Source: a virus. From it: DNA of 47,193 nt. The notes beneath the pieces are model-generated. The model ran no database searches. It was not told the origin of the DNA and saw nothing but the letters and a program-made list of their open reading frames with translations. Shown here piece by piece: positions 1 through 47,193 of this stretch. Each line of letters begins with the position of its first letter. Position 1 is the first letter of the stretch. The position numbers and the translations under genes were made by a program. The stretch covers positions 1-47,193 of the IMG/VR virus record IMGVR_UViG_3300045999_009251; one strand, written 5' to 3'.

Positions 1-968
1 CAGCTGTAACCTCGAATATTAGCGCTGGTGCTTTCTACCTTAATGTTTATCAAACTGCAAGTTCTGCTAATGGAGCTGCAGTTCAGTTTGCAATCGCTTA
101 CGGTAATATTAATGGATCTGGATCTAAACTCTATAACAATCTAGTTCCAGGAGTAACTCCCTCTTTAACTACCTACCGCCAGTACGAAACCCTCGTATAT
201 GGAGCTGCCCTTTCCGGATCAGTACAAGGATTTAATTTCGGAGGCTTAGCCGCTAATGCACCTGATATTTTTGCAATCAACGTTGATAGAAATAGGTATA
301 AGCAAACACTCTTCCCCGGAACGTTTAACTTAAGCCTTTCAGGTCCTGGAGGGCAGATCACTATATGTGATAACAGTAACAACGTAACCACCGTGACCTA
401 CCTCGATTGCGGAAGAGTTTTTAACTTGGTATCAGGATCTTTCGGCAGTGCTGTTAATTCTTCAGTGCCCGGAGCAATCGCACCCGGATATACAGTATCA
501 GGATCTTATGGATTTTTCCTACCAGATATTGGAACTATTATTCTGAATCCTAGTGCACTCGCCCTATCTCCTGTACTCGGAGGAATTAGTCTACCGCTAG
601 ATCGAGCTAATTATGGAGTAGTTTCTGTAAACGCTAGTGCATCTTATACCTCCACCAACAATACAATACTATTTCAAGCAATTTCTAGTAGCGCCAACTT
701 CCAGCTGAACTCAGAAGAGACAATTTCGTCTGATTACGTCTTCGTAAGAATAGGTAATGCTGATTATAACTACTCTGCAAACCCCACATTTATTTCCGGA
801 TCAGGAGCGGTTCTATGGCCTACAATGATTTATAGTCCGCAGACATACATTACTACTGTAGGCTTGTACAACGATAATAGCGAATTGTTAGCGGTAGCAA
901 AAATGTCCGTACCCCTTGTAAAAGACTTTACAAAAGAAGCATTAATTAGGGTTAAATTAGATTGGTAA
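1..968 (+). CDS. Phage structural protein, C-terminal part (5' end outside window)
   Basis: The open frame runs in from the left edge (first complete codon at base 3), so the GTG at 393 is internal and not the start. The visible 321 residues are rich in Ser, Gly, Asn and Tyr. Near the C-terminus there is a motif group, YNYSANPTF, then YITTVGLYND, then LLAVAKMS, that also occurs in the gene at 3016 (FNFSQNPTV, YTTTIGLYNE, LLVVGKLA). I recall this block from large T4-like phage tail or baseplate proteins, but cannot name a T4 counterpart. The next gene starts 9 bases after the stop. Late structural role is inferred from neighbours; the function is not known. Confidence 0.7.
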   Translation, partial: AVTSNISAGAFYLNVYQTASSANGAAVQFAIAYGNINGSGSKLYNNLVPGVTPSLTTYRQYETLVYGAALSGSVQGFNFGGLAANAPDIFAINVDRNRYKQTLFPGTFNLSLSGPGGQITICDNSNNVTTVTYLDCGRVFNLVSGSFGSAVNSSVPGAIAPGYTVSGSYGFFLPDIGTIILNPSALALSPVLGGISLPLDRANYGVVSVNASASYTSTNNTILFQAISSSANFQLNSEETISSDYVFVRIGNADYNYSANPTFISGSGAVLWPTMIYSPQTYITTVGLYNDNSELLAVAKMSVPLVKDFTKEALIRVKLDW

Positions 969-977
969 TAGAAAAAA

Positions 978-1586
978 ATGAGTAGAGCAGCAAATAGTCT
1001 AAAGACTTCTGATGTCATCACTACTCCTATCAAGCTAAAATACGAGTCTTCATTCGAATCCGCTTCGTTTGCAGAGAATGGTATTAGGTTTTTGAAAGGA
1101 ATAAATGGACCTGTGACTATTACAGGATCCGTATCCCAGGAGACGATTAATTATTATTCAATCCGTCACCTTTACTATTCAAACTTTCTAACAGGATCCT
1201 TCCCCGTTTCTGCATCGTCTGCCGATAACTTTTTACAGTCTACTGCCGCTTCCGGAAGTAACGACTCGGATAACAGATATTTTCCAACTCATTCCGGTGC
1301 CGAGATAACCGTATTATCCATCCCTAGAGGAGTTTATGGACAGCAGATATCAAGAAAGAGTTTTATTCTAAGCTCATCCAACTACTTTATAGTAGACGAT
1401 GGAAACGGTAATTTGGTAAATTTCTCTAGTATACCTTTAGGATATATACAAAATGGGTATTTCGGTACGAGCGGGTATTTTGTTAGCGGTACCGTTCGCT
1501 TCACTCCTACCCCTGTAGGAAATATAATATATCCCCAAGGAATGGCTATTATAACAAACCCGGACTTCCAAGCGTTCTTTAGGTAG
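978..1586 (+). CDS. Putative tail-associated structural protein
   Basis: A 202-residue protein beginning with ATG in an A-rich context. It has no membrane segment or enzyme motif that I can see. The N-terminal region carries the string TSDVITTPIKLKY, and the rest is Ser/Gly/Tyr-rich with GSV and SGS patterns like the neighbouring fibre proteins. It sits 9 bases after the upstream structural gene and before a fibre gene with its own promoter-like motif, so a tail, baseplate or fibre-attachment role is inferred. I do not recognise a named family. Confidence 0.6.
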   Translation: MSRAANSLKTSDVITTPIKLKYESSFESASFAENGIRFLKGINGPVTITGSVSQETINYYSIRHLYYSNFLTGSFPVSASSADNFLQSTAASGSNDSDNRYFPTHSGAEITVLSIPRGVYGQQISRKSFILSSSNYFIVDDGNGNLVNFSSIPLGYIQNGYFGTSGYFVSGTVRFTPTPVGNIIYPQGMAIITNPDFQAFFR

Positions 1587-1601
1587 TTTTACAGTGGTTG
1601 A

Positions 1602-1610
1602 TATTTATAT
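1602..1610 (+). promoter_or_regulatory. Late-promoter-like motif TATTTATAT
   Basis: One of 18 TATTTAT(T/A)-type motifs that precede genes in this window, here 16 bases before the fibre gene start at 1627. It lies in a 40-base intergenic gap. Confidence 0.55.
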
Positions 1611-1626
1611 ATAAAGTAACTAGACA

Positions 1627-2985
1627 ATGGGATTAATATTTCGTACTTCCTCGCTCGCCAATACAGGGCTTACAACTATAAAGAATATTCCCCTAACTTT
1701 CGAAGAAGGGGACGGAAACTTTGCCTGGCTTGCCGCCAATCTATCTGCAAGCTTAGTAGAAATCTCAGGAGCCGTAAGCCTGTCTGGTTCTTTCAAAATC
1801 CCTACTTTAACAACCACCAATCAGAGTAATGTAGTAACGGTAGATATCACTACAGGACAACTCTACTATACCGCATCTTCTGCATTTAGCGGAAGCGGTG
1901 GTGGTCCTACTGTATCAGCTTCCTATGCACTGAGCTCATCATATGCATTAACCGCATCTTATGTCGTAAGCTCCTCTTACGCCTTAACAAGCTCATTTGC
2001 AGTATCCGCTTCTTATGCATTGAGCTCTTCTTATGCATTGAGCTCTTCTTATGCATTGAGTTCTTCTTACGCACTCTCTTCTTCTTATGCATTAAGTTCT
2101 TCTCTTACAACAAGCAGCTCTTATGCACTAAGCTCTTCTTTTGCAATCTCTGCCTCATGGGCCCCCTCGACAACAGTAACACTAGCCGTATCAAGCAGCG
2201 GATCTACTATCTACTCTATAACCCCCCTTACAAGCGGAGTAAGTGTAGAAAATGGAATATTCTTAGGAGCAAATGCCGGAAAAGATTCAACATACGCTAA
2301 TCGATCAAACTTCTTAGGACTCGGCGCAGGCTTCCAAGCAGTGAGTGCTAGTGATTCAAACTTCCTAGGATACCAGGCTGGCTATAACGCAGACGACGCT
2401 AGTAGTTCTAATTTTATAGGAAACAGAGCAGGAGAAAACGCAACATTCGCTAATCTGTCAAATTTCTTAGGCTTTTTCGCTGGATACAATGCAGTCAGCG
2501 CAAGCCAGTCTACTTTTATTGGATACTTCGCCGGTAGCGGTGCAACAAACGCCGACCGATCTGTGATGATAGGTTCGAACGCCGGTCAAGCTGCTATAAG
2601 CGCTTCAAACTGTATTTTAATTGGAAATACAGCCGGACGTAACTGGACAACCAATGGTGTAGGTAATAATAATATCATTATCGGAACAAATATTACTCTT
2701 GACGATAATAGACAAGATTCAATAAATCTAGGAGGAGTAATTTTTGCTACCGGATCTCACTCTTCTCTAATAGGCAACTCTTACTCAGGTTCAATGCCCG
2801 ATGCTAGAGTAGGTATTAATAAACCCCTCCCCGACTATACTCTAGACGTAAGCGGTAGCGTAGGATTGACCTCAGCGCTCTACCTTAAACCGTCAAATCC
2901 TCTCCCTTCAGGATCTATAGGAGCTCTTGCAGTATCACAGTCTAGTTTATATTTTTATAATGGCGCCTGGACCCTTATAATCTAA
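1627..2985 (+). CDS. Repeat-rich tail fibre protein
   Basis: A 452-residue fibre with three visible blocks. Residues about 97-178 are a tandem array of the hexapeptide S-(S/A)-S-Y-A-L and its variants. Residues about 224-340 are about 20-residue repeats of the form SNFLGxxAGxNA, like the left-handed beta-roll head repeats of trimeric autotransporter adhesins. The C-terminal 55 residues contain YTLDVSGSVG and end in WTLII, a likely trimer tip. Such proteins form elongated homotrimers for receptor contact. The start is the ATG after the late-promoter-like motif. No Peptidase_S74-type maturation domain is visible, unlike the fibre at 35086. Confidence is high for a fibre, low for its exact place on the virion. 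Confidence 0.8.
   Translation: MGLIFRTSSLANTGLTTIKNIPLTFEEGDGNFAWLAANLSASLVEISGAVSLSGSFKIPTLTTTNQSNVVTVDITTGQLYYTASSAFSGSGGGPTVSASYALSSSYALTASYVVSSSYALTSSFAVSASYALSSSYALSSSYALSSSYALSSSYALSSSLTTSSSYALSSSFAISASWAPSTTVTLAVSSSGSTIYSITPLTSGVSVENGIFLGANAGKDSTYANRSNFLGLGAGFQAVSASDSNFLGYQAGYNADDASSSNFIGNRAGENATFANLSNFLGFFAGYNAVSASQSTFIGYFAGSGATNADRSVMIGSNAGQAAISASNCILIGNTAGRNWTTNGVGNNNIIIGTNITLDDNRQDSINLGGVIFATGSHSSLIGNSYSGSMPDARVGINKPLPDYTLDVSGSVGLTSALYLKPSNPLPSGSIGALAVSQSSLYFYNGAWTLII
1915..2160 (+). repeat. In-frame 18-bp tandem repeats coding S-x-S-Y-A-L
   Basis: Around 2011-2100 the unit TATGCATTGAGCTCTTCT recurs nearly perfectly in tandem, flanked by more diverged copies. All copies keep the reading frame, so this is a coding low-complexity array inside the fibre gene and a likely site of copy-number change by slippage. 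Confidence 0.85.
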
Positions 2986-3015
2986 CATACTCGGTTGCGT
3001 CAAAATAGATAAAAT

Positions 3016-3471
3016 ATGGCTGTTAACGATATATGGAACCTGGTCGCCGACTTCTGGAATACAACGCCGCTATATTGGAACACGTTCAATCCAGGCGCAC
3101 CCTATGCCCTATTCTTAACAGCAGAAACCACTATCTATCAAAACGAAGTAAAGTGCCGGGTATCAGAAAATGACTTTAATTTTTCACAAAATCCTACTGT
3201 TTTTGTTAGGAAAGAAATTATCTCAGGCTCAAGCGCACTCCCCTTTTTCGGTCCGGTAAGCGGATCCGGTACGCCAATCAGTTCATCTTTTGGACAGATA
3301 GTGGACGGAACGGTGTACGACTTTATAACTGGTTCCGAATTTCGTCCCTATACTACAACTATTGGACTATATAACGAAAATAACCAACTTCTCGTTGTAG
3401 GAAAGCTTGCAACACCTTACCCTATCCCCGCCAACACCGATATGACTTTTATTGTAAAGTGGGATAGTTAA
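3016..3471 (+). CDS. Structural protein, short relative of the protein at 1-968
   Basis: A 151-residue protein starting MAVNDIWN. Its C-terminal two thirds repeats the motif order of the first gene in the window: NDFNFSQNPTV, then YTTTIGLYNENNQLLVVGKLA, then a final strand FIVKWDS. This indicates paralogy or a shared domain, probably a tail or baseplate beta-structure. The N-terminus (W-N-L-V, W-N-T, Y-W-N-T) is Trp/Asn-rich. It starts 30 bases after the fibre gene and is followed 12 bases later by the nuclease gene. The family is recalled from T4-like phages without a firm name. Confidence 0.65.
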   Translation: MAVNDIWNLVADFWNTTPLYWNTFNPGAPYALFLTAETTIYQNEVKCRVSENDFNFSQNPTVFVRKEIISGSSALPFFGPVSGSGTPISSSFGQIVDGTVYDFITGSEFRPYTTTIGLYNENNQLLVVGKLATPYPIPANTDMTFIVKWDS

Positions 3472-3483
3472 TTTTTTTATCTT

Positions 3484-3951
3484 ATGTCAGAAAAATGGTT
3501 TACGTACGAAGACGGAAATGTAACTGAATACGATTCTGTAGATAAATTTCCTGAAAAATGTGTTGGTTTTATTTACAAAATTACCAACATTAGAACAGGA
3601 AAATTTTATATCGGTAGAAAATCTCTTTTTTCAAACGTTAAGAAAAAGCTAACTAAGAAAGAGCTTGCAGAACATACTGGACCTGGTAAAAAACCTACAA
3701 AAAAACTCGTAACTAAAGAGTCTGACTGGGAAAACTATTGGGGATCCAACAAAGTATTACTACAGGAGATTAAAGACAGTGGAACAAAACATTTCCGTAG
3801 AGAAGTACTTAAATTCTGCTTCAATAAAAAACAGCTAACCTACTGGGAAGTACACTTTCAGTGCGTGAACGAAGTACTTCTATCTGATAGATCCTATAAC
3901 GATAATGTTCTTGCCAAGTTCTTCAGAAGAGATTTGGTAATATCAGAGTAA
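3484..3951 (+). CDS. GIY-YIG endonuclease (Seg-like homing nuclease)
   Basis: A 155-residue protein with the GIY-YIG core: GFIYKI at residues 28-33 and FYIGRKS at 41-47, the arginine being the usual catalytic one. Glu in WEVHFQ near residue 122 is the likely metal ligand. A W-x-N-Y-W-G-S-N-K string lies between. This layout matches the Seg-type free-standing homing nucleases of T4-like phages. It stands between structural genes and the primase, a typical intergenic position for a mobile nuclease gene. No repeats or intron boundaries are visible around it. Start: ATG 12 bases after the upstream stop, preceded by a T-rich run. Confidence 0.8.
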   Translation: MSEKWFTYEDGNVTEYDSVDKFPEKCVGFIYKITNIRTGKFYIGRKSLFSNVKKKLTKKELAEHTGPGKKPTKKLVTKESDWENYWGSNKVLLQEIKDSGTKHFRREVLKFCFNKKQLTYWEVHFQCVNEVLLSDRSYNDNVLAKFFRRDLVISE

Positions 3952-3984
3952 GTCCTTATACTTACAGTTATAGAATTAGTGTAC

Positions 3985-4911
3985 ATGGAGCAATCCCGCC
4001 TAGTCCTTGGACTCTTACATAGTGTTTTAGGTAAATCTAAACCATCTACCAAAGGCAACCACGCCTTTCACTGTCCTTTTTGTAAACATCACAAACCTAA
4101 GCTTGAAATAGATCCTAAGAGCGGTTTTTTTCATTGCTGGACTTGTGAACCTGCTACTAAAGGACGTAGCTTAGTATCGTTACTGAGAAAACTACATGCA
4201 AGTCCTGCACAGATTACCGAAATGAAAACCTACTTCCCTGATAGTAGGGGAGAGGTAGAAGAGAAGAAGTATGCAGTCGTACAATTACCGAAAGAATTTT
4301 TATCTTTATCGCAGAGCAGTACCAAATTAACCTACCGTCAAGCTAAAGCTTATGTTAAAAGCCGGGGGATAACCGAAGAGGATATTTTAAAGTACAACAT
4401 AGGTTACTGTGAGAAAGGAAGGTATGCTAATTCTATTATAGTACCTTCTTACGACAAGAACGGCCGTATAAATTATTTTATTTCTAGATCGTTTGAAAAG
4501 GATCCAGCACGTAAATACAATGCACCCTCTTGCAATAAAAACGAATTAATAGGCCTTGAATACTTCATAAACTGGAACGTACCCGTAATTTTATGTGAAG
4601 GTATATTTGACGCTATTGCTTTGAAGCGAAATGCTGTTCCGTTGTTCGGTAAAACCATACCGCGTGCCCTCATGCTCAAGCTTGTAGAGAATAATGTTAA
4701 GACTGTATATCTTGCACTCGATAACGATGCACTAAAAGAGTCTTTCAACTATGCTCTTGAATTAATCAACTTAGGAAAAGACGTCTACCTTATTGAACTC
4801 GGAAGTAAAGATCCTTCAGAAATAGGGTTTGAAGAAACAACTAAGTATTTACATACCGCCAAGCAGCTTACCTTCGGTGAACTGTTACTTAAAAAGATGC
4901 AATTATGTTAA
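3985..4911 (+). CDS. DnaG-type DNA primase
   Basis: A 308-residue primase counted from the ATG at 3985 (a GTG two codons upstream is less likely). The N-terminal zinc-binding domain has C30-x2-C33 and H50-C51-x2-C54. The TOPRIM domain follows, with the EG..DA motif at 205-210 and the LDND motif at 245-248, which bind the catalytic metals, and DPSE at 276-279. It lacks a DnaB-interaction domain of normal DnaG length, so it resembles the compact phage primases such as T4 gp61 that work with a separate helicase. Its stop overlaps the start of the exonuclease gene by 7 bases, so the two are probably translated together. Confidence 0.9.
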   Translation: MEQSRLVLGLLHSVLGKSKPSTKGNHAFHCPFCKHHKPKLEIDPKSGFFHCWTCEPATKGRSLVSLLRKLHASPAQITEMKTYFPDSRGEVEEKKYAVVQLPKEFLSLSQSSTKLTYRQAKAYVKSRGITEEDILKYNIGYCEKGRYANSIIVPSYDKNGRINYFISRSFEKDPARKYNAPSCNKNELIGLEYFINWNVPVILCEGIFDAIALKRNAVPLFGKTIPRALMLKLVENNVKTVYLALDNDALKESFNYALELINLGKDVYLIELGSKDPSEIGFEETTKYLHTAKQLTFGELLLKKMQLC

Positions 4912-5543
4912 TTGAACAAAGATCAGACGAATGGTTTCAGTTGAGAAGAGGTAAGATTACAAGCTCAGAAATCCATAAGATTATGGGAGAGAAAGGTCTT
5001 ACTGAAACCGCTAAAAGCTATCTGCTTGAGAAGGCTTGTGAACATTTCGGAGGAGTTACAGAACCTGCACACGGACAGGCTCTAGAATGGGGTACAGAAT
5101 TAGAGCCCGTAGCTATTGAGCATTATGAAAAGCTTACAAACACTAAAGTGGAGAAAGCTTCTTTTATTGCTGCAAGTGAATATTACGGAGGATCTCCCGA
5201 CGGAATAGTTAAACCAAAAGGAATAATTGAGGTAAAATGTCCTTTTAAGTCCGCCAACCACTTCAAGCACGGAATGATAGATACTCCAGCCAAGTTTAAA
5301 AAAGCAGCCCCGAACTACTACTACCAGTGTATATCAAACATGATATGCGCCGAAGCCACGTGGTGTGACTTTATTAGCTTTGATCCTCGCGTGTCTTCTG
5401 ACTATCAGATGTTTATATTCAGATTAGAATTAGACAAAGAAGAAGCAGAGCTAATTAAGGAGAGAGTACAGATAGCGGTAGAGTATATGGAAGGTCTCAA
5501 AAAAGAGATAAAAAAAGCAAAACCCAAGTTGCTTCTAGGGTAG
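4905..5543 (+). CDS. YqaJ-type viral recombinase/exonuclease
   Basis: A 212-residue PD-(D/E)xK nuclease. Visible motifs are QRSDEWFQLRRGKITSS at the N-terminus, GxxLExGxELEPVA at about 59-70, GGSPDG with D99, and IIEVKCP with E109 and K111. This is the lambda-exonuclease/YqaJ layout, a 5'-3' double-strand exonuclease used in phage recombination and end processing. The start ATG overlaps the primase stop. Together they form a small replication/recombination unit placed between structural genes and the late cassette. Confidence 0.88.
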   Translation: MLIEQRSDEWFQLRRGKITSSEIHKIMGEKGLTETAKSYLLEKACEHFGGVTEPAHGQALEWGTELEPVAIEHYEKLTNTKVEKASFIAASEYYGGSPDGIVKPKGIIEVKCPFKSANHFKHGMIDTPAKFKKAAPNYYYQCISNMICAEATWCDFISFDPRVSSDYQMFIFRLELDKEEAELIKERVQIAVEYMEGLKKEIKKAKPKLLLG

Positions 5544-5544
5544 A

Positions 5545-5553
5545 TATTTATTA
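5545..5553 (+). promoter_or_regulatory. Late-promoter-like motif TATTTATTA
   Basis: Perfect consensus copy ending 5 bases before the ATG at 5559. If it is a -10 element the transcript would be almost leaderless. It marks the start of the late small-protein cassette. Confidence 0.6.
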
Positions 5554-5558
5554 CTAGT

Positions 5559-6158
5559 ATGATTAATGCTAAATTACTAGGAAAAAGAATCGCCGAAGCT
5601 CTTGTGAATGAACCAGGTCCTTGTTTTTATCCTGGAAGATTCAAACCACCGCACAAAGGACATTACGAAGCCGCTAAGGCTCTCGCAGCAAAAAACTACA
5701 TCACTCAGGTATATATTATCATAAGTAAGAAAGTTGTTGACGGAATTACGCCGGAAGACTCGCTTATGATTTGGAATATGTATTTAAAAGCGGAACCGAA
5801 TCCAAAAATTACGGTTAGGATCTCTACTGATGAATCCCCTATCGTAACTATCATAAATTTTCTAAAGAAAAATCCTACCGCAGATCCGGTGTATGTTACG
5901 GTAGGTGAAGATGAAGTGGATGATGTTGAGTACGGTAAAGCTTTGCAGCAGCAGTTTGGCGATAGAGTTAAGACAATTACAGTACAGGAAAGAGCCGGTG
6001 AAATTACTGCTCCGCACGTTAGAAATATTCTCGCAACAGGCGATTTTGAAGCTTTTGTAGAAGCCGTTCCTGAAGCTGCTTATAATAAAGGCGCTGCACC
6101 GAAAATTTTTAAAATGCTCGCTGGAAAAACAAAAGGAAATGAACCAGAAGAATCTTGA
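5559..6158 (+). CDS. Nucleotidyltransferase (HxGH superfamily) with possible head-targeting tag
   Basis: A 199-residue protein. The core GRFKPPHKGH near residues 28-37 is the HxGH nucleotidyltransferase signature (NMN adenylyltransferase, pantetheine-phosphate adenylyltransferase and relatives), and ITAPHVRNIL near residue 148 is the usual second motif (ISxTxxR-like). The reaction would be nucleotide transfer with release of pyrophosphate; the substrate cannot be read. The N-terminus, MINAKLLGKRIAEAL, contains I-A-E followed by A, the same cleavage-site form as T4 internal proteins, so packaging in the head is possible. It begins right after a late-promoter-like motif and its end overlaps the next gene by 20 bases. 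Confidence 0.75.
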   Translation: MINAKLLGKRIAEALVNEPGPCFYPGRFKPPHKGHYEAAKALAAKNYITQVYIIISKKVVDGITPEDSLMIWNMYLKAEPNPKITVRISTDESPIVTIINFLKKNPTADPVYVTVGEDEVDDVEYGKALQQQFGDRVKTITVQERAGEITAPHVRNILATGDFEAFVEAVPEAAYNKGAAPKIFKMLAGKTKGNEPEES

Positions 6159-7014
6159 TACTATAAAACATTTCCTTGGCTTTTGTAAAAAAGAACTAGA
6201 GATTCAATCTCTTCCTAATATTTCTTTGGTAAGAGATAAAAGCTTTGTGGAGAGGAGTAGATCTTTCGGTGAATATAATCCTAATGGAATGTCAATAAGG
6301 GTGTTTACCACAGGGAGAAACCTTGCTGACATATGTAGAAGCCTTGCACACGAACTTGTACATCACCGTCAACACGAACTAGGACTGATCTATAACGCTG
6401 CAGGCGAGACTGGTACTGAGATTGAAAACGATGCCAATTCTATTGCCGGCATTCTAATGAGAGAGTACGGAAAGTTAAACTTAAGTGTTTACGATTTAGA
6501 TTCGTCAGGTATAAAAGGTTTAGCAGAAGGAAAGCAGGTAGGTACTTTGTACCATTTTACCTCCTACACAAGTTTAATTAAAATTATTAAGAGCGACTTT
6601 GTCTTAACAACCACACAGACAGACATACAACCATACGTCTCCTTTACCAGGAATAAGAAATTTCAATCAGATACAATTTCTACTCAAGCAAGATTAACTA
6701 TCGATGGAGATCAGCTATCTAACAAGTATAAAATAACTCCACACGCGGATACAAAAGCGGGATACGGTAGAGGATCTCAAGACGAAGCTGAAGAAAGGAT
6801 TAGTTTAGTGAAGTATCCAAACGGAGTAGATGTCTCAAGATACCTCATAGAGGTAACCTTAAGAAAAATTAACACAGCTTTTGATTGGGAAGACCCAGAC
6901 TCTTTCCAAGATACGGAAGATTTTGTAGAACCTCCCAGTTTAGAATCCTACAACGAAGTACTTAAATTGTTAAAAGATAACGGAATACCTTACAAAATAG
7001 TCGATAGATACTAG
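6139..7014 (+). CDS. HExxH metallopeptidase fused to ADP-ribosyltransferase-like domain
   Basis: A 291-residue two-domain protein. Residues 1-115 hold a zincin motif, HELVH at 71-75, with a possible third ligand Glu at 94-96 in EIENDANSIAG. Residues 135-291 begin GTLYHFTSYTSLIKII, then YVSFTRNKKF at about 166-175 and a conserved acidic run DEAEERI at about 215-221. I recall this order (YH..T, S(F/L)TR, EEE) from marine phage proteins resembling ADP-ribosyltransferases of the H-Y/S-E type; the assignment is by pattern only. The linker has L-A-E then G (128-131), which fits the gp21-type cleavage consensus. Overlap with the upstream gene is 20 bases. Confidence 0.6.
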   Translation: MNQKNLDTIKHFLGFCKKELEIQSLPNISLVRDKSFVERSRSFGEYNPNGMSIRVFTTGRNLADICRSLAHELVHHRQHELGLIYNAAGETGTEIENDANSIAGILMREYGKLNLSVYDLDSSGIKGLAEGKQVGTLYHFTSYTSLIKIIKSDFVLTTTQTDIQPYVSFTRNKKFQSDTISTQARLTIDGDQLSNKYKITPHADTKAGYGRGSQDEAEERISLVKYPNGVDVSRYLIEVTLRKINTAFDWEDPDSFQDTEDFVEPPSLESYNEVLKLLKDNGIPYKIVDRY

Positions 7015-7022
7015 TAATTGTT

Positions 7023-7622
7023 ATGGAAAATAATCTCAAAAAGGAATTTGCACCTAGAGACGTGCAGAGAATGCGAAATATTATTACCGGTGATACTGGT
7101 GCTAGGACTCAAATACAGACCGGATACGAAAAAAAGACTGAAGTACATAAAGAAGGAGATGTTTGGATAGAAGAAGGTAAAACTTGGACTATCAAAAACG
7201 GGATTAAAATGACCGTTACCAAGCTTGACAAGATTAAAGACTTGGTTCTCATGCCGTTATGCTGTCCGGAGTGTAATAACGTAATGAAAATCGATGAGTA
7301 TAATAAAAAAATGTGGGGAATTCATAGAAAATGCTTCGATTGCGTAATTAAAATGGAGTCTGAGGTTAAGAGATTAGGTAAGTGGGATGAATATTCGGCA
7401 AATATTATGAACCGTAATAAGAACGCTGAGCTAGATGACTTAGAAGTAGCATTAGAACAGTGGGTAGACGAGCAGGATTCTTTTGTTTCTGAACAAGGAG
7501 AGGTGGAAAAATGGGGAGGAGGTGATAAAAACGCCATATACAAGCAGGTTAAGGCTGAAATTGCTGAACTAAAGAAACGAGATATTTATAATGGAAAAAA
7601 TTTAGACGGAAATGCCATTTAA
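7023..7622 (+). CDS. Conserved phage protein with Cys-pair zinc-finger-like region
   Basis: A 199-residue hydrophilic protein. Visible features are GDVWIEEGKTWTIKNGIKMTVTKLDK in the first half (described here by key residues W-x-E-x-G-K-x-W-T-I), then CCPECN and, about 30 residues later, CFDC, a plausible zinc ribbon. The C-terminal half is Lys/Glu-rich and probably helical. I recall a similar protein near late genes of T4-like phages, without a known function. A TATTTATAA motif lies near its 3' end and would serve the next gene, which overlaps this one by 11 bases. Confidence 0.6.
   Translation: MENNLKKEFAPRDVQRMRNIITGDTGARTQIQTGYEKKTEVHKEGDVWIEEGKTWTIKNGIKMTVTKLDKIKDLVLMPLCCPECNNVMKIDEYNKKMWGIHRKCFDCVIKMESEVKRLGKWDEYSANIMNRNKNAELDDLEVALEQWVDEQDSFVSEQGEVEKWGGGDKNAIYKQVKAEIAELKKRDIYNGKNLDGNAI
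7583..7591 (+). promoter_or_regulatory. Late-promoter-like motif TATTTATAA inside the upstream gene
   Basis: The motif overlaps the last codons of the gene at 7023 and lies 20 bases before the start at 7612. Being in coding sequence, it is the weakest-supported copy. Confidence 0.35.
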
Positions 7623-8190
7623 ATCACAAGCCCAACAGCGATTTATGTTTTCTCAGCACCCGAAAATCGCTAAAAGATGGGCAAAAGAAACTCCGAGTAT
7701 GAAAAGCTTACCTCAATACGCACCTGAAGGACAAATGATGCAAGATAATTGGGATCATCCCGGATGTGAGGATAAGATTGGTAAAATGTTTGTAGTCTTG
7801 AAACCAGGCCCGGAGTCGATGCCTGATGATATTATGCATCAGACACACGCTTTCGGTATGGGACAGTTTGAGCCTCAAAGTGTTCACGGAGTTTATAATG
7901 ACGAAGAAGAGGCAAGACTAGTTGCTGAAGCAGCTTGTACTGAACTTCGCAAGCACCTTGAAGAAGTAGAGAAGAAGAAAGACACTGTTCTCAGTAAAAT
8001 CGACAAACATATTGCTAGACTTCAGAAAGAAATCAATGCTCACATGAAAGAAGCTACTGAAATCCCTGAAATGTCTGAAAAGCATCATGAACTTGCTGAA
8101 AGAAAGATGGCAACAATTAGAGGTTTACGTGATAAACACAAAATGGTTAAAGCTGCAAAAAAGCAATTACCCGAAATCGAAGAAAAATGA
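7612..8190 (+). CDS. Phage protein with SQAQQRFMF domain and coiled coil
   Basis: A 192-residue protein. The start, MPFKSQAQQRFMF followed by KIAKRWAKETP, is a short basic motif I recall as recurrent at the ends or starts of many phage late proteins. The middle is His/Met/Pro-rich. Residues about 105-190 are a long charged helix with heptad-like spacing (EEVEKKKDTVLSKIDKHIARL), likely a coiled coil. The stop overlaps the next gene's ATGATG start. The function is unknown; the neighbourhood suggests a minor virion or internal protein. Confidence 0.6.
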   Translation: MPFKSQAQQRFMFSQHPKIAKRWAKETPSMKSLPQYAPEGQMMQDNWDHPGCEDKIGKMFVVLKPGPESMPDDIMHQTHAFGMGQFEPQSVHGVYNDEEEARLVAEAACTELRKHLEEVEKKKDTVLSKIDKHIARLQKEINAHMKEATEIPEMSEKHHELAERKMATIRGLRDKHKMVKAAKKQLPEIEEK

Positions 8191-8552
8191 TGGAACAATT
8201 TGGAATCTTTATCGGCACGTTGATGCAGAGCCGTAATCAAGCTCACATTTATCACCTACAGACCTCTTCTTATGCTCAGCATATAGCCCTACAAGGCTAT
8301 TACGAAGGTATCATTCCCCTTATCGATGGACTAGTGGAGAGTTTTCAAGGGAAGTACGGAATTCTACGCGGTTACAAGATGGCAGGAACTATTAAGGAAG
8401 ATGAAAACGCTTTAATATATTTTGAAGGTCTCTGCAAATTCATAGAGACGGTGATCCCTGGACTTCCTCAAGATACTTTCCTTGTAAATCAGTATGACGA
8501 GGTGATGACCCTCATTCAATCTACGAAGTATAAGCTCAAATTCTTACACTAA
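8187..8552 (+). CDS. Small helical phage protein, possibly ferritin/Dps-like
   Basis: A 121-residue protein predicted to be mostly helical. It carries [18 protein letters not shown] followed by [22 protein letters not shown], a pattern of two helices with His, Glu and Asp spaced as in Dps/ferritin-like bundles. I recall a phage family with this pattern (noted from memory as DUF5856) but cannot verify the number. If correct it might bind DNA or metal. It overlaps both neighbours by 1-4 bases, so it is part of one translationally coupled cassette. Confidence 0.55.
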
Positions 8553-9244
8553 TGCTCGACGAAAAGAAAGGTACATGCTGTGGTAAGTGTGGACACGTAC
8601 ACGTTAAGGGCACTAGTTGCCCTAAACCTTTTTTAACAGGAAAAAGTCACTGCAGTAAGAGAACAAATGAAATGCACACGATGGATCATGACGGTCCTGA
8701 CGAGTTTCATCAAGTACATGCTGATGTAGAAGAGTCTATTCAGGAGATGAGCTTGACTTCAGCAGGCATTCCGGAATTTTTAGAGTTTATAAAAGCTAAT
8801 CCAGAAGCAATAAATTATTTAAAATTTGCTTCTTATGATGCATTAGTTGATTACATAGAAAATAACGATGTTGAAGACTGGTATGAGTTGAAGCAAGAGC
8901 TAGAAGACTATAAGAATACTCAAGGCATAGACGAAACAGAAAACTTCTGTACTGCCTGTCTTATGGAGTACTTAATGGAGTACGAGCATAAGCTTGAAGA
9001 AGCTGAGTATAGAGGACGTAAAGTGTCCCTAGGTAAGCCGTTCTTAACCCCAGGCGGTCCTAAGAAAAGATCAGTATACGTTAAGAACGCAAAAGGAAAT
9101 GTTGTTAAGGTTAACTTCGGCGACCCTAACATGAAGATAAAAAAGTCTAATCCTAAGAGAAGGAAAAGTTTTAGAGCAAGACACAAATGCAGTAACCCTG
9201 GACCGAGATGGAAAGCCCGTTACTGGTCCTGCAAAGCCTGGTAG
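8552..9244 (+). CDS. Modular protein with zinc-knuckle start and basic RARHKC...RYWSCKAW tail
   Basis: A 230-residue protein of three parts. Residues 8-35 are Cys/His-rich ([15 protein letters not shown] and a later C), a likely zinc site. The middle is acidic and helical. The C-terminal 75 residues are strongly basic: [20 protein letters not shown], then [12 protein letters not shown] and [10 protein letters not shown] recall this terminal domain from phages and large eukaryotic viruses as a late, DNA-associated module. The start ATG overlaps the upstream TAA by one base. DNA binding inside the head is inferred from charge and context. Confidence 0.6.
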
Positions 9245-9245
9245 T

Positions 9246-9593
9246 ATGATTAAGCTTTTAGATATACTAACCGAAGCAAAAGAAGAGAAAAAACCTCTCG
9301 AAGAATTTGCTGAAACTAGAGAGAAAGGTGCTGAAAAAATAGCAAAAAACGCCAAAGAAAAGGGCGGTTTCTCTATGTTGACTTATCACCACTTTGTCGT
9401 TAAGCTTCCGTACTACAAGAAAGCAGCAGAAGGAAAATTAGATTTCGAAAAAGCTAAGAAAGAGTATCACGAGCTTGTAGAAAAGCTTCATAAAGCTACA
9501 AAAGGTGATATGAAAATACAGCAAGTAGAGTTTCAAAAACTTGTTGGAAAGATAGAAGTACTAGGCGAACTTCTTATTAAAAATAAAAAATGA
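9246..9593 (+). CDS. Tagged late protein MIKLLDILTE, candidate internal head protein
   Basis: A 115-residue Lys/Glu-rich helical protein. The first ten residues, MIKLLDILTE followed by A, form the clearest example of the tag shared by several neighbours: a hydrophobic amphipathic stretch ending in (L/I)-x-E, the form cut by the T4 gp21 protease. The body contains MLTYHHFVVKLPYYKKAAEG, recalled from phage proteins without function. It starts 1 base after the upstream stop, and its own stop overlaps the next ATG as ATGA. Confidence 0.65.
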   Translation: MIKLLDILTEAKEEKKPLEEFAETREKGAEKIAKNAKEKGGFSMLTYHHFVVKLPYYKKAAEGKLDFEKAKKEYHELVEKLHKATKGDMKIQQVEFQKLVGKIEVLGELLIKNKK

Positions 9594-9982
9594 TCAGACT
9601 CGGAGACATACTAAGAGAGATGATCGAAGAAAAAGAAGATCGCTGTCTTCGTATTGCTCGCCGTAAATACGATAAACCTTCTGCATACCGTTCAGGTGCA
9701 ATTGTTAGATGTCGTCAAGGTAAGATCTGGAAAGGACTAAAAGAAGACGATATTACCGAAGAAAAAGAGTCTTTACATAAATGGTTCTCTAGACAAGGAG
9801 GTTCAGGAAGCAGTAAAGGATGGGTAGACTGCAATACGTGTCGTTCGGTAGATGGCAAGAAAAAATGTAAGTCATGCGGCCGTCAAAAAGGCGAAGACAG
9901 AGCTAAATACCCTTCATGTCGTCCAACTCCTTCTCAATGCAGCCGTCCGGGCAAAGGTAAAACTTGGGGGAAAACAAAATGA
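9590..9982 (+). CDS. Tagged Cys-rich basic protein, candidate internal DNA-binding protein
   Basis: A 130-residue protein with the tag MIRLGDILRE. Two basic modules follow. The first, about residues 18-50, has C-x-R-I-A-R-R-K-Y then PSAYRSGAIVRCRQGK. The second, about 60-130, has WFSRQGG, GWVDCNTC, KKCKSCGRQKGE, YPSCRPTPSQC. Six or more cysteines in the second part suggest zinc binding. Both modules are recalled from virion proteins of phages and giant viruses (the second, from memory, as DUF5872). Start and stop overlap neighbours as ATGA, so translation is coupled. DNA condensation is an inference from charge. Confidence 0.65.
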   Translation: MIRLGDILREMIEEKEDRCLRIARRKYDKPSAYRSGAIVRCRQGKIWKGLKEDDITEEKESLHKWFSRQGGSGSSKGWVDCNTCRSVDGKKKCKSCGRQKGEDRAKYPSCRPTPSQCSRPGKGKTWGKTK

Positions 9983-10167
9983 TCAAGCTGATTGACATAT
10001 TAAACGAAGTCAAAGAAGGTGTTCACGACCCTGTCAAACCCGGAATCCTCAAGAAAAGACTAGGAAAACTCTCTTGTTCTAGAGTAAGATCTGCTAAATC
10101 TAAGCTAAAAGACAAAGGGACTCACTACGCAAAAGCACTTCAAAGGTACCTTAACTATCACTGTTAA
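9979..10167 (+). CDS. Tagged small basic protein MIKLIDILNE
   Basis: A 62-residue protein counted from the ATG at 9979, chosen because it restores the shared tag MIKLIDILNE and overlaps the upstream stop as ATGA; an in-frame ATG five codons upstream is less likely. The body after the tag is Lys/Arg-rich (GILKKRLGKLSCSRVRSAKSK) and would be a small DNA-binding peptide after tag removal. No zinc motif is visible. Confidence 0.6.
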   Translation: MIKLIDILNEVKEGVHDPVKPGILKKRLGKLSCSRVRSAKSKLKDKGTHYAKALQRYLNYHC

Positions 10168-10168
10168 C

Positions 10169-10177
10169 TATTTATTA
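10169..10177 (+). promoter_or_regulatory. Late-promoter-like motif TATTTATTA
   Basis: Perfect consensus copy only 2 bases before the ATG at 10180. It is the tightest motif-to-start spacing in the window, shared with the copy at 18951. Confidence 0.6.
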
Positions 10178-10179
10178 CT

Positions 10180-10749
10180 ATGATAAAGCTAGCAGAAATA
10201 ATCGGAAAATGTAACGAATGCGGACGTGATTGGAATCACGGCCACGACCACGAAGCTGGTATGGCTAAAAATGAGTTAAGAGATATGATCTCTAACGCTT
10301 CTAAGATCGATCAAATGGTTAAGGAAGGCGATAATCTTCCGGGCTGGATTTCTGCTTACATTTCTTTAGCTGCCGATTATATGCATTCAGTAGCCGAATA
10401 TATGGCTGGCGAAACCGGTAGAATGGATGAACCTGGTCCTGGATATGGAATGGAAGAGGCAGCAGTACGTAAAACTCGCGGCGATAAAGGAAGAATGCAT
10501 AGTGCTAGTAGTAGAGACTACGGAGTTCCCTATACTCCAAAAACTGATTATAGAGTAGGTCAGAAATTTCATCATAAAGAACACGGAACTGGAACAATTA
10601 TTAAGGTAGAGCCTTCTACACCGAGAGATCAAGCTATTGAGAAAGGAGCAACAATCTACGTAGAATTCGTTAGAAAAGATCAACACGGCAATAACGTTAA
10701 AAAGAACGTTAAATTAAAAGTTAGAACCTTAGATCCAAGTGAAAGATAG
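10180..10749 (+). CDS. Tag-like start, LPxW-helical domain and SH3/Tudor-like domain
   Basis: A 189-residue protein. Its start MIKLAEIIGK resembles the neighbouring tags but lacks the Glu that would be cut. Residues 11-25 include CNECGRDWNHGHDH, a possible metal site. Residues about 28-85 (NELRDMI, NLPGWISAYISLAADYM, VAEYM) match a helical module I recall from many T4-like phage proteins. Residues about 125-187 begin VGQKFHHKEHGTGTIIKV, the opening of an SH3/Tudor-like barrel as in UvrD/PcrA C-terminal domains. The function is unknown; packaging is possible but less supported than for its neighbours. Confidence 0.55.
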   Translation: MIKLAEIIGKCNECGRDWNHGHDHEAGMAKNELRDMISNASKIDQMVKEGDNLPGWISAYISLAADYMHSVAEYMAGETGRMDEPGPGYGMEEAAVRKTRGDKGRMHSASSRDYGVPYTPKTDYRVGQKFHHKEHGTGTIIKVEPSTPRDQAIEKGATIYVEFVRKDQHGNNVKKNVKLKVRTLDPSER

Positions 10750-10970
10750 TGGTTAGGTTAGTAAACATATTAAAAGAGGTACTTCACAAGACTCAAATCA
10801 TGAAAATGGCTAGAGATATTGCAAATAGCCAAGCCCGTAGAGGTGAGTCACCAAAAGAAGCGATCGATTTTGCAGCTAATTCAGTAAAATTAAAATACGG
10901 TTATGACTTATCGGATGAAGATAAAAAAAGTTTAGAACACTGGGTATTTGTACATCCAAACTTTAGATAA
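10749..10970 (+). CDS. Tagged small protein MVRLVNILKE
   Basis: A 73-residue protein with a GTG start that overlaps the upstream TAG by one base. The GTG is supported because it yields MVRLVNILKE followed by V, the shared tag. The body is a small helical, Lys/Asp-mixed domain (ARDIANSQARRGESPKEAIDFAA, given by key residues) of unknown function. Confidence 0.6.
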   Translation: MVRLVNILKEVLHKTQIMKMARDIANSQARRGESPKEAIDFAANSVKLKYGYDLSDEDKKSLEHWVFVHPNFR

Positions 10971-10971
10971 T

Positions 10972-11565
10972 ATGAAACTCGACAAACTAAAAGGACACAT
11001 TCCTGACGCGGTAATTGCTCAGATTCCTGAAGTAATCGCTAAATTCGGATTTGATACTCCCGTTAAGCTTGCCCATTTTCTCGCCCAATGTGGACACGAA
11101 TCAGGCGGCTTTAAAGTAGTAAACGAAAATTTAAACTACGGAGCGAAGGGTCTTCTAGGTATTTTTAAGAAGTATTTCCCTGACGAGGCTAAAGCAAAAT
11201 TATACGAGCGTAAGCCTGAAAAAATCGCCAATCTCGTTTACGGAAACAGAATGGGAAATGGTCCGGAAACTTCAGGTGAGGGTTGGAAATACCGCGGACG
11301 CGGCTATATTCAATTAACCGGTAAGAATAACTATGCCGAATTCGATAAAGTAGTTACCGAAAATATTATTGAAAATCCAGACCTAGTTGCTACGAAGTAT
11401 CCATTACTTTCAGCTGCTTGGTTTTTCCATAAAAACTGCCTCGGTAGATGTAAAGACGCTACCGATGCATCCGTTACAGCCGTTACAAAATGCGTAAATG
11501 GCGGTACGATTGGATTACCAGATCGCCTAAAACACTTTAAAGAGTATCACGCTCTATTAGCTTAA
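10972..11565 (+). CDS. GH19-family endolysin
   Basis: A 197-residue glycoside hydrolase 19 (chitinase-like lysozyme) enzyme that would cut cell-wall glycan at lysis. Key parts are AQCGHESGGF with the catalytic Glu at residue 43, NENLNY with the second Glu near 52, and GRGYIQLTGKNNYA at 109-122. The chosen ATG at 10972 is 1 base after the upstream stop and gives a normal GH19 domain start; an in-frame start 8 codons earlier would overlap the upstream gene. It has no signal peptide or membrane segment, so a holin elsewhere is expected. No capsid tag is present. Confidence 0.9.
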   Translation: MKLDKLKGHIPDAVIAQIPEVIAKFGFDTPVKLAHFLAQCGHESGGFKVVNENLNYGAKGLLGIFKKYFPDEAKAKLYERKPEKIANLVYGNRMGNGPETSGEGWKYRGRGYIQLTGKNNYAEFDKVVTENIIENPDLVATKYPLLSAAWFFHKNCLGRCKDATDASVTAVTKCVNGGTIGLPDRLKHFKEYHALLA

Positions 11566-11566
11566 T

Positions 11567-12034
11567 ATGACAAATAGAGATATTATAAGAAAACTAATCC
11601 TTAATGAAGTAGAGAGGATGGAACCAAAGGTAAAATCCTTTGAAGACGATCCTATCAGTTTTATTCTACAGAAATATCCAACCCTTAGGAAGACTCTTGA
11701 GATGTTAATGACTCCTGCTTTCAAGGATTACATTACCGGCATTTATATTACTGCACCAAAACCAACCACCTTTAAAGTTGTTCTTCATAACGGACAGTAT
11801 TTTACTCTAACCTTCCTTGGAAAGGCTTACGAGGCAACAGTCAATGGAAAGAAGTTCTACCTGCAGACAATTGGGGAAAGAGAGAGATGTATCAATGCTA
11901 TAGCTAGGTCGTTACAAACGGGAAATCCTATTGAGACAAAGGGTCCTGAAGGGGAAGAGAAGACATCTGAACCGGAAGAAGCTCCAGAAGAAACTTCGGC
12001 AGAAGAAGAAACAGCAGAAGAAACAGAATCTTAA
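11567..12034 (+). CDS. Tagged late protein with acidic tail
   Basis: A 155-residue protein starting 1 base after the endolysin stop. The N-terminus MTNRDIIRKLILNE followed by V fits the shared cleavable tag, with a longer leader. A compact central domain (about 25-120) includes FKVVLHNGQYFTLTFLG and FYLQTIGERERC. The last 35 residues are almost only Glu, Pro, Ala, Thr and Ser, a disordered acidic tail. The function is not recognised. Confidence 0.6.
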   Translation: MTNRDIIRKLILNEVERMEPKVKSFEDDPISFILQKYPTLRKTLEMLMTPAFKDYITGIYITAPKPTTFKVVLHNGQYFTLTFLGKAYEATVNGKKFYLQTIGERERCINAIARSLQTGNPIETKGPEGEEKTSEPEEAPEETSAEEETAEETES

Positions 12035-12062
12035 AATAACCCCTCTAGAGATAGTATCTTTA
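12035..12062 (+). repeat. 28-bp direct repeat, copy 1
   Basis: Identical to 12481-12508. It starts just after the stop codon of the gene at 11567 and contains the palindrome CTCTAGAG. The two copies bracket the gene at 12090. Confidence 0.9.
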
Positions 12063-12089
12063 TGTTTATAATAAATTTAAAAAAAAAAT

Positions 12090-12485
12090 ATGAAAAAGTC
12101 ACTACTTAGCGAAGTTCGCAAAATGCAAAAGATTGCCGGTATTTTAAAAGAGGATGAAGATTTTGCTCAAAAATATGATGAAGCAATTAGGTGGGCCTAC
12201 GAAATGACTCCTGAACTTATGTACGAAGATGGCGAGTTTGGAGATGATGTTGAAAGTTTAATTCAGGCAGAAGAAGAGTTTATAGCTTTACTACAATCAG
12301 AAGAGATTAATCCAGAAAGTACTCATGCCTATAAACGTTTTTGGAATCACGCACTTTCTTATGCCAAAGATCACGGCGTTACTGATTTAGAAGATTTTAA
12401 AAATTGGTTTAAAGACACTGCTGTTGAATCACAAGCATATTTAAACGTTTTTGATTCAGACCCGGCCTTTAAAATTATACAATAA
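12090..12485 (+). CDS. Tagged acidic late protein flanked by direct repeats
   Basis: A 131-residue acidic helical protein beginning MKKSLLSE followed by V, and continuing RKMQKIAGILKE, so two (L/I)-x-E sites lie within the first 21 residues. The (R/K)-x-Q-x-(I/L)-A-G stretch is shared with the gene at 20736 and with the last residues of the scaffold. The start follows a run of ten A. The gene is bracketed by 28-bp direct repeats, the second overlapping its stop codon, which suggests it was inserted or duplicated as a cassette. The function is unknown. Confidence 0.6.
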   Translation: MKKSLLSEVRKMQKIAGILKEDEDFAQKYDEAIRWAYEMTPELMYEDGEFGDDVESLIQAEEEFIALLQSEEINPESTHAYKRFWNHALSYAKDHGVTDLEDFKNWFKDTAVESQAYLNVFDSDPAFKIIQ

Positions 12486-12508
12486 CCCCTCTAGAGATAG
12501 TATCTTTA
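12481..12508 (+). repeat. 28-bp direct repeat, copy 2
   Basis: Exact second copy of 12035-12062, overlapping the stop codon of the gene at 12090 and lying just before a terminator hairpin. Confidence 0.9.
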
Positions 12509-12513
12509 GACCG

Positions 12514-12545
12514 ACCCGGCCTTAAAAACGCCGGGTTTCTTTTTG
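12514..12545 (+). terminator. Rho-independent terminator
   Basis: Stem ACCCGGC (12514-12520) pairs with GCCGGGT (12530-12536) around a 9-base loop and is followed by TTCTTTTT. It closes the small-protein cassette. Confidence 0.85.
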
Positions 12546-12593
12546 TTGGAATCTCGAATATTTTTTCGTATTTTAGTTAAAATAGATGTTATT

Positions 12594-12845
12594 ATGCGAG
12601 TACGAAACGAAACTAAAACTATGAAAACCGTTTGCGGTAAGACAATTAGTTATCTTCAAACTGACGGACACCCTAATAAAATGCACTCTACCACCGGGCC
12701 TGCAGTAGTTTATTCTGAAGAGCAAAATAAAGCTCCTGAATATTATCTCTACGGAATCAAGTATTCAAAAGCAGATTGGAAAGAAAGAGTGTCTTTTCGG
12801 AAACCTCCTACTTCTGTCGAAACTTTCCCTGATTCACAGTTCTAA
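12594..12845 (+). CDS. Small protein with MHSTTGPAVV / YYLYGIKYSKADW motif
   Basis: An 83-residue protein. The ATG at 12594 is preferred over an in-frame TTG at 12543 because the TTG lies in the terminator tail. The body has KMHSTTGPAVVY and YYLYGIKYSKADW, a pattern recalled from small phage and bacterial proteins of unknown role in which an H-x(3-4)-GPA segment is followed by a Tyr/Trp strand. It is the only gene between the terminator and the next late-promoter-like motif, so it probably has its own promoter; the T-rich stretch 12560-12590 is the only candidate and is not clear. Confidence 0.5.
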   Translation: MRVRNETKTMKTVCGKTISYLQTDGHPNKMHSTTGPAVVYSEEQNKAPEYYLYGIKYSKADWKERVSFRKPPTSVETFPDSQF

Positions 12846-12847
12846 AC

Positions 12848-12856
12848 TATTTATTA
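12848..12856 (+). promoter_or_regulatory. Late-promoter-like motif TATTTATTA
   Basis: Perfect copy 12 bases before the ATG at 12869, just after the upstream stop. It would drive the packaging module. Confidence 0.6.
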
Positions 12857-12868
12857 GTAAACGATCCT

Positions 12869-13306
12869 ATGATATTCAACCTACAAAAGTTCTTAGTTGA
12901 GAACAAATTAACTAAAAGATCTCGTCTTGACGAGGATGCTATGACTAAGACTGACGCTGAACAAGAAGCTATGGGAGCGGAAGAAGGAGATGAAGAAATG
13001 CTCGGTGATGAACCGGAAGATACTTGGTATAAGGACGATTCTGGTGATACAGGAGAGTTTGAAAAAGAACCTACTAAGACTGACGTTAAAGAACCGGCTT
13101 CTCTTTCTGGTATACATAAAAAACAGGCCGACTTAAAAGCTCTTGAAGATAAAAAGGATGCATTATTAATGCAACTAAAGAGCGGACAACTTGGACTTGA
13201 CCAATATAAAGTAGCGATCGGTAACATTCCTGCTCAAATTAAAAAATTAAGAGCCGATATTGATAAAGTCTTAGGAATGGCCGGGGATGAAGAAGATCTG
13301 GCATAG
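12869..13306 (+). CDS. Acidic coiled-coil protein before terminase, possible small terminase or tagged internal protein
   Basis: A 145-residue protein. It begins MIFNLQKFLVE followed by N, another tag of the (L/I)-x-E form. Residues about 25-75 are very acidic and disordered, and residues about 80-140 form a helical segment with heptad-like leucines (LKALEDKKDALLMQLKSGQL). Position immediately before the large terminase and similar length to T4 gp16 (about 164 residues) make a small terminase possible, but no DNA-binding motif is visible and the tag argues for an internal head or scaffold-associated protein. The role is uncertain. Confidence 0.55.
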   Translation: MIFNLQKFLVENKLTKRSRLDEDAMTKTDAEQEAMGAEEGDEEMLGDEPEDTWYKDDSGDTGEFEKEPTKTDVKEPASLSGIHKKQADLKALEDKKDALLMQLKSGQLGLDQYKVAIGNIPAQIKKLRADIDKVLGMAGDEEDLA

Positions 13307-13326
13307 TAGGTTATAAAATTTTGTGG

Positions 13327-14916
13327 ATGAGTCAACGAGCAGCTATAAGCGATGCTATAAGACAAGAACTTATAAGGTGTAAGCAGGATCCTGTATACTT
13401 CATGAAGAAGTACTACACCATTCAGCATCCTACAAAAGGTCGAATGACCTTTAATCTCTATCCGTTTCAGGAAAAAGTACTAAAGCTACTACAGAGACAC
13501 GACTACAGTATAATCAACAAGTCAAGGCAGCTTGGTATCTCTACTCTAACGTCTGCCTTTTCCTTATGGATGATGTTATTTGAGCAGGATAAAAACGTTC
13601 TTGTTCTCGCTACCACTCAAGCTACTGCAAAAAACATGGTAACTAAGGTAAGATTTGCCTATGACAATCTGCCTACCTGGATGCAAATGCCAGTAATTGA
13701 ACACAACCGTCTAAGTTTAAGATTAAAGAACGGTTCACAAATTAAAGCTGTTTCTGCAGCCACGGATAGTGCTCGTTCAGAAGCGGTATCATTACTTGTA
13801 ATAGATGAAGCAGCGTTTATTGATAGAATTGAAGATATTTTTACTGCAGCTCAGCAAACTCTTGCTACCGGAGGTAGATGTATTGCACTGTCTACACCTA
13901 ACGGAGTGGGTAACTGGTTTCACAAAGAATTTACTCGTGCACAGACTGGTGAAAATAAGTTTACCCCTATCTCGCTTCCCTGGACAGTACACCCAGAAAG
14001 GACTCAAGAATGGCGAGATGAACAAGATGCCACGTTAGGTAAAAGGAATGCAGCACAGGAATGTGATTGCGACTTCTCTACCTCAGGTAATACTTTCCTT
14101 GAACCAGATACACTTAACTGGTATCAACTTAACACGGTAAGAGAGCCTCTTGAAAGGAGAGATATCGGACAATCTTACTGGCTCTGGGACTACCCCAATG
14201 CAACCTGTACTTACATGGTACTTGCAGATGTAGCAAGAGGAGATGGAATGGACTTTTCTACCTTCCATGTCTTAGAAGTTGATACCATGACTCAGGTAGC
14301 TGAGTTTAAGGATCAAATATCTACAAAAGACTTCGCACGCAAGTTAGTCTCGGTCGCTATTGAGTGGAATAACGCAATGCTTGCAATAGAAAATGCAAAT
14401 ATTGGATGGGATGTAGTTACTACAATCCAGGAAATGGGTTATCCAAACCTATATTACTCTCCCAAATCTGAAGTAGTAGGGACACAGATTGAACTCTACG
14501 TTGAAAAATTCGATAGAGGAGACGGAATGGTACCGGGATTTAGTATGAATCAGAGAACTCGTCCACTTGTACTTGAAAAAGCTAGATCTTTTCTTGAAGA
14601 GAAAAGCGTAGTAATTAGGTCACAGAGATTGCTGGATGAGTATAGAGTGTTTATCTGGAAAAACGGAAAAGCACAGGCCCTTCACGGGTACAATGACGAC
14701 CTCGTCTTAGCATACAGTATTGGACTTTTTCTTCGTGATACAGCTATTCGTTTCCGACAAACAGCTATGGACTTAGCCTACGCAAGTCTCAACAGCTACA
14801 CCAGAACTCAAGGAGATTTTCAAATTTACACTCCAAACAACGCCGCAAACCAACAAAATCCATGGCAGATGCCCGTAAATGGTCAACAGGAAGACATTGG
14901 GTGGCTGATAGGATAA
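13327..14916 (+). CDS. Large terminase subunit (T4 gp17-like)
   Basis: A 529-residue packaging motor. The ATPase domain has Walker A-like SRQLGIS at 66-72 and Walker B LLVIDEAAF at 156-164, with ALSTPNG near 187-193 as the coupling motif. The nuclease domain has LADVARGDG with Asp near 301, AIENAN with Glu near 355, and YNDDLVLA near the C-terminus as the third acidic ligand. The ATG at 13327 is preferred to a TTG two codons upstream. It cuts concatemeric DNA and pumps it through the portal encoded next. Confidence 0.95.
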   Translation: MSQRAAISDAIRQELIRCKQDPVYFMKKYYTIQHPTKGRMTFNLYPFQEKVLKLLQRHDYSIINKSRQLGISTLTSAFSLWMMLFEQDKNVLVLATTQATAKNMVTKVRFAYDNLPTWMQMPVIEHNRLSLRLKNGSQIKAVSAATDSARSEAVSLLVIDEAAFIDRIEDIFTAAQQTLATGGRCIALSTPNGVGNWFHKEFTRAQTGENKFTPISLPWTVHPERTQEWRDEQDATLGKRNAAQECDCDFSTSGNTFLEPDTLNWYQLNTVREPLERRDIGQSYWLWDYPNATCTYMVLADVARGDGMDFSTFHVLEVDTMTQVAEFKDQISTKDFARKLVSVAIEWNNAMLAIENANIGWDVVTTIQEMGYPNLYYSPKSEVVGTQIELYVEKFDRGDGMVPGFSMNQRTRPLVLEKARSFLEEKSVVIRSQRLLDEYRVFIWKNGKAQALHGYNDDLVLAYSIGLFLRDTAIRFRQTAMDLAYASLNSYTRTQGDFQIYTPNNAANQQNPWQMPVNGQQEDIGWLIG

Positions 14917-14919
14917 AGA

Positions 14920-14928
14920 TATTTATTA
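14920..14928 (+). promoter_or_regulatory. Late-promoter-like motif TATTTATTA
   Basis: Perfect copy 3 bases before the portal ATG at 14932 and 3 bases after the terminase stop. Confidence 0.6.
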
Positions 14929-14931
14929 GAT

Positions 14932-16887
14932 ATGGCAGATCAACAACCACAAAGGAACCTATTTTCAGCGCTCAAACGGCTGTTTTCTACTGATGTTATC
15001 ATTAGAAACGACGGCGGAACGTTAAAAACAGTAGATGTAGAGAATATACAGACGAATGGCGTACTACAGACCAACGCACTCGTTGACCGTTTTAATCGCA
15101 TCTATACTACTTCCACCTCTTATGGAGTAAATCTTAACCTTTCACAAAACTATCAGAGTGCGAGGGTGCAGATTTATGCCGATTACGAGGCTATGGATAC
15201 GGATCCTATCATTGCATCTGCATTAGATATTATTGCCGATGAATGTACTCTAAAAAATGCTCAAGGCGACGTAATTCAAATCCGTTCATCAGATGAAAAC
15301 ATTCAAAAAATACTTTATAGCTTATTCTACGACGTACTCAACATTGAGTTTAATTTGTGGTTCTGGATTAGAAATATGTGTAAGTATGGTGATTTTTTTC
15401 TTAAGCTCGAGGTAGCAGAAAAGTACGGAGTTTACAACGTAATTCCGTTCTCTGCTTACAACATCGTACGTCTTGAAGGTACTAATCCTTCAAATCCTTC
15501 AGAGGTAATTTTTAAGTATGACCCTACTGCCGCCCTCGGTGCTACAGCAGGTTATTCTACCTCATATCAGAACACAGACTTAGGTATTACATTCTACAAC
15601 TACGAAATGGCTCACCTAAGATTGATTGGAGACGTTAATTACCTACCGTACGGCCGTTCTTATTTAGAACCAGGTCGTAGACTTTATAAGCAGTACGTCT
15701 TAATGGAGGATGCGATGATGATCCATCGTCTGACTCGTGCACCACAGCGCCGTATCTTCTACGTAAACGTGGGAGCTATACCTCCAAATGAGGTTGAGAA
15801 CTACATGCAGCGCATGATTAACAAGATGAAGAAAACACCTCTTGTAGATCAAAAAACCGGACAGTATAACCTAAACTATAACGTGCAGAACATGCTTGAA
15901 GACTTCTTCATTCCTGTACGTGGTAACGATTCTTCTACGCGTATTGATAACGCACCACCGCTTGAGTATAACGGTATCGAAGATATTAATTACCTACTTA
16001 ACAAACTGTTTGCAGCCCTTAAGATCCCTAAAGCATTCCTTGGATATGAAAAGGATTTAACAGGTAAGGCTACATTGGCTGCTGAAGATATTCGCTTTGC
16101 ACGTACCATTGAAAGAATTCAGCGTATTGCACTTTCAGAGTTAAATAAAATTGCCCTCGTACACCTTTACGCACACGGATATGACGATGAATCGTTAACC
16201 AATTTTGAATTAACGCTCACTACTCCTTCTATTATTTACGAGCAAGAGAGGATTGCTCTTATGAAGGAGAAGATGGATCTTGCCGCCCAGATGATGGAGA
16301 CCAGCTTCTTACCGACTGACTGGATTTACGATAAGTTATTTCACTTCTCTGAAGAAGAGTTTGATGAATATCGCGACCTGGTTGTTGAGGATAAGAAGAG
16401 AATGTTCCGTATAAAACAGATTGAAGAAGAAGGTAATGATCCAGCAGAAAGCGGACAAGCATACGGTACACCTCACCAAATTGCTTCAATGTACGGCGGA
16501 TATGGATCAGCTCCCCTATCAGGTCAAAATGTACCGCAGGGTTATGATGAAACCAATTCAACCGAACCTACCAAACTTCCCGGCCGACCTGCAAACAAGG
16601 TATCGCTCATCAACACTCACGACGATCCTCTCGGAAGAGATAGAATGGGAGTTTATGATTTGAAGTCTAAACCAAATTCAGGAGAAGACGGGTTAAAAGC
16701 TAAGTTTACAGGCGGAAATCCGTTATCGTTGAAAGAGCATAAGAATACTACTGTAGCTGCTTACCTAACTAATAAAGCTGCATTAGAGAGTTATAAGAAA
16801 AATAAGAGAGTAAACATTTACGAAACCGATAAAACCAACGAGTTACTTGATGAATCTCGTATTAGACCTGATTCAGATTTAATCTAG
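14932..16887 (+). CDS. Portal vertex protein (T4 gp20-like)
   Basis: A 651-residue protein, longer than T4 gp20 (about 524). The core shows the gp20-type order: IASALDIIADECTLKN near 85-100, RRIFYVNVGAIPPNEVENYM near 275-295, and FLGYEKDLTGKATLAAEDIRFARTIERIQ near 370-400 (given by key residues). The C-terminal 150 residues are Gly/Pro/Asn-rich then charged and look disordered, which explains the extra length. It forms the dodecameric ring for DNA entry and the neck platform. It lies directly after terminase, as expected. Confidence 0.93.
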   Translation: MADQQPQRNLFSALKRLFSTDVIIRNDGGTLKTVDVENIQTNGVLQTNALVDRFNRIYTTSTSYGVNLNLSQNYQSARVQIYADYEAMDTDPIIASALDIIADECTLKNAQGDVIQIRSSDENIQKILYSLFYDVLNIEFNLWFWIRNMCKYGDFFLKLEVAEKYGVYNVIPFSAYNIVRLEGTNPSNPSEVIFKYDPTAALGATAGYSTSYQNTDLGITFYNYEMAHLRLIGDVNYLPYGRSYLEPGRRLYKQYVLMEDAMMIHRLTRAPQRRIFYVNVGAIPPNEVENYMQRMINKMKKTPLVDQKTGQYNLNYNVQNMLEDFFIPVRGNDSSTRIDNAPPLEYNGIEDINYLLNKLFAALKIPKAFLGYEKDLTGKATLAAEDIRFARTIERIQRIALSELNKIALVHLYAHGYDDESLTNFELTLTTPSIIYEQERIALMKEKMDLAAQMMETSFLPTDWIYDKLFHFSEEEFDEYRDLVVEDKKRMFRIKQIEEEGNDPAESGQAYGTPHQIASMYGGYGSAPLSGQNVPQGYDETNSTEPTKLPGRPANKVSLINTHDDPLGRDRMGVYDLKSKPNSGEDGLKAKFTGGNPLSLKEHKNTTVAAYLTNKAALESYKKNKRVNIYETDKTNELLDESRIRPDSDLI

Positions 16888-16895
16888 TACGTCGA

Positions 16896-16904
16896 TATTT
16901 ATTA
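16896..16904 (+). promoter_or_regulatory. Late-promoter-like motif TATTTATTA
   Basis: Perfect copy 15 bases before the ATG at 16920. Confidence 0.6.
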
Positions 16905-16919
16905 GTAAGCTTACTGTCA

Positions 16920-17771
16920 ATGATCAAGCATAGCAAATACAAAAACACCGGTGTTCTATTTGAGCTTTTAGTACGTCAAGCCACGGCAGATTTAATGTCA
17001 AACAAAGACCCTAAAGCTGTCAAAATCTTTAAGAAGTACTTCACAAACACGGAGTTAGGTAAAGAATACAACCTTTATAACACCGTCGCCAATGCACCAA
17101 AACTTACAGAATCTAAAGCTGAAATCCTTATAAACACTATTATTGATCAAGCCAAAAAGCTTGACAGAGTGAAATTAGATAAGGAAAAGTACAATTTAAT
17201 TCGAGAAGTTAAGAAACACTACGATCTTGACGATTTTTTTAAAGCAAAAATCAGTAACTACAAGATTCACGCCTCAGTATATACTCTTATTGAGAATCAA
17301 CTTACTAAGAAGTTTTCAGATACTAAGCAGCTCGTTACCAACAAACTTACTCTTCTTGAGCATATTACCAAAGAAACCTTAACTGAAAGAAAGGTTGCCT
17401 CTAAGGTAGTAGAAGAATTCATGAAAGAAGATAAAGAAATTAGAATTCTTGCTTATAAAATTTTAGTAGAGAAATTTAACGAAAAGTATGCAAGCCTTTC
17501 CGGAGAACAGAAAGATTTGTTGAAAGAATATATCAATAACGTTTCTGATACTAAGAAACTAAGAACCTATCTCAACACAAAATTGCTCGAAGTTAAAACC
17601 GAGCTCGTAGACATCAAGTCTAACGTAGGAGATAAGGTTCTTCAGATTAAATTAAACGAGGTTTTGAACTTTATTAAGCCTCTCGGTCCAAATGAATCTA
17701 TTAAGGACGAGGTTTTAATTGGCTTAATGCAGTACTATCAATTGATTAGTGAGCTCAAAGCCGTAAAATAA
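16920..17771 (+). CDS. Conserved head-module protein MIKHSKYKNTG
   Basis: A 283-residue, Lys-rich, almost wholly helical protein. The start MIKHSKYKNTGVLFELLVRQ is a signature I recall from T4-like phages of marine hosts, always between portal and prohead protease; no function is known to me. Long helices with regular Leu/Ile spacing suggest coiled-coil assembly, for instance in the prohead core. It is one base overlapped with the next gene (TAATG). It lacks the cleavable tag of the neighbouring genes. Confidence 0.65.
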   Translation: MIKHSKYKNTGVLFELLVRQATADLMSNKDPKAVKIFKKYFTNTELGKEYNLYNTVANAPKLTESKAEILINTIIDQAKKLDRVKLDKEKYNLIREVKKHYDLDDFFKAKISNYKIHASVYTLIENQLTKKFSDTKQLVTNKLTLLEHITKETLTERKVASKVVEEFMKEDKEIRILAYKILVEKFNEKYASLSGEQKDLLKEYINNVSDTKKLRTYLNTKLLEVKTELVDIKSNVGDKVLQIKLNEVLNFIKPLGPNESIKDEVLIGLMQYYQLISELKAVK

Positions 17772-18808
17772 TGAACAATCAGTTTGCCACACAGTTTTTA
17801 CGGGAAGATAGAGAAGAACTCTCTGTCGAAGATTTGATAGCCTCTCTACGCCCTACCTTAGACAAAGCTATAGAGTTAGGAATTAGTGCAGACGACATTA
17901 AGGCTATGGTTGCTAGTGCTTTTAATCTAGAAGAAGACGGAGCAGCCGCAGCACCTGCTGGCGGAGGAAGTACAACAGGCGGCGGATCAACAGCTGGCGC
18001 AACCTTTACCCCGGGCACTGGTGAGCAAACAGCTACTACAAAAGCTTTTAAGAAAAAAAAATACCAAGAAGGTATAGGTGCTAACTGCGTTCCTGTCGAA
18101 GAATTAGAAGCTGTTTTAAGAGCTTTTCAAGCTGAGCGAACAGAGAAGTTAAGACAATTAATAACTAAATACGGCGGAACAGTATCAGAAGATGCACCAC
18201 GCCTAGCCGGCGATCCAAGTAAAACTAATGCACAAGGTTCAAAAAATCTTAATGCATATTCTAGCGTAGGTTTTACAAAAGCACCCAATGCCGAAGAGGC
18301 AGGAAAAAAAATCAAAGGCGTACAAGTCAAGATGCTTTGGAACGAAGGGACAGTAGAAGTAAGGTGGAAAGATATTGAGGAGCATACAAAAAAGCTAGGT
18401 AGAAAACTACATGGATTCAAACCTGACTCTAGCGAAGAAAAGTACTTCCTAGATTATATGAGAGATGCTTTTAATCAAGAGTTGATTACTAGCCCACAAA
18501 GCCTACTCACCACTGCTTCTAATTACACAGATGCCGTTAGGGAAGAACTCAATGAATCACGCGCTTACTCTAAATTCCGGAAAGAAACTTCCACAAGAAG
18601 TAAGGACCAGCAGATGCATGAAGCGGTTAAAATAATTCATAATAAACTTGAAGAGGTATCCAAGCTCGTAGAATTTGCTCAGCAAATGAGAACTGAGTTA
18701 TCTGAAGGTGAAAATACTCTTGAATACAAGCATAACACTAAAAAGATCTTTGAGAAAATCAATTCTAAAGTAATTGAAGTCTATACTAAAACTAGAAACC
18801 TAAAATAA
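17771..18808 (+). CDS. Tagged head-module protein sharing a GATFTPGxGEQ segment with the major capsid protein
   Basis: A 345-residue protein. The N-terminus MNNQFATQFLRE followed by D fits the cleavable tag. Residues 57-75 are an Ala/Gly/Thr/Ser-rich linker, and 76-86 read GATFTPGTGEQ, nearly identical to residues 71-81 of the major capsid protein. A Lys-rich patch follows. The C-terminal half is helical and charged (QMHEAVKIIHNKLEEVSKLV). It lies between portal and protease where T4 has the core proteins gp67 and gp68, so a prohead-core or internal role is inferred. Confidence 0.6.
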   Translation: MNNQFATQFLREDREELSVEDLIASLRPTLDKAIELGISADDIKAMVASAFNLEEDGAAAAPAGGGSTTGGGSTAGATFTPGTGEQTATTKAFKKKKYQEGIGANCVPVEELEAVLRAFQAERTEKLRQLITKYGGTVSEDAPRLAGDPSKTNAQGSKNLNAYSSVGFTKAPNAEEAGKKIKGVQVKMLWNEGTVEVRWKDIEEHTKKLGRKLHGFKPDSSEEKYFLDYMRDAFNQELITSPQSLLTTASNYTDAVREELNESRAYSKFRKETSTRSKDQQMHEAVKIIHNKLEEVSKLVEFAQQMRTELSEGENTLEYKHNTKKIFEKINSKVIEVYTKTRNLK

Positions 18809-18812
18809 AGTC

Positions 18813-18947
18813 ATGGCAAAAGCAAAAGGTGGAGGTGACTCTAGAAAAATCACCTTCGGTAAACGTAAAACAGGTTCTGCACAGAAAAGTTATAATAAAC
18901 ACACTCCTCGCCCGAAAGCATATAGAGGACAGGGAAGAAAGCCTTAA
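18813..18947 (+). CDS. Small very basic protein (44 residues)
   Basis: A short gene 4 bases after the upstream stop, encoding MAKAKGGGDSRKITFGKRKT then a Lys/Arg/Gly/Tyr-rich end (KAYRGQGRKP). I recall the FGKRKTG and YRGQGR strings from the same position in other marine T4-like phages, which supports it as real. Its place matches T4 gp67, but gp67 is acidic while this is strongly basic. It may bind DNA or the acidic scaffold; this is inference. Confidence 0.65.
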   Translation: MAKAKGGGDSRKITFGKRKTGSAQKSYNKHTPRPKAYRGQGRKP

Positions 18948-18950
18948 AGC

Positions 18951-18959
18951 TATTTATTA
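18951..18959 (+). promoter_or_regulatory. Late-promoter-like motif TATTTATTA
   Basis: Perfect copy 2 bases before the ATG at 18962 and 3 bases after the preceding stop. Confidence 0.6.
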
Positions 18960-18961
18960 TT

Positions 18962-20104
18962 ATGAAGAACATCCAAGCTCAATATCAAGACCTGTTAGAA
19001 GGTAAGATGTCAAAGTCGAACTTCATGCGTAATGTACGTATGCAATTTCCTCAACACATCGCTCCAACCACCTCTTTTGACGATTCTGTAAAGATTCTAA
19101 AAGGAAAGCGTATCTTATCTGAAGCTAAAAAACCAGAAGGCGTTTACGGACATAATCCGAATGCCGAAGCTGAAGCTTCCAGAGGTATCGATCACTTGAA
19201 CTACTACCAGGTTTACCACGGTATTCAATATGAGCTTGCACAAATGCCTGAAATTACGGATGAAAACTACGTGAAAGCTAGAAAGAAAGTCGTCGATAAG
19301 ATTTTGAAAGATCCAGACGCTTACAAAGATTTGCAGCTTGCAAACTTCAAGGCTGTAAAGGAAATGGACGAGGATCTTAAGATGAAAGACGTAAAGAAAA
19401 ACAACCTTACCGACAAGCCAAATGAGATGAAGGTTGTTAAGAAAGATGCGAAAGCTAACACTCAAGATACGTTAGAGAAAAAAGAAAAGAAAAAATCTAA
19501 GACTGCGAAAGTACCAGTAATGACTCAGACCCCGAAAGGAAAGCTCGAAGCTTTCGCAACTCCGGGTAAAGAGAAGGTAGTGGCTCTTAAAGAGCACATT
19601 ATCGATGAAATGACATCTATGAATCCTCACCACGAGGATTTTCGTAAAGGTATGAGAGTCAAAAAAAAAACTGACTCCAAAACAGGACACATAACTGAAT
19701 TTGACGGTCATACAGCTACTGTCAAGTGGGACGATGGTGGAGAAGAAGATATTCAGAGAAATGTACTTACCGGAAAAGATGTTTCACCTACACCAACTAA
19801 ACAAGACAATCCTTTAGCAAAAATGCCTGATTTAGGTAAGCTTGGACAGGATTGGTTAAGCAAGCAAGTAAACGAAGATCCCGTAGGGCAGCAAGCTGCA
19901 GGAAATCCTGATGAAGAAAAAGAAATGAGAGATGCTAAAATTAAAGCTCTTAAAGAAAAGCTTGTAAAAGCTTTAAAAAGAGAAGGAATTAAATACAATA
20001 TCGGTTCAGCAGGAACTTCTACAGAGTATAGAAAGACTGTAGACCCTGATTTAGAAAAGAAACTAAAAAGCGCAGGAATACAGTTCACAAAGAGCAATAT
20101 TTAA
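18962..20104 (+). CDS. Head-module protein, likely prohead core/internal protein
   Basis: A 380-residue highly charged protein. The N-terminus MKNIQAQYQDLLEGKMSKSNF precedes KGKRILSE followed by A near residue 57, a strong (L/I)-x-E cleavage site. Residues 60-130 are helical. Residues about 140-200 are Lys-rich and disordered. A small SH3-like barrel follows near 222-262 (KGMRVKKKTDSKTGHITEFDG, given by key residues). The C-terminus is helical and basic. Position before the prohead protease fits a processed core protein. No named family is recognised. Confidence 0.6.
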   Translation: MKNIQAQYQDLLEGKMSKSNFMRNVRMQFPQHIAPTTSFDDSVKILKGKRILSEAKKPEGVYGHNPNAEAEASRGIDHLNYYQVYHGIQYELAQMPEITDENYVKARKKVVDKILKDPDAYKDLQLANFKAVKEMDEDLKMKDVKKNNLTDKPNEMKVVKKDAKANTQDTLEKKEKKKSKTAKVPVMTQTPKGKLEAFATPGKEKVVALKEHIIDEMTSMNPHHEDFRKGMRVKKKTDSKTGHITEFDGHTATVKWDDGGEEDIQRNVLTGKDVSPTPTKQDNPLAKMPDLGKLGQDWLSKQVNEDPVGQQAAGNPDEEKEMRDAKIKALKEKLVKALKREGIKYNIGSAGTSTEYRKTVDPDLEKKLKSAGIQFTKSNI

Positions 20105-20731
20105 ATGAACAAGCAAGTCTTAATAGAATATTTACCTTTCAAGCCACTACCTAAGCAGCTACACGAGGCTAGGATGAATCCTAAAGCACCTCTTATTGTA
20201 GCCGGCCTAGTACAGGCAGCCGATAAACCTAACGCAAATAGACGTATCTACGATTACGATACTCTTGCTAAGCAGGTAGAGCTCTATATTGAAGGACCTG
20301 TTAGAGAGAGAAGAGCATTAGGTGAACTTGATCACCCCGAGTCTTCTGTAATCAACCTTAAGAATGTTTGTCATAACATTACAAGACTCTGGTGGGAGGG
20401 TAAAAACCTAATGGGTGAGTTTGAGATTCTAGATACACCTTCAGGAAATATTCTTAGAGAGTTGTTTATGAATAATATTACAGTAGGCGTTTCTTCTCGT
20501 GCAATGGGATCGGTTTCACCAATAGGTGAAGGTTTAGTTCAGGTAGAAGATGATTTAGAATTAATTTGCTGGGATTTTGTTTCAACTCCATCTACGTATG
20601 GTGCTTATGTAAAACCGGTAGGTGGATTAAACGAGTCTTACAATCCTGGTCAAGAAAAACTCTCAAGCGTAAATAAGCTAATATCAGATATTATTTGTAC
20701 CCAGAGCGGTGTTTGCTGTATAAAGCCTTAA
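20105..20731 (+). CDS. Prohead core protease (T4 gp21-like, serine peptidase)
   Basis: A 208-residue peptidase of the gp21 family. Catalytic elements are LGELDHPES with His at 77 and TVGVSSRAMGS with Ser at 130-131; the LVQVEDDLELICWDFVSTPS block that follows is typical of the family. It cleaves head proteins after (L/I)-x-E during maturation, which is the site form found in the tags of many proteins here. Its own N-terminus has VLIE and LHE sites at residues 5-8 and 19-21, consistent with self-processing. It starts 1 base after the upstream stop. Confidence 0.92.
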   Translation: MNKQVLIEYLPFKPLPKQLHEARMNPKAPLIVAGLVQAADKPNANRRIYDYDTLAKQVELYIEGPVRERRALGELDHPESSVINLKNVCHNITRLWWEGKNLMGEFEILDTPSGNILRELFMNNITVGVSSRAMGSVSPIGEGLVQVEDDLELICWDFVSTPSTYGAYVKPVGGLNESYNPGQEKLSSVNKLISDIICTQSGVCCIKP

Positions 20732-20735
20732 TAAA

Positions 20736-21074
20736 ATGAAACGACAACTTAACGAAATTAAAAGACTGCAAGAACTTGCAGGAGTTGTTGGAGAGGAAGA
20801 AAATAATTCACTAAAAGACGGTAATGTTTTTGACGATGTACCTTCCATAGACATCTCTATACAGACAGATGAAAGAGGAGAAGATACTCTTTTCATGAAT
20901 ATAAGTACTTTGTATCACGGAGGAGGAAATAAGAAGATATCTTTATTAAAAGATAATCCTAGGTTGCAGCAACAGGTAATGCAAACCATGCAATCTGAGA
21001 TACAAAAAACATTCAGAAGAGTTATTCACTCTATACTCGGTGAACCCTACGGGTTACCAGAATCAGAAAAATAA
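20736..21074 (+). CDS. Small tagged protein between protease and scaffold
   Basis: A 112-residue protein. It starts MKRQLNE followed by I, then RLQELAGVV, close to the start of the gene at 12090 (KMQKIAGIL). After the tag it has a mixed acidic domain with helical C-terminal half (NPRLQQQVMQTMQSEIQ). It lies 4 bases after the protease stop, inside the T4-like head-maturation block. The function is unknown; an internal or core role is inferred from tag and position. Confidence 0.55.
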   Translation: MKRQLNEIKRLQELAGVVGEEENNSLKDGNVFDDVPSIDISIQTDERGEDTLFMNISTLYHGGGNKKISLLKDNPRLQQQVMQTMQSEIQKTFRRVIHSILGEPYGLPESEK

Positions 21075-21114
21075 ACTTTTTCACTAAGAATCAAGGTTTT
21101 CCATTCCAATACGA

Positions 21115-21123
21115 TATTTATGA
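21115..21123 (+). promoter_or_regulatory. Late-promoter-like motif TATTTATGA (one mismatch)
   Basis: Lies in the 138-base gap before the scaffold gene, 89 bases upstream of its ATG, so the scaffold mRNA would carry a long leader. Confidence 0.5.
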
Positions 21124-21127
21124 TCGT

Positions 21128-21147
21128 ATGCCATCCTAATATGGCAT
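21128..21147 (+). other. Leader stem-loop before scaffold gene
   Basis: Perfect 7-bp stem ATGCCAT / ATGGCAT with a 6-base loop, 5 bases after the promoter-like motif, so at or near the 5' end of the predicted mRNA. There is no T-run, so it is not a terminator. Confidence 0.55.
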
Positions 21148-21212
21148 CTGTATTTTACATACCCTTATATTGCTACCCTACTAATTAGCAATTCCCCGAA
21201 ACAAAATTCAAG

Positions 21213-22373
21213 ATGGAAAATCAAGAATTGTTTAAACAAGCAATCCTTGACGCAAAGGCTGTTCGTGAGACTGCTATGGCTGCTGCCAGAACTACTCTCG
21301 CCGAGCATTTCGAGCCTTTCATCAAGGAAACCATGGAGAAAGAGCTTCAAAAAGAAGAAGACGACACCATGGAAGAGAGCGCTGACATGGAGGAAGTTAA
21401 GATGCATGACGATAAAAAGGAAATGCATAAAGAGACTGCTGACATGGAAGAGGCTACTCTTGACGAAATCCTAGCTGAATTAGACGCTCTTTCTGAGACT
21501 GAAAAAGTTGAAGAAGGAGAAGACCTAGAAGAAGGTCACGTAAAGTCTGATGGCTACGACGGAAAAGCCGCTAAAGGCGGAACTGGTTATGACGAGAAAG
21601 CCAAGGTTAGTCATGGCGATCACAAACTTCACGAAGCTGAAGATGACGAAAAAGAAAAGGAAGACGACGATGCTGAAGAAGCCGGCGAAGACCTTACTAA
21701 AGACATCGAAGCCGGTGAAGAAGGTGGAGACAAGCAAGAAGTAGTAGACATTACCGTAGGCGACTTGAAAGACATCATTCGTGATGTATTCATGCAACTA
21801 CAAGGCGGTGGCGGTGCTCTCGATGCTGATACTGACCTAGCTGCTGACTTAGGTGGTGGTGAAGAAATGGAAGCAGGAGAAGAAGAAATTTCTCTTGACG
21901 AAATTCTTGCCGAACTCGAAAAAGAAGAGAAAGGTAAAAAAATGGAAGAAGGTACAGGTCCTGGCGGTAAAATTGATCCGTCAGCCGAAGACGTTCACAT
22001 GGTTCAGTACGATGAGATGAAACAAGAACTTAACGAAGCCGTTAAGACTATTAAAGCACTCAAGACTGAATTGAACGAAATCAACCTCTTCAGCGCCAAG
22101 CTTCTCTACGTAAACAAAGTTTTCAAAGCTAAGAATCTTTCTGAAGCACAGAAAACTAAAGTGATCAACGCTTTTGATAGAGCAACCTCTGTAAAAGAAG
22201 TTGAAAACACTTACAAGACTTTACTTGAGTCTTTAGCCGTAGAAAGCAAAAAATCCTCTCTTAAAGAATCTGTAGGTTTTGCATCAAAGCCAATCGGTAA
22301 TGCCCCAGCTAGACCGATTGTTGAAGCTGACGCTTTCGTAACAAGATGGCAGCAGCTAGCTGGAATTAAATAA
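21213..22373 (+). CDS. Prohead scaffold protein (T4 gp22-like)
   Basis: A 386-residue, extremely acidic protein with long Glu/Asp/Lys-rich and Gly-rich disordered stretches between a helical N-terminus (MENQELFKQAILDAKAV) and a helical C-terminal third. Position just before the major capsid gene, composition and several (L/I)-x-E sites (such as ILAE and LDEILAE) fit the T4 gp22 scaffold, which is degraded by the prohead protease. It ends in RWQQLAGIK, an echo of the QxLAG string in the small proteins at 12090 and 20736. No motif defines the family, so the call rests on context and composition. Confidence 0.75.
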   Translation: MENQELFKQAILDAKAVRETAMAAARTTLAEHFEPFIKETMEKELQKEEDDTMEESADMEEVKMHDDKKEMHKETADMEEATLDEILAELDALSETEKVEEGEDLEEGHVKSDGYDGKAAKGGTGYDEKAKVSHGDHKLHEAEDDEKEKEDDDAEEAGEDLTKDIEAGEEGGDKQEVVDITVGDLKDIIRDVFMQLQGGGGALDADTDLAADLGGGEEMEAGEEEISLDEILAELEKEEKGKKMEEGTGPGGKIDPSAEDVHMVQYDEMKQELNEAVKTIKALKTELNEINLFSAKLLYVNKVFKAKNLSEAQKTKVINAFDRATSVKEVENTYKTLLESLAVESKKSSLKESVGFASKPIGNAPARPIVEADAFVTRWQQLAGIK

Positions 22374-22406
22374 ACCAATTATTAACAAAACCTCAATTTT
22401 ACTACG

Positions 22407-24119
22407 ATGTCAAATCTAGTTAATTCACTTCTTGAGAGTGCTAACCCGTACAACGATCAGTTGGGTGTTAGCCAGAAGCTTGCCAAGAAGTGGGCCAAAT
22501 CTGGTCTCCTCGAAGGTTTGAAAGATTACGACCGCACTAATATGGCCGTTATTCTTGAGAACCAAGCCAAGCAACTCGTACTTGAATCTTCTACAACTGG
22601 TGGTGGTGTAACCAACGGTGCTACCTTTACTCCTGGTAATGGTGAGCAGTGGGCTGGTGTAGCTCTTCCTCTTGTTCGTAAGATCTTCGGTCAGATCGCC
22701 TCTAAAGAGTTCGTTTCTGTACAGCCGATGAACCTTCCTGCTGGTCTAGTATTTTACTTAGACTTCCAGTATGGTAACAACATCCCTAAGCCTTTCGTTA
22801 AAGGACAGTCCGTTTACGGTACTTTGAACCAAACTGCTAACAGCGGATTTGGTAACCTAGCTGAAGGTGGTCTTTATGGCCAGGGCCGTTTTGGTTATTC
22901 TATTAACCAATTCTCTGCCTCTTACTACTCTGGTTCAGCTACTGCTGCTCTAGCTACATTCCAAGATGTAAACTTTAACTCAGCTTACTCTCAGTCTGTA
23001 GTAGATAACAAAATGATCAAGATCACTATCAGCACTGGTTCTTTAGTAATCGACACTAACGGTGTTCGTGCTTTCGAACTTTCTGGTAGCAACAACGCAT
23101 CTATCGCACCAGCTACACTTATCAATGACTTCACAGTTATTAGCGGTGGTAACTTGGTATTCTTTGTTAGCGGTTCTACTCTAGCAACAGTACAGACCTC
23201 ACTTTCTGGTTCTGGTGCTGACAACGCTAGAGGAACAACCTTGTTCTATAACAAAGCTACTAACTTCGCAACTCGTGGTGATTTCGAAGATGCTCCTCAA
23301 GATACACCTACTCCGTTCTCTAACCCGAACGCTGCTAGCGCTGAGTCTATCGTTATCCCTGAGATCAACGTACAGATGAAGTCTGAGACCATTTCTGCTA
23401 AGACTCGTAAGTTGAAAGCACAATGGACTCCAGAATTCGCTCAAGACTTGAATGCTTACCATTCATTGGATGCTGAAGCTGAATTGACTGGTATGCTTTC
23501 TGAGTACATCTCTCTTGAGATCGATCTTGAAATCCTTGATATGCTTATCGAGAACGCTCAGACAGTTGCTAACTGGTCTGCTCAGATCGGTAATCAAATC
23601 AACGCCGCCGGTACTGCTTATGTAAGCAATACTGCTGGTGCTTACTACAACCAAATGTCTTGGTTCCAAACTTTGGGTATCAAGCTACAGGCTGTATCTA
23701 ACAAAATCCATCAGTTGACTCTTCGCGGTGGTGCTAACTTCCTAGTTTGCTCTCCAACTGTTGCTACAATCCTCGAATCAATTCCTGGATTTGCTGCTGA
23801 TACAGACGGAGCTGCTGACACTATGAAGTATGCTTTCGGTGTTCAGAAGATCGGTGCTCTTAACAGTCGTTACAAGGTTTACAAGAACCCTTACATGACT
23901 GAGAACACTATCTTGATGGGCTTCCGTGGTAACCAATTCTTGGAGTGCGGTGCTGTTTACGCTCCGTATGTACCGTTGATCATGACTCCGCTAGTGTACG
24001 ATCCAAATACCTTCACTCCTCGTAAAGGTATCATGACTCGTTACGCTAAGAAGATGATCCGTCCTGAGTACTACGGTAAGGTATATGTAAACGACCTTCA
24101 GGTAGCTCAAGCTAGCTAA
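22407..24119 (+). CDS. Major capsid protein (T4 gp23-like)
   Basis: A 570-residue HK97-fold capsid protein. The N-terminal delta-domain reads LLEGLKDYDRTNMAVILENQ near 34-52 and ends at LVLE60, a site matching the T4 gp23 maturation cut after Glu65. The hallmark block near 318-375 (VQMKSETISAKTRKLKAQW, then QDLNAYHSLDAEAELTG) aligns by eye with T4 gp23. Residues about 170-310 are a Ser/Gly/Thr-rich region that looks like a surface insertion. The C-terminus carries the usual MTRYAKKMIRPEYYG block. It follows the scaffold gene by 33 bases and is closed by a strong terminator. Confidence 0.95.
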   Translation: MSNLVNSLLESANPYNDQLGVSQKLAKKWAKSGLLEGLKDYDRTNMAVILENQAKQLVLESSTTGGGVTNGATFTPGNGEQWAGVALPLVRKIFGQIASKEFVSVQPMNLPAGLVFYLDFQYGNNIPKPFVKGQSVYGTLNQTANSGFGNLAEGGLYGQGRFGYSINQFSASYYSGSATAALATFQDVNFNSAYSQSVVDNKMIKITISTGSLVIDTNGVRAFELSGSNNASIAPATLINDFTVISGGNLVFFVSGSTLATVQTSLSGSGADNARGTTLFYNKATNFATRGDFEDAPQDTPTPFSNPNAASAESIVIPEINVQMKSETISAKTRKLKAQWTPEFAQDLNAYHSLDAEAELTGMLSEYISLEIDLEILDMLIENAQTVANWSAQIGNQINAAGTAYVSNTAGAYYNQMSWFQTLGIKLQAVSNKIHQLTLRGGANFLVCSPTVATILESIPGFAADTDGAADTMKYAFGVQKIGALNSRYKVYKNPYMTENTILMGFRGNQFLECGAVYAPYVPLIMTPLVYDPNTFTPRKGIMTRYAKKMIRPEYYGKVYVNDLQVAQAS

Positions 24120-24145
24120 TTAACTTAGAATAGCTAAAAATAAAG

Positions 24146-24170
24146 ACCGGCCCCGTAAGGCCGGTTTTTT
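24146..24170 (+). terminator. Rho-independent terminator after the major capsid gene
   Basis: Stem ACCGGCC (24146-24152) / GGCCGGT (24159-24165), 6-base loop, then six T counting the last stem base. It separates head genes from PhoH. Confidence 0.92.
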
Positions 24171-24208
24171 ATTGATCTATATCTGGAACTTTATTTGGAA
24201 AGGTTCAC

Positions 24209-24217
24209 TATTTATAT
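24209..24217 (+). promoter_or_regulatory. Late-promoter-like motif TATTTATAT
   Basis: Found between the terminator and the PhoH gene, 14 bases before the ATG at 24232. Confidence 0.55.
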
Positions 24218-24231
24218 CAAATGAAGTGTGC

Positions 24232-24906
24232 ATGACTCAAACAACAGTTGCAAAGAAGAAAAAACTTAAGAATCCGATAAAATTTCAAGTTACGCTCAAT
24301 GAAGAGCAGAAATCAGCGAAAGCGACGATTCTTGGGAACAAGATAACGGTTCTAAAAGGAGGTGCAGGATCAGGAAAATCGATGGTAGCTGCTCAAGCCG
24401 CTCTTGATTTACTGTTTACCCGTCAAGTAGAGAAGGTAATTTTGACAAGACCTGCAGTAACCGCCGGAGAGGAGTTAGGTTTTATGCCCGGAGATAAAGA
24501 CGCTAAGCTTGCTCCCTACACTGCAGCCATATACGACAACATGTATAGGCTCTACAGTAAGGAGAAGATTGATAAAGAGATTTTGGACGGTAGAATTGAG
24601 GTTATTCCAGTAGCCTTCATGAGAGGTAGAAACTTGACAAACTGTTGTGTAGTAGTAGATGAAGGACAAAATATAACTCACCGTCAAATGGAGCTGATAC
24701 TAGGTAGGATATGTGAGGGATCGAAAATGGTTATTTGCGGAGATGTCGCTCAAATTGACTTAAAAGATAAAAAACTATCAGGTTTTAACTTCATATGTAA
24801 TAATTTAACAAACGTTCCAGGTTTTGGAGTTGTAACATTAAAGACCAATCACCGCGATCCGATTGTAGAGGATATTCTTAAAATCTACATGGATCACAGA
24901 GACTAA
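24232..24906 (+). CDS. PhoH-family ATPase
   Basis: A 224-residue protein from the ATG at 24232; upstream TTG in the same frame lies within the region before the promoter-like motif and is rejected. Walker A is GGAGSGKS at 43-50 and Walker B is VVVDEGQNI near 140-148, followed by GDVAQIDL and a final NHRDPIVEDIL. This is the compact PhoH/NTPase domain common in marine phages, linked to RNA metabolism in bacteria but with an unproved phage role. Its place between capsid and neck genes is unusual for an accessory gene but suggests late expression. Confidence 0.9.
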   Translation: MTQTTVAKKKKLKNPIKFQVTLNEEQKSAKATILGNKITVLKGGAGSGKSMVAAQAALDLLFTRQVEKVILTRPAVTAGEELGFMPGDKDAKLAPYTAAIYDNMYRLYSKEKIDKEILDGRIEVIPVAFMRGRNLTNCCVVVDEGQNITHRQMELILGRICEGSKMVICGDVAQIDLKDKKLSGFNFICNNLTNVPGFGVVTLKTNHRDPIVEDILKIYMDHRD

Positions 24907-24911
24907 AAAAC

Positions 24912-26105
24912 ATGGCAAACCCAATAATTTACGACGGATCTCCAGGGCCTATTTCGGGAAGTACTCCATTCGGTTTTTACGATAACGACTCGGAATACCA
25001 GGCCGACGGTCCGAGAGTAGCCAACTACTGTGCCCGTAAACTAGGATATCCCGTATTGGATGTCGAATTAGACGATCTTAACATTTATGCATGTTTTGAA
25101 GAAGCTGTCTCTATATACGCAGAAGAGCTCTATCAGCTTAAGATAAAAGATAACTACTTAACTCTCGAAGGTCAGCCTACTGCCTCATTACTAAATAACA
25201 CCGTCGTATCCCCCAACCTGACCAACATGATTAACATCTCCGAAACCTACGGACAGGTGGCAGGAGTGGGTGGATTTGTAAGTTGGAAGAGTGGGTCATT
25301 AGACTTCATTTCTGGACAACAGAACTATAACGTATATGATTGGGCGGTAGCATCTCAGAGTATGGATCCTGGAGATAGAATTATTATACAAAGAGTAATG
25401 TACCAAGCTCCCCCTGCTATTTACGGTTACGGGTACGGTGCCTACTATCCACAGCTTGGAGGATCGGGTGCATGGCCTGGCGATTGGGGAGGGTACGGAG
25501 GTATGGGATACGGAGGTAACAATAGCGCAACTTACTACCCTATCTACTGGGATATTCAAAGAATACAGCAGTTAGAAATGTCAAATGACGTACGTCTACC
25601 GGAGTGGTCGTTTGAATTGATTGGTACTAACCTTAGAATCACACCTGTACCTCTCGGGTCAAATTACGGAGGGTATAGACAATGTGTGTCTATACAGTAT
25701 GCATTCCAGTCAGACCTTATGTCTTTGACCGAAAATAGTCCTTACGGTGCAAATCAAGGGCTTGTAGCAAATCCTGCTCTCGCACCTTACGGTCTTATTA
25801 CCTATTCAGACATCAACCAGCCCGGGAAACAGTGGATCAAAGAGTATACAGCTGCACTAACGTCTGAACTATTAGGCTTGATACGTGGAAAATACCAGAC
25901 TGTATTGATTCCTGGAGCAGAAGCTACACTCAACTACAACGACCTAATCACACGCGGTAAAGAAATGCAAACTGCTCTTAGAGAGAAATTAAGGTTAGAT
26001 CTTGAAGATATGTCAAGACAGAAACAGCTTGAGAGAAAACAGTCAGAAAACCAGTCTCTCAGCGATACCTTAAACAATATACCTTTAATGGTTTACATTG
26101 GATAA
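24912..26105 (+). CDS. Neck / head-completion protein (T4 gp13-like)
   Basis: A 397-residue protein. The N-terminal third holds VANYCARKLGYPVLDVELDD and FEEAVSIYAEELYQ, which I associate with gp13-type head-completion proteins of T4-like phages. Residues about 165-206 are a striking Gly/Tyr-rich loop (GYGYGAYYP, GGYGGMGYGG). The C-terminus is a charged helix. It is longer than T4 gp13 (about 309), partly due to the Gly/Tyr insert. It is followed 2 bases later by the gp14-like gene, the same order as in T4. The gp13 name is by order and pattern. Confidence 0.65.
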   Translation: MANPIIYDGSPGPISGSTPFGFYDNDSEYQADGPRVANYCARKLGYPVLDVELDDLNIYACFEEAVSIYAEELYQLKIKDNYLTLEGQPTASLLNNTVVSPNLTNMINISETYGQVAGVGGFVSWKSGSLDFISGQQNYNVYDWAVASQSMDPGDRIIIQRVMYQAPPAIYGYGYGAYYPQLGGSGAWPGDWGGYGGMGYGGNNSATYYPIYWDIQRIQQLEMSNDVRLPEWSFELIGTNLRITPVPLGSNYGGYRQCVSIQYAFQSDLMSLTENSPYGANQGLVANPALAPYGLITYSDINQPGKQWIKEYTAALTSELLGLIRGKYQTVLIPGAEATLNYNDLITRGKEMQTALREKLRLDLEDMSRQKQLERKQSENQSLSDTLNNIPLMVYIG

Positions 26106-26107
26106 CT

Positions 26108-26602
26108 ATGGCGCTTTTTGGAACTGTTAGAGATGCAAACATGCAATTTGGTGTAGCAGCCGAATTTGTAAATAATGTAGTAACCCAGCAGATAGGCTAC
26201 TATAAAGTAGTTCTTCCCGCTACCCCACCGAATATGTACGGTGAAGCTCTCGTTAAACAGTACATCGGCCCCGTACTTCTAAACTGTTTAATTGTGAGAG
26301 GAGACTTTACAACTGTTACTGATAACAATTTTGGTCCCGACAGTAGACGAGAGGTGGATTTTAGGTTTTTGAGGCCAGATCTCGAAGCAGCTAACGTAGT
26401 ACCTGAAACCGGAGACATCATTATGTATAACGAGCTTTACTACGAAGTAGATAATACGAACGAGAATCAGCTGTTCCTTGGAAAAGATCCAAACTACACA
26501 TATTCAACCGGATTAAACAACTTTGGAGGTAGCTTCTCGATCATACTGAACACTCATATGACCACGCCAGAAAGATTAGGTATAACACAACAGAGACTCT
26601 AA
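26108..26602 (+). CDS. Neck protein (T4 gp14-like)
   Basis: A 164-residue protein with GDIIMYNELYYEVDNTNENQ and FLGKDPNYTYSTG, then SIILNTHMTTPERLGI, a pattern recalled from short gp14-like neck proteins of marine T4-like phages. T4 gp14 itself is longer (about 256), so this is a reduced form. It would join head to tail with the preceding gp13-like protein. One base separates its stop from the next gene. Confidence 0.65.
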   Translation: MALFGTVRDANMQFGVAAEFVNNVVTQQIGYYKVVLPATPPNMYGEALVKQYIGPVLLNCLIVRGDFTTVTDNNFGPDSRREVDFRFLRPDLEAANVVPETGDIIMYNELYYEVDNTNENQLFLGKDPNYTYSTGLNNFGGSFSIILNTHMTTPERLGITQQRL

Positions 26603-26603
26603 T

Positions 26604-27464
26604 ATGCCGCAGATAGTACGACCGCAGAATAGGAGAGAGTTTATGGATAAACTCATTGTTCCAGCTGATCCTAAGTATGGAAACCCTAATCTCGTATTTT
26701 CTGAACCATTCAAACCCGGGCAACCAGAATTTAATAGAGCCTACGAGACCTCTTTTGAACCTACAGCAGACAAGAAATACTCAATAGGACTTGAAGATAT
26801 TGATCAATCAATAATGTACCATTTTGCTAACGTTCTTAAGCTTACGGTACTTCAAAACAATTCTACAGTACTTGTACCCGTTCTTTACGGATCTCCTGAG
26901 AAGTGGAAATCAATTCAGAAGGACGGTTATTACCGTGATGGAGCTGCAAGAATCATGTCTCCATTACTGGTATTTAAAAGATCTTCGGTAGTTCAGAACC
27001 GTACTCTTGGAAATAAGATTGACGGTAACGTCGCAAGAAACGTACAGCTCTACGAAAAAGCTTTTTCTCGAAGAAATATATACGATAATTTTAATGTTCT
27101 GCAAAATCAAAAGCCGCAGAAAGAATATACGGTGGTGGTGACTCCCGATTACGTAACTGTCAACTACACTGTTATTATGTGGACAAACTTTGTAGAACAG
27201 ATGAATAAGTTAATTGAAGCAGTCAACTTTGCTTCTAATTCTTACTGGGGAGACCCGGATTCTTTTCAATTCCTTGCAAAAACTGAGACCTTTACTGACG
27301 CTCAAATTTATGAACAAGGAGAGGATAGGCTTGTAAGAACTGAGTTTGAACTGACTGTAAATGGTTATTTAATCCCGGATTCATTAAATGCATATTTAGC
27401 ACAGCTTTCTGGAAAAACTTACAACATATGTAAAATAGTATTTACCACTGAGCAGGTACAGTAG
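26604..27464 (+). CDS. Tail completion / sheath-terminator protein (T4 gp15-like)
   Basis: A 286-residue protein. Segment order matches T4 gp15 by eye: KLTVLQNNSTVLVPVLYGSPEKW near 78-100 (T4: variable then VPITYASKEHF), a middle YTVVVTPDYVTVNYTVIMWTNFVEQMNKLIEAV (by key residues), and a final EFELTVNGYLIPD near 250-262 (T4: EWSLTFEVNGWMYPP). gp15 caps the tail tube and sheath and contacts the neck. The gene order 13-14-15 supports the call. Confidence 0.75.
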   Translation: MPQIVRPQNRREFMDKLIVPADPKYGNPNLVFSEPFKPGQPEFNRAYETSFEPTADKKYSIGLEDIDQSIMYHFANVLKLTVLQNNSTVLVPVLYGSPEKWKSIQKDGYYRDGAARIMSPLLVFKRSSVVQNRTLGNKIDGNVARNVQLYEKAFSRRNIYDNFNVLQNQKPQKEYTVVVTPDYVTVNYTVIMWTNFVEQMNKLIEAVNFASNSYWGDPDSFQFLAKTETFTDAQIYEQGEDRLVRTEFELTVNGYLIPDSLNAYLAQLSGKTYNICKIVFTTEQVQ

Positions 27465-27494
27465 TGCCGGACTAATTGTTGTTACGGAACAAAC

Positions 27495-27503
27495 TATTTA
27501 TAA
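27495..27503 (+). promoter_or_regulatory. Late-promoter-like motif TATTTATAA
   Basis: Lies in a 54-base gap, 15 bases before the GTG start at 27519, and opens the fibre block. Confidence 0.55.
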
Positions 27504-27518
27504 ACAAATTTCTCAGGC

Positions 27519-28403
27519 GTGTCCAATACTATTTCCACCTCAGGCATAGCACCTGGCTTTATAATTGAAGCCGACCAGTTACTGAGGGTTATATATGCAC
27601 TAAATGGAGTTAGCGGAAGCGATATAATAATCTCCGGAAGCCTGGGAGTTACAGGATCTGCTGAATTTTCAAGTTCAGTTAATTTTTTTGCTGGAGCAAC
27701 TGGATCTTTATTCGGTACTTCATCTTGGGCTGTAACAGCTTCTTATGCCTTGAATGCTGAGAGCGCTTCTTACTTCAGCGGCTCAGTTTCAAATGCTAAT
27801 TTTGCTGTTTCCGCTTCATATGCATTGACGGCTTCCTATTTTACAGGTTCCGTATCAAATGCCGACTTCGCCGTTTCTGCTTCATATGCACTTACAGCCT
27901 CTTATGTAAATCTTTTTCCCTACACAGGATCTGCAATTTTTAGCGGCAGTATACTCACAACAGGAAGTGTTAATATAACAGGCTCCCTATTTGTAAACGG
28001 AGTGCCGATAGGGGCAGGGTTTAACGTAATTGCTGACCCAGGTCCCGGTAGAGTGATATTATCAGATGGGACTCCTACTGCAGCCACCGCTTCTGTAAAT
28101 TTAATATATACAGGGAGTAATTTTTTTGTAACCGGATCGACGGTTTTTACAGCAGTACCTGGAGAGACTAGTATTGTAACTATCAAATCAGGTAGTTCAG
28201 TTTTTTTAACAGTCGATACAGAAAGTTTCTTTGACATATATAGCAGCCTGTTTAATATTAAAAATCCTACTACTCAACAACCAGTATTTACTGTAAGTGA
28301 GAGTGTAGTCAGTTTTGCTACTCAATCATTAGATCCAACCGGCGTAGCACCAAATGGAGGAATATACTTTACATCTACAAGTTTTTATGTAGGTTTAGAT
28401 TGA
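27519..28403 (+). CDS. Tail fibre protein with SASYALTASY repeats
   Basis: A 294-residue fibre protein using a GTG start, supported by the promoter-like motif 15 bases upstream and the absence of a closer in-frame ATG. Residues about 45-130 are repeats of GS-V-S-x-A-x-F-A-V-S-A-S-Y-A-L-T-A-S-Y. Beta-strand-rich ITGS and TGS units follow. The C-terminus GGIYFTSTSFYVGLD is a short tip found in related fibres. It probably forms a trimeric shaft. No chaperone domain is present. Confidence 0.75.
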   Translation: MSNTISTSGIAPGFIIEADQLLRVIYALNGVSGSDIIISGSLGVTGSAEFSSSVNFFAGATGSLFGTSSWAVTASYALNAESASYFSGSVSNANFAVSASYALTASYFTGSVSNADFAVSASYALTASYVNLFPYTGSAIFSGSILTTGSVNITGSLFVNGVPIGAGFNVIADPGPGRVILSDGTPTAATASVNLIYTGSNFFVTGSTVFTAVPGETSIVTIKSGSSVFLTVDTESFFDIYSSLFNIKNPTTQQPVFTVSESVVSFATQSLDPTGVAPNGGIYFTSTSFYVGLD

Positions 28404-28410
28404 AATTAAC

Positions 28411-28419
28411 TATTTATTA
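28411..28419 (+). promoter_or_regulatory. Late-promoter-like motif TATTTATTA
   Basis: Perfect copy 25 bases before the ATG at 28445. Confidence 0.6.
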
Positions 28420-28444
28420 AAGCAAAAAAACCCCCACAGACAAA

Positions 28445-29776
28445 ATGGCAACTTGGAAAAAAGTCATAGTATCGGGCAGTAGCGCCGAACTTAGTAACCT
28501 GAGAGTATCGGGTCTTACCAGCCTCAACCAGCCCAATATCGTATCTTACGATACTGCAAGCGGTCAGTTTTATTATCAAGGCACCGGTTCATTTACTGCA
28601 ACTACTGCATCTTATATTTTAAGTAGCGGGGTAGATGGTCCCTTAGGAATGAACAGTATCGCTAGTGCTTCACAAGCACTTACTGCTTCTCTAGCTCTTA
28701 GAACTACAGGAAGTCTTATAGGAGGTACCGGTCTATCACAATTCACTTTTAGCGGTAGTAATAACGTAACAGTATCTGTTAGCGGTGCCGCTCAGTTAAC
28801 TAATAATATCCTTACTAAATGGGATTCTGCAGCCGGTAAATTTGTAAATTCAAGTTTAACAGATACCGGAACCGTAGTAACCGGTTCATCCTCAATCGCT
28901 TTAACAGGCGCTAACTCAAGCTTAACCGGTTCATTTACCGGCTCATTCAGCGGCTTCTTTAGCGGTTCAACTAACTTACCTGACTTAACAGGTAGTACAG
29001 GTATCACAGCCTTCACCTACGACGGAAGTACTCCCGCACAAGTATCAGTAAGTGGTGCTGCAAACTTAGTTGCTAATAACATTACAAAATGGACTGGAAC
29101 TGCATTTGCTCCGTCCAGTCTTCACGACAATGGCACAGTAGTAACAGGTAGTGTATCAATTCAATTGACCGGAACTAATTCTAGCCTTACTGGTTCTTTT
29201 ACCGGCTCGTTTAGAGGAGACGGTTCGCAGTTAACAGGACTAGCTACTACTTTAAGAGTTAGCGGATCTGGTGCTTCAAATACCGGTTCATTAAACCTTT
29301 TAACTCAAGCATTAACCATCACTGGATCTGCTACCGGAATTAGTGCTTCTGTAGCTTCAGGATCGGCAGGAGTTACAGTTAATTTAGGATTATCACCCAA
29401 TCTTCGAGTTACCAACTTAACTGTTGATAACAACCTAACAGTACTCGGTACTGCTAGCTTCCAAAATACAACCAATTTAGAAGTATCTGATAGATTCATT
29501 TTACTTGCTTCTGGCTCTAATACTACTGGCGATGGCGGTCTTGTAGTTCAGCAAGCTACTCAAAACGTAGGTGAGCTATTCGGATATGATAGCGGAGCTC
29601 AAAGATGGGCCTTGACAGGATCTTTCACTGCAAACCAAAGCGCTTTCACACCGGATGCATTTATGGCAGCTGTAGTAGTAGGAACAAGCGGAAACCCCTC
29701 CTCCGCACCAAGCAGATATGTAGCAAACGGTAACCTATTTATAGGAAATGATGAGACAATTTGGATCTACTCTTAA
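28445..29776 (+). CDS. Tail fibre protein, MATWKKVIVSGS type
   Basis: A 443-residue fibre. The first 16 residues, MATWKKVIVSGSSAEL, match those of the giant fibre at 30116 (MPNWKKLIVSGSDAAL), probably a shared anchor to the tail. The middle holds an internal duplication: a unit with NNxTKW, then DTGTVVTGS / DNGTVVTGS, then LTGxNSSLTGSFTGSF occurs twice (about 115-180 and 200-265). The C-terminal 100 residues (LEVSDRFILLASGS, GDGGLVVQ, LFGYDSGAQRWAL, IWIYS) form a tip domain recalled from other phage fibres. The next gene overlaps or abuts it. Confidence 0.78.
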   Translation: MATWKKVIVSGSSAELSNLRVSGLTSLNQPNIVSYDTASGQFYYQGTGSFTATTASYILSSGVDGPLGMNSIASASQALTASLALRTTGSLIGGTGLSQFTFSGSNNVTVSVSGAAQLTNNILTKWDSAAGKFVNSSLTDTGTVVTGSSSIALTGANSSLTGSFTGSFSGFFSGSTNLPDLTGSTGITAFTYDGSTPAQVSVSGAANLVANNITKWTGTAFAPSSLHDNGTVVTGSVSIQLTGTNSSLTGSFTGSFRGDGSQLTGLATTLRVSGSGASNTGSLNLLTQALTITGSATGISASVASGSAGVTVNLGLSPNLRVTNLTVDNNLTVLGTASFQNTTNLEVSDRFILLASGSNTTGDGGLVVQQATQNVGELFGYDSGAQRWALTGSFTANQSAFTPDAFMAAVVVGTSGNPSSAPSRYVANGNLFIGNDETIWIYS

Positions 29777-29798
29777 AAGGTTTTTAAAAAAGGTAGTT

Positions 29799-30005
29799 AT
29801 GGGTTTTAATGCAAAAAACGTAGTCGTAAATACAAACAGCGTAGAGGAGCCCAAAAAAGCTCCTTTACCTGTTTTAAATCTAAATAAGGCGGAAATAGAA
29901 ACTCTTTTGAACCTTATTAGAGAGGCTCATTTTAAAGGAGAACACGTTCAAAGAATTTTTGAATTAGTATTAAAACTCCAGGACTACTACACAAAGCTTC
30001 CTTGA
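29799..30005 (+). CDS. Small helical protein between fibre genes
   Basis: A 68-residue protein from the ATG at 29799, 22 bases after the fibre stop. An upstream in-frame ATG at 29748 would overlap the fibre gene by 29 bases and add a basic stretch (RFLKKVV), so the start is not certain. The body is Pro/Lys then a two-helix segment LNLNKAEIETLLNLIREAHF and VQRIFELVLKLQDYY. I recall similar two-helix small proteins next to phage fibre genes. The function is unknown. Confidence 0.55.
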   Translation: MGFNAKNVVVNTNSVEEPKKAPLPVLNLNKAEIETLLNLIREAHFKGEHVQRIFELVLKLQDYYTKLP

Positions 30006-30013
30006 TTTTCTGA

Positions 30014-30022
30014 TATTTATAT
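30014..30022 (+). promoter_or_regulatory. Late-promoter-like motif TATTTATAT
   Basis: 93 bases before the giant fibre ATG at 30116, giving one of the longest predicted leaders here. Confidence 0.5.
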
Positions 30023-30059
30023 TGAGCACAGCACTGTTGGCCTCAAAAAGGAAGTAGGC

Positions 30060-30082
30060 ATATACACGGCATAAGTGTATGT
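30060..30082 (+). other. Leader stem-loop before giant fibre gene
   Basis: ATACAC (30062-30067) pairs with GTGTAT (30075-30080) around a 7-base loop, extended by one wobble and one A-T pair. It lies in the untranslated leader and has no T-run. Confidence 0.45.
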
Positions 30083-30115
30083 ATCTAACCGCAGTACAAA
30101 CTGTTCTGATATAGT

Positions 30116-33100
30116 ATGCCAAATTGGAAGAAACTCATTGTTAGCGGCTCAGACGCTGCTTTAAATTCATTAAATGTAACTAATGGTGTTACAATAACTG
30201 GTAGTTTAAATACCAGTGGTTCAAACAAATTTATAGGAAACCAAACAGTAACTGGTAGTTTATTTACTAGTGGATCAAATGTATTAGTAGGATCTACTAC
30301 ATTAACAGGATCATTAAATATAACTGGTTCAACTACTCAAGTAGGTAATAATAATCTAATAGGTAATACTTCATTATCAGGCAGCTTAGTTATATCTGGC
30401 TCTCAAGGTACTGCAAATCCAACTATTCAAATATTTGGTGATGTAAATCAAACCGGCTATACCAGGTTCTTACCTGTAGTTACAAACATAGATACTTCAA
30501 TATCTGCCTCTTACATTTACGTAAGTGGATCTACTCAAGATTTATATTTCAGCCAAAACAGTAAAGGATATAATAACGTAATTCGTTTAAGATGGCTTGA
30601 AGGTAACTTGTATACAGGTTTATTGAATGGAGGTCTAATTACATCTCAATCCTCTACTGTTTATCAAGTTAGCAGCGGTAGCGGTATTATAGTTAATTTA
30701 AATGCAAGCCTAAACGATAACCCTTATCCAACAGTACAGTACCTGAACTGGGGTAATTTATCTGCAAGTATTGCACCATTTACAGCTTCTTACCAACAAG
30801 CTTTTATCGGTATTGACTCAACAAATAACATTTATGCTCAAGGTACTCCATTCAGTAATGGTCAATTTGACTATATAATAAACATTGGTAACGTATTATT
30901 CCAAAACCAATCTACAATTAATGGTGTTAAAACACAGCCCTCTGTAGCATATGGATTTGAACAACAGCAAAATATATTTAATAGAGCCTTTGGACCCCTA
31001 AAACTATCAGGGTATGCTTTATCACCGAGCGGGTCAAGTACAGGAAGTTTAATAGTAGGGAGCGGTACAGCTTACGCACCCGGTGCTAACTACACTATAG
31101 ATCCAAACGAGTCATACTACAGTGTCGATAACGGAACTAATACTTCCAAAATCTTTAGATACTATCAATCAGGTTCTAGTTGGGTTTACTTAACGAACGC
31201 AGGTGCTGGATTTGCGACAATAGACCCTGCAAACTATTCTAATAACGGTACTCTATCCGGAGTAGGTGCAGGTAATTGGTCAATTCAGAGGGTATTCTGG
31301 TTCCCTAACTCTGTAACAAAGGCGATAGTTGTTTATTACGGTAATGCAATTTACCCTACAGAAGCAGAAGCCTTATCGAATATACCTTTTGAATCATTTG
31401 TAGAAGCACCAAATACAGCAGCAAATGCAATTTACTTAGGTGCTATTCTAATTAGCGGAAACGGTGTATTTACTAACGGTAATACATACACAATCTATCC
31501 CGGAGGCTTATTCAGGCAAGTAGGAGGATCAGGCGGCGGCGGTTCAGTAGTAACACAGACCTTGGCAGGTTTATCCGACGTGTCAATAACAGGACCTACT
31601 GATCACCAACCCCTCGCCTACGATACAACAGCAGGGAAGTGGACTAACCAATCTAGCATTAGTGCATCGATTGTCGGGAACGCTACTACAGCAACTTCCG
31701 CTTCTTATGCGTTAACCTCATCGTTTGCCAGTAGCGCTGTAAGTGCTTCATATGCCTTAAGTGCATCAAACGCACAAACTGCTTCGTATGTATTAAACGC
31801 AGTATCAGCATCATTTGCTACATCTGCCTCTCAAGCACAAACCGCTACTACAGCATCTTACGTCTTACAGGCAGTATCAGCTTCGTTTGCAACAAGTGCA
31901 TCTTTCGCAACTAGCGCTTCGTTTGCAACTCAAGCAAATTCTGCTAGCTACGTACTACAGGCAGTATCTGCCTCTTTCGCTTCAACTGCTTCTTCTGTTA
32001 ATACATTAGTACAAGGAGTTATTATCTCCGGATCTTTAACCGTATTCACAGGTAGCGGAGTAGAGTTTCAAGTATTAGATACAGGTGTTAGAATCGGGAA
32101 TTTAAGCACAGATAGACATATTGTTACCGGATCAGTAAACATAAGTGGTAGCACAGTAATGACTGGTAGCCTTAATGTACTGCAAGGTATTACAGGATCA
32201 CTTCTCGGTACTGCCAGTCAAGCTGTTTCATCTTCTTATGCTTTGAGTTCATCTTTTGCAACTCAAGCAAACACTGCAAGTTACGTACTACAAGCTGTTT
32301 CCGCTTCGTTTGCTACTTCTGCGAGCTATGCCCTGAGTTCCTCTTTTGCAACTCAAGCAAATTCTGCTAGCTACGTATTAAATGCTGTATCTGCTTCTTT
32401 TGCAGCTACTGCTTCTAGTGCAGATAATTTCGTAATACGTCAAAATGCTACGGCATCTAATTTACTCGTTGCTAATACAATTACAGCACAGACCTTAATA
32501 GTACAAACCGTCACTTCCTCTGTAAGTTTTATAACAGGCTCTACAAAGTTCGGTAGTCTCTTAACAAATACACATCAATTTACAGGGTCAGTATCTATTA
32601 CCGGGAGTCTTACCTTGAATGGGGAAGCAGTCGTAACGACAGGATCGTACAATACCTTCTCAGCTTCTATTGCCGGTAGAGCAACTAATCTCGAAGCCAC
32701 CGCCTCTACTCTAACCACAGCTTCTGCATCGTTTGCTCTAGTCTCTTCTTCTTATTCTGCAGCTTCTGGATCTCTAAGTATTCGTACAACTAACCTAGAG
32801 AGTACAGCTAGTACCTTAACAACCGCTTCTGCTAGCTTTGCATTAGTTAGTTCTTCTTACAGCGCAGCATCCGGTTCTTTGAGTACTAGAGTAACAAATC
32901 TTGAGTCTACAGCATCTACTCTAACAGCTGCTAGTGCATCGTTTGCCGCCGTTAGCGCCTCCTACTCTGCCGCTTCTGGATCAATTAGTACAAGACTAAC
33001 TACAATCGAAGGTAAATACTTGACAACAGGATCTAACATAATGTCAGGTTCACAAGTTATTACCGGATCGCTTGTAATAACCGGAAGTATTACAGCTACC

Positions 33101-34849
33101 CAAGGCGTTACCGCTAGCCTGTTTGGTACAGCTAGCCAGGCTATTTCATCCTCTTACGCCGTATCAAGCAGCTATGCATTTAGCGCTACTTCTGCAAGCT
33201 TTGTTTTAAGTTCTTCTTTTGCAACTACAGCTTCATTTGTAACTTCAGCATCTTTTGCTGCAACAGCTTCCTCTGTTAATCCTCTTATCCAGATTGTAAG
33301 AATTACAGGAAGTCTATTTGTAACAGGAAGTACAGTATTGACAGGATCCCTAAGCGTATTACAGGGTATTACAGGTTCACTATTAGGTACAGCCAGTCAA
33401 GCCGTTTCATCTTCTTACGCTTTAAGTGCTTCATTTGCTACACAAGCAAGTACTGCAAGTTATGTATTGCAGGCCGTATCAGCATCGTTTGCTACTTCAG
33501 CTAGTTATGCATTATCTAGTAGCTATGCATTGAGCTCTTCGTTTGCAACTCAAGCAAATTCTGCTAGTCAAGCTATATCTGCCTCTTTTGCAGCCACTGC
33601 TTCTTCAGCCGATAACTTCTTTGTTCGTCAGAACGTTACAGCATCGAATTTACTTGTAAGTAATACGATCACTGCACAGACTTTAGTTGTACAGACAATC
33701 ACCTCGTCTGTTGATTTTGTAACTGGATCAACTCGCTTTGGTACTCTACTAACCAATACACATCAGTTTACCGGTAGTGTTTCTATAACAGGGTCGCTAA
33801 CTGTAAACGGGTCTGCTACAATAAACAATCTAACAGGTTCCCTATTTGGTACTTCTAGCTGGGCTATTAACGCTCTAACAGCATCGACTGTAGCAAGTAC
33901 CTCTAACGCTTTTATACAGAACGGTAATTCATTTGGCACCCAAGCACTACTAGGAACTAACGATGCTCAAAACTTAGCTTTTGAAACTAACGGTACTGTT
34001 AGAATGCTCGTTAGTGGTAGTAACGGTACTGTCGGTATTGGTACAATAACTCCGGGTGGTATTAATAGAGCATCAACAATATTAGATGCTAGAGGGACTA
34101 CTTGGTTTAGTGCAGATGATTATGGACAGTTGGAAATTACTCCAACAATAGGCAATGGCGGTACAGCTGTTATCCGCCAGTATACAACTTCCCCAAGAAA
34201 CGGAGGGGATTTAAAAATTCGTGTTGATGCTAATATTCAGGGCGGTAACTTTATTATATCAACAAATAATGATACTGAAAGATTCCGTATAACAAGTACA
34301 GGTGCTACTCTTATTACCGGCTCCCTAACAGTAACAGCAGGCATTACAGGCTCATTATTTGGTACCTCTAGTTGGGCTCAAAACACCGTTACTGCTTCCT
34401 ACATTTTACAAGCAGTGTCTGCATCATTTGCTACTACTGCATCATTTGCAACTACTGCATCATTTGTAACTAGTGCTTCATTCGCTACAACAGCAAGCTA
34501 CGCATTAACTGCTTCTGCCGCTACTATTTTTAATATTTCCTCTTCTCTATATTCCGCCCAAGGTAGATCAGGCTTTGCAGGTACAACAGCTATAGTAACT
34601 ATCGCTACAGGATCTTACAGAGCAGGCTTCTTTGATTATGTAGCATCGAGAGGGGCTAATGCAAGAGCCGGTACTGTAATGTCGGTATGGACCGGCAGCA
34701 GCATACAGTTTACAGATAATTCAACCCTAGATATAGGATCAACAGCTGCTGTTTCAATGAGCGCTGTACTAAGCGGCGGTGATGTACAGTTACAGGCAGT
34801 AATCAGTAATGGTGCCTGGGATATAAAAACAACCTACAGACTAATCTAA
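30116..34849 (+). CDS. Giant repeat-rich tail fibre (1577 residues)
   Basis: A 1577-residue fibre with the anchor start MPNWKKLIVSGS. Early residues are ITGS/TGS beta units, followed near 110-480 by a more complex domain with a YPGGLFRQVGGSGGGG linker. From about residue 520 it is dominated by S-A-S-Y-x-L-x-A-V-S-A-S-F-A-T-x-A repeats. Three copies of TNLE(S/A)TASTLT-A-ASASFA-VSxSYSAASGS (about 855-965) look like a trimeric coiled-coil stalk. A block of about 160 residues is duplicated. The C-terminal 200 residues (RNGGDLKIRVDAN, RFRITSTGATLITGS, WDIKTTYRLI) form a tip. No Peptidase_S74-type domain is seen. Confidence 0.82.
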   Translation: MPNWKKLIVSGSDAALNSLNVTNGVTITGSLNTSGSNKFIGNQTVTGSLFTSGSNVLVGSTTLTGSLNITGSTTQVGNNNLIGNTSLSGSLVISGSQGTANPTIQIFGDVNQTGYTRFLPVVTNIDTSISASYIYVSGSTQDLYFSQNSKGYNNVIRLRWLEGNLYTGLLNGGLITSQSSTVYQVSSGSGIIVNLNASLNDNPYPTVQYLNWGNLSASIAPFTASYQQAFIGIDSTNNIYAQGTPFSNGQFDYIINIGNVLFQNQSTINGVKTQPSVAYGFEQQQNIFNRAFGPLKLSGYALSPSGSSTGSLIVGSGTAYAPGANYTIDPNESYYSVDNGTNTSKIFRYYQSGSSWVYLTNAGAGFATIDPANYSNNGTLSGVGAGNWSIQRVFWFPNSVTKAIVVYYGNAIYPTEAEALSNIPFESFVEAPNTAANAIYLGAILISGNGVFTNGNTYTIYPGGLFRQVGGSGGGGSVVTQTLAGLSDVSITGPTDHQPLAYDTTAGKWTNQSSISASIVGNATTATSASYALTSSFASSAVSASYALSASNAQTASYVLNAVSASFATSASQAQTATTASYVLQAVSASFATSASFATSASFATQANSASYVLQAVSASFASTASSVNTLVQGVIISGSLTVFTGSGVEFQVLDTGVRIGNLSTDRHIVTGSVNISGSTVMTGSLNVLQGITGSLLGTASQAVSSSYALSSSFATQANTASYVLQAVSASFATSASYALSSSFATQANSASYVLNAVSASFAATASSADNFVIRQNATASNLLVANTITAQTLIVQTVTSSVSFITGSTKFGSLLTNTHQFTGSVSITGSLTLNGEAVVTTGSYNTFSASIAGRATNLEATASTLTTASASFALVSSSYSAASGSLSIRTTNLESTASTLTTASASFALVSSSYSAASGSLSTRVTNLESTASTLTAASASFAAVSASYSAASGSISTRLTTIEGKYLTTGSNIMSGSQVITGSLVITGSITATQGVTASLFGTASQAISSSYAVSSSYAFSATSASFVLSSSFATTASFVTSASFAATASSVNPLIQIVRITGSLFVTGSTVLTGSLSVLQGITGSLLGTASQAVSSSYALSASFATQASTASYVLQAVSASFATSASYALSSSYALSSSFATQANSASQAISASFAATASSADNFFVRQNVTASNLLVSNTITAQTLVVQTITSSVDFVTGSTRFGTLLTNTHQFTGSVSITGSLTVNGSATINNLTGSLFGTSSWAINALTASTVASTSNAFIQNGNSFGTQALLGTNDAQNLAFETNGTVRMLVSGSNGTVGIGTITPGGINRASTILDARGTTWFSADDYGQLEITPTIGNGGTAVIRQYTTSPRNGGDLKIRVDANIQGGNFIISTNNDTERFRITSTGATLITGSLTVTAGITGSLFGTSSWAQNTVTASYILQAVSASFATTASFATTASFVTSASFATTASYALTASAATIFNISSSLYSAQGRSGFAGTTAIVTIATGSYRAGFFDYVASRGANARAGTVMSVWTGSSIQFTDNSTLDIGSTAAVSMSAVLSGGDVQLQAVISNGAWDIKTTYRLI
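32161..32625 (+). repeat. Internal duplication in giant fibre, copy A
   Basis: Codes LQGITGSLLGTASQAVSSSYAL, then SADNFVIRQNATASNLL, then TNTHQFTGSVSITGSL. The same order recurs at 33341-33818, with third-base differences, so the duplication is old. Confidence 0.75.
33341..33818 (+). repeat. Internal duplication in giant fibre, copy B
   Basis: Second copy of the block at 32161-32625 (LQGITGSLLGTASQAVSSSYAL, SADNFFVRQNVTASNLL, TNTHQFTGSVSITGSL). It differs by substitutions and by an extra SSSYAL unit. Confidence 0.75.
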
Positions 34850-34855
34850 AAATCT

Positions 34856-35032
34856 ATGATATATCAAGTACAAATGCAATTCATCCCAGGAAACGATCAA
34901 ATCTGGGTATCTCGTCTGAATCCAGACGATCCAACCTACGAATACAGTACGTTTGCAGAAGCGGAAGCTAAAGCAATCGAATTACAAAATAACGATTCAA
35001 CAGGAAGACAGTATAGAGTAGTAGAGGTTTAA
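34856..35032 (+). CDS. Small conserved-looking protein (58 residues)
   Basis: A short gene 6 bases after the giant fibre stop. It codes MIYQVQMQFIPGNDQIWVSR, then YEYSTFAEAEAKAIELQ and a final RQYRVVEV. The pattern of two beta strands, one Ala/Glu helix and a last strand is a compact alpha/beta fold typical of small phage proteins of unknown role. It fills the space between two fibre genes, so it may be a fibre accessory or chaperone; this is a guess from position. Confidence 0.55.
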   Translation: MIYQVQMQFIPGNDQIWVSRLNPDDPTYEYSTFAEAEAKAIELQNNDSTGRQYRVVEV

Positions 35033-35034
35033 GA

Positions 35035-35043
35035 TATTTATAA
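35035..35043 (+). promoter_or_regulatory. Late-promoter-like motif TATTTATAA
   Basis: Starts 3 bases after the upstream stop, 42 bases before the fibre ATG at 35086. Confidence 0.55.
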
Positions 35044-35052
35044 CTAACCCCC

Positions 35053-35076
35053 GCCTTAGGGATAGTGAACTGAGGC
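35053..35076 (+). other. Leader stem-loop before the 1313-residue fibre
   Basis: GCCTTAG (35053-35059) pairs with CTGAGGC (35070-35076), 7 pairs with one T-G wobble, and a 10-base loop. No T-run follows. Confidence 0.5.
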
Positions 35077-35085
35077 AGTACATAA

Positions 35086-38000
35086 ATGGCAAACGAATTT
35101 GTAGCTAGAAACGGCTTAATTGCGCTCGATAACTCTCAAATTACCGGCTCCCTAAACGTATCCGGCGGCATTACAGGATCTCTACTCGGTACTGCTTCAT
35201 TTGCCGTATCTGCCTCTTGGGCACCAGGAGCAGGCGCTGCTTTTCCGTTTACAGGAAGTGCTCTTATAACCGGCAGTCTCGGAGTAACAGGAAGTTTATC
35301 AGTAACAGGAAGTGATGCTACTATTAATAATATCACAGTCGGTAGAGGTGGCGGATCAGTTGTCACTAACACAGCGATAGGCGTTTGTGCTTTAAATTCT
35401 AACACTACCGGTGATCGTAACGTAGCCATCGGCTATAATGCATTAAGATGCAATACCGCCGGTAACATTAACTTTGCCGCCGGTAATGGAGCAATGTTCA
35501 ATAATACTACCGGTAATTTTAATACAGCTATTGGATACAATGCTTTATGTAACAATACTACCGGTATTACCAATACAGCTATTGGATACAATGCTTTATG
35601 TAACAACACTGTCGGTAGCGATAATATAGGAATAGGATCTCAAGCATTAAAAACAAATCAACAAGGTATCACAAATATAGCTATAGGTAATGCTACTCTA
35701 GCCAATGCTAATTGCAGTACTAACAATATAGCTATCGGACACACTGCCTTAGGTGCTAATTATTCATCTGATGGTAATATAGCAATCGGTGTTTTCGCTC
35801 TACAATATGCACATACCGGTAATTTTAATACAGTTGTAGGTAGGAATGCAGCTTCGTATCTAGGCAGCAACGTCGAAATATCCAAAAATACAGTACTAGG
35901 TGCATACGCACTACGCGGCTTTACTAATAGTACAACTGCTAACGCTAATATAGCAGTCGGGTATAAAGCTCTAACTGCTGCTTGTAATACACACTTTAAC
36001 ATAGCAATCGGGTATAAAGCTATGGGACAGGGGTATGGTGGTTCAACCCCTAACATAGCAATAGGTAATGAATCCGGCTGTCAGTTCGGATGCTATGCCG
36101 GTGCTAATACAGCTGTAGGGCATTGTACGTTGAGGGTTAATACTCTAGGAGGCGGTAATACTGCAATAGGTTATCAAGCATTAAAAAGTAGCAACTCCAC
36201 CGGTAATACAGCTGTTGGTCAAGAAGCATTATACACTAATAGTACCGGACAAAACAACGTAGCATTAGGACGATTTGCATCAAGAAGCAATACTAGCGGC
36301 AACAACAACGTAGCAATGGGCTACAACGCCCTTCGTGGCAATACTGCAACTAATAATAGTACGGCTATTGGACATCTTGCTCTATGTAATAATTCCGGAG
36401 CAGCTAATACAGCTGTCGGTGCCTATACAATGATAGGTAGCGTGACTGGTATATCTAACGTAGCAGTAGGAGTTAATGCTTTAAGGTGTAATATTGGCGG
36501 GGATAATAACGTAGGAACAGGTAATTGTGCTCTATATAGAAATACAGGAGGTAGAGGTAATATAGGAGCCGGATCAAATGCAATGTTTTTTAACACCACA
36601 GGTTGTTGGAATGTAGCTGTAGGTTCTAGTGCTTTACAAAGTAATACAACTGGAGGTCAGCAAGTAGCGATCGGATTTGAAGCCCTTCGTACTTCTAACT
36701 TCGGATCTACATCTGCTACCGCAAACGTAGCTGTAGGTTATAGAGCATTATGTGGAAATACTACCGGTGCCTGTAATACTAGCCTCGGTACAAGAACTCT
36801 TGAAGCTAATACTACCGGTGCTTGTAATACAGCAGTAGGTATGTCTGCTCTAAGAACCAACACTGGAGGCATATGTAATACTGCAGTCGGAAATGATGCC
36901 CTACTTAACAACACAACAGGAGTTGATAACACAGCGGTAGGAACATGGGCTCTACGCTCTAATACGACTGGTTTTAATAATACAGCAGTAGGTGTAAGAG
37001 CTTTAGCAACTAATACAATCGGTGATAATAACATAGCTATTGGCAGGGAGACTTTATATTTTAATACTACAGGTAGATGTAACGTAGCTGTAGGCGGTGC
37101 TGCCTTATTCAATAACGTTACAGGCCTTAACAACGTAGCTATAGGTAGAGAAGCTCTCTGTGCTTCTAACTTCGGATCTACTTCTGCTACCGCAAACGTA
37201 GCTGTAGGTTATAGAGCGCTAAGAGCTAACACTACAGGTACTTGCAACGTAGCTGTTGGTACAAGAGCTCTTGAAGCTAATACTACCGGTGCTTGCAATA
37301 CTGCAATAGGCTTAAGAGCTCTTGAGGCTAATACTGCCGGCACAACTAATACAGCCGTAGGCGCATGCACTTTGATAACCAATACTACATGCTTTGGTAA
37401 CACAGCAATCGGTTTTGGTGCATTACGTCTAAATACTGACGCCGGTAATACAGCTGTCGGAGCTCTATCCCTATATACTAACTCTACAGGTTTCCAAAAC
37501 GTAGCAGTAGGTAATAGCGCACTAAGACTTAATACAGGAGGTAATAGTAACGTAGCTGTAGGCGGTGCTGCTTTATACGGTAATACAACGGGTGTTAAAA
37601 ACACTGCCGTAGGATGGAGTGCCGCAAGAGCTACAACAACAGGAGCGGATAATGTAGCTGTCGGGTATAATGCACTGAGATGTAATACAACAGGAGGTCA
37701 GCAAGTAGCTATTGGCTACGAAGCCCTTTGTCTCTCAAACTTCGGAGCTACTTCTGCTACCGCAAACGTAGCCGTTGGTTATAGAGCATTAAGAGCTAGT
37801 ACTACAGGCACTAGCAATACAGCAGTGGGTACAAGAGCTCTTGAAACCACCAGTACTGGTGTTGATAACGTAGCAGTAGGATTCCAAGCTCTCGGAACCA
37901 ATACAACCGGAGGTCAACAGGTAGCTATCGGTTATCAAGCGCTCTTCACCTCTAACTTCGCATCCACTTCTGCTACCGCAAACGTAGCTGTCGGCTATAG

Positions 38001-39027
38001 AGCATTATGTGCTAATACAACAGGCGCTAGCAATACGGCACTCGGTACAAGAGCTCTCGAAGCTAATACTACCGGTGTTAACAGTGTAGCTATAGGTGCT
38101 CAAGCCCTTCGTGCTAACACGTCTGGAGGTCAAAATACTGCTGTAGGAAACTGTGCTATGCGCGATACTACTACTGGTAGTAGTAATACTGCTTTAGGTA
38201 ATTTAGCTATGCTCTGCAATACAGAAGGAGGTACCAACGTAGCTATAGGATTTGTTAGTTTATGTTTGAATACTACCGGTAACAGAAATGTAGCAGTAGG
38301 TGCAGGTGCCTTAGTCCAAAATACAACCGGTGGATGTCAAGTAGCCGTTGGTTATCGAGCCCTGCGTGCTACTAATACAGGAACAACTTCTGCAAGTGCT
38401 AACGTGGCAGTAGGTTACTATGCACTTAACAACAATAGTACAGGTGTTTGTAACACAGCTTTTGGTACTCGCGCTCTAAGGGATAATACAACAGGTATCT
38501 GTAATACAGCGGTCGGATTACAAGCTAACGCAGCCTTAACTGGAGCAGTAAATAATACAATAGCTGTAGGTGCTGCATCAGCTACAACGGCTACTACAGG
38601 ACATACAGTCTGGGGTAATGCCGGTAACAACGTCTGTAACTGCGTATATGCTGCCTGGACTAACGTTTCCGACTGCCGCGATAAAGCAAATATTAAAGCC
38701 CTACCCGATAATCTAGGATTACGCTTCATTAAGAAGCTCAAACCAGTATCTTTCAATTCAGATCACCGTGATCTATACGTTACAGAATGTAAGTGCGAGT
38801 ATGGGGTTAAAGACGGTACCCTTGCCGGAACAAAAGAACATTACGGTCTCATTGCTCAAGATCTTAGAGAGGTACTAGATGAATTAGGAACTAAATTTGA
38901 TGCTTTAGGTCATGATGAAGAAAAAGATGCTTACCGTCTAACCTACGAAGAACTTATAGCTCCAATTATTAAAGCTATCCAAGAACTAGAAGAAAGAGTA
39001 ACAACATTAGAAAATAAAGTTGAATAA
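35086..39027 (+). CDS. Hyper-repetitive tail fibre with C-terminal Peptidase_S74-type chaperone
   Basis: A 1313-residue fibre. Residues 1-90 are ITGS beta units (LNVSGGITGSLLGTASFAVSAS). Residues about 95-1170 are roughly sixty units, mostly 17 residues, of the form N-(T/V)-A-(V/I)-G-x-x-A-L-x-x-N-T-T-G-x-x, like the beta-roll of YadA-type adhesin heads. Many units contain Cys. The end is an intramolecular chaperone of the Peptidase_S74 type: SDCRDKANIKAL with the Ser-Lys pair, then HYGLIAQDLREVLDEL, then a trimeric coiled coil RVTTLENKVE. This domain helps trimerise the fibre and then cuts itself off. It is probably the main receptor-binding fibre. Confidence 0.9.
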   Translation: MANEFVARNGLIALDNSQITGSLNVSGGITGSLLGTASFAVSASWAPGAGAAFPFTGSALITGSLGVTGSLSVTGSDATINNITVGRGGGSVVTNTAIGVCALNSNTTGDRNVAIGYNALRCNTAGNINFAAGNGAMFNNTTGNFNTAIGYNALCNNTTGITNTAIGYNALCNNTVGSDNIGIGSQALKTNQQGITNIAIGNATLANANCSTNNIAIGHTALGANYSSDGNIAIGVFALQYAHTGNFNTVVGRNAASYLGSNVEISKNTVLGAYALRGFTNSTTANANIAVGYKALTAACNTHFNIAIGYKAMGQGYGGSTPNIAIGNESGCQFGCYAGANTAVGHCTLRVNTLGGGNTAIGYQALKSSNSTGNTAVGQEALYTNSTGQNNVALGRFASRSNTSGNNNVAMGYNALRGNTATNNSTAIGHLALCNNSGAANTAVGAYTMIGSVTGISNVAVGVNALRCNIGGDNNVGTGNCALYRNTGGRGNIGAGSNAMFFNTTGCWNVAVGSSALQSNTTGGQQVAIGFEALRTSNFGSTSATANVAVGYRALCGNTTGACNTSLGTRTLEANTTGACNTAVGMSALRTNTGGICNTAVGNDALLNNTTGVDNTAVGTWALRSNTTGFNNTAVGVRALATNTIGDNNIAIGRETLYFNTTGRCNVAVGGAALFNNVTGLNNVAIGREALCASNFGSTSATANVAVGYRALRANTTGTCNVAVGTRALEANTTGACNTAIGLRALEANTAGTTNTAVGACTLITNTTCFGNTAIGFGALRLNTDAGNTAVGALSLYTNSTGFQNVAVGNSALRLNTGGNSNVAVGGAALYGNTTGVKNTAVGWSAARATTTGADNVAVGYNALRCNTTGGQQVAIGYEALCLSNFGATSATANVAVGYRALRASTTGTSNTAVGTRALETTSTGVDNVAVGFQALGTNTTGGQQVAIGYQALFTSNFASTSATANVAVGYRALCANTTGASNTALGTRALEANTTGVNSVAIGAQALRANTSGGQNTAVGNCAMRDTTTGSSNTALGNLAMLCNTEGGTNVAIGFVSLCLNTTGNRNVAVGAGALVQNTTGGCQVAVGYRALRATNTGTTSASANVAVGYYALNNNSTGVCNTAFGTRALRDNTTGICNTAVGLQANAALTGAVNNTIAVGAASATTATTGHTVWGNAGNNVCNCVYAAWTNVSDCRDKANIKALPDNLGLRFIKKLKPVSFNSDHRDLYVTECKCEYGVKDGTLAGTKEHYGLIAQDLREVLDELGTKFDALGHDEEKDAYRLTYEELIAPIIKAIQELEERVTTLENKVE
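35370..38600 (+). repeat. About sixty tandem 51-bp coding repeats with a higher-order unit
   Basis: The 51-bp unit codes NTAVGxxALxxNTTGxx. Copies differ mainly at third codon positions and in the x residues. A longer unit, with GGQQVAIGxEAL, SNFGSTSATANVAVGYRAL, recurs around 36655, 37690 and 37915, with shorter or diverged versions near 37140 and 38330. Confidence 0.88.
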
Positions 39028-39048
39028 TCGAATAAAAAGTATTATATT
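39020..39048 (+). promoter_or_regulatory. Possible sigma70-like promoter before the glycan island
   Basis: TTGAAT (39020-39025), a 17-base spacer and TATATT (39043-39048), 7 bases before the ATG at 39056. No TATTTATTA motif is present at this gene, so the island may be expressed at another time than the fibres. The elements could be chance in AT-rich DNA. Confidence 0.35.
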
Positions 39049-39055
39049 CTAAGTT

Positions 39056-39712
39056 ATGAGAAAAGTTTTGATAGGAACACCGTCTTATGATGGAAGAATA
39101 GACGTATGGTTTGCCAACTCTCTTCTCAGGACAGTTAAGATAGCAGAAAAAGAAAATATTTTTGTACACGCTATCTACACCTCTTACGATTCATTAATTC
39201 AGCGTGCTAGAAATAGCCTAGTCCGTATTGCCCTACAAGGAGGGTATGACGATTTATTTTTCATAGATTCAGACTGCGAATGGGAGCCGGAATGGTTTTT
39301 CAGGTTATTAGATAGGCCCGAGCATATAGTGGGCGGTGCTTTAATTAAAAAATCTGAGAAAGAAGGATACACTGTAAAATTAGTAGACAAAAATCTAAAA
39401 TGGTCTGAAGATAAAAAGCTAATAGAAGTAGACGGGGTAGGAACAGGATTTATGAAAATATCTAGATTTGCACTTGAAAAGCTTTGGGAGGTATCTGATC
39501 CTTACATGTCTGAAGGAGAAGAACATAGAATGATCTGCGATATAAAAGTAGAAAACGGCAATCTGATTTCAGAAGATTACATCTTAGGAAACAAATGGAG
39601 AGAGTTAGGGTATAAGGTATGGCTCGATCCTACCATAACCCTCAATCACATTGGGGTTAAGAAATACAAAGGCGATTTTAATAGATTTATAAACAAACTT
39701 GGATATGCTTGA
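39056..39712 (+). CDS. Glycosyltransferase, GT-A fold
   Basis: A 218-residue enzyme. It opens KVLIGTPSYDGRIDVWFANS and has YDSLIQRARNSLVRIAL, then LFFIDSDCEWEPEWF near 73-87, where D-S-D is the metal/nucleotide-sugar DxD motif. A later EDYILGNKWRELGYKVWLDP matches the acceptor half of GT2/Anp1-like phage transferases. Donor and acceptor sugars cannot be read. It overlaps the following gene by 8 bases and begins the modification island. Confidence 0.82.
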   Translation: MRKVLIGTPSYDGRIDVWFANSLLRTVKIAEKENIFVHAIYTSYDSLIQRARNSLVRIALQGGYDDLFFIDSDCEWEPEWFFRLLDRPEHIVGGALIKKSEKEGYTVKLVDKNLKWSEDKKLIEVDGVGTGFMKISRFALEKLWEVSDPYMSEGEEHRMICDIKVENGNLISEDYILGNKWRELGYKVWLDPTITLNHIGVKKYKGDFNRFINKLGYA

Positions 39713-40694
39713 TAAACCAATGGGCGGTACAGAATTAATGTACGAAGAACTTATGCGTCGTCTTCCTGAAGAGGTAAAAGAGAGAGTATCAATTTTTACC
39801 TACCCAGCTTATGCTGATACTTTAAAACCGACTATCTACTGGAATCAGCTATCTTACGATCAACCCGCTGTACAGCTTCTTTCTGATCCTGCAAATATAG
39901 AAAAAATAGACCAGTTTGTGTTTGTAAGTTACTGGCAAGCTGAACAGTTTAGAAAACTTTTCGGAGTTCCGGGCTTTAAAACAGAGGTAATAAAAAATGC
40001 CTGTATCGGTGTAGAGCAGAGACAATCTGGAAAACGAGATAAAGTCAAGCTATGCTACACCTCTACTCCTTGGCGAGGATTAGACGTATTGCTAGCAGCG
40101 TGGGAAAAATTAAATCCGCAAGACTGTGAACTACATGTATTCTCTAGCACTAAAATTTACGGCAAAGACTTCGCTATCTCTACAGCAGGAAACTACCAAG
40201 ATTTATTTGACAAATGCGAACAGCTACCTGGTGTAGTTTATAGAGATTATGTATCTAATGAAGATCTTAGGAAAGAGCTTCCTACGTTTGATATTTTAGC
40301 CTACCCGAACACTTTTGAAGAAACTTCTTGTATTGCTGTTATTGAAGCTCTTTCAGCAGGTTTGAGAGTGGTTACATCCGATCTAGGCGCTTTACCGGAA
40401 ACAACCGAAGGATGGGCTAGAATGTATCCCTATCTAATGGATAAAGAAAAGCACGCCGAAGTATTTGCTCAAATTCTAGCAGAAGAAATTGAAAAGATTA
40501 AATCTGGAGAATTAGATACACACCTTGACCAGCAAAAATTAATTTATGCTCCAAGATGGAGCTGGAATGAAAGAATAAATCAATGGACAAACTTTTTAAA
40601 TACGTTCATCCGAAACGTGTCCTTGACATCGGAGCCTGTCTCGGAAACTTCACCAAGCAAGTCTACTTCCGATATCCAGAATGTAGGATTATAA
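39705..40694 (+). CDS. Glycosyltransferase, GT4-like (GT-B fold)
   Basis: A 329-residue enzyme from the ATG at 39705; the TTG two codons upstream is less likely. It shows VFVSYWQAEQFRKLFG, TSTPWRGLDVLLAAWEKL near 118-135, and FEETSCIAVIEALSAGLRVVTSD near 205-227, whose E-x7-E contacts the donor nucleotide sugar. This is the GT4 group-1 layout. The C-terminal 37 residues are Ser/Thr-rich, out of character, and overlap the next gene by 112 bases, suggesting a late 3' extension. Confidence 0.85.
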   Translation: MLDKPMGGTELMYEELMRRLPEEVKERVSIFTYPAYADTLKPTIYWNQLSYDQPAVQLLSDPANIEKIDQFVFVSYWQAEQFRKLFGVPGFKTEVIKNACIGVEQRQSGKRDKVKLCYTSTPWRGLDVLLAAWEKLNPQDCELHVFSSTKIYGKDFAISTAGNYQDLFDKCEQLPGVVYRDYVSNEDLRKELPTFDILAYPNTFEETSCIAVIEALSAGLRVVTSDLGALPETTEGWARMYPYLMDKEKHAEVFAQILAEEIEKIKSGELDTHLDQQKLIYAPRWSWNERINQWTNFLNTFIRNVSLTSEPVSETSPSKSTSDIQNVGL

Positions 40695-41206
40695 TGGTAG
40701 AGGCTAATAGGAATTGCGAGCCAGCCCTCCGTCTGCTCGGAAAGCCTTACGATATTATAGCCCTCTCCGATAAAGAAGGCTTTGCAGATTTGTACGTTGA
40801 AAAGATTAATCCAACCGCAACCGGTGCCTCCCTCTACAAAGAAAACACTGAATGGTATGCAGAAGGAAAATACGAGACTATAAGAACACCCACTGCAACT
40901 CTCGATAGCCGGAATTATTTTAATGGAGAACCTATAGATCTTATTAAAATGGACGTACAAGGTTCTGAATTAGATATTCTAAAAGGCGGTGAAAAAACCA
41001 TGAAAAATACGTCTTATGCACTTCTAGAACTGTCTCTGGTTCAATATAATCAAGGAGCTCCTTTGATTGGAGAGGTGGTAGATAAGATGATAGAATACGG
41101 GTTTTGCATGGTAGATATTTTAGAATATCACAGTTTTCCTCACCTCTACGATGGAGCAATCTTTCAGCTTGATATTCTCTTTAAAAAACTCCCCTATTTA
41201 TTATAA
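40583..41206 (+). CDS. FkbM-family methyltransferase
   Basis: A 207-residue SAM-dependent methyltransferase. RVLDIGACLGNFT at 12-24 binds SAM, VEANRNCEPAL follows, and LIKMDVQGSELDILKGG near 119-135 is the FkbM hallmark. These enzymes usually O-methylate sugars. The SAM motif lies so close to the ATG at 40583 that no later start is possible, so the 112-base overlap with the GT4 gene is real. It probably methylates a glycan made by the neighbouring transferases. Confidence 0.87.
   Translation: MDKLFKYVHPKRVLDIGACLGNFTKQVYFRYPECRIIMVEANRNCEPALRLLGKPYDIIALSDKEGFADLYVEKINPTATGASLYKENTEWYAEGKYETIRTPTATLDSRNYFNGEPIDLIKMDVQGSELDILKGGEKTMKNTSYALLELSLVQYNQGAPLIGEVVDKMIEYGFCMVDILEYHSFPHLYDGAIFQLDILFKKLPYLL
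41195..41203 (+). promoter_or_regulatory. Late-promoter-like motif TATTTATTA
   Basis: Perfect copy overlapping the end of the FkbM gene, 15 bases before the ATG at 41219. Confidence 0.6.
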
Positions 41207-41218
41207 AGATACTACATT

Positions 41219-41557
41219 ATGCTTTTTGGAAAAATCGATCCAGTTCTTAGCCTAGCCACGCAAGACACTCTCTTTAACCCGTCTCCGGAATTTATTACCG
41301 GCTCTTATATGACAGCTGTAGCAAATCAATACCCGCTAGGAGCTAATGAAGTAAACTTTCGCGTATATTACGGAAATTTTATTTTTGAAGAGGAGAGTGT
41401 AGTTGGCTTTCAAACAGTACACGCCGATAATGTAGTTCTATCCGGATCAGCTATTGCAAATTGGGGAACTGACGATTCTACAATCTTAAATGCTATTGCA
41501 ACCGAACAAGGTACAACTATAGTTGAGACGGTGAATAGTGGTATAAGACCTAACTAA
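41219..41557 (+). CDS. Small protein with structural look inside the glycan island
   Basis: A 112-residue protein, MLFGKIDPVLSLATQDTLF, then EFITGSYMTAVANQYPLGANEVNFRVYYG. The ITGS unit and Ser/Asn/Gly content resemble the structural proteins here, and it has its own late-promoter-like motif unlike the enzymes around it. No enzyme motif, signal peptide or membrane segment is visible. It may be a small virion component or the decorated substrate; both are speculative. Confidence 0.55.
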   Translation: MLFGKIDPVLSLATQDTLFNPSPEFITGSYMTAVANQYPLGANEVNFRVYYGNFIFEEESVVGFQTVHADNVVLSGSAIANWGTDDSTILNAIATEQGTTIVETVNSGIRPN

Positions 41558-41599
41558 TAATAAAGTACTTAGTTAAATTAAATTGGTTTTAAATTTGTT

Positions 41600-42421
41600 A
41601 TGCCTAAAAAGATTTTTTACAACAGCTCCCTACCTAGAGCAGGATCTACACTCATTCAAAACATCCTAGGACAAAATCCTGATATTCATACAACGCCTAC
41701 CTCTGGTTTGTATGAAATGTTAGTTGCCTGTAGAACTATTTTCACTGATGGGATTGAGTTTAAAGCTCAAAACACCACTCAAATGGAGACCGGATTTAGG
41801 TCTCTTTTAAAGTCCGCTATCTACGGTTTTTATGAACCGCTTACGGACAAACCTTACGTAGTAGATAAGTGCAGAGGATGGGGATCAGAGTACGAGTTTA
41901 TTAATGCATTCGATCCTAATCCTAAGATCATTTGCATGATTAGAGATATTAGAGCAATCTATGCTTCGTTAGAGAAGAAATATAGACAGAATCCTTTAAT
42001 TGATCACCATATTGCAAACTGGGGTAACTTAACAGGTACTACAACGGATAAGAGAATGACGGTATGGTCTGCTAATCCGCCCATCGGCCCTTCGATGGAT
42101 AGACTCTATCAAATACTCGTTCAGGGATTACATAAGAACATACTTTTTATTAAGTTCGAAGAACTTTGCCTGGATCCAGATACACAACTAAAGCGTATCT
42201 ACGAATATCTTGAGCTTCCTTATTATAAACATGACTTTAAAAATATTCCGCAAATTACACACGAAGATGATAAATGGTATGGAATATTTGGCGATCATAT
42301 TATTAGAGGGGAGCTTAAGCCTGTAAAAAATGACTTCTACGAAGTACTAGGAGTTAATGCCTGTAAAATGCTGGAGGATAATTACAGGTGGTTCTTTAAC
42401 GACTTTGGATATCAAATTTAA
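41600..42421 (+). CDS. Sulfotransferase (PAPS-dependent)
   Basis: A 273-residue protein. KIFYNSSLPRAGSTLIQNIL at 4-23 is the 5'-phosphosulfate-binding loop of PAPS-dependent sulfotransferases, and MIRDIRAIYASLEKKYR near 113-130 supplies the Arg/Ser of the 3'-phosphate-binding site. The late ILFIKFEELCLDP string is also typical. It would move sulfate from PAPS to a sugar or tyrosine hydroxyl. The APS kinase at 43386 would supply the donor. A 42-base gap separates it from the upstream gene and 5 bases from the next. Confidence 0.87.
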   Translation: MPKKIFYNSSLPRAGSTLIQNILGQNPDIHTTPTSGLYEMLVACRTIFTDGIEFKAQNTTQMETGFRSLLKSAIYGFYEPLTDKPYVVDKCRGWGSEYEFINAFDPNPKIICMIRDIRAIYASLEKKYRQNPLIDHHIANWGNLTGTTTDKRMTVWSANPPIGPSMDRLYQILVQGLHKNILFIKFEELCLDPDTQLKRIYEYLELPYYKHDFKNIPQITHEDDKWYGIFGDHIIRGELKPVKNDFYEVLGVNACKMLEDNYRWFFNDFGYQI

Positions 42422-42426
42422 ACATA

Positions 42427-43389
42427 ATGCAAGTAGGTTACAAAACAGAAACAGATTTATTAAAAGAAGAAAAAGTAGCGGTTTTGGAAGACAGATCAAA
42501 TAACAGCTCCAAGTATGTTGTATGGCATATTGAGGGCGGACTAGGAAAAAATGTTGCTGCAACAGCACTCATTTCATCTGTTAAGAAAAAATACGCAGAC
42601 AGGAAATTAATATTAGTAGTTTCTTATCCAGAAGTTTTTTTGAATCACCCTGACATTTTCAGAGTATATAGAGTGGGGATGGTTTCTTACTTTTACGACG
42701 ATTTTATTAAAGGAAAAGATACTATTATTTTTAGACATGAGCCTTACTTTCAGTCTGATCATATTACAAAGAAAAAACACTTGATTGAAAACTGGTGTGA
42801 TCTTCTTGGCATCAAATATGAAAAACAGCAGCCGGCTCTTTACCCGAATCTTATACAGAGAGATATAATGTATAATTGGAAGAGAGAGAAGCCAACTATG
42901 ATAATTCACTCCAATGGAGGGCCTCTGCAACAAGACTCGGTCTATTCTTGGACTCGAGACATGCCATACGGTATTGTACAAGCACTCGTAGATAGGTATG
43001 CAAACAATTACCATATCATTCAGGTAGGTAGACACGCAAATCACTCAATACCTGGAATTGAGTTCGTAAATCAGCCTATGACCAATCACGAGCTGTTCTC
43101 TATGCTTGCTCTTTCTGAAAAACGCGTGCTAATCGATTCTTCTTTACAGCATGCAGCAGCAGCTATGAAGCAAAAATCTACCGTACTCTGGGTAGGAACT
43201 TCTCCTAAAAATTTCGGATACGATATGCATACAAACCTCGTAGCCAAGCCTCCAAAAGGAAATACTAAGATGGTTGATGCTTATCTATTTGATTATTCTT
43301 TTGATGGAATCGCTCACGAATGTCCTTATAATGATGTAAGTGAGATGTTTGATCTAAACGATATTTACAAAGCAATCGATAGAACATGA
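42427..43389 (+). CDS. Glycosyltransferase, GT9/heptosyltransferase-like (GT-B)
   Basis: A 320-residue protein. VVWHIEGGLGKNVAATALI near 31-49 matches the GGxGD(x)xxxTP opening of GT9 enzymes, and LIDSSLQHAAAAMKQKSTVLWVG near 235-257 matches the donor site (D-x5-H-x-AAA-x(4)-P/T). A middle QVGRHANHSIPG is consistent. It probably transfers a sugar to a glycan built with the two earlier transferases. The stop overlaps the APS kinase start by 4 bases, so the two are coupled. Confidence 0.72.
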   Translation: MQVGYKTETDLLKEEKVAVLEDRSNNSSKYVVWHIEGGLGKNVAATALISSVKKKYADRKLILVVSYPEVFLNHPDIFRVYRVGMVSYFYDDFIKGKDTIIFRHEPYFQSDHITKKKHLIENWCDLLGIKYEKQQPALYPNLIQRDIMYNWKREKPTMIIHSNGGPLQQDSVYSWTRDMPYGIVQALVDRYANNYHIIQVGRHANHSIPGIEFVNQPMTNHELFSMLALSEKRVLIDSSLQHAAAAMKQKSTVLWVGTSPKNFGYDMHTNLVAKPPKGNTKMVDAYLFDYSFDGIAHECPYNDVSEMFDLNDIYKAIDRT

Positions 43390-43838
43390 TTATAGTTTTA
43401 TTTGGACAGCCCCACTGCGGTAAATCTACTCTAGCTAACGCGTTAGAAAATATTAACACCTGCAATATAGATGGAGATCAGCTACGAGATCTTTTTAAAA
43501 ATAAAGATTTTAGCCGGCAAGGAAGACTCCGTAATTTAAATCGGGCTAGTGATATTGCTGTTTATATGAATAGTTTAGGTTTAAATGTAATCCTGTCGTT
43601 AGTATATCCTTATAAAGAAGCTAGAGACTACTTAAATAGCCTCAACGATAACGTAAAGTGGGTGTACCTAACATACAAAGGAGAAAGAGGTAGAGAAAAA
43701 TTTCATGTAGAAGATTTTGAAATTCCAACAGAAGAGCGTATATTACATTTAGACACTTCTGAACTGTTAATTGCGGAATGTGTCGATGCAATAAAACGTT
43801 ATACTAATGAAGAACTACCTAGCAAAAGCGCAGAGTAA
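43386..43838 (+). CDS. Adenylylsulfate (APS) kinase
   Basis: A 150-residue kinase converting APS and ATP to PAPS. GQPHCGKST at 7-15 is the P-loop, NIDGDQLRDLF at 27-37 matches the CysC (L)DGDxxR motif, and DFSRQGRLRNLNRASDIA at 41-58 matches the CysC FSxxDRxENIRR segment, although the Asp is a Gly here. A shortened C-terminus makes it smaller than bacterial CysC (about 200). It is linked with the sulfotransferase nearby and overlaps the next gene by 32 bases. Confidence 0.82.
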   Translation: MIIVLFGQPHCGKSTLANALENINTCNIDGDQLRDLFKNKDFSRQGRLRNLNRASDIAVYMNSLGLNVILSLVYPYKEARDYLNSLNDNVKWVYLTYKGERGREKFHVEDFEIPTEERILHLDTSELLIAECVDAIKRYTNEELPSKSAE

Positions 43839-44193
43839 GTCCGGTAAGTGGGCGATGTTTATTGGACGCTGGCAACCCTGGCATCCTGGTCACCGTTGGC
43901 TTATTGATCAAGCTCTCGAAGAAGGAAAGAAAGTACTCCTATGTATTCGGGATGTTCCTGTAGATGAAAAAAATCCCTGGACAGCTGAGGAAATTCTTAT
44001 GAATCTATCTAACGAGCTGATAGATCTAATAAGAGATGATAAACTACGTATAATAAAGATTCCAGATATCGAATCTATTAATATCGGAAGAGGAGTTGGA
44101 TATGATGTTATCGAATACGTACCCCCGCAAGACGTACATGACATATCTGCTACAAAGATTAGAGAACAAATGAAAGCTGAAGGGAAGTTATGA
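43807..44193 (+). CDS. GRWQP-type nucleotidyltransferase, possible sulfate-activation partner
   Basis: A 128-residue HxGH-superfamily enzyme. MFIGRWQPWHPGHRWLIDQAL at 17-37 (key residues GRWQP-x-HxGH) and DISATKIREQM near 112-122 form the nucleotide site; IGRGVGYDVIEYVPP lies between. Similar proteins are recalled next to or fused with APS kinase domains, so an adenylyltransferase step in sulfate activation (ATP + sulfate to APS) is possible, though sugar-phosphate cytidylyl transfer is also possible. An alternative ATG at 43855 would remove the overlap with the kinase gene. Its stop overlaps the next start as ATGA-type coupling. Confidence 0.7.
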   Translation: MKNYLAKAQSKSGKWAMFIGRWQPWHPGHRWLIDQALEEGKKVLLCIRDVPVDEKNPWTAEEILMNLSNELIDLIRDDKLRIIKIPDIESINIGRGVGYDVIEYVPPQDVHDISATKIREQMKAEGKL

Positions 44194-44423
44194 TAGACGT
44201 TAAGGTAAGGTGGAATACACAATGTACAGATAATCATAATTTCTGGCGAATTATAATCGACGGACAAGAGCGAATATGTTCAAACGTAATATTTCAACTA
44301 CCTGTCCATACTACTCGTGATATAGTTTACGATTCTTTGAGAAATCAGGAAGTAGATAAACATCACATTAGCTGCCAAGCAGTTGAAGTTATTTGGAAAG
44401 GAGACGTAGTAATAGTAAGATGA
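44190..44423 (+). CDS. Small conserved-looking protein of the sulfation island
   Basis: A 77-residue protein with VRWNTQCTDNHNFWRIIIDGQ, then VIFQLPVHTTRDIVYDSL and HISCQAVEVIW. I recall this from phage and bacterial clusters beside the GRWQP nucleotidyltransferase and have no function for it. Conserved-looking Cys, His and Trp residues suggest a compact binding domain. It is overlapped by 4 bases at both ends, so it is an integral member of the transcription unit. Confidence 0.6.
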   Translation: MIDVKVRWNTQCTDNHNFWRIIIDGQERICSNVIFQLPVHTTRDIVYDSLRNQEVDKHHISCQAVEVIWKGDVVIVR

Positions 44424-44647
44424 TAGTAGAGAAGAAACGACATATAGCTAAAACTATTAGTTACCGGGTTATCAGCACCCTAATCGGATTTATAGTCATG
44501 TGGCTAGTTTCTGGATCTGTGAAAGTAGGAGCAGCATTCGGGATCGCCGAGTTAGTTTATAAACCAATCCAGTACTATATTCACGAAAGAATCTGGTATA
44601 GATGGGTTACTTACGGTCTTAAGAAAGAAGAAGATAGAAAAGCTTAA
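44420..44647 (+). CDS. DUF2061-like membrane protein
   Basis: A 75-residue protein counted from the ATG at 44420, which overlaps the upstream stop as ATGA; a more distal start adds nine charged residues and is less likely. It shows KTISYRVISTLIGFIVMWLVSG, AFGIAELVYKPIQYYIHERIW and a charged end, the DUF2061 pattern of two membrane helices. From memory, DUF2061 proteins often sit beside sulfate-assimilation genes (cysC, cysDN) in bacteria, which fits the APS kinase here. Its activity is unknown; the inner membrane is the expected site. Confidence 0.75.
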   Translation: MIVEKKRHIAKTISYRVISTLIGFIVMWLVSGSVKVGAAFGIAELVYKPIQYYIHERIWYRWVTYGLKKEEDRKA

Positions 44648-44665
44648 TTCTGCAGATTTATTAGC

Positions 44666-44674
44666 TATTTATAT
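44666..44674 (+). promoter_or_regulatory. Late-promoter-like motif TATTTATAT, distal of a tandem pair
   Basis: Lies 46 bases before the ATG at 44721 and 32 bases from the second copy at 44698. Confidence 0.45.
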
Positions 44675-44697
44675 ATTAGATCCCATAAATACAGCGC

Positions 44698-44706
44698 TAT
44701 TTATTA
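44698..44706 (+). promoter_or_regulatory. Late-promoter-like motif TATTTATTA, proximal of a tandem pair
   Basis: Perfect copy 14 bases before the ATG at 44721. Confidence 0.6.
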
Positions 44707-44720
44707 CCAAACAGTAAAAC

Positions 44721-44861
44721 ATGATACTTACAAACATTCTCAACAAACTGAAGAGCCTTTTCGTTAAGCCTGAGCCTAAAGTAGAGACTCCTGTTGTAGA
44801 AGTACAGCCTACTGAAGTTAAAAAACCTCGCAAAAAAGCGACTAAAAAAGTTACAAAATAA
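44721..44861 (+). CDS. Small protein with amphipathic start and basic tail (46 residues)
   Basis: Codes MILTNILNKLKSLFVKPEPK, then a Pro/Val/Thr/Glu-rich middle and an end KKPRKKATKKVTK. The N-terminal 15 residues would form an amphipathic or tag-like helix, and the last 13 are strongly basic. It does not carry an (L/I)-x-E site. The gene is supported by the tandem promoter-like motifs upstream, A-rich start context and an 8-base gap to the next gene. The function is unknown. Confidence 0.5.
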   Translation: MILTNILNKLKSLFVKPEPKVETPVVEVQPTEVKKPRKKATKKVTK

Positions 44862-44869
44862 ATAAACAC

Positions 44870-45124
44870 ATGGATACCAAAAAACTCACTCCAGAGGAAT
44901 TACAAGAATTTCAAGCAAACAGACAAGGTGCCGCACGTCTTGCCGCCGTTCTCGGTGAATTGCATTATCAGAAAACTCTACTAGATCTCGAACTCGAAGA
45001 CTTGAAAGAAGCTATTAGAGCTAATGCTCTCAAGCAGCGCGATCAATTGAAGCAGCTCGGAGAGAAGTACGGAGACGGCACTATTAACCCGGAAACTGGC
45101 GAAATCACGTTACTACCTGCTTAA
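44870..45124 (+). CDS. Small coiled-coil protein
   Basis: An 84-residue protein, mostly one helical hairpin: LTPEELQEFQANRQGAARLAAVLGELHYQ and TLLDLELEDLKEAIRANALKQRDQL (given by key heptad leucines). It ends with YGDGTINPETGEITLLPA, a flexible strand recalled from small phage proteins before the sheath. A chaperone-like or tail-assembly role is possible from position, without proof. Confidence 0.55.
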   Translation: MDTKKLTPEELQEFQANRQGAARLAAVLGELHYQKTLLDLELEDLKEAIRANALKQRDQLKQLGEKYGDGTINPETGEITLLPA

Positions 45125-45170
45125 TAGAGTACTCCTTGGGAATAAATTAGGTTTTGCCTTTACAGACTGA

Positions 45171-45179
45171 TATTTATTA
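45171..45179 (+). promoter_or_regulatory. Late-promoter-like motif TATTTATTA
   Basis: Perfect copy 19 bases before the tail sheath ATG at 45199. Confidence 0.6.
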
Positions 45180-45198
45180 CTAGAAATAAATCATTAAA

Positions 45199-46968
45199 AT
45201 GGCAGAAGCATTAATTTCACCAGGTGTATTCTTAAGAGAGAACGACCTTTCCCAAATAACCGCCGGTCCCGTAACAGTAGGAGCCGCCTTAATCGGCCCG
45301 ACTGTAGTAGGAAGACCCAATATTCCAACGCTTGTAACTTCGTATTCTCAGTACAAAGCTAGATTCGGAACTACTTTCGTTTCTAACAGTAATACCTACG
45401 AATATCTAACTTCGCAAGCGGCTTACAACTACTTTCAGCAGGGCGGTACTTCATTACTCGTAACAAGAGTTGCTAGCGGATCTTATACCGCAGCAACTTC
45501 TTCTTTTATCCCCTGTAATCTTTCTGGACAGACTCCTTTCGTTCTAGAAACCCTATCAGTAGGTACTCTTATGGATAATAACCAGGGTGCTACTACTGCA
45601 GTTAATGGTGTTCTACCTTCAGGATCCACTAACAATATTAGATGGCAGGTAACTCAAGCCGATTCTGCTTCTGGAGTCTTCACCCTCCTTATTAGAAGGG
45701 GTGATGACTATACCGCTAATCAGACCGTACTTGAGACTTGGACTAACCTTTCTCTCGATCCTAACCAGAACAACTATATCGCCTATGTAATCGGCGATCA
45801 AACGCAGACTGTAGCTACTGATAGCGATGGCCAGCAGTACCTGGAGATCACCGGAAGCTATCCTAACGCTTCGCTTTATGTTCGCGTTAGAAACGTTAAT
45901 CTACCGACTCCAAACTACTTAAATCCTCAAGGCCGTCCTTATTCTCAGTACACGGCTTCTATTCCTTTGAATGGTAGTGGATCTCAAAACGGTGCTTTTG
46001 GCGGCGCAATCGGCGCACCTTACGGATGCTTCGGTATTGCCTCGTTAAACTTGTTTGAACAAATTCCAACAATAACCTCAACACCCCTAACCCCCACGAC
46101 AAACATACAGGGAATATTCCCCCAAGATTACGTTACTGCAATTAACCTACTATCTAACCAAGATCAGTACGTCTATGATGCAGTTTACGCTCCTGGCGTA
46201 ACTAATCAAAATGCTACTTCAATTATCAGTAGTCTTCTTGCCATGGTTCAAGAGCGCGGAGATGCTATCGCAGTAGTTGATATGGTTGGATACAATCAAG
46301 CTATTACTTCTGTAACTACTGCCGCTCAGTCTTACGATAATAGCTACGGTGCTACTTATTGGCCCTGGGTTCAGGTTCGTTCAATTGAAACTGGACGTCT
46401 CAACTTCGTACCTGCTTCAGTAATTATCCCTGGAGTATACGAGTACAACGACAGAGTAAGTGCTGAGTGGTTTGCACCTGCAGGTCTTAACCGCGGAGGT
46501 CTTCCCACTGTAATTCAGCCTGAAAGACGCCTTACTGTAGGTCAGCGTAACACGTTGTATACTGGAAGAGTTAACCCAATTGCAGTATTCCCCGGTCAAG
46601 GTACCGTAATATACGGACAAAAGACTTTACAGGCTCGTGCTTCTGCACTTGACAGAGTAAACGTCCGTCGTCTATTGATTGCTCTTAAGAGCTACATTGG
46701 ACAGATTGCACAAACTCTCGTATTCGAGCAGAACACTGCAGTTACCCGTAACAGATTCTTATCTCAGGTTAATCCCTACCTCGACTACGTACAACAACGT
46801 CAAGGTCTTTATGCCTTCCGTGTTGTAATGGATGAGACTAATAATACTCCGGATGTAATCGATAGAAACTTACTAGTAGGTGCTATTTATTTACAGCCGA
46901 CTAGAACTGCGGAATTCATTCAATTAGACTTTAATATCTTACCGACTGGAGTATCCTTTGGTCAATAA
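45199..46968 (+). CDS. Tail sheath protein (T4 gp18-like)
   Basis: A 589-residue contractile sheath subunit. It opens ALISPGVFLRENDLSQ and VGAALIGPTVVGRPN, the usual sheath N-terminus, and its C-terminal domain has the conserved core from about 480 on: RRLLIALKSYIGQIAQTLVFEQN, then FRVVMDETNNTPDVIDRN and AEFIQLDFNILPTGVSFG. The middle is a variable surface domain. Slightly shorter than T4 gp18 (659). It confirms that the phage has a contractile tail. Confidence 0.93.
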   Translation: MAEALISPGVFLRENDLSQITAGPVTVGAALIGPTVVGRPNIPTLVTSYSQYKARFGTTFVSNSNTYEYLTSQAAYNYFQQGGTSLLVTRVASGSYTAATSSFIPCNLSGQTPFVLETLSVGTLMDNNQGATTAVNGVLPSGSTNNIRWQVTQADSASGVFTLLIRRGDDYTANQTVLETWTNLSLDPNQNNYIAYVIGDQTQTVATDSDGQQYLEITGSYPNASLYVRVRNVNLPTPNYLNPQGRPYSQYTASIPLNGSGSQNGAFGGAIGAPYGCFGIASLNLFEQIPTITSTPLTPTTNIQGIFPQDYVTAINLLSNQDQYVYDAVYAPGVTNQNATSIISSLLAMVQERGDAIAVVDMVGYNQAITSVTTAAQSYDNSYGATYWPWVQVRSIETGRLNFVPASVIIPGVYEYNDRVSAEWFAPAGLNRGGLPTVIQPERRLTVGQRNTLYTGRVNPIAVFPGQGTVIYGQKTLQARASALDRVNVRRLLIALKSYIGQIAQTLVFEQNTAVTRNRFLSQVNPYLDYVQQRQGLYAFRVVMDETNNTPDVIDRNLLVGAIYLQPTRTAEFIQLDFNILPTGVSFGQ

Positions 46969-46985
46969 TTTGAAATCAACAATCG

Positions 46986-47193
46986 ATGAAAAATAACACA
47001 AAAATCAGATTGCACTTATCTAAGCAATTATTTGAATCACTTACTAAGCAAGTAATTGCTGAAGCTAAGACCAAGCACTACGGTGCAGGTATGGAAGAAG
47101 TTAAAGCTAAGAAAGAAAAAGCTCCTAAGAAAGAGAGAATGGAAGAAATGGAGGATATGACAGCTGAAGCTCTTAATGTATCCAAAAATGATA
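46986..47193 (+). CDS. Tagged protein cut by the right edge
   Basis: The first 69 codons of a gene starting 17 bases after the sheath stop. The N-terminus has a charged start and then TKQVIAE followed by AK at residues 20-28, the same I-A-E/A form as T4 internal-protein cleavage sites. The remainder is Lys/Glu/Met-rich. In T4 the tube gene gp19 follows the sheath, but this sequence does not look like a tube protein. It continues past the window. Confidence 0.6.
   Translation, partial: MKNNTKIRLHLSKQLFESLTKQVIAEAKTKHYGAGMEEVKAKKEKAPKKERMEEMEDMTAEALNVSKND

Follow-up and report, generated by a model that had tools for sequence, protein, structure and literature searches.

Why do unrelated small late proteins of one phage begin with similar short segments ending in (L/I)xE? 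At least eight such proteins had been noted in the window analysed here, one linear IMG/VR virus record of 47,193 nucleotides (IMGVR_UViG_3300045999_009251) that represents the late region of a T4-like phage. By comparison with the capsid-targeting sequences (CTS) of T4 internal proteins, the initial annotation had read them as cargo carried inside the head and injected into the host.

Tagged proteins and head genes in the window

A terminase, a T4-type portal, an S77 protease and a gp23 capsid protein are all encoded in the window, as found with Pfam. The S77 prohead protease of the T4 gp21 family (20105-20731; plus strand, as for all window features given below with a start and an end) matches PF03420 with 87.3 bits (E 1.3e-24) across residues 27-172, over the catalytic region, and its gene is placed between those of the portal and the capsid protein. 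The gp21-like protease that had been proposed at this position is thus borne out. The gp23-family major capsid protein (22407-24119; PF07068, E 2.5e-76) has a tag-like N-terminus of its own, MSNLVNSLLE, and its relatives conserve both this LLE, at residue 10, and an ILE at residue 51. Among cultured phages, the nearest relative found is Flavobacterium phage immuto, in which the order of head genes is identical to that of the window. Genes were called with a simple script, and no T4 late promoter in the usual orientation was found within the window.

Each of the eight tagged open reading frames (ORFs) in the initial annotation is open at the coordinates given below, and the bodies behind the tags are indeed unrelated, with no mutual similarity (best pairwise E among the eight, 0.73). 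The (L/I)xE N-termini are real, but they do not make up one tag, as at least three types were mixed: the MIKL type, a KRMQxLAGI type at 12090 and an FxLxxFLxEN type at 12869. Tag-bearing items that were absent from the list are ORF 20736, the C-terminus of the scaffold, an internal site of the protein encoded at 6139-7014, and a tag-like start at 46986. As read from the sequences, the core tag has the consensus MI(K/R)L-x-(D/N)-(I/L)-L-x-E.

The tag MIKLLDILTE (9246-9275) opens ORF 9246-9593, which has a helical body and belongs to a family of at least 15. L8 and E10 of this tag are unchanged across 16 orthologues, immuto included. In the AlphaFold model, pLDDT is 57 in the tag and about 97 in the body from residue 18 on; a fold search of the PDB with this body returned nothing at E 1e-3 or better, which does not imply a novel fold. 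MIRLGDILRE (9590-9619) leads ORF 9590-9982, which consists of a RCLRIARRKYDK module followed by a DUF5872-like module (PF19197, E 1.8e-5, a weak match under the family cut-off). Extra LxE sites in this protein (P1 residues 52 and 57) are close to the module boundary, and the second module is found alone with its own tag in L010 and L091. MIKLIDILNE (9979-10008) precedes a small basic domain (ORF 9979-10167) that is internal in other proteins, where LxE is seen at its boundary. MVRLVNILKE (10749-10778), with a GTG start, begins ORF 10749-10970, and the relatives L005 and L010 have MIKLSSILYE on a related body.

The remaining leaders are more varied. The 14-residue leader MTNRDIIRKLILNE (11567-11608) of ORF 11567-12034 is of less certain class. 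ORF 12869-13306 starts with MIFNLQKFLVE^NKLTKRSRLDE^D (12869-12934; predicted cuts marked ^), a leader with two LxE sites, and doubled leaders of this kind are also found in immuto (FNLRSFLTENKLTKNAQLLKE and FDLKKFLVENKLTTNSKILKE). The leader MNNQFATQFLRE (17771-17806) belongs to a probable core protein (ORF 17771-18808), relatives of which carry MNNQFATQFLLE/YLRE. Comparison of the eight bodies with Pfam and PHROGs gave no strong function, the weak DUF5872 match of ORF 9590 being the only hit.

The window tags align in register with N-termini in the T4 record, namely MKTYQEFIAE^A of IPII and IPIII and MAKINELLRE^S of gp24. Mutagenesis of IPIII has assigned targeting to residues 4 and 7 and processing to residues 8 and 10, and Asp at residue 10 blocks processing while targeting is kept (PMC9026906). 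In the window tags, residues 4 and 7 are hydrophobic, residue 8 is Leu and residue 10 is Glu. Thus, like a T4-type CTS, these are short leaders ending in (L/I)xE, hydrophobic at positions 4 and 7, shared by unrelated bodies both in the window and beyond it, and encoded in the same phage as an S77 protease. P1' is often I, V, T or K in the tags and is A or S in the T4 propeptides read here; because of this looser P1', some tags may be poor substrates. ORF 10180-10749 has a degenerate tag, MIKLAEIIGK (10180-10209), with no Glu at P1, while its relatives begin with MIKLKNLLPE or MIKLKHLLPE and retain the Glu. By analogy with the Asp-10 form of T4 IPIII, which is targeted but left unprocessed, the 10180 protein, having retained the targeting half, is predicted to be targeted and packaged uncut.

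Excess, register and spread of the tag

An (L/I)xE ending at residues 7-25 is present in 13 of 19 genes in 9246-22407 versus 7 of 34 elsewhere in the window (Fisher p 0.001), and when those N-termini were shuffled 2000 times the mean was 5.0 and the maximum 10, against the 13 observed. A search for the motif across related phages, suggested earlier as a check, gives the same picture. Among TerL-selected relatives, N-terminal (L/I)xE is present in 302 of the 566 genes that lie upstream of TerL, compared with 149 expected and a maximum of 177 on shuffling of those N-termini, and with 93 in residues 37-55 of the same proteins. The motif peaks at residue 10 (9.7% vs 1.6% background). In 36 proteins with distinct bodies, picked by residue-10 LxE alone, the rest of the tag reappears (I2 30/36, K3 30/36, L4 32/36, D/N6 28/36, I/L7 32/36). 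The targeting half alone (residues 1-4 plus 7), used as the query, picks out 68 N-termini, of which 55 have LxE at residue 10; of 945 internal copies of that half, 9 have it in register. The two halves of the tag predict each other, as one functional element should.

Tagged genes are concentrated around the head genes. Genes no more than 26 kb from the S77 gene have N-terminal LxE more often than the other genes of immuto and of two near-complete relatives (25/56 vs 34/160 elsewhere, 22/56 vs 36/176 and 21/49 vs 47/185 in the three genomes). For the initial annotation, finding this pattern on early proteins that are clearly cytoplasmic would have counted against its reading; this was seen only in part, as a few tagged genes are remote from head genes (24569 and 25061 in immuto; 4514 and 64185 in G025). 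These are small and of unknown function, and T4's own ipII and ipIII sit about 37 kb from the T4 head genes.

IMG/VR was scanned with a DNA pattern for MIK(L/F)xD(I/L)LxE; such tag scans are not random samples, and the counts are among the matches listed. At least 141 complete tagged ORFs, each of at least 50 residues, fall into at least 66 unrelated body families. The tags of the 141 listed ORFs are encoded by 129 different 30-mers, with many synonymous codons, and therefore it is the peptide that is conserved. Permuting the codons of the pattern, as a control, gave 18 matches across the entire collection, and nine of these begin ORFs of 50 residues. Profile matches of the tagged cargo include a zeta-toxin-like kinase (9e-9), Nudix (4e-14), an RNase_T exonuclease (7e-11), a cell-wall hydrolase (1e-8), ART-PolyVal (2e-10) and a deoxyribonucleotidase (1e-28). 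S77 is encoded on 29 of 50 tag contigs, many of which are fragments, versus 4 of 18 control contigs. Six more of the 50 carry another T4-type head gene, and on the other 15, all fragments, one of them of 102 kb, no T4-type head gene was recognised.

These data bear on two other accounts of the tags. A general amphipathic start, arising from an AT-rich genome or from translation initiation and involving no targeting, would draw on the AT-rich codons of MIK-type starts and on the commonness of (L/I)xE (1.6% per position). However, neither shuffled N-termini nor internal windows nor the permuted-codon control reproduce the pattern, which is mostly confined to the head region and in which residues are conserved while codons vary; this account is largely refuted and highly improbable. 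The tags might also recruit only structural or assembly factors to the prohead core, with no injection, and the tagged 17771 and 20736 proteins do resemble core parts. This is quite unlikely, as the Nudix, exonuclease, zeta-like kinase, nucleotidase and ART-like cargo have no obvious role in assembly, and in T4 the internal proteins that bear such leaders are injected and act against restriction (PMC12373910).

Scaffold motif and LxE between chained modules

The second tag is KRMQxLAGI(I/L)xE, although (I/L)xE follows KRMQxLAGI in many proteins rather than in all. A census of the motif places variants in the window at 12090 (RKMQKIAGI; tag MKKSLLSEVRKMQKIAGILKE, 12090-12152, of ORF 12090-12485) and at 20736 (KRLQELAGV; tag MKRQLNEIKRLQELAGVVGE, 20736-20795, of ORF 20736-21074). 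The gp22-like scaffold (ORF 21213-22373) ends in a further variant, RWQQLAGIK (22344-22370). In terminase relatives, the motif is near the N-terminus in 30 cases, near the C-terminus in 25 and between the two in 0; the C-terminal examples shown are scaffold proteins, with the motif at most 12 residues from the end. Among the matches listed in a scan of the collection, 86 are N-terminal, 28 C-terminal and 5 in the middle. Because the motif lies at the start of cargo proteins or at the end of the scaffold, and hardly ever in between, the simplest reading suggests that cargo imitates the scaffold's end and would dock on the core as the scaffold C-terminus does.

Bodies that carry a MIKL tag in one phage recur elsewhere as modules inside longer proteins. 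Of 126 non-redundant cases, 65 have (L/I)xE no more than 4 residues from the homologous boundary, where 10.9 would be expected, with a spike at offset zero; dropping one case with an internal MIKL sequence leaves 64 of 125. Boundary enrichment is 5.9-fold for [LI]xE and 3.4-fold for [VM]xE, with none for LxD (0.84x), LxK (0.94x), AxE (0.54x), LxN, LxS or SxE. About half of the internal boundaries are without LxE. At the junctions P3 and P1 are retained and Ala or Gly is frequent at P1', while P4, which corresponds to targeting residue 7, is hydrophobic in 20% versus 92% in tags.

The window protein encoded at 6139-7014 has two modules, a zincin metallopeptidase (residues 1-120) and a KptA/DarT-like ADP-ribosyltransferase (ART) fold (residues 131-291). 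Its structure was modelled from fusion sequence set A4. VIA gives Z 8.1 with Wss1, a zincin, for residues 1-114, and for residues ~130-291 Z 10.7 with tRNA 2'-phosphotransferase and 8.1-8.7 with DarT; the ART domain was not detected with Foldseek alone, and the protein matched no Pfam family at E 0.05. By fold, zincin and ADP-ribosyltransferase modules are thus combined in one protein, as in polyvalent proteins. The Pfam models ART-PolyVal and MPTase-PolyVal are each matched by one tagged relative. Between the modules is a predicted internal prohead-protease site, GLAE^GKQVG (P1 = residue 130; 6520-6528, LAE^GKQVG), which in the model falls inside a low-confidence linker (residues 125-132). 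Its counterpart in stand-alone ART forms is MIKLKDILLE^AKQVG. The zincin-ART protein has no N-terminal LxE of its own that would account for its entry into the head.

The processing half of the tag is kept at junctions without the targeting half, which argues for used cleavage sites rather than relics of fusions between tagged genes. The boundary does coincide with the end of the tag in stand-alone forms, as expected of uncut relics. However, decay would erase both halves equally, whereas the sequence upstream is no longer tag-like and P3 and P1 are kept, with strong enrichment for [LIVM]xE only, so that a relic origin is doubtful. Cleavage of the chains could also be attributed to their own zincin domain rather than to S77, since autoproteolysis by such domains has been proposed for polyvalent proteins (PMC5512222) and the zincin-ART protein contains HExxH. 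This is unlikely, as it is the S77 consensus that is seen at boundaries, including those in chains with no recognised zincin (L090, L204 and L267).

Proposed role of the tags and known systems

The capsid-targeting reading of the initial annotation is supported by the residue-by-residue fit with T4, the S77, portal and gp23 genes nearby, the at least 66 families of unrelated bodies and the prediction of one half-motif by the other. Very probably, the tags are capsid-targeting signals, S77 frees the bodies and splits chained cargo in the head, and the effectors are injected. The steps of incorporation, cleavage and injection, and the function of the cargo, are inferred from T4 (PMC9026906, PMC12373910) and from work on polyvalent proteins (PMC5512222, PMC9503650). 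A tagged protein would join the scaffold core of the growing prohead via the hydrophobic face of its first ~7 residues, and second-type cargo would do so via the motif that mimics the C-terminus of the scaffold itself. Cleavage by the S77 protease after the Glu of (L/I)xE would then release the body inside the head, and the released body would exit with the DNA at infection. The same signal between modules would turn one packaged chain into several separate effectors. More broadly, it seems fairly probable that aquatic T4-like phages have a modular system of effector delivery, in which short tags, some of them mimics of the scaffold's end, direct the cargo, and chains are polyproteins cut in the capsid.

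T4 IPI-III and Alt likewise have a leader of 10-20 residues, hydrophobic at positions 4 and 7 and with (L/I)xE at 8-10, that is common to unrelated bodies, and propeptides cleaved by an S77 protease (gp21). In contrast to T4, the leader sequence here is a different one, the cargo genes, of at least 66 families, are clustered upstream of that for terminase, another leader type is shared with the scaffold C-terminus, and LxE is present between chained modules. The polyvalent proteins described for phages and conjugative elements (Iyer et al. 2017, PMC5512222) share the logic of injected effectors and the joining of zincin, ART, ParB-like and nuclease modules in one chain; here, however, single tagged modules are also found, and the prohead-protease consensus lies at the boundaries. 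N-terminal propeptides are also removed from ejected proteins by the head protease in SPN3US and phiKZ-type giant phages, although these are mostly longer than 100 residues (PMC5694885), compared with 10-22 here. Searches of the open-access literature by terms other than the motif itself gave no report of the tags in uncultured phages, of KRMQxLAGI, or of effector polyproteins cut by a prohead protease.

The tags provide a sequence rule for flagging, among the unknown late proteins of uncultured T4-like phages, those that probably reach the host as infection starts, turning orphan late genes into candidate anti-defence effectors. The findings also suggest that cargo can be recruited by copying the scaffold's end, and that the head-maturation protease, known for its part in maturation of the shell, may double as a polyprotein protease for injected effectors. 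Both the polyprotein role and the scaffold mimicry are directly testable in the cultured relative, Flavobacterium phage immuto.

A strand-biased element upstream of genes

The sequence TATTTATW occurs in 19 copies on the coding strand of the window (at 10169, 12848, 18951, 24209, 27495 and 29736, among others) versus 1 copy on the opposite strand, and many gene starts are preceded by it at 11-14 or 21-29 nt. In the relatives, the same strand comparison gives 404 versus 80 copies, and the distance from the element to the gene start has two sharp peaks, at 10-14 and 20-24. Reverse-complemented, TATTTATW gives the T4 late -10 element; as it stands, its orientation is thus wrong for that element.

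Repetitive proteins and a sugar- and sulfate-transfer-like gene run

Three long proteins (1627-2985, 30116-34849 and 35086-39027) are rich in SSSYALS-type and NTAIGYNAL-type repeats, and judging from their sequence are probably tail fibre or adhesin-like. The genes of a run at 39056-43389, flanked by tail genes on both sides, were assigned by eye alone: they probably encode glycosyltransferase, FkbM-like methyltransferase and sulfotransferase-like proteins.

Candidate tags at the window end and in relatives

An ORF cut off by the window end (46986-47193) adjoins a probable tail sheath gene. This ORF opens with a pair of LxE sites, QLFE and QVIAE^AK (^, predicted S77 prohead protease cut), and its start may be another tag. 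In relatives, tagged chains combine a P-loop kinase with a HAD-type nucleotidase (L204:173-1501, L090:8528-9763 and L109:1846-3066), the same activity pair as in polynucleotide kinase-phosphatase. LxE lies between the two modules in the L204 and L090 chains and is absent from that position in L109. In Flavobacterium phage immuto, the closest cultured relative found, the annotated 5'-3' deoxyribonucleotidase gp087 (L082:9856-10455) has the N-terminus MKKVMGNLADLLLE^ES, suggesting that it could be a head-delivered nucleotidase in a cultured phage.

Follow-up and report, generated by a model that had tools for sequence, protein, structure and literature searches.

The Sat-type ATP sulfurylase carries the motif QxRNPxHxxH, falls within the broader HxGH superfamily of nucleotidyltransferases and frequently occurs as a partner of APS kinase or in fusion with it; it catalyses the reaction that we propose here for a small viral nucleotidyltransferase (NT). 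In assimilatory sulfate reduction, CysDN, composed of the PP-loop protein CysD and the GTPase CysN, holds together with CysC the same slot beside CysH and CysI that NT and its kinase take in some bacteria. Sulfotransferases of the same family as the one described below are encoded by the Synechococcus phages S-SRM01 and S-SKS1 (31.0% and 28.9% identity, respectively) and by OM43 phages; their role in phages has been called unclear and, in contrast to what we propose for the present cassette, donor synthesis is not described in the part of that source available to us (PMC10580990). In addition, the "kinase" of PHROG 10255 from Stenotrophomonas and Xanthomonas phages is a fusion of kinase and NT in one protein, with RxxQ in the kinase part and GRD or GRQ in the NT part, whereas the two genes of our locus are separate and differ in these motifs. 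Among the listings from our survey of open-licence PMC papers, none describes NT as an APS enzyme or PAPS synthesis by a phage.

The window analysed here, the whole 47,193-nt stretch of an IMG/VR virus record (IMGVR_UViG_3300045999_009251), encodes a terminase, a portal, a major head protein and a tail sheath. An ORF check confirmed three genes, all on the plus strand: a PAPS-type sulfotransferase (41600-42421, 273 aa), an APS-kinase-like kinase (43386-43838, 150 aa) and NT (43807-44193, 128 aa). Each has a Pfam match over the cut-off, and because many conserved relatives exist in virus contigs (24 loci for the kinase and 433 stretches for NT, with the top 80 retained), the trio does not stand together by chance and was rightly taken as real in the sequence-only reading. 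That reading had also placed the trio among glycosyltransferases and an FkbM methyltransferase, which is only partly right, since a single weakly matching GT9-like gene (42427-43389, plus strand; PF01075 E = 0.2, below the cut-off) lies within it, while FkbM and two further glycosyltransferase genes, GT2-like and GT4 by Pfam, sit upstream on the same strand (39056-41206). The packing is operon-like, with 5 nt between the sulfotransferase and the GT9-like gene, an overlap of 4 nt between the latter and the kinase, and one of 32 nt between kinase and NT. NT is followed by a 77-aa ORF (44190-44423, plus strand), which overlaps by 4 nt both NT and the downstream gene for a small DUF2061 membrane protein (44420-44647, plus strand; PF09834 61.3 bits, cut-off 23.1). 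The likely start of the DUF2061 gene is the ATG at 44420, while the ORF listing gives a TTG at 44393; this gene had escaped the sequence-only reading and is part of the conserved block described below. In a Bacteroidota MAG, the ORF that comes after NT (L101:1223-1456) has the same length as the 77-aa one and resembles it by eye. Taken as a whole, we consider it likely that the phage carries a compact cassette for sulfate activation and sulfate transfer, with NT as a putative ATP sulfurylase.

The product of the first gene belongs to the PAPS sulfotransferase family (Sulfotransfer_3, 65.7 bits, cut-off 27), and its best PDB match is protein-tyrosine sulfotransferase 1 (E 1.1e-5). Two of its segments, LPRAGSTL (residue 11) and RDIRAIYAS (residue 115), resemble the 5'- and 3'-phosphate-binding motifs of such enzymes. 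In most of 39 well-flanked phage loci, a relative of this gene lies 0.4-1.4 kb upstream of NT; nine of the 39 have no recognised sulfotransferase, and a low-threshold HMM for the enzyme found nothing in the NT phage loci of this kind. Among ten proteins from such loci, some neighbours in L045 and L075 start with sulfotransferase-like loops by eye and have no Pfam match. Conversely, 9 of 25 sulfotransferase loci have neither kinase nor NT.

The adjacent kinase matches the Pfam APS kinase family (PF01583, 45.5 bits, cut-off 21.1) over residues 2-89, its best PDB profile match is 2yvu (5.9e-16), followed by other APS kinases, and the Sat-APS kinase fusions 2gks and 1m8p are also among its matches. 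The AlphaFold2 model (pLDDT 88.9) has the APS kinase fold, aligning in VIA-align with 7yq1 at Z 20.6 (rmsd 1.7, 143 residues aligned) and with gluconate kinase at Z 16.9. Across 46 aligned kinases, DGD29-31, R34, R47, N50 and P75 are invariant; the residues of DGDxxR and RxxN are presumably the APS contacts in APS kinase, and the cellular kinase partners of NT carry NAD and RxxQ at these places. The earlier assignment to CysC-type APS kinases thus agrees with Pfam, PDB profile and fold. As the protein scores below the NCBIfam apsK equivalog cut-off (TIGR00455, 42.4 versus 138.7 bits), we name it APS-kinase-like rather than a proven CysC, with the conversion of APS to PAPS as its proposed reaction.

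NT is a member of the HxGH superfamily, as it exceeds the CTP_transf_like cut-off (29.6 bits, cut-off 21) and H26, G28 and H29 are invariant in 18 phage and cellular members, along with G20, R21, Q23, P24, R48, P57, P86, G94, R95, G98, S114, A115, T116 and R119. We tried NT as a member of Sat or CysDN and rejected this by score: it reaches 11.2 bits against the 24.3 required for the Sat-type ATP sulfurylase (PF01747), and none of the CysD and CysN models in Pfam or NCBIfam matches it. At only 128 aa, with the motif GRWQPWHPGH, it also differs from Sat in size and motif. A strict placement with cytidylyltransferases would have counted against the sequence-only reading; by NCBIfam, PDB profile and fold, however, NT groups with the adenylyltransferases NMNAT and PPAT. 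Its model (pLDDT 91.6) has an NMNAT-like fold (1ej2, Z 9.8, rmsd 3.0, 110 residues aligned), tied with PPAT (Z 10.1), and the archaeal-type NMNATs (TIGR01527) and PPAT are closest in sequence (1m8j, 33% identity over 79 columns) as well as in fold (Z about 10). NT is set apart from them by its own conserved motifs, GRGxGY and ISATKIR, and by a score for the archaeal NMN adenylyltransferase equivalog (TIGR01527) of 37.7 bits against a cut-off of 181.2. In a tree, it forms a branch apart from the NMNAT/Nudix rows with moderate support, although the tree has few columns, its bootstrap had not settled, and two of its rows (L213 and L175) are the same gene. No ATP sulfurylase is among the fold matches listed, which is not evidence of differing folds; together with the NMNAT/PPAT neighbours in profile and fold, this observation speaks against our preferred reading.

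These matches bring up NAD salvage, in which the kinase would phosphorylate nicotinamide riboside and NT would adenylylate NMN, an arrangement like that of NadR in reversed order, with the sulfotransferase as an unrelated neighbour. Phages are known to rebuild NAD, and NMNATs are the best profile and PDB matches of NT. However, the archaeal NMNATs that NT matches exceed it in length by about 40-50 residues, and the profile match stops at residue 90 of NT. Moreover, the kinase is structurally closest to APS kinases, and a separate NadD scores over its cut-off in 40 of 57 NT genomes. In phages Bhz60 and AhaSv, the fused kinase-NT genes come after a NADAR gene (scores of 92.6 and 93.3 bits), a hint of NAD or ADP-ribose; in the Stenotrophomonas phage Bhz60, a Sulfotransfer_4 gene is also present two genes ahead of the fusion, and no sulfotransferase was found among the neighbours tested in phage DLP_6. 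Since NT has a conserved place next to aprMBA, cysI-cysH and sulfotransferase genes, we regard NAD salvage as unlikely, if still the strongest competitor of a sulfate-activating NT.

The linkage of NT to the sulfotransferase was assessed in loci fetched by their tail sheath gene, a sample free of the bias of fetching by the kinase itself, with HMMs built from NT-bearing loci. Out of 80 loci, 38 distinct ones with at least 3.5 kb upstream were kept, and 42 were dropped for short upstream sequence or an identical start. The 18 NT-bearing loci contain the sulfotransferase in 15 cases, the kinase in 17 and DUF2061 in all 18, while none of the three is present in any of the 20 NT-less loci (Fisher p 5e-8 for sulfotransferase and NT, uncorrected for relatedness among loci that are not independent). 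In 99 virus loci, a set that leaves out the window's own record and in which many contigs occur twice through repeated fetching, the sulfotransferase is present in 65, DUF2061 in 86, the GT9-like gene in 66, the 77-aa protein in 24 and the kinase in 97, the last count being biased here and in the 39 well-flanked loci since the kinase served as the query for fetching L001-L024. DUF2061 occurs in 37 of those 39. FkbM, GT4 and GT2 are found in only 11, 12 and 8 of the 99 loci; they are probably variable cargo outside the unit, and among the neighbouring glycosyltransferase and FkbM genes only the GT9-like gene travels with the block. As such, the earlier proposal that sulfate is activated to APS and then to PAPS for use by a sulfotransferase gains from the conserved linkage and from the cellular settings of NT, whereas its end product, a sulfated and methylated glycan, does not, and we rejected a glycan-specific role. 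DUF2061 was likewise rejected as a general sulfur marker: 45 out of 200 Pseudomonadota genomes contain PF09834, and no sulfur gene was flagged when 30 fetched loci were scanned with crude motifs over 1.5 kb on each side, so that its link to sulfur holds only inside this block.

SAR11 bacteria are among the most abundant in the sea, and NT lies directly before aprM-aprB-aprA, the APS reductase genes, in 64 of 67 SAR11 loci, with a median gap to aprM of 53 bp. AprA and AprB score over curated cut-offs at one such locus (L118), and aprA does so in 47 of 49 SAR11 genomes (G001-G049). At two SAR11 loci (L131 and L158), NT stands beside TauE without apr genes, and no aprA over the cut-off was found in the corresponding genomes of unstated completeness (G030 and G1099). 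Published work reports that cysDNCHIJ and sat are absent from P. ubique (PMC5069961) and that ATP sulfurylase is missing in most SAR11 (PMC10356861), and the presence of aprBA without ATP sulfurylase is a stated gap (PMC5069961, PMC10356861, PMC12636525); on cysC, the text of PMC5069961 reports absence, yet its Table 3 lists the gene in aprA-bearing strains. NT thus occupies the place expected for the missing sulfur enzyme of SAR11 and could represent a novel type of ATP sulfurylase.

In three other alphaproteobacterial genomes (G303, G205 and G073), NT ends, by sequence, a row of CbiX, CobA, CysI, CysH, DUF2061, kinase and NT, which puts kinase and NT where CysDN and CysC would be expected. 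The gene families of this row were confirmed for G303 only (CysI 709 bits, cut-off 457; CysH 253.7 bits, cut-off 154), DUF2061 inside the cysI-cysH operon of L189 scores 76.5 bits, and neither CysD nor CysN was seen in the operon of L189-L191. Sat and CysD are nearly absent from NT genomes, whose completeness is unstated: 50 of 68 gave Sat in one and CysD in none, and a set of 57 gave Sat in two (G002 and G073) and a CysD-like protein in one (G236). In a Bacteroidota MAG, kinase and NT are followed by two sulfotransferases 2.5-4 kb further on; no clear sulfur gene lies near NT in G257, G165 and G236. An NT search gave 7 matches in 395 Bacteroidota genomes (only the query genome G050 strong), 20 in 398 Pseudomonadota genomes (only the query genomes G001 and G165 strong) and 16 in 289 genomes of the class, 8 of them with E < 1e-25. 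The weak matches mostly cover the N-terminal part and usually fall in longer frames, as NMNAT/Nudix proteins would.

These contexts also bear on two further possibilities. NT might couple a nucleotide with some other small acid, after which the kinase would add a 3'-phosphate, giving a PAPS-like donor with another group, for which both proteins scoring under their equivalog cut-offs would leave room. APS-kinase-like enzymes with other substrates are known, among them the CysC-like kinase of Campylobacter, which uses a cytidine diphosphoramidate in the synthesis of methyl phosphoramidate. The Campylobacter nucleotidyltransferase, however, probably belongs to another fold class, and the cellular relatives of NT have as neighbours AprBA, CysH and CysI, enzymes that act on APS, PAPS and sulfite; we therefore hold such a donor to be improbable, slightly more so than NAD salvage. 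Alternatively, NT could act on APS other than as an ATP sulfurylase, for example as an APS:phosphate adenylyltransferase (APS + Pi to ADP + sulfate) or in APS salvage, in which case the phage would take host APS and need the kinase only. APS is indeed common to all NT contexts, none of which proves direction or co-substrate. Nevertheless, enzymes of this fold class normally move AMP from ATP and release pyrophosphate, as established for NMNAT and PPAT, and neither Sat nor a true CysD was found in the genomes with the cysI-cysH operon (G303 and G205, completeness unstated), so that nothing besides NT would make APS there; we give this option the least weight, as very unlikely. Observations that speak against a sulfate-activating NT are its presence in SAR11 genomes without aprA, Sat or CysD-like proteins in a few NT genomes, the NADAR neighbours, the loci without sulfotransferase, the sulfotransferase loci with neither kinase nor NT, the kinase score under the apsK cut-off and the NT settings that have no clear sulfur gene nearby.

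According to our preferred reading, NT would make APS from sulfate in the phage, the adjacent kinase would phosphorylate APS to PAPS, and the sulfotransferase would move the sulfate from PAPS to an acceptor, while DUF2061 may help at the membrane. In SAR11, AprBA would turn sulfite and AMP into APS and NT would run in reverse, from APS and pyrophosphate to ATP and sulfate, and thus the reported lack of an ATP sulfurylase would be filled. With somewhat less confidence than for the phage cassette as such, we favour the wider proposal that NT founds a third ATP sulfurylase family, NMNAT-like and far smaller than Sat, that it fills the ATP sulfurylase gap of SAR11 and serves sulfate activation in the reduced assimilatory operon of other small alphaproteobacterial genomes, and that with the kinase it forms a two-gene PAPS synthase feeding the sulfotransferase of aquatic phages.

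Current models score NT as an NMN-adenylyltransferase- or cytidylyltransferase-like protein. If our proposal is true, the entry step of sulfate metabolism would have a third enzyme family, and a self-contained PAPS supply would provide a donor route for phage sulfotransferases. In SAR11, the gap in sulfite oxidation would be closed, with a gain of ATP, by a 126-aa enzyme whose gene neighbours aprM, and the view of sulfite oxidation and its energy yield in these bacteria would change.

The 47,193-base IMG/VR virus record carries terminase, portal, major head protein and tail sheath genes, and the three ORFs in which the sequence-only reading had seen a phage supply of PAPS together with its sulfotransferase were confirmed: a sulfotransferase (41600-42421, + strand), an APS-kinase-like protein (the kinase, 43386-43838, +) and a small nucleotidyltransferase of 128 aa (NT, 43807-44193, +), all with top Pfam scores above curated cut-offs. 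Between 41600 and 44647 genes are closely packed, with several 4-nt overlaps and one of 32 nt between kinase and NT. NT is directly followed by a 77-aa protein and a DUF2061 protein (44420-44647, +), neither of which that reading had named. This 77-aa ORF (44190-44423) equals in length the one directly after NT in a Bacteroidota MAG (L101:1223-1456), and a KHHI[ST]C stretch common to both can be recognized by eye. Upstream of the cassette, a 1313-aa protein rich in NTAIGYNAL-type repeats (35086-39027) is likely a tail fibre.

APS kinases ranked first for the kinase in a profile search against solved structures (2yvu, 5.9e-16) and were the best match of its model (pLDDT 88.9; 7yq1, Z 20.6; gluconate kinase, 16.9), and its DGD, R34, R47 and N50 are invariant across 46 sequences. 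As it scores far below the NCBIfam equivalog cut-off, we assign APS as its substrate by inference. NT does not belong to Sat or CysDN according to Pfam and NCBIfam. Its closest solved relatives, by profile and fold comparison (model pLDDT 91.6), are NMN and pantetheine-phosphate adenylyltransferases, making adenylyl transfer its likely chemistry; the acceptor must be deduced from gene context. On a rival, less likely reading, NT could be an NMN adenylyltransferase and the kinase a nicotinamide riboside kinase. A fused kinase-NT of isolated phages (PHROG 10255; neighbourhoods examined in Bhz60, AhaSv and DLP_6, three of five phage records) indeed adjoins NADAR in two of these, Bhz60 and AhaSv. 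However, a separate NadD family member scores above cut-off in 40 of 57 NT genomes, and the gene just upstream of NADAR in Bhz60 matches Sulfotransfer_4 with 26.2 bits (cut-off 22.8), so that a sulfotransferase lies close by even in this phage. The corresponding AhaSv gene scores 19.6, below cut-off, and no sulfotransferase was found among the neighbours tested in DLP_6. Several conserved positions differ in the fused forms, which could have a different substrate. The consecutive Sulfotransfer_4, NADAR and fused kinase-NT genes of the isolated Stenotrophomonas phage Bhz60 (L265:3564-5327) form an unusual combination, pairing sulfation with ADP-ribose genes.

Virus loci were gathered with the kinase (24) and with NT (80, the best 80 of 433 NT relatives) as queries. 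Among 99 virus loci, of which many share a contig, relatives of NT occurred in 99, of the kinase in 97, of DUF2061 in 86, of the GT9-like gene (42427-43389) in 66 and of the sulfotransferase in 65; the FkbM, GT4 and GT2 genes upstream (39056-41206) recurred in 11, 12 and 8. When 59 distinct NT sequences were narrowed to the 39 with at least 3 kb upstream and at least 1.5 kb downstream, the kinase was present in 39, the sulfotransferase in 30 and DUF2061 in 37. Because 24 loci had been fetched with the kinase itself, the linkage test was repeated with a neutral gene, the tail sheath (80 loci, 38 distinct with at least 3.5 kb upstream). NT was found in 18 of the 38, accompanied by the kinase in 17, the sulfotransferase in 15 and DUF2061 in 18; in the 20 loci lacking NT, all three were absent. 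With the sulfotransferase as bait, 16 of 25 loci had kinase, NT and DUF2061 and nine had none of them. Thus, loci mostly have either the entire block or none of it, and a sulfotransferase of this kind can also be found outside the company of donor genes.

A scan with an NT alignment of one genome per species across about 85,000 prokaryote species, its search patterns favouring close relatives, yielded 68 cellular NT loci, 67 from Pelagibacteraceae (SAR11) and one from a Crocinitomicaceae MAG. NT precedes aprM, aprB and aprA in 64 of the 67, as with the 126-aa NT gene at L118:3710-4090, where aprB and aprA exceed curated cut-offs and the aprM position is taken by a membrane protein weakly resembling QmoC. 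Of the three loci without aprA, one (L109) stops at a contig end after aprM; in the others (L131, L158) TauE directly follows NT, and no aprA above cut-off was found in their source genomes (G030, G1099). G030 carries a separate APS-kinase-like gene. In two further SAR11 genomes (L198 of G036, L199 of G029), APS-kinase-like genes sit after a 427-aa gene with an N-terminus (RHG.SLL.RLLDGHPDIA) that by eye resembles a sulfotransferase, a possible further sulfation island.

The Crocinitomicaceae MAG has the order kinase, NT, 77-aa ORF, ABC transporter ATPase and, farther along, two sulfotransferases. Searching 289 genomes of the class added three alphaproteobacterial ones (G303, G205, G073), each with a single row of CbiX, CobA, CysI, CysH, DUF2061, kinase and NT (families confirmed for G303). 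This row is an operon for assimilatory sulfate reduction, with the kinase and NT in the slot of CysC and CysDN. Tree analysis placed the SAR11-apr NTs and the cys-operon NTs in distinct, supported groups and left 47 of 51 phage NT rows outside the branch with cellular NTs, with moderate support for the deeper forks.

An ATP sulfurylase gap is stated in print: passages of PMC5069961 have P. ubique lacking cysDNCHIJ and sat, and passages of PMC10356861 describe most SAR11 as lacking the enzyme. Sat was detected in one of 50 NT genomes and CysD in none of the 50; among the eight strongest class matches (one also among the 50), Sat occurred in one (G073) and a CysD-like protein scoring under its curated threshold in G236. 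The weak CysD match in G303 is CysH itself. Since aprA exceeds its cut-off in 47 of 49 SAR11 genomes (G001-G049; completeness values not given), genome incompleteness alone hardly explains the single Sat. The NT preceding aprM is a candidate for the missing SAR11 ATP sulfurylase. The Sat genes of two NT-bearing genomes (G002, L169; G073, L196) each adjoin, by eye, a pyruvate-kinase-like gene; L169 also has an APS-kinase-like gene and L196 a NeuB-like gene, and both may be surface-polysaccharide islands.

APS or PAPS is common to the four NT settings (phage sulfotransferase block, SAR11 aprMBA, cysI-cysH operon and Bacteroidota sulfotransferase cluster), which have little else in common. In the phage, NT would convert ATP and sulfate into APS and PPi, the kinase would turn APS and ATP into PAPS, and the sulfotransferase would pass on the sulfate; in SAR11, AprBA would make APS out of sulfite and AMP, and NT would convert APS and PPi into ATP and sulfate. 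Phage sulfotransferases and phage cysH have been published, as passages of PMC10580990 and PMC9301287 state. Searches of open-licence papers turned up neither a description of PAPS synthesis by phages nor one of this NT as an APS enzyme. The pathway chemistry is known; if the proposed role of NT is true, what would be new is the enzyme family for the initial step, together with its occurrence in phages.
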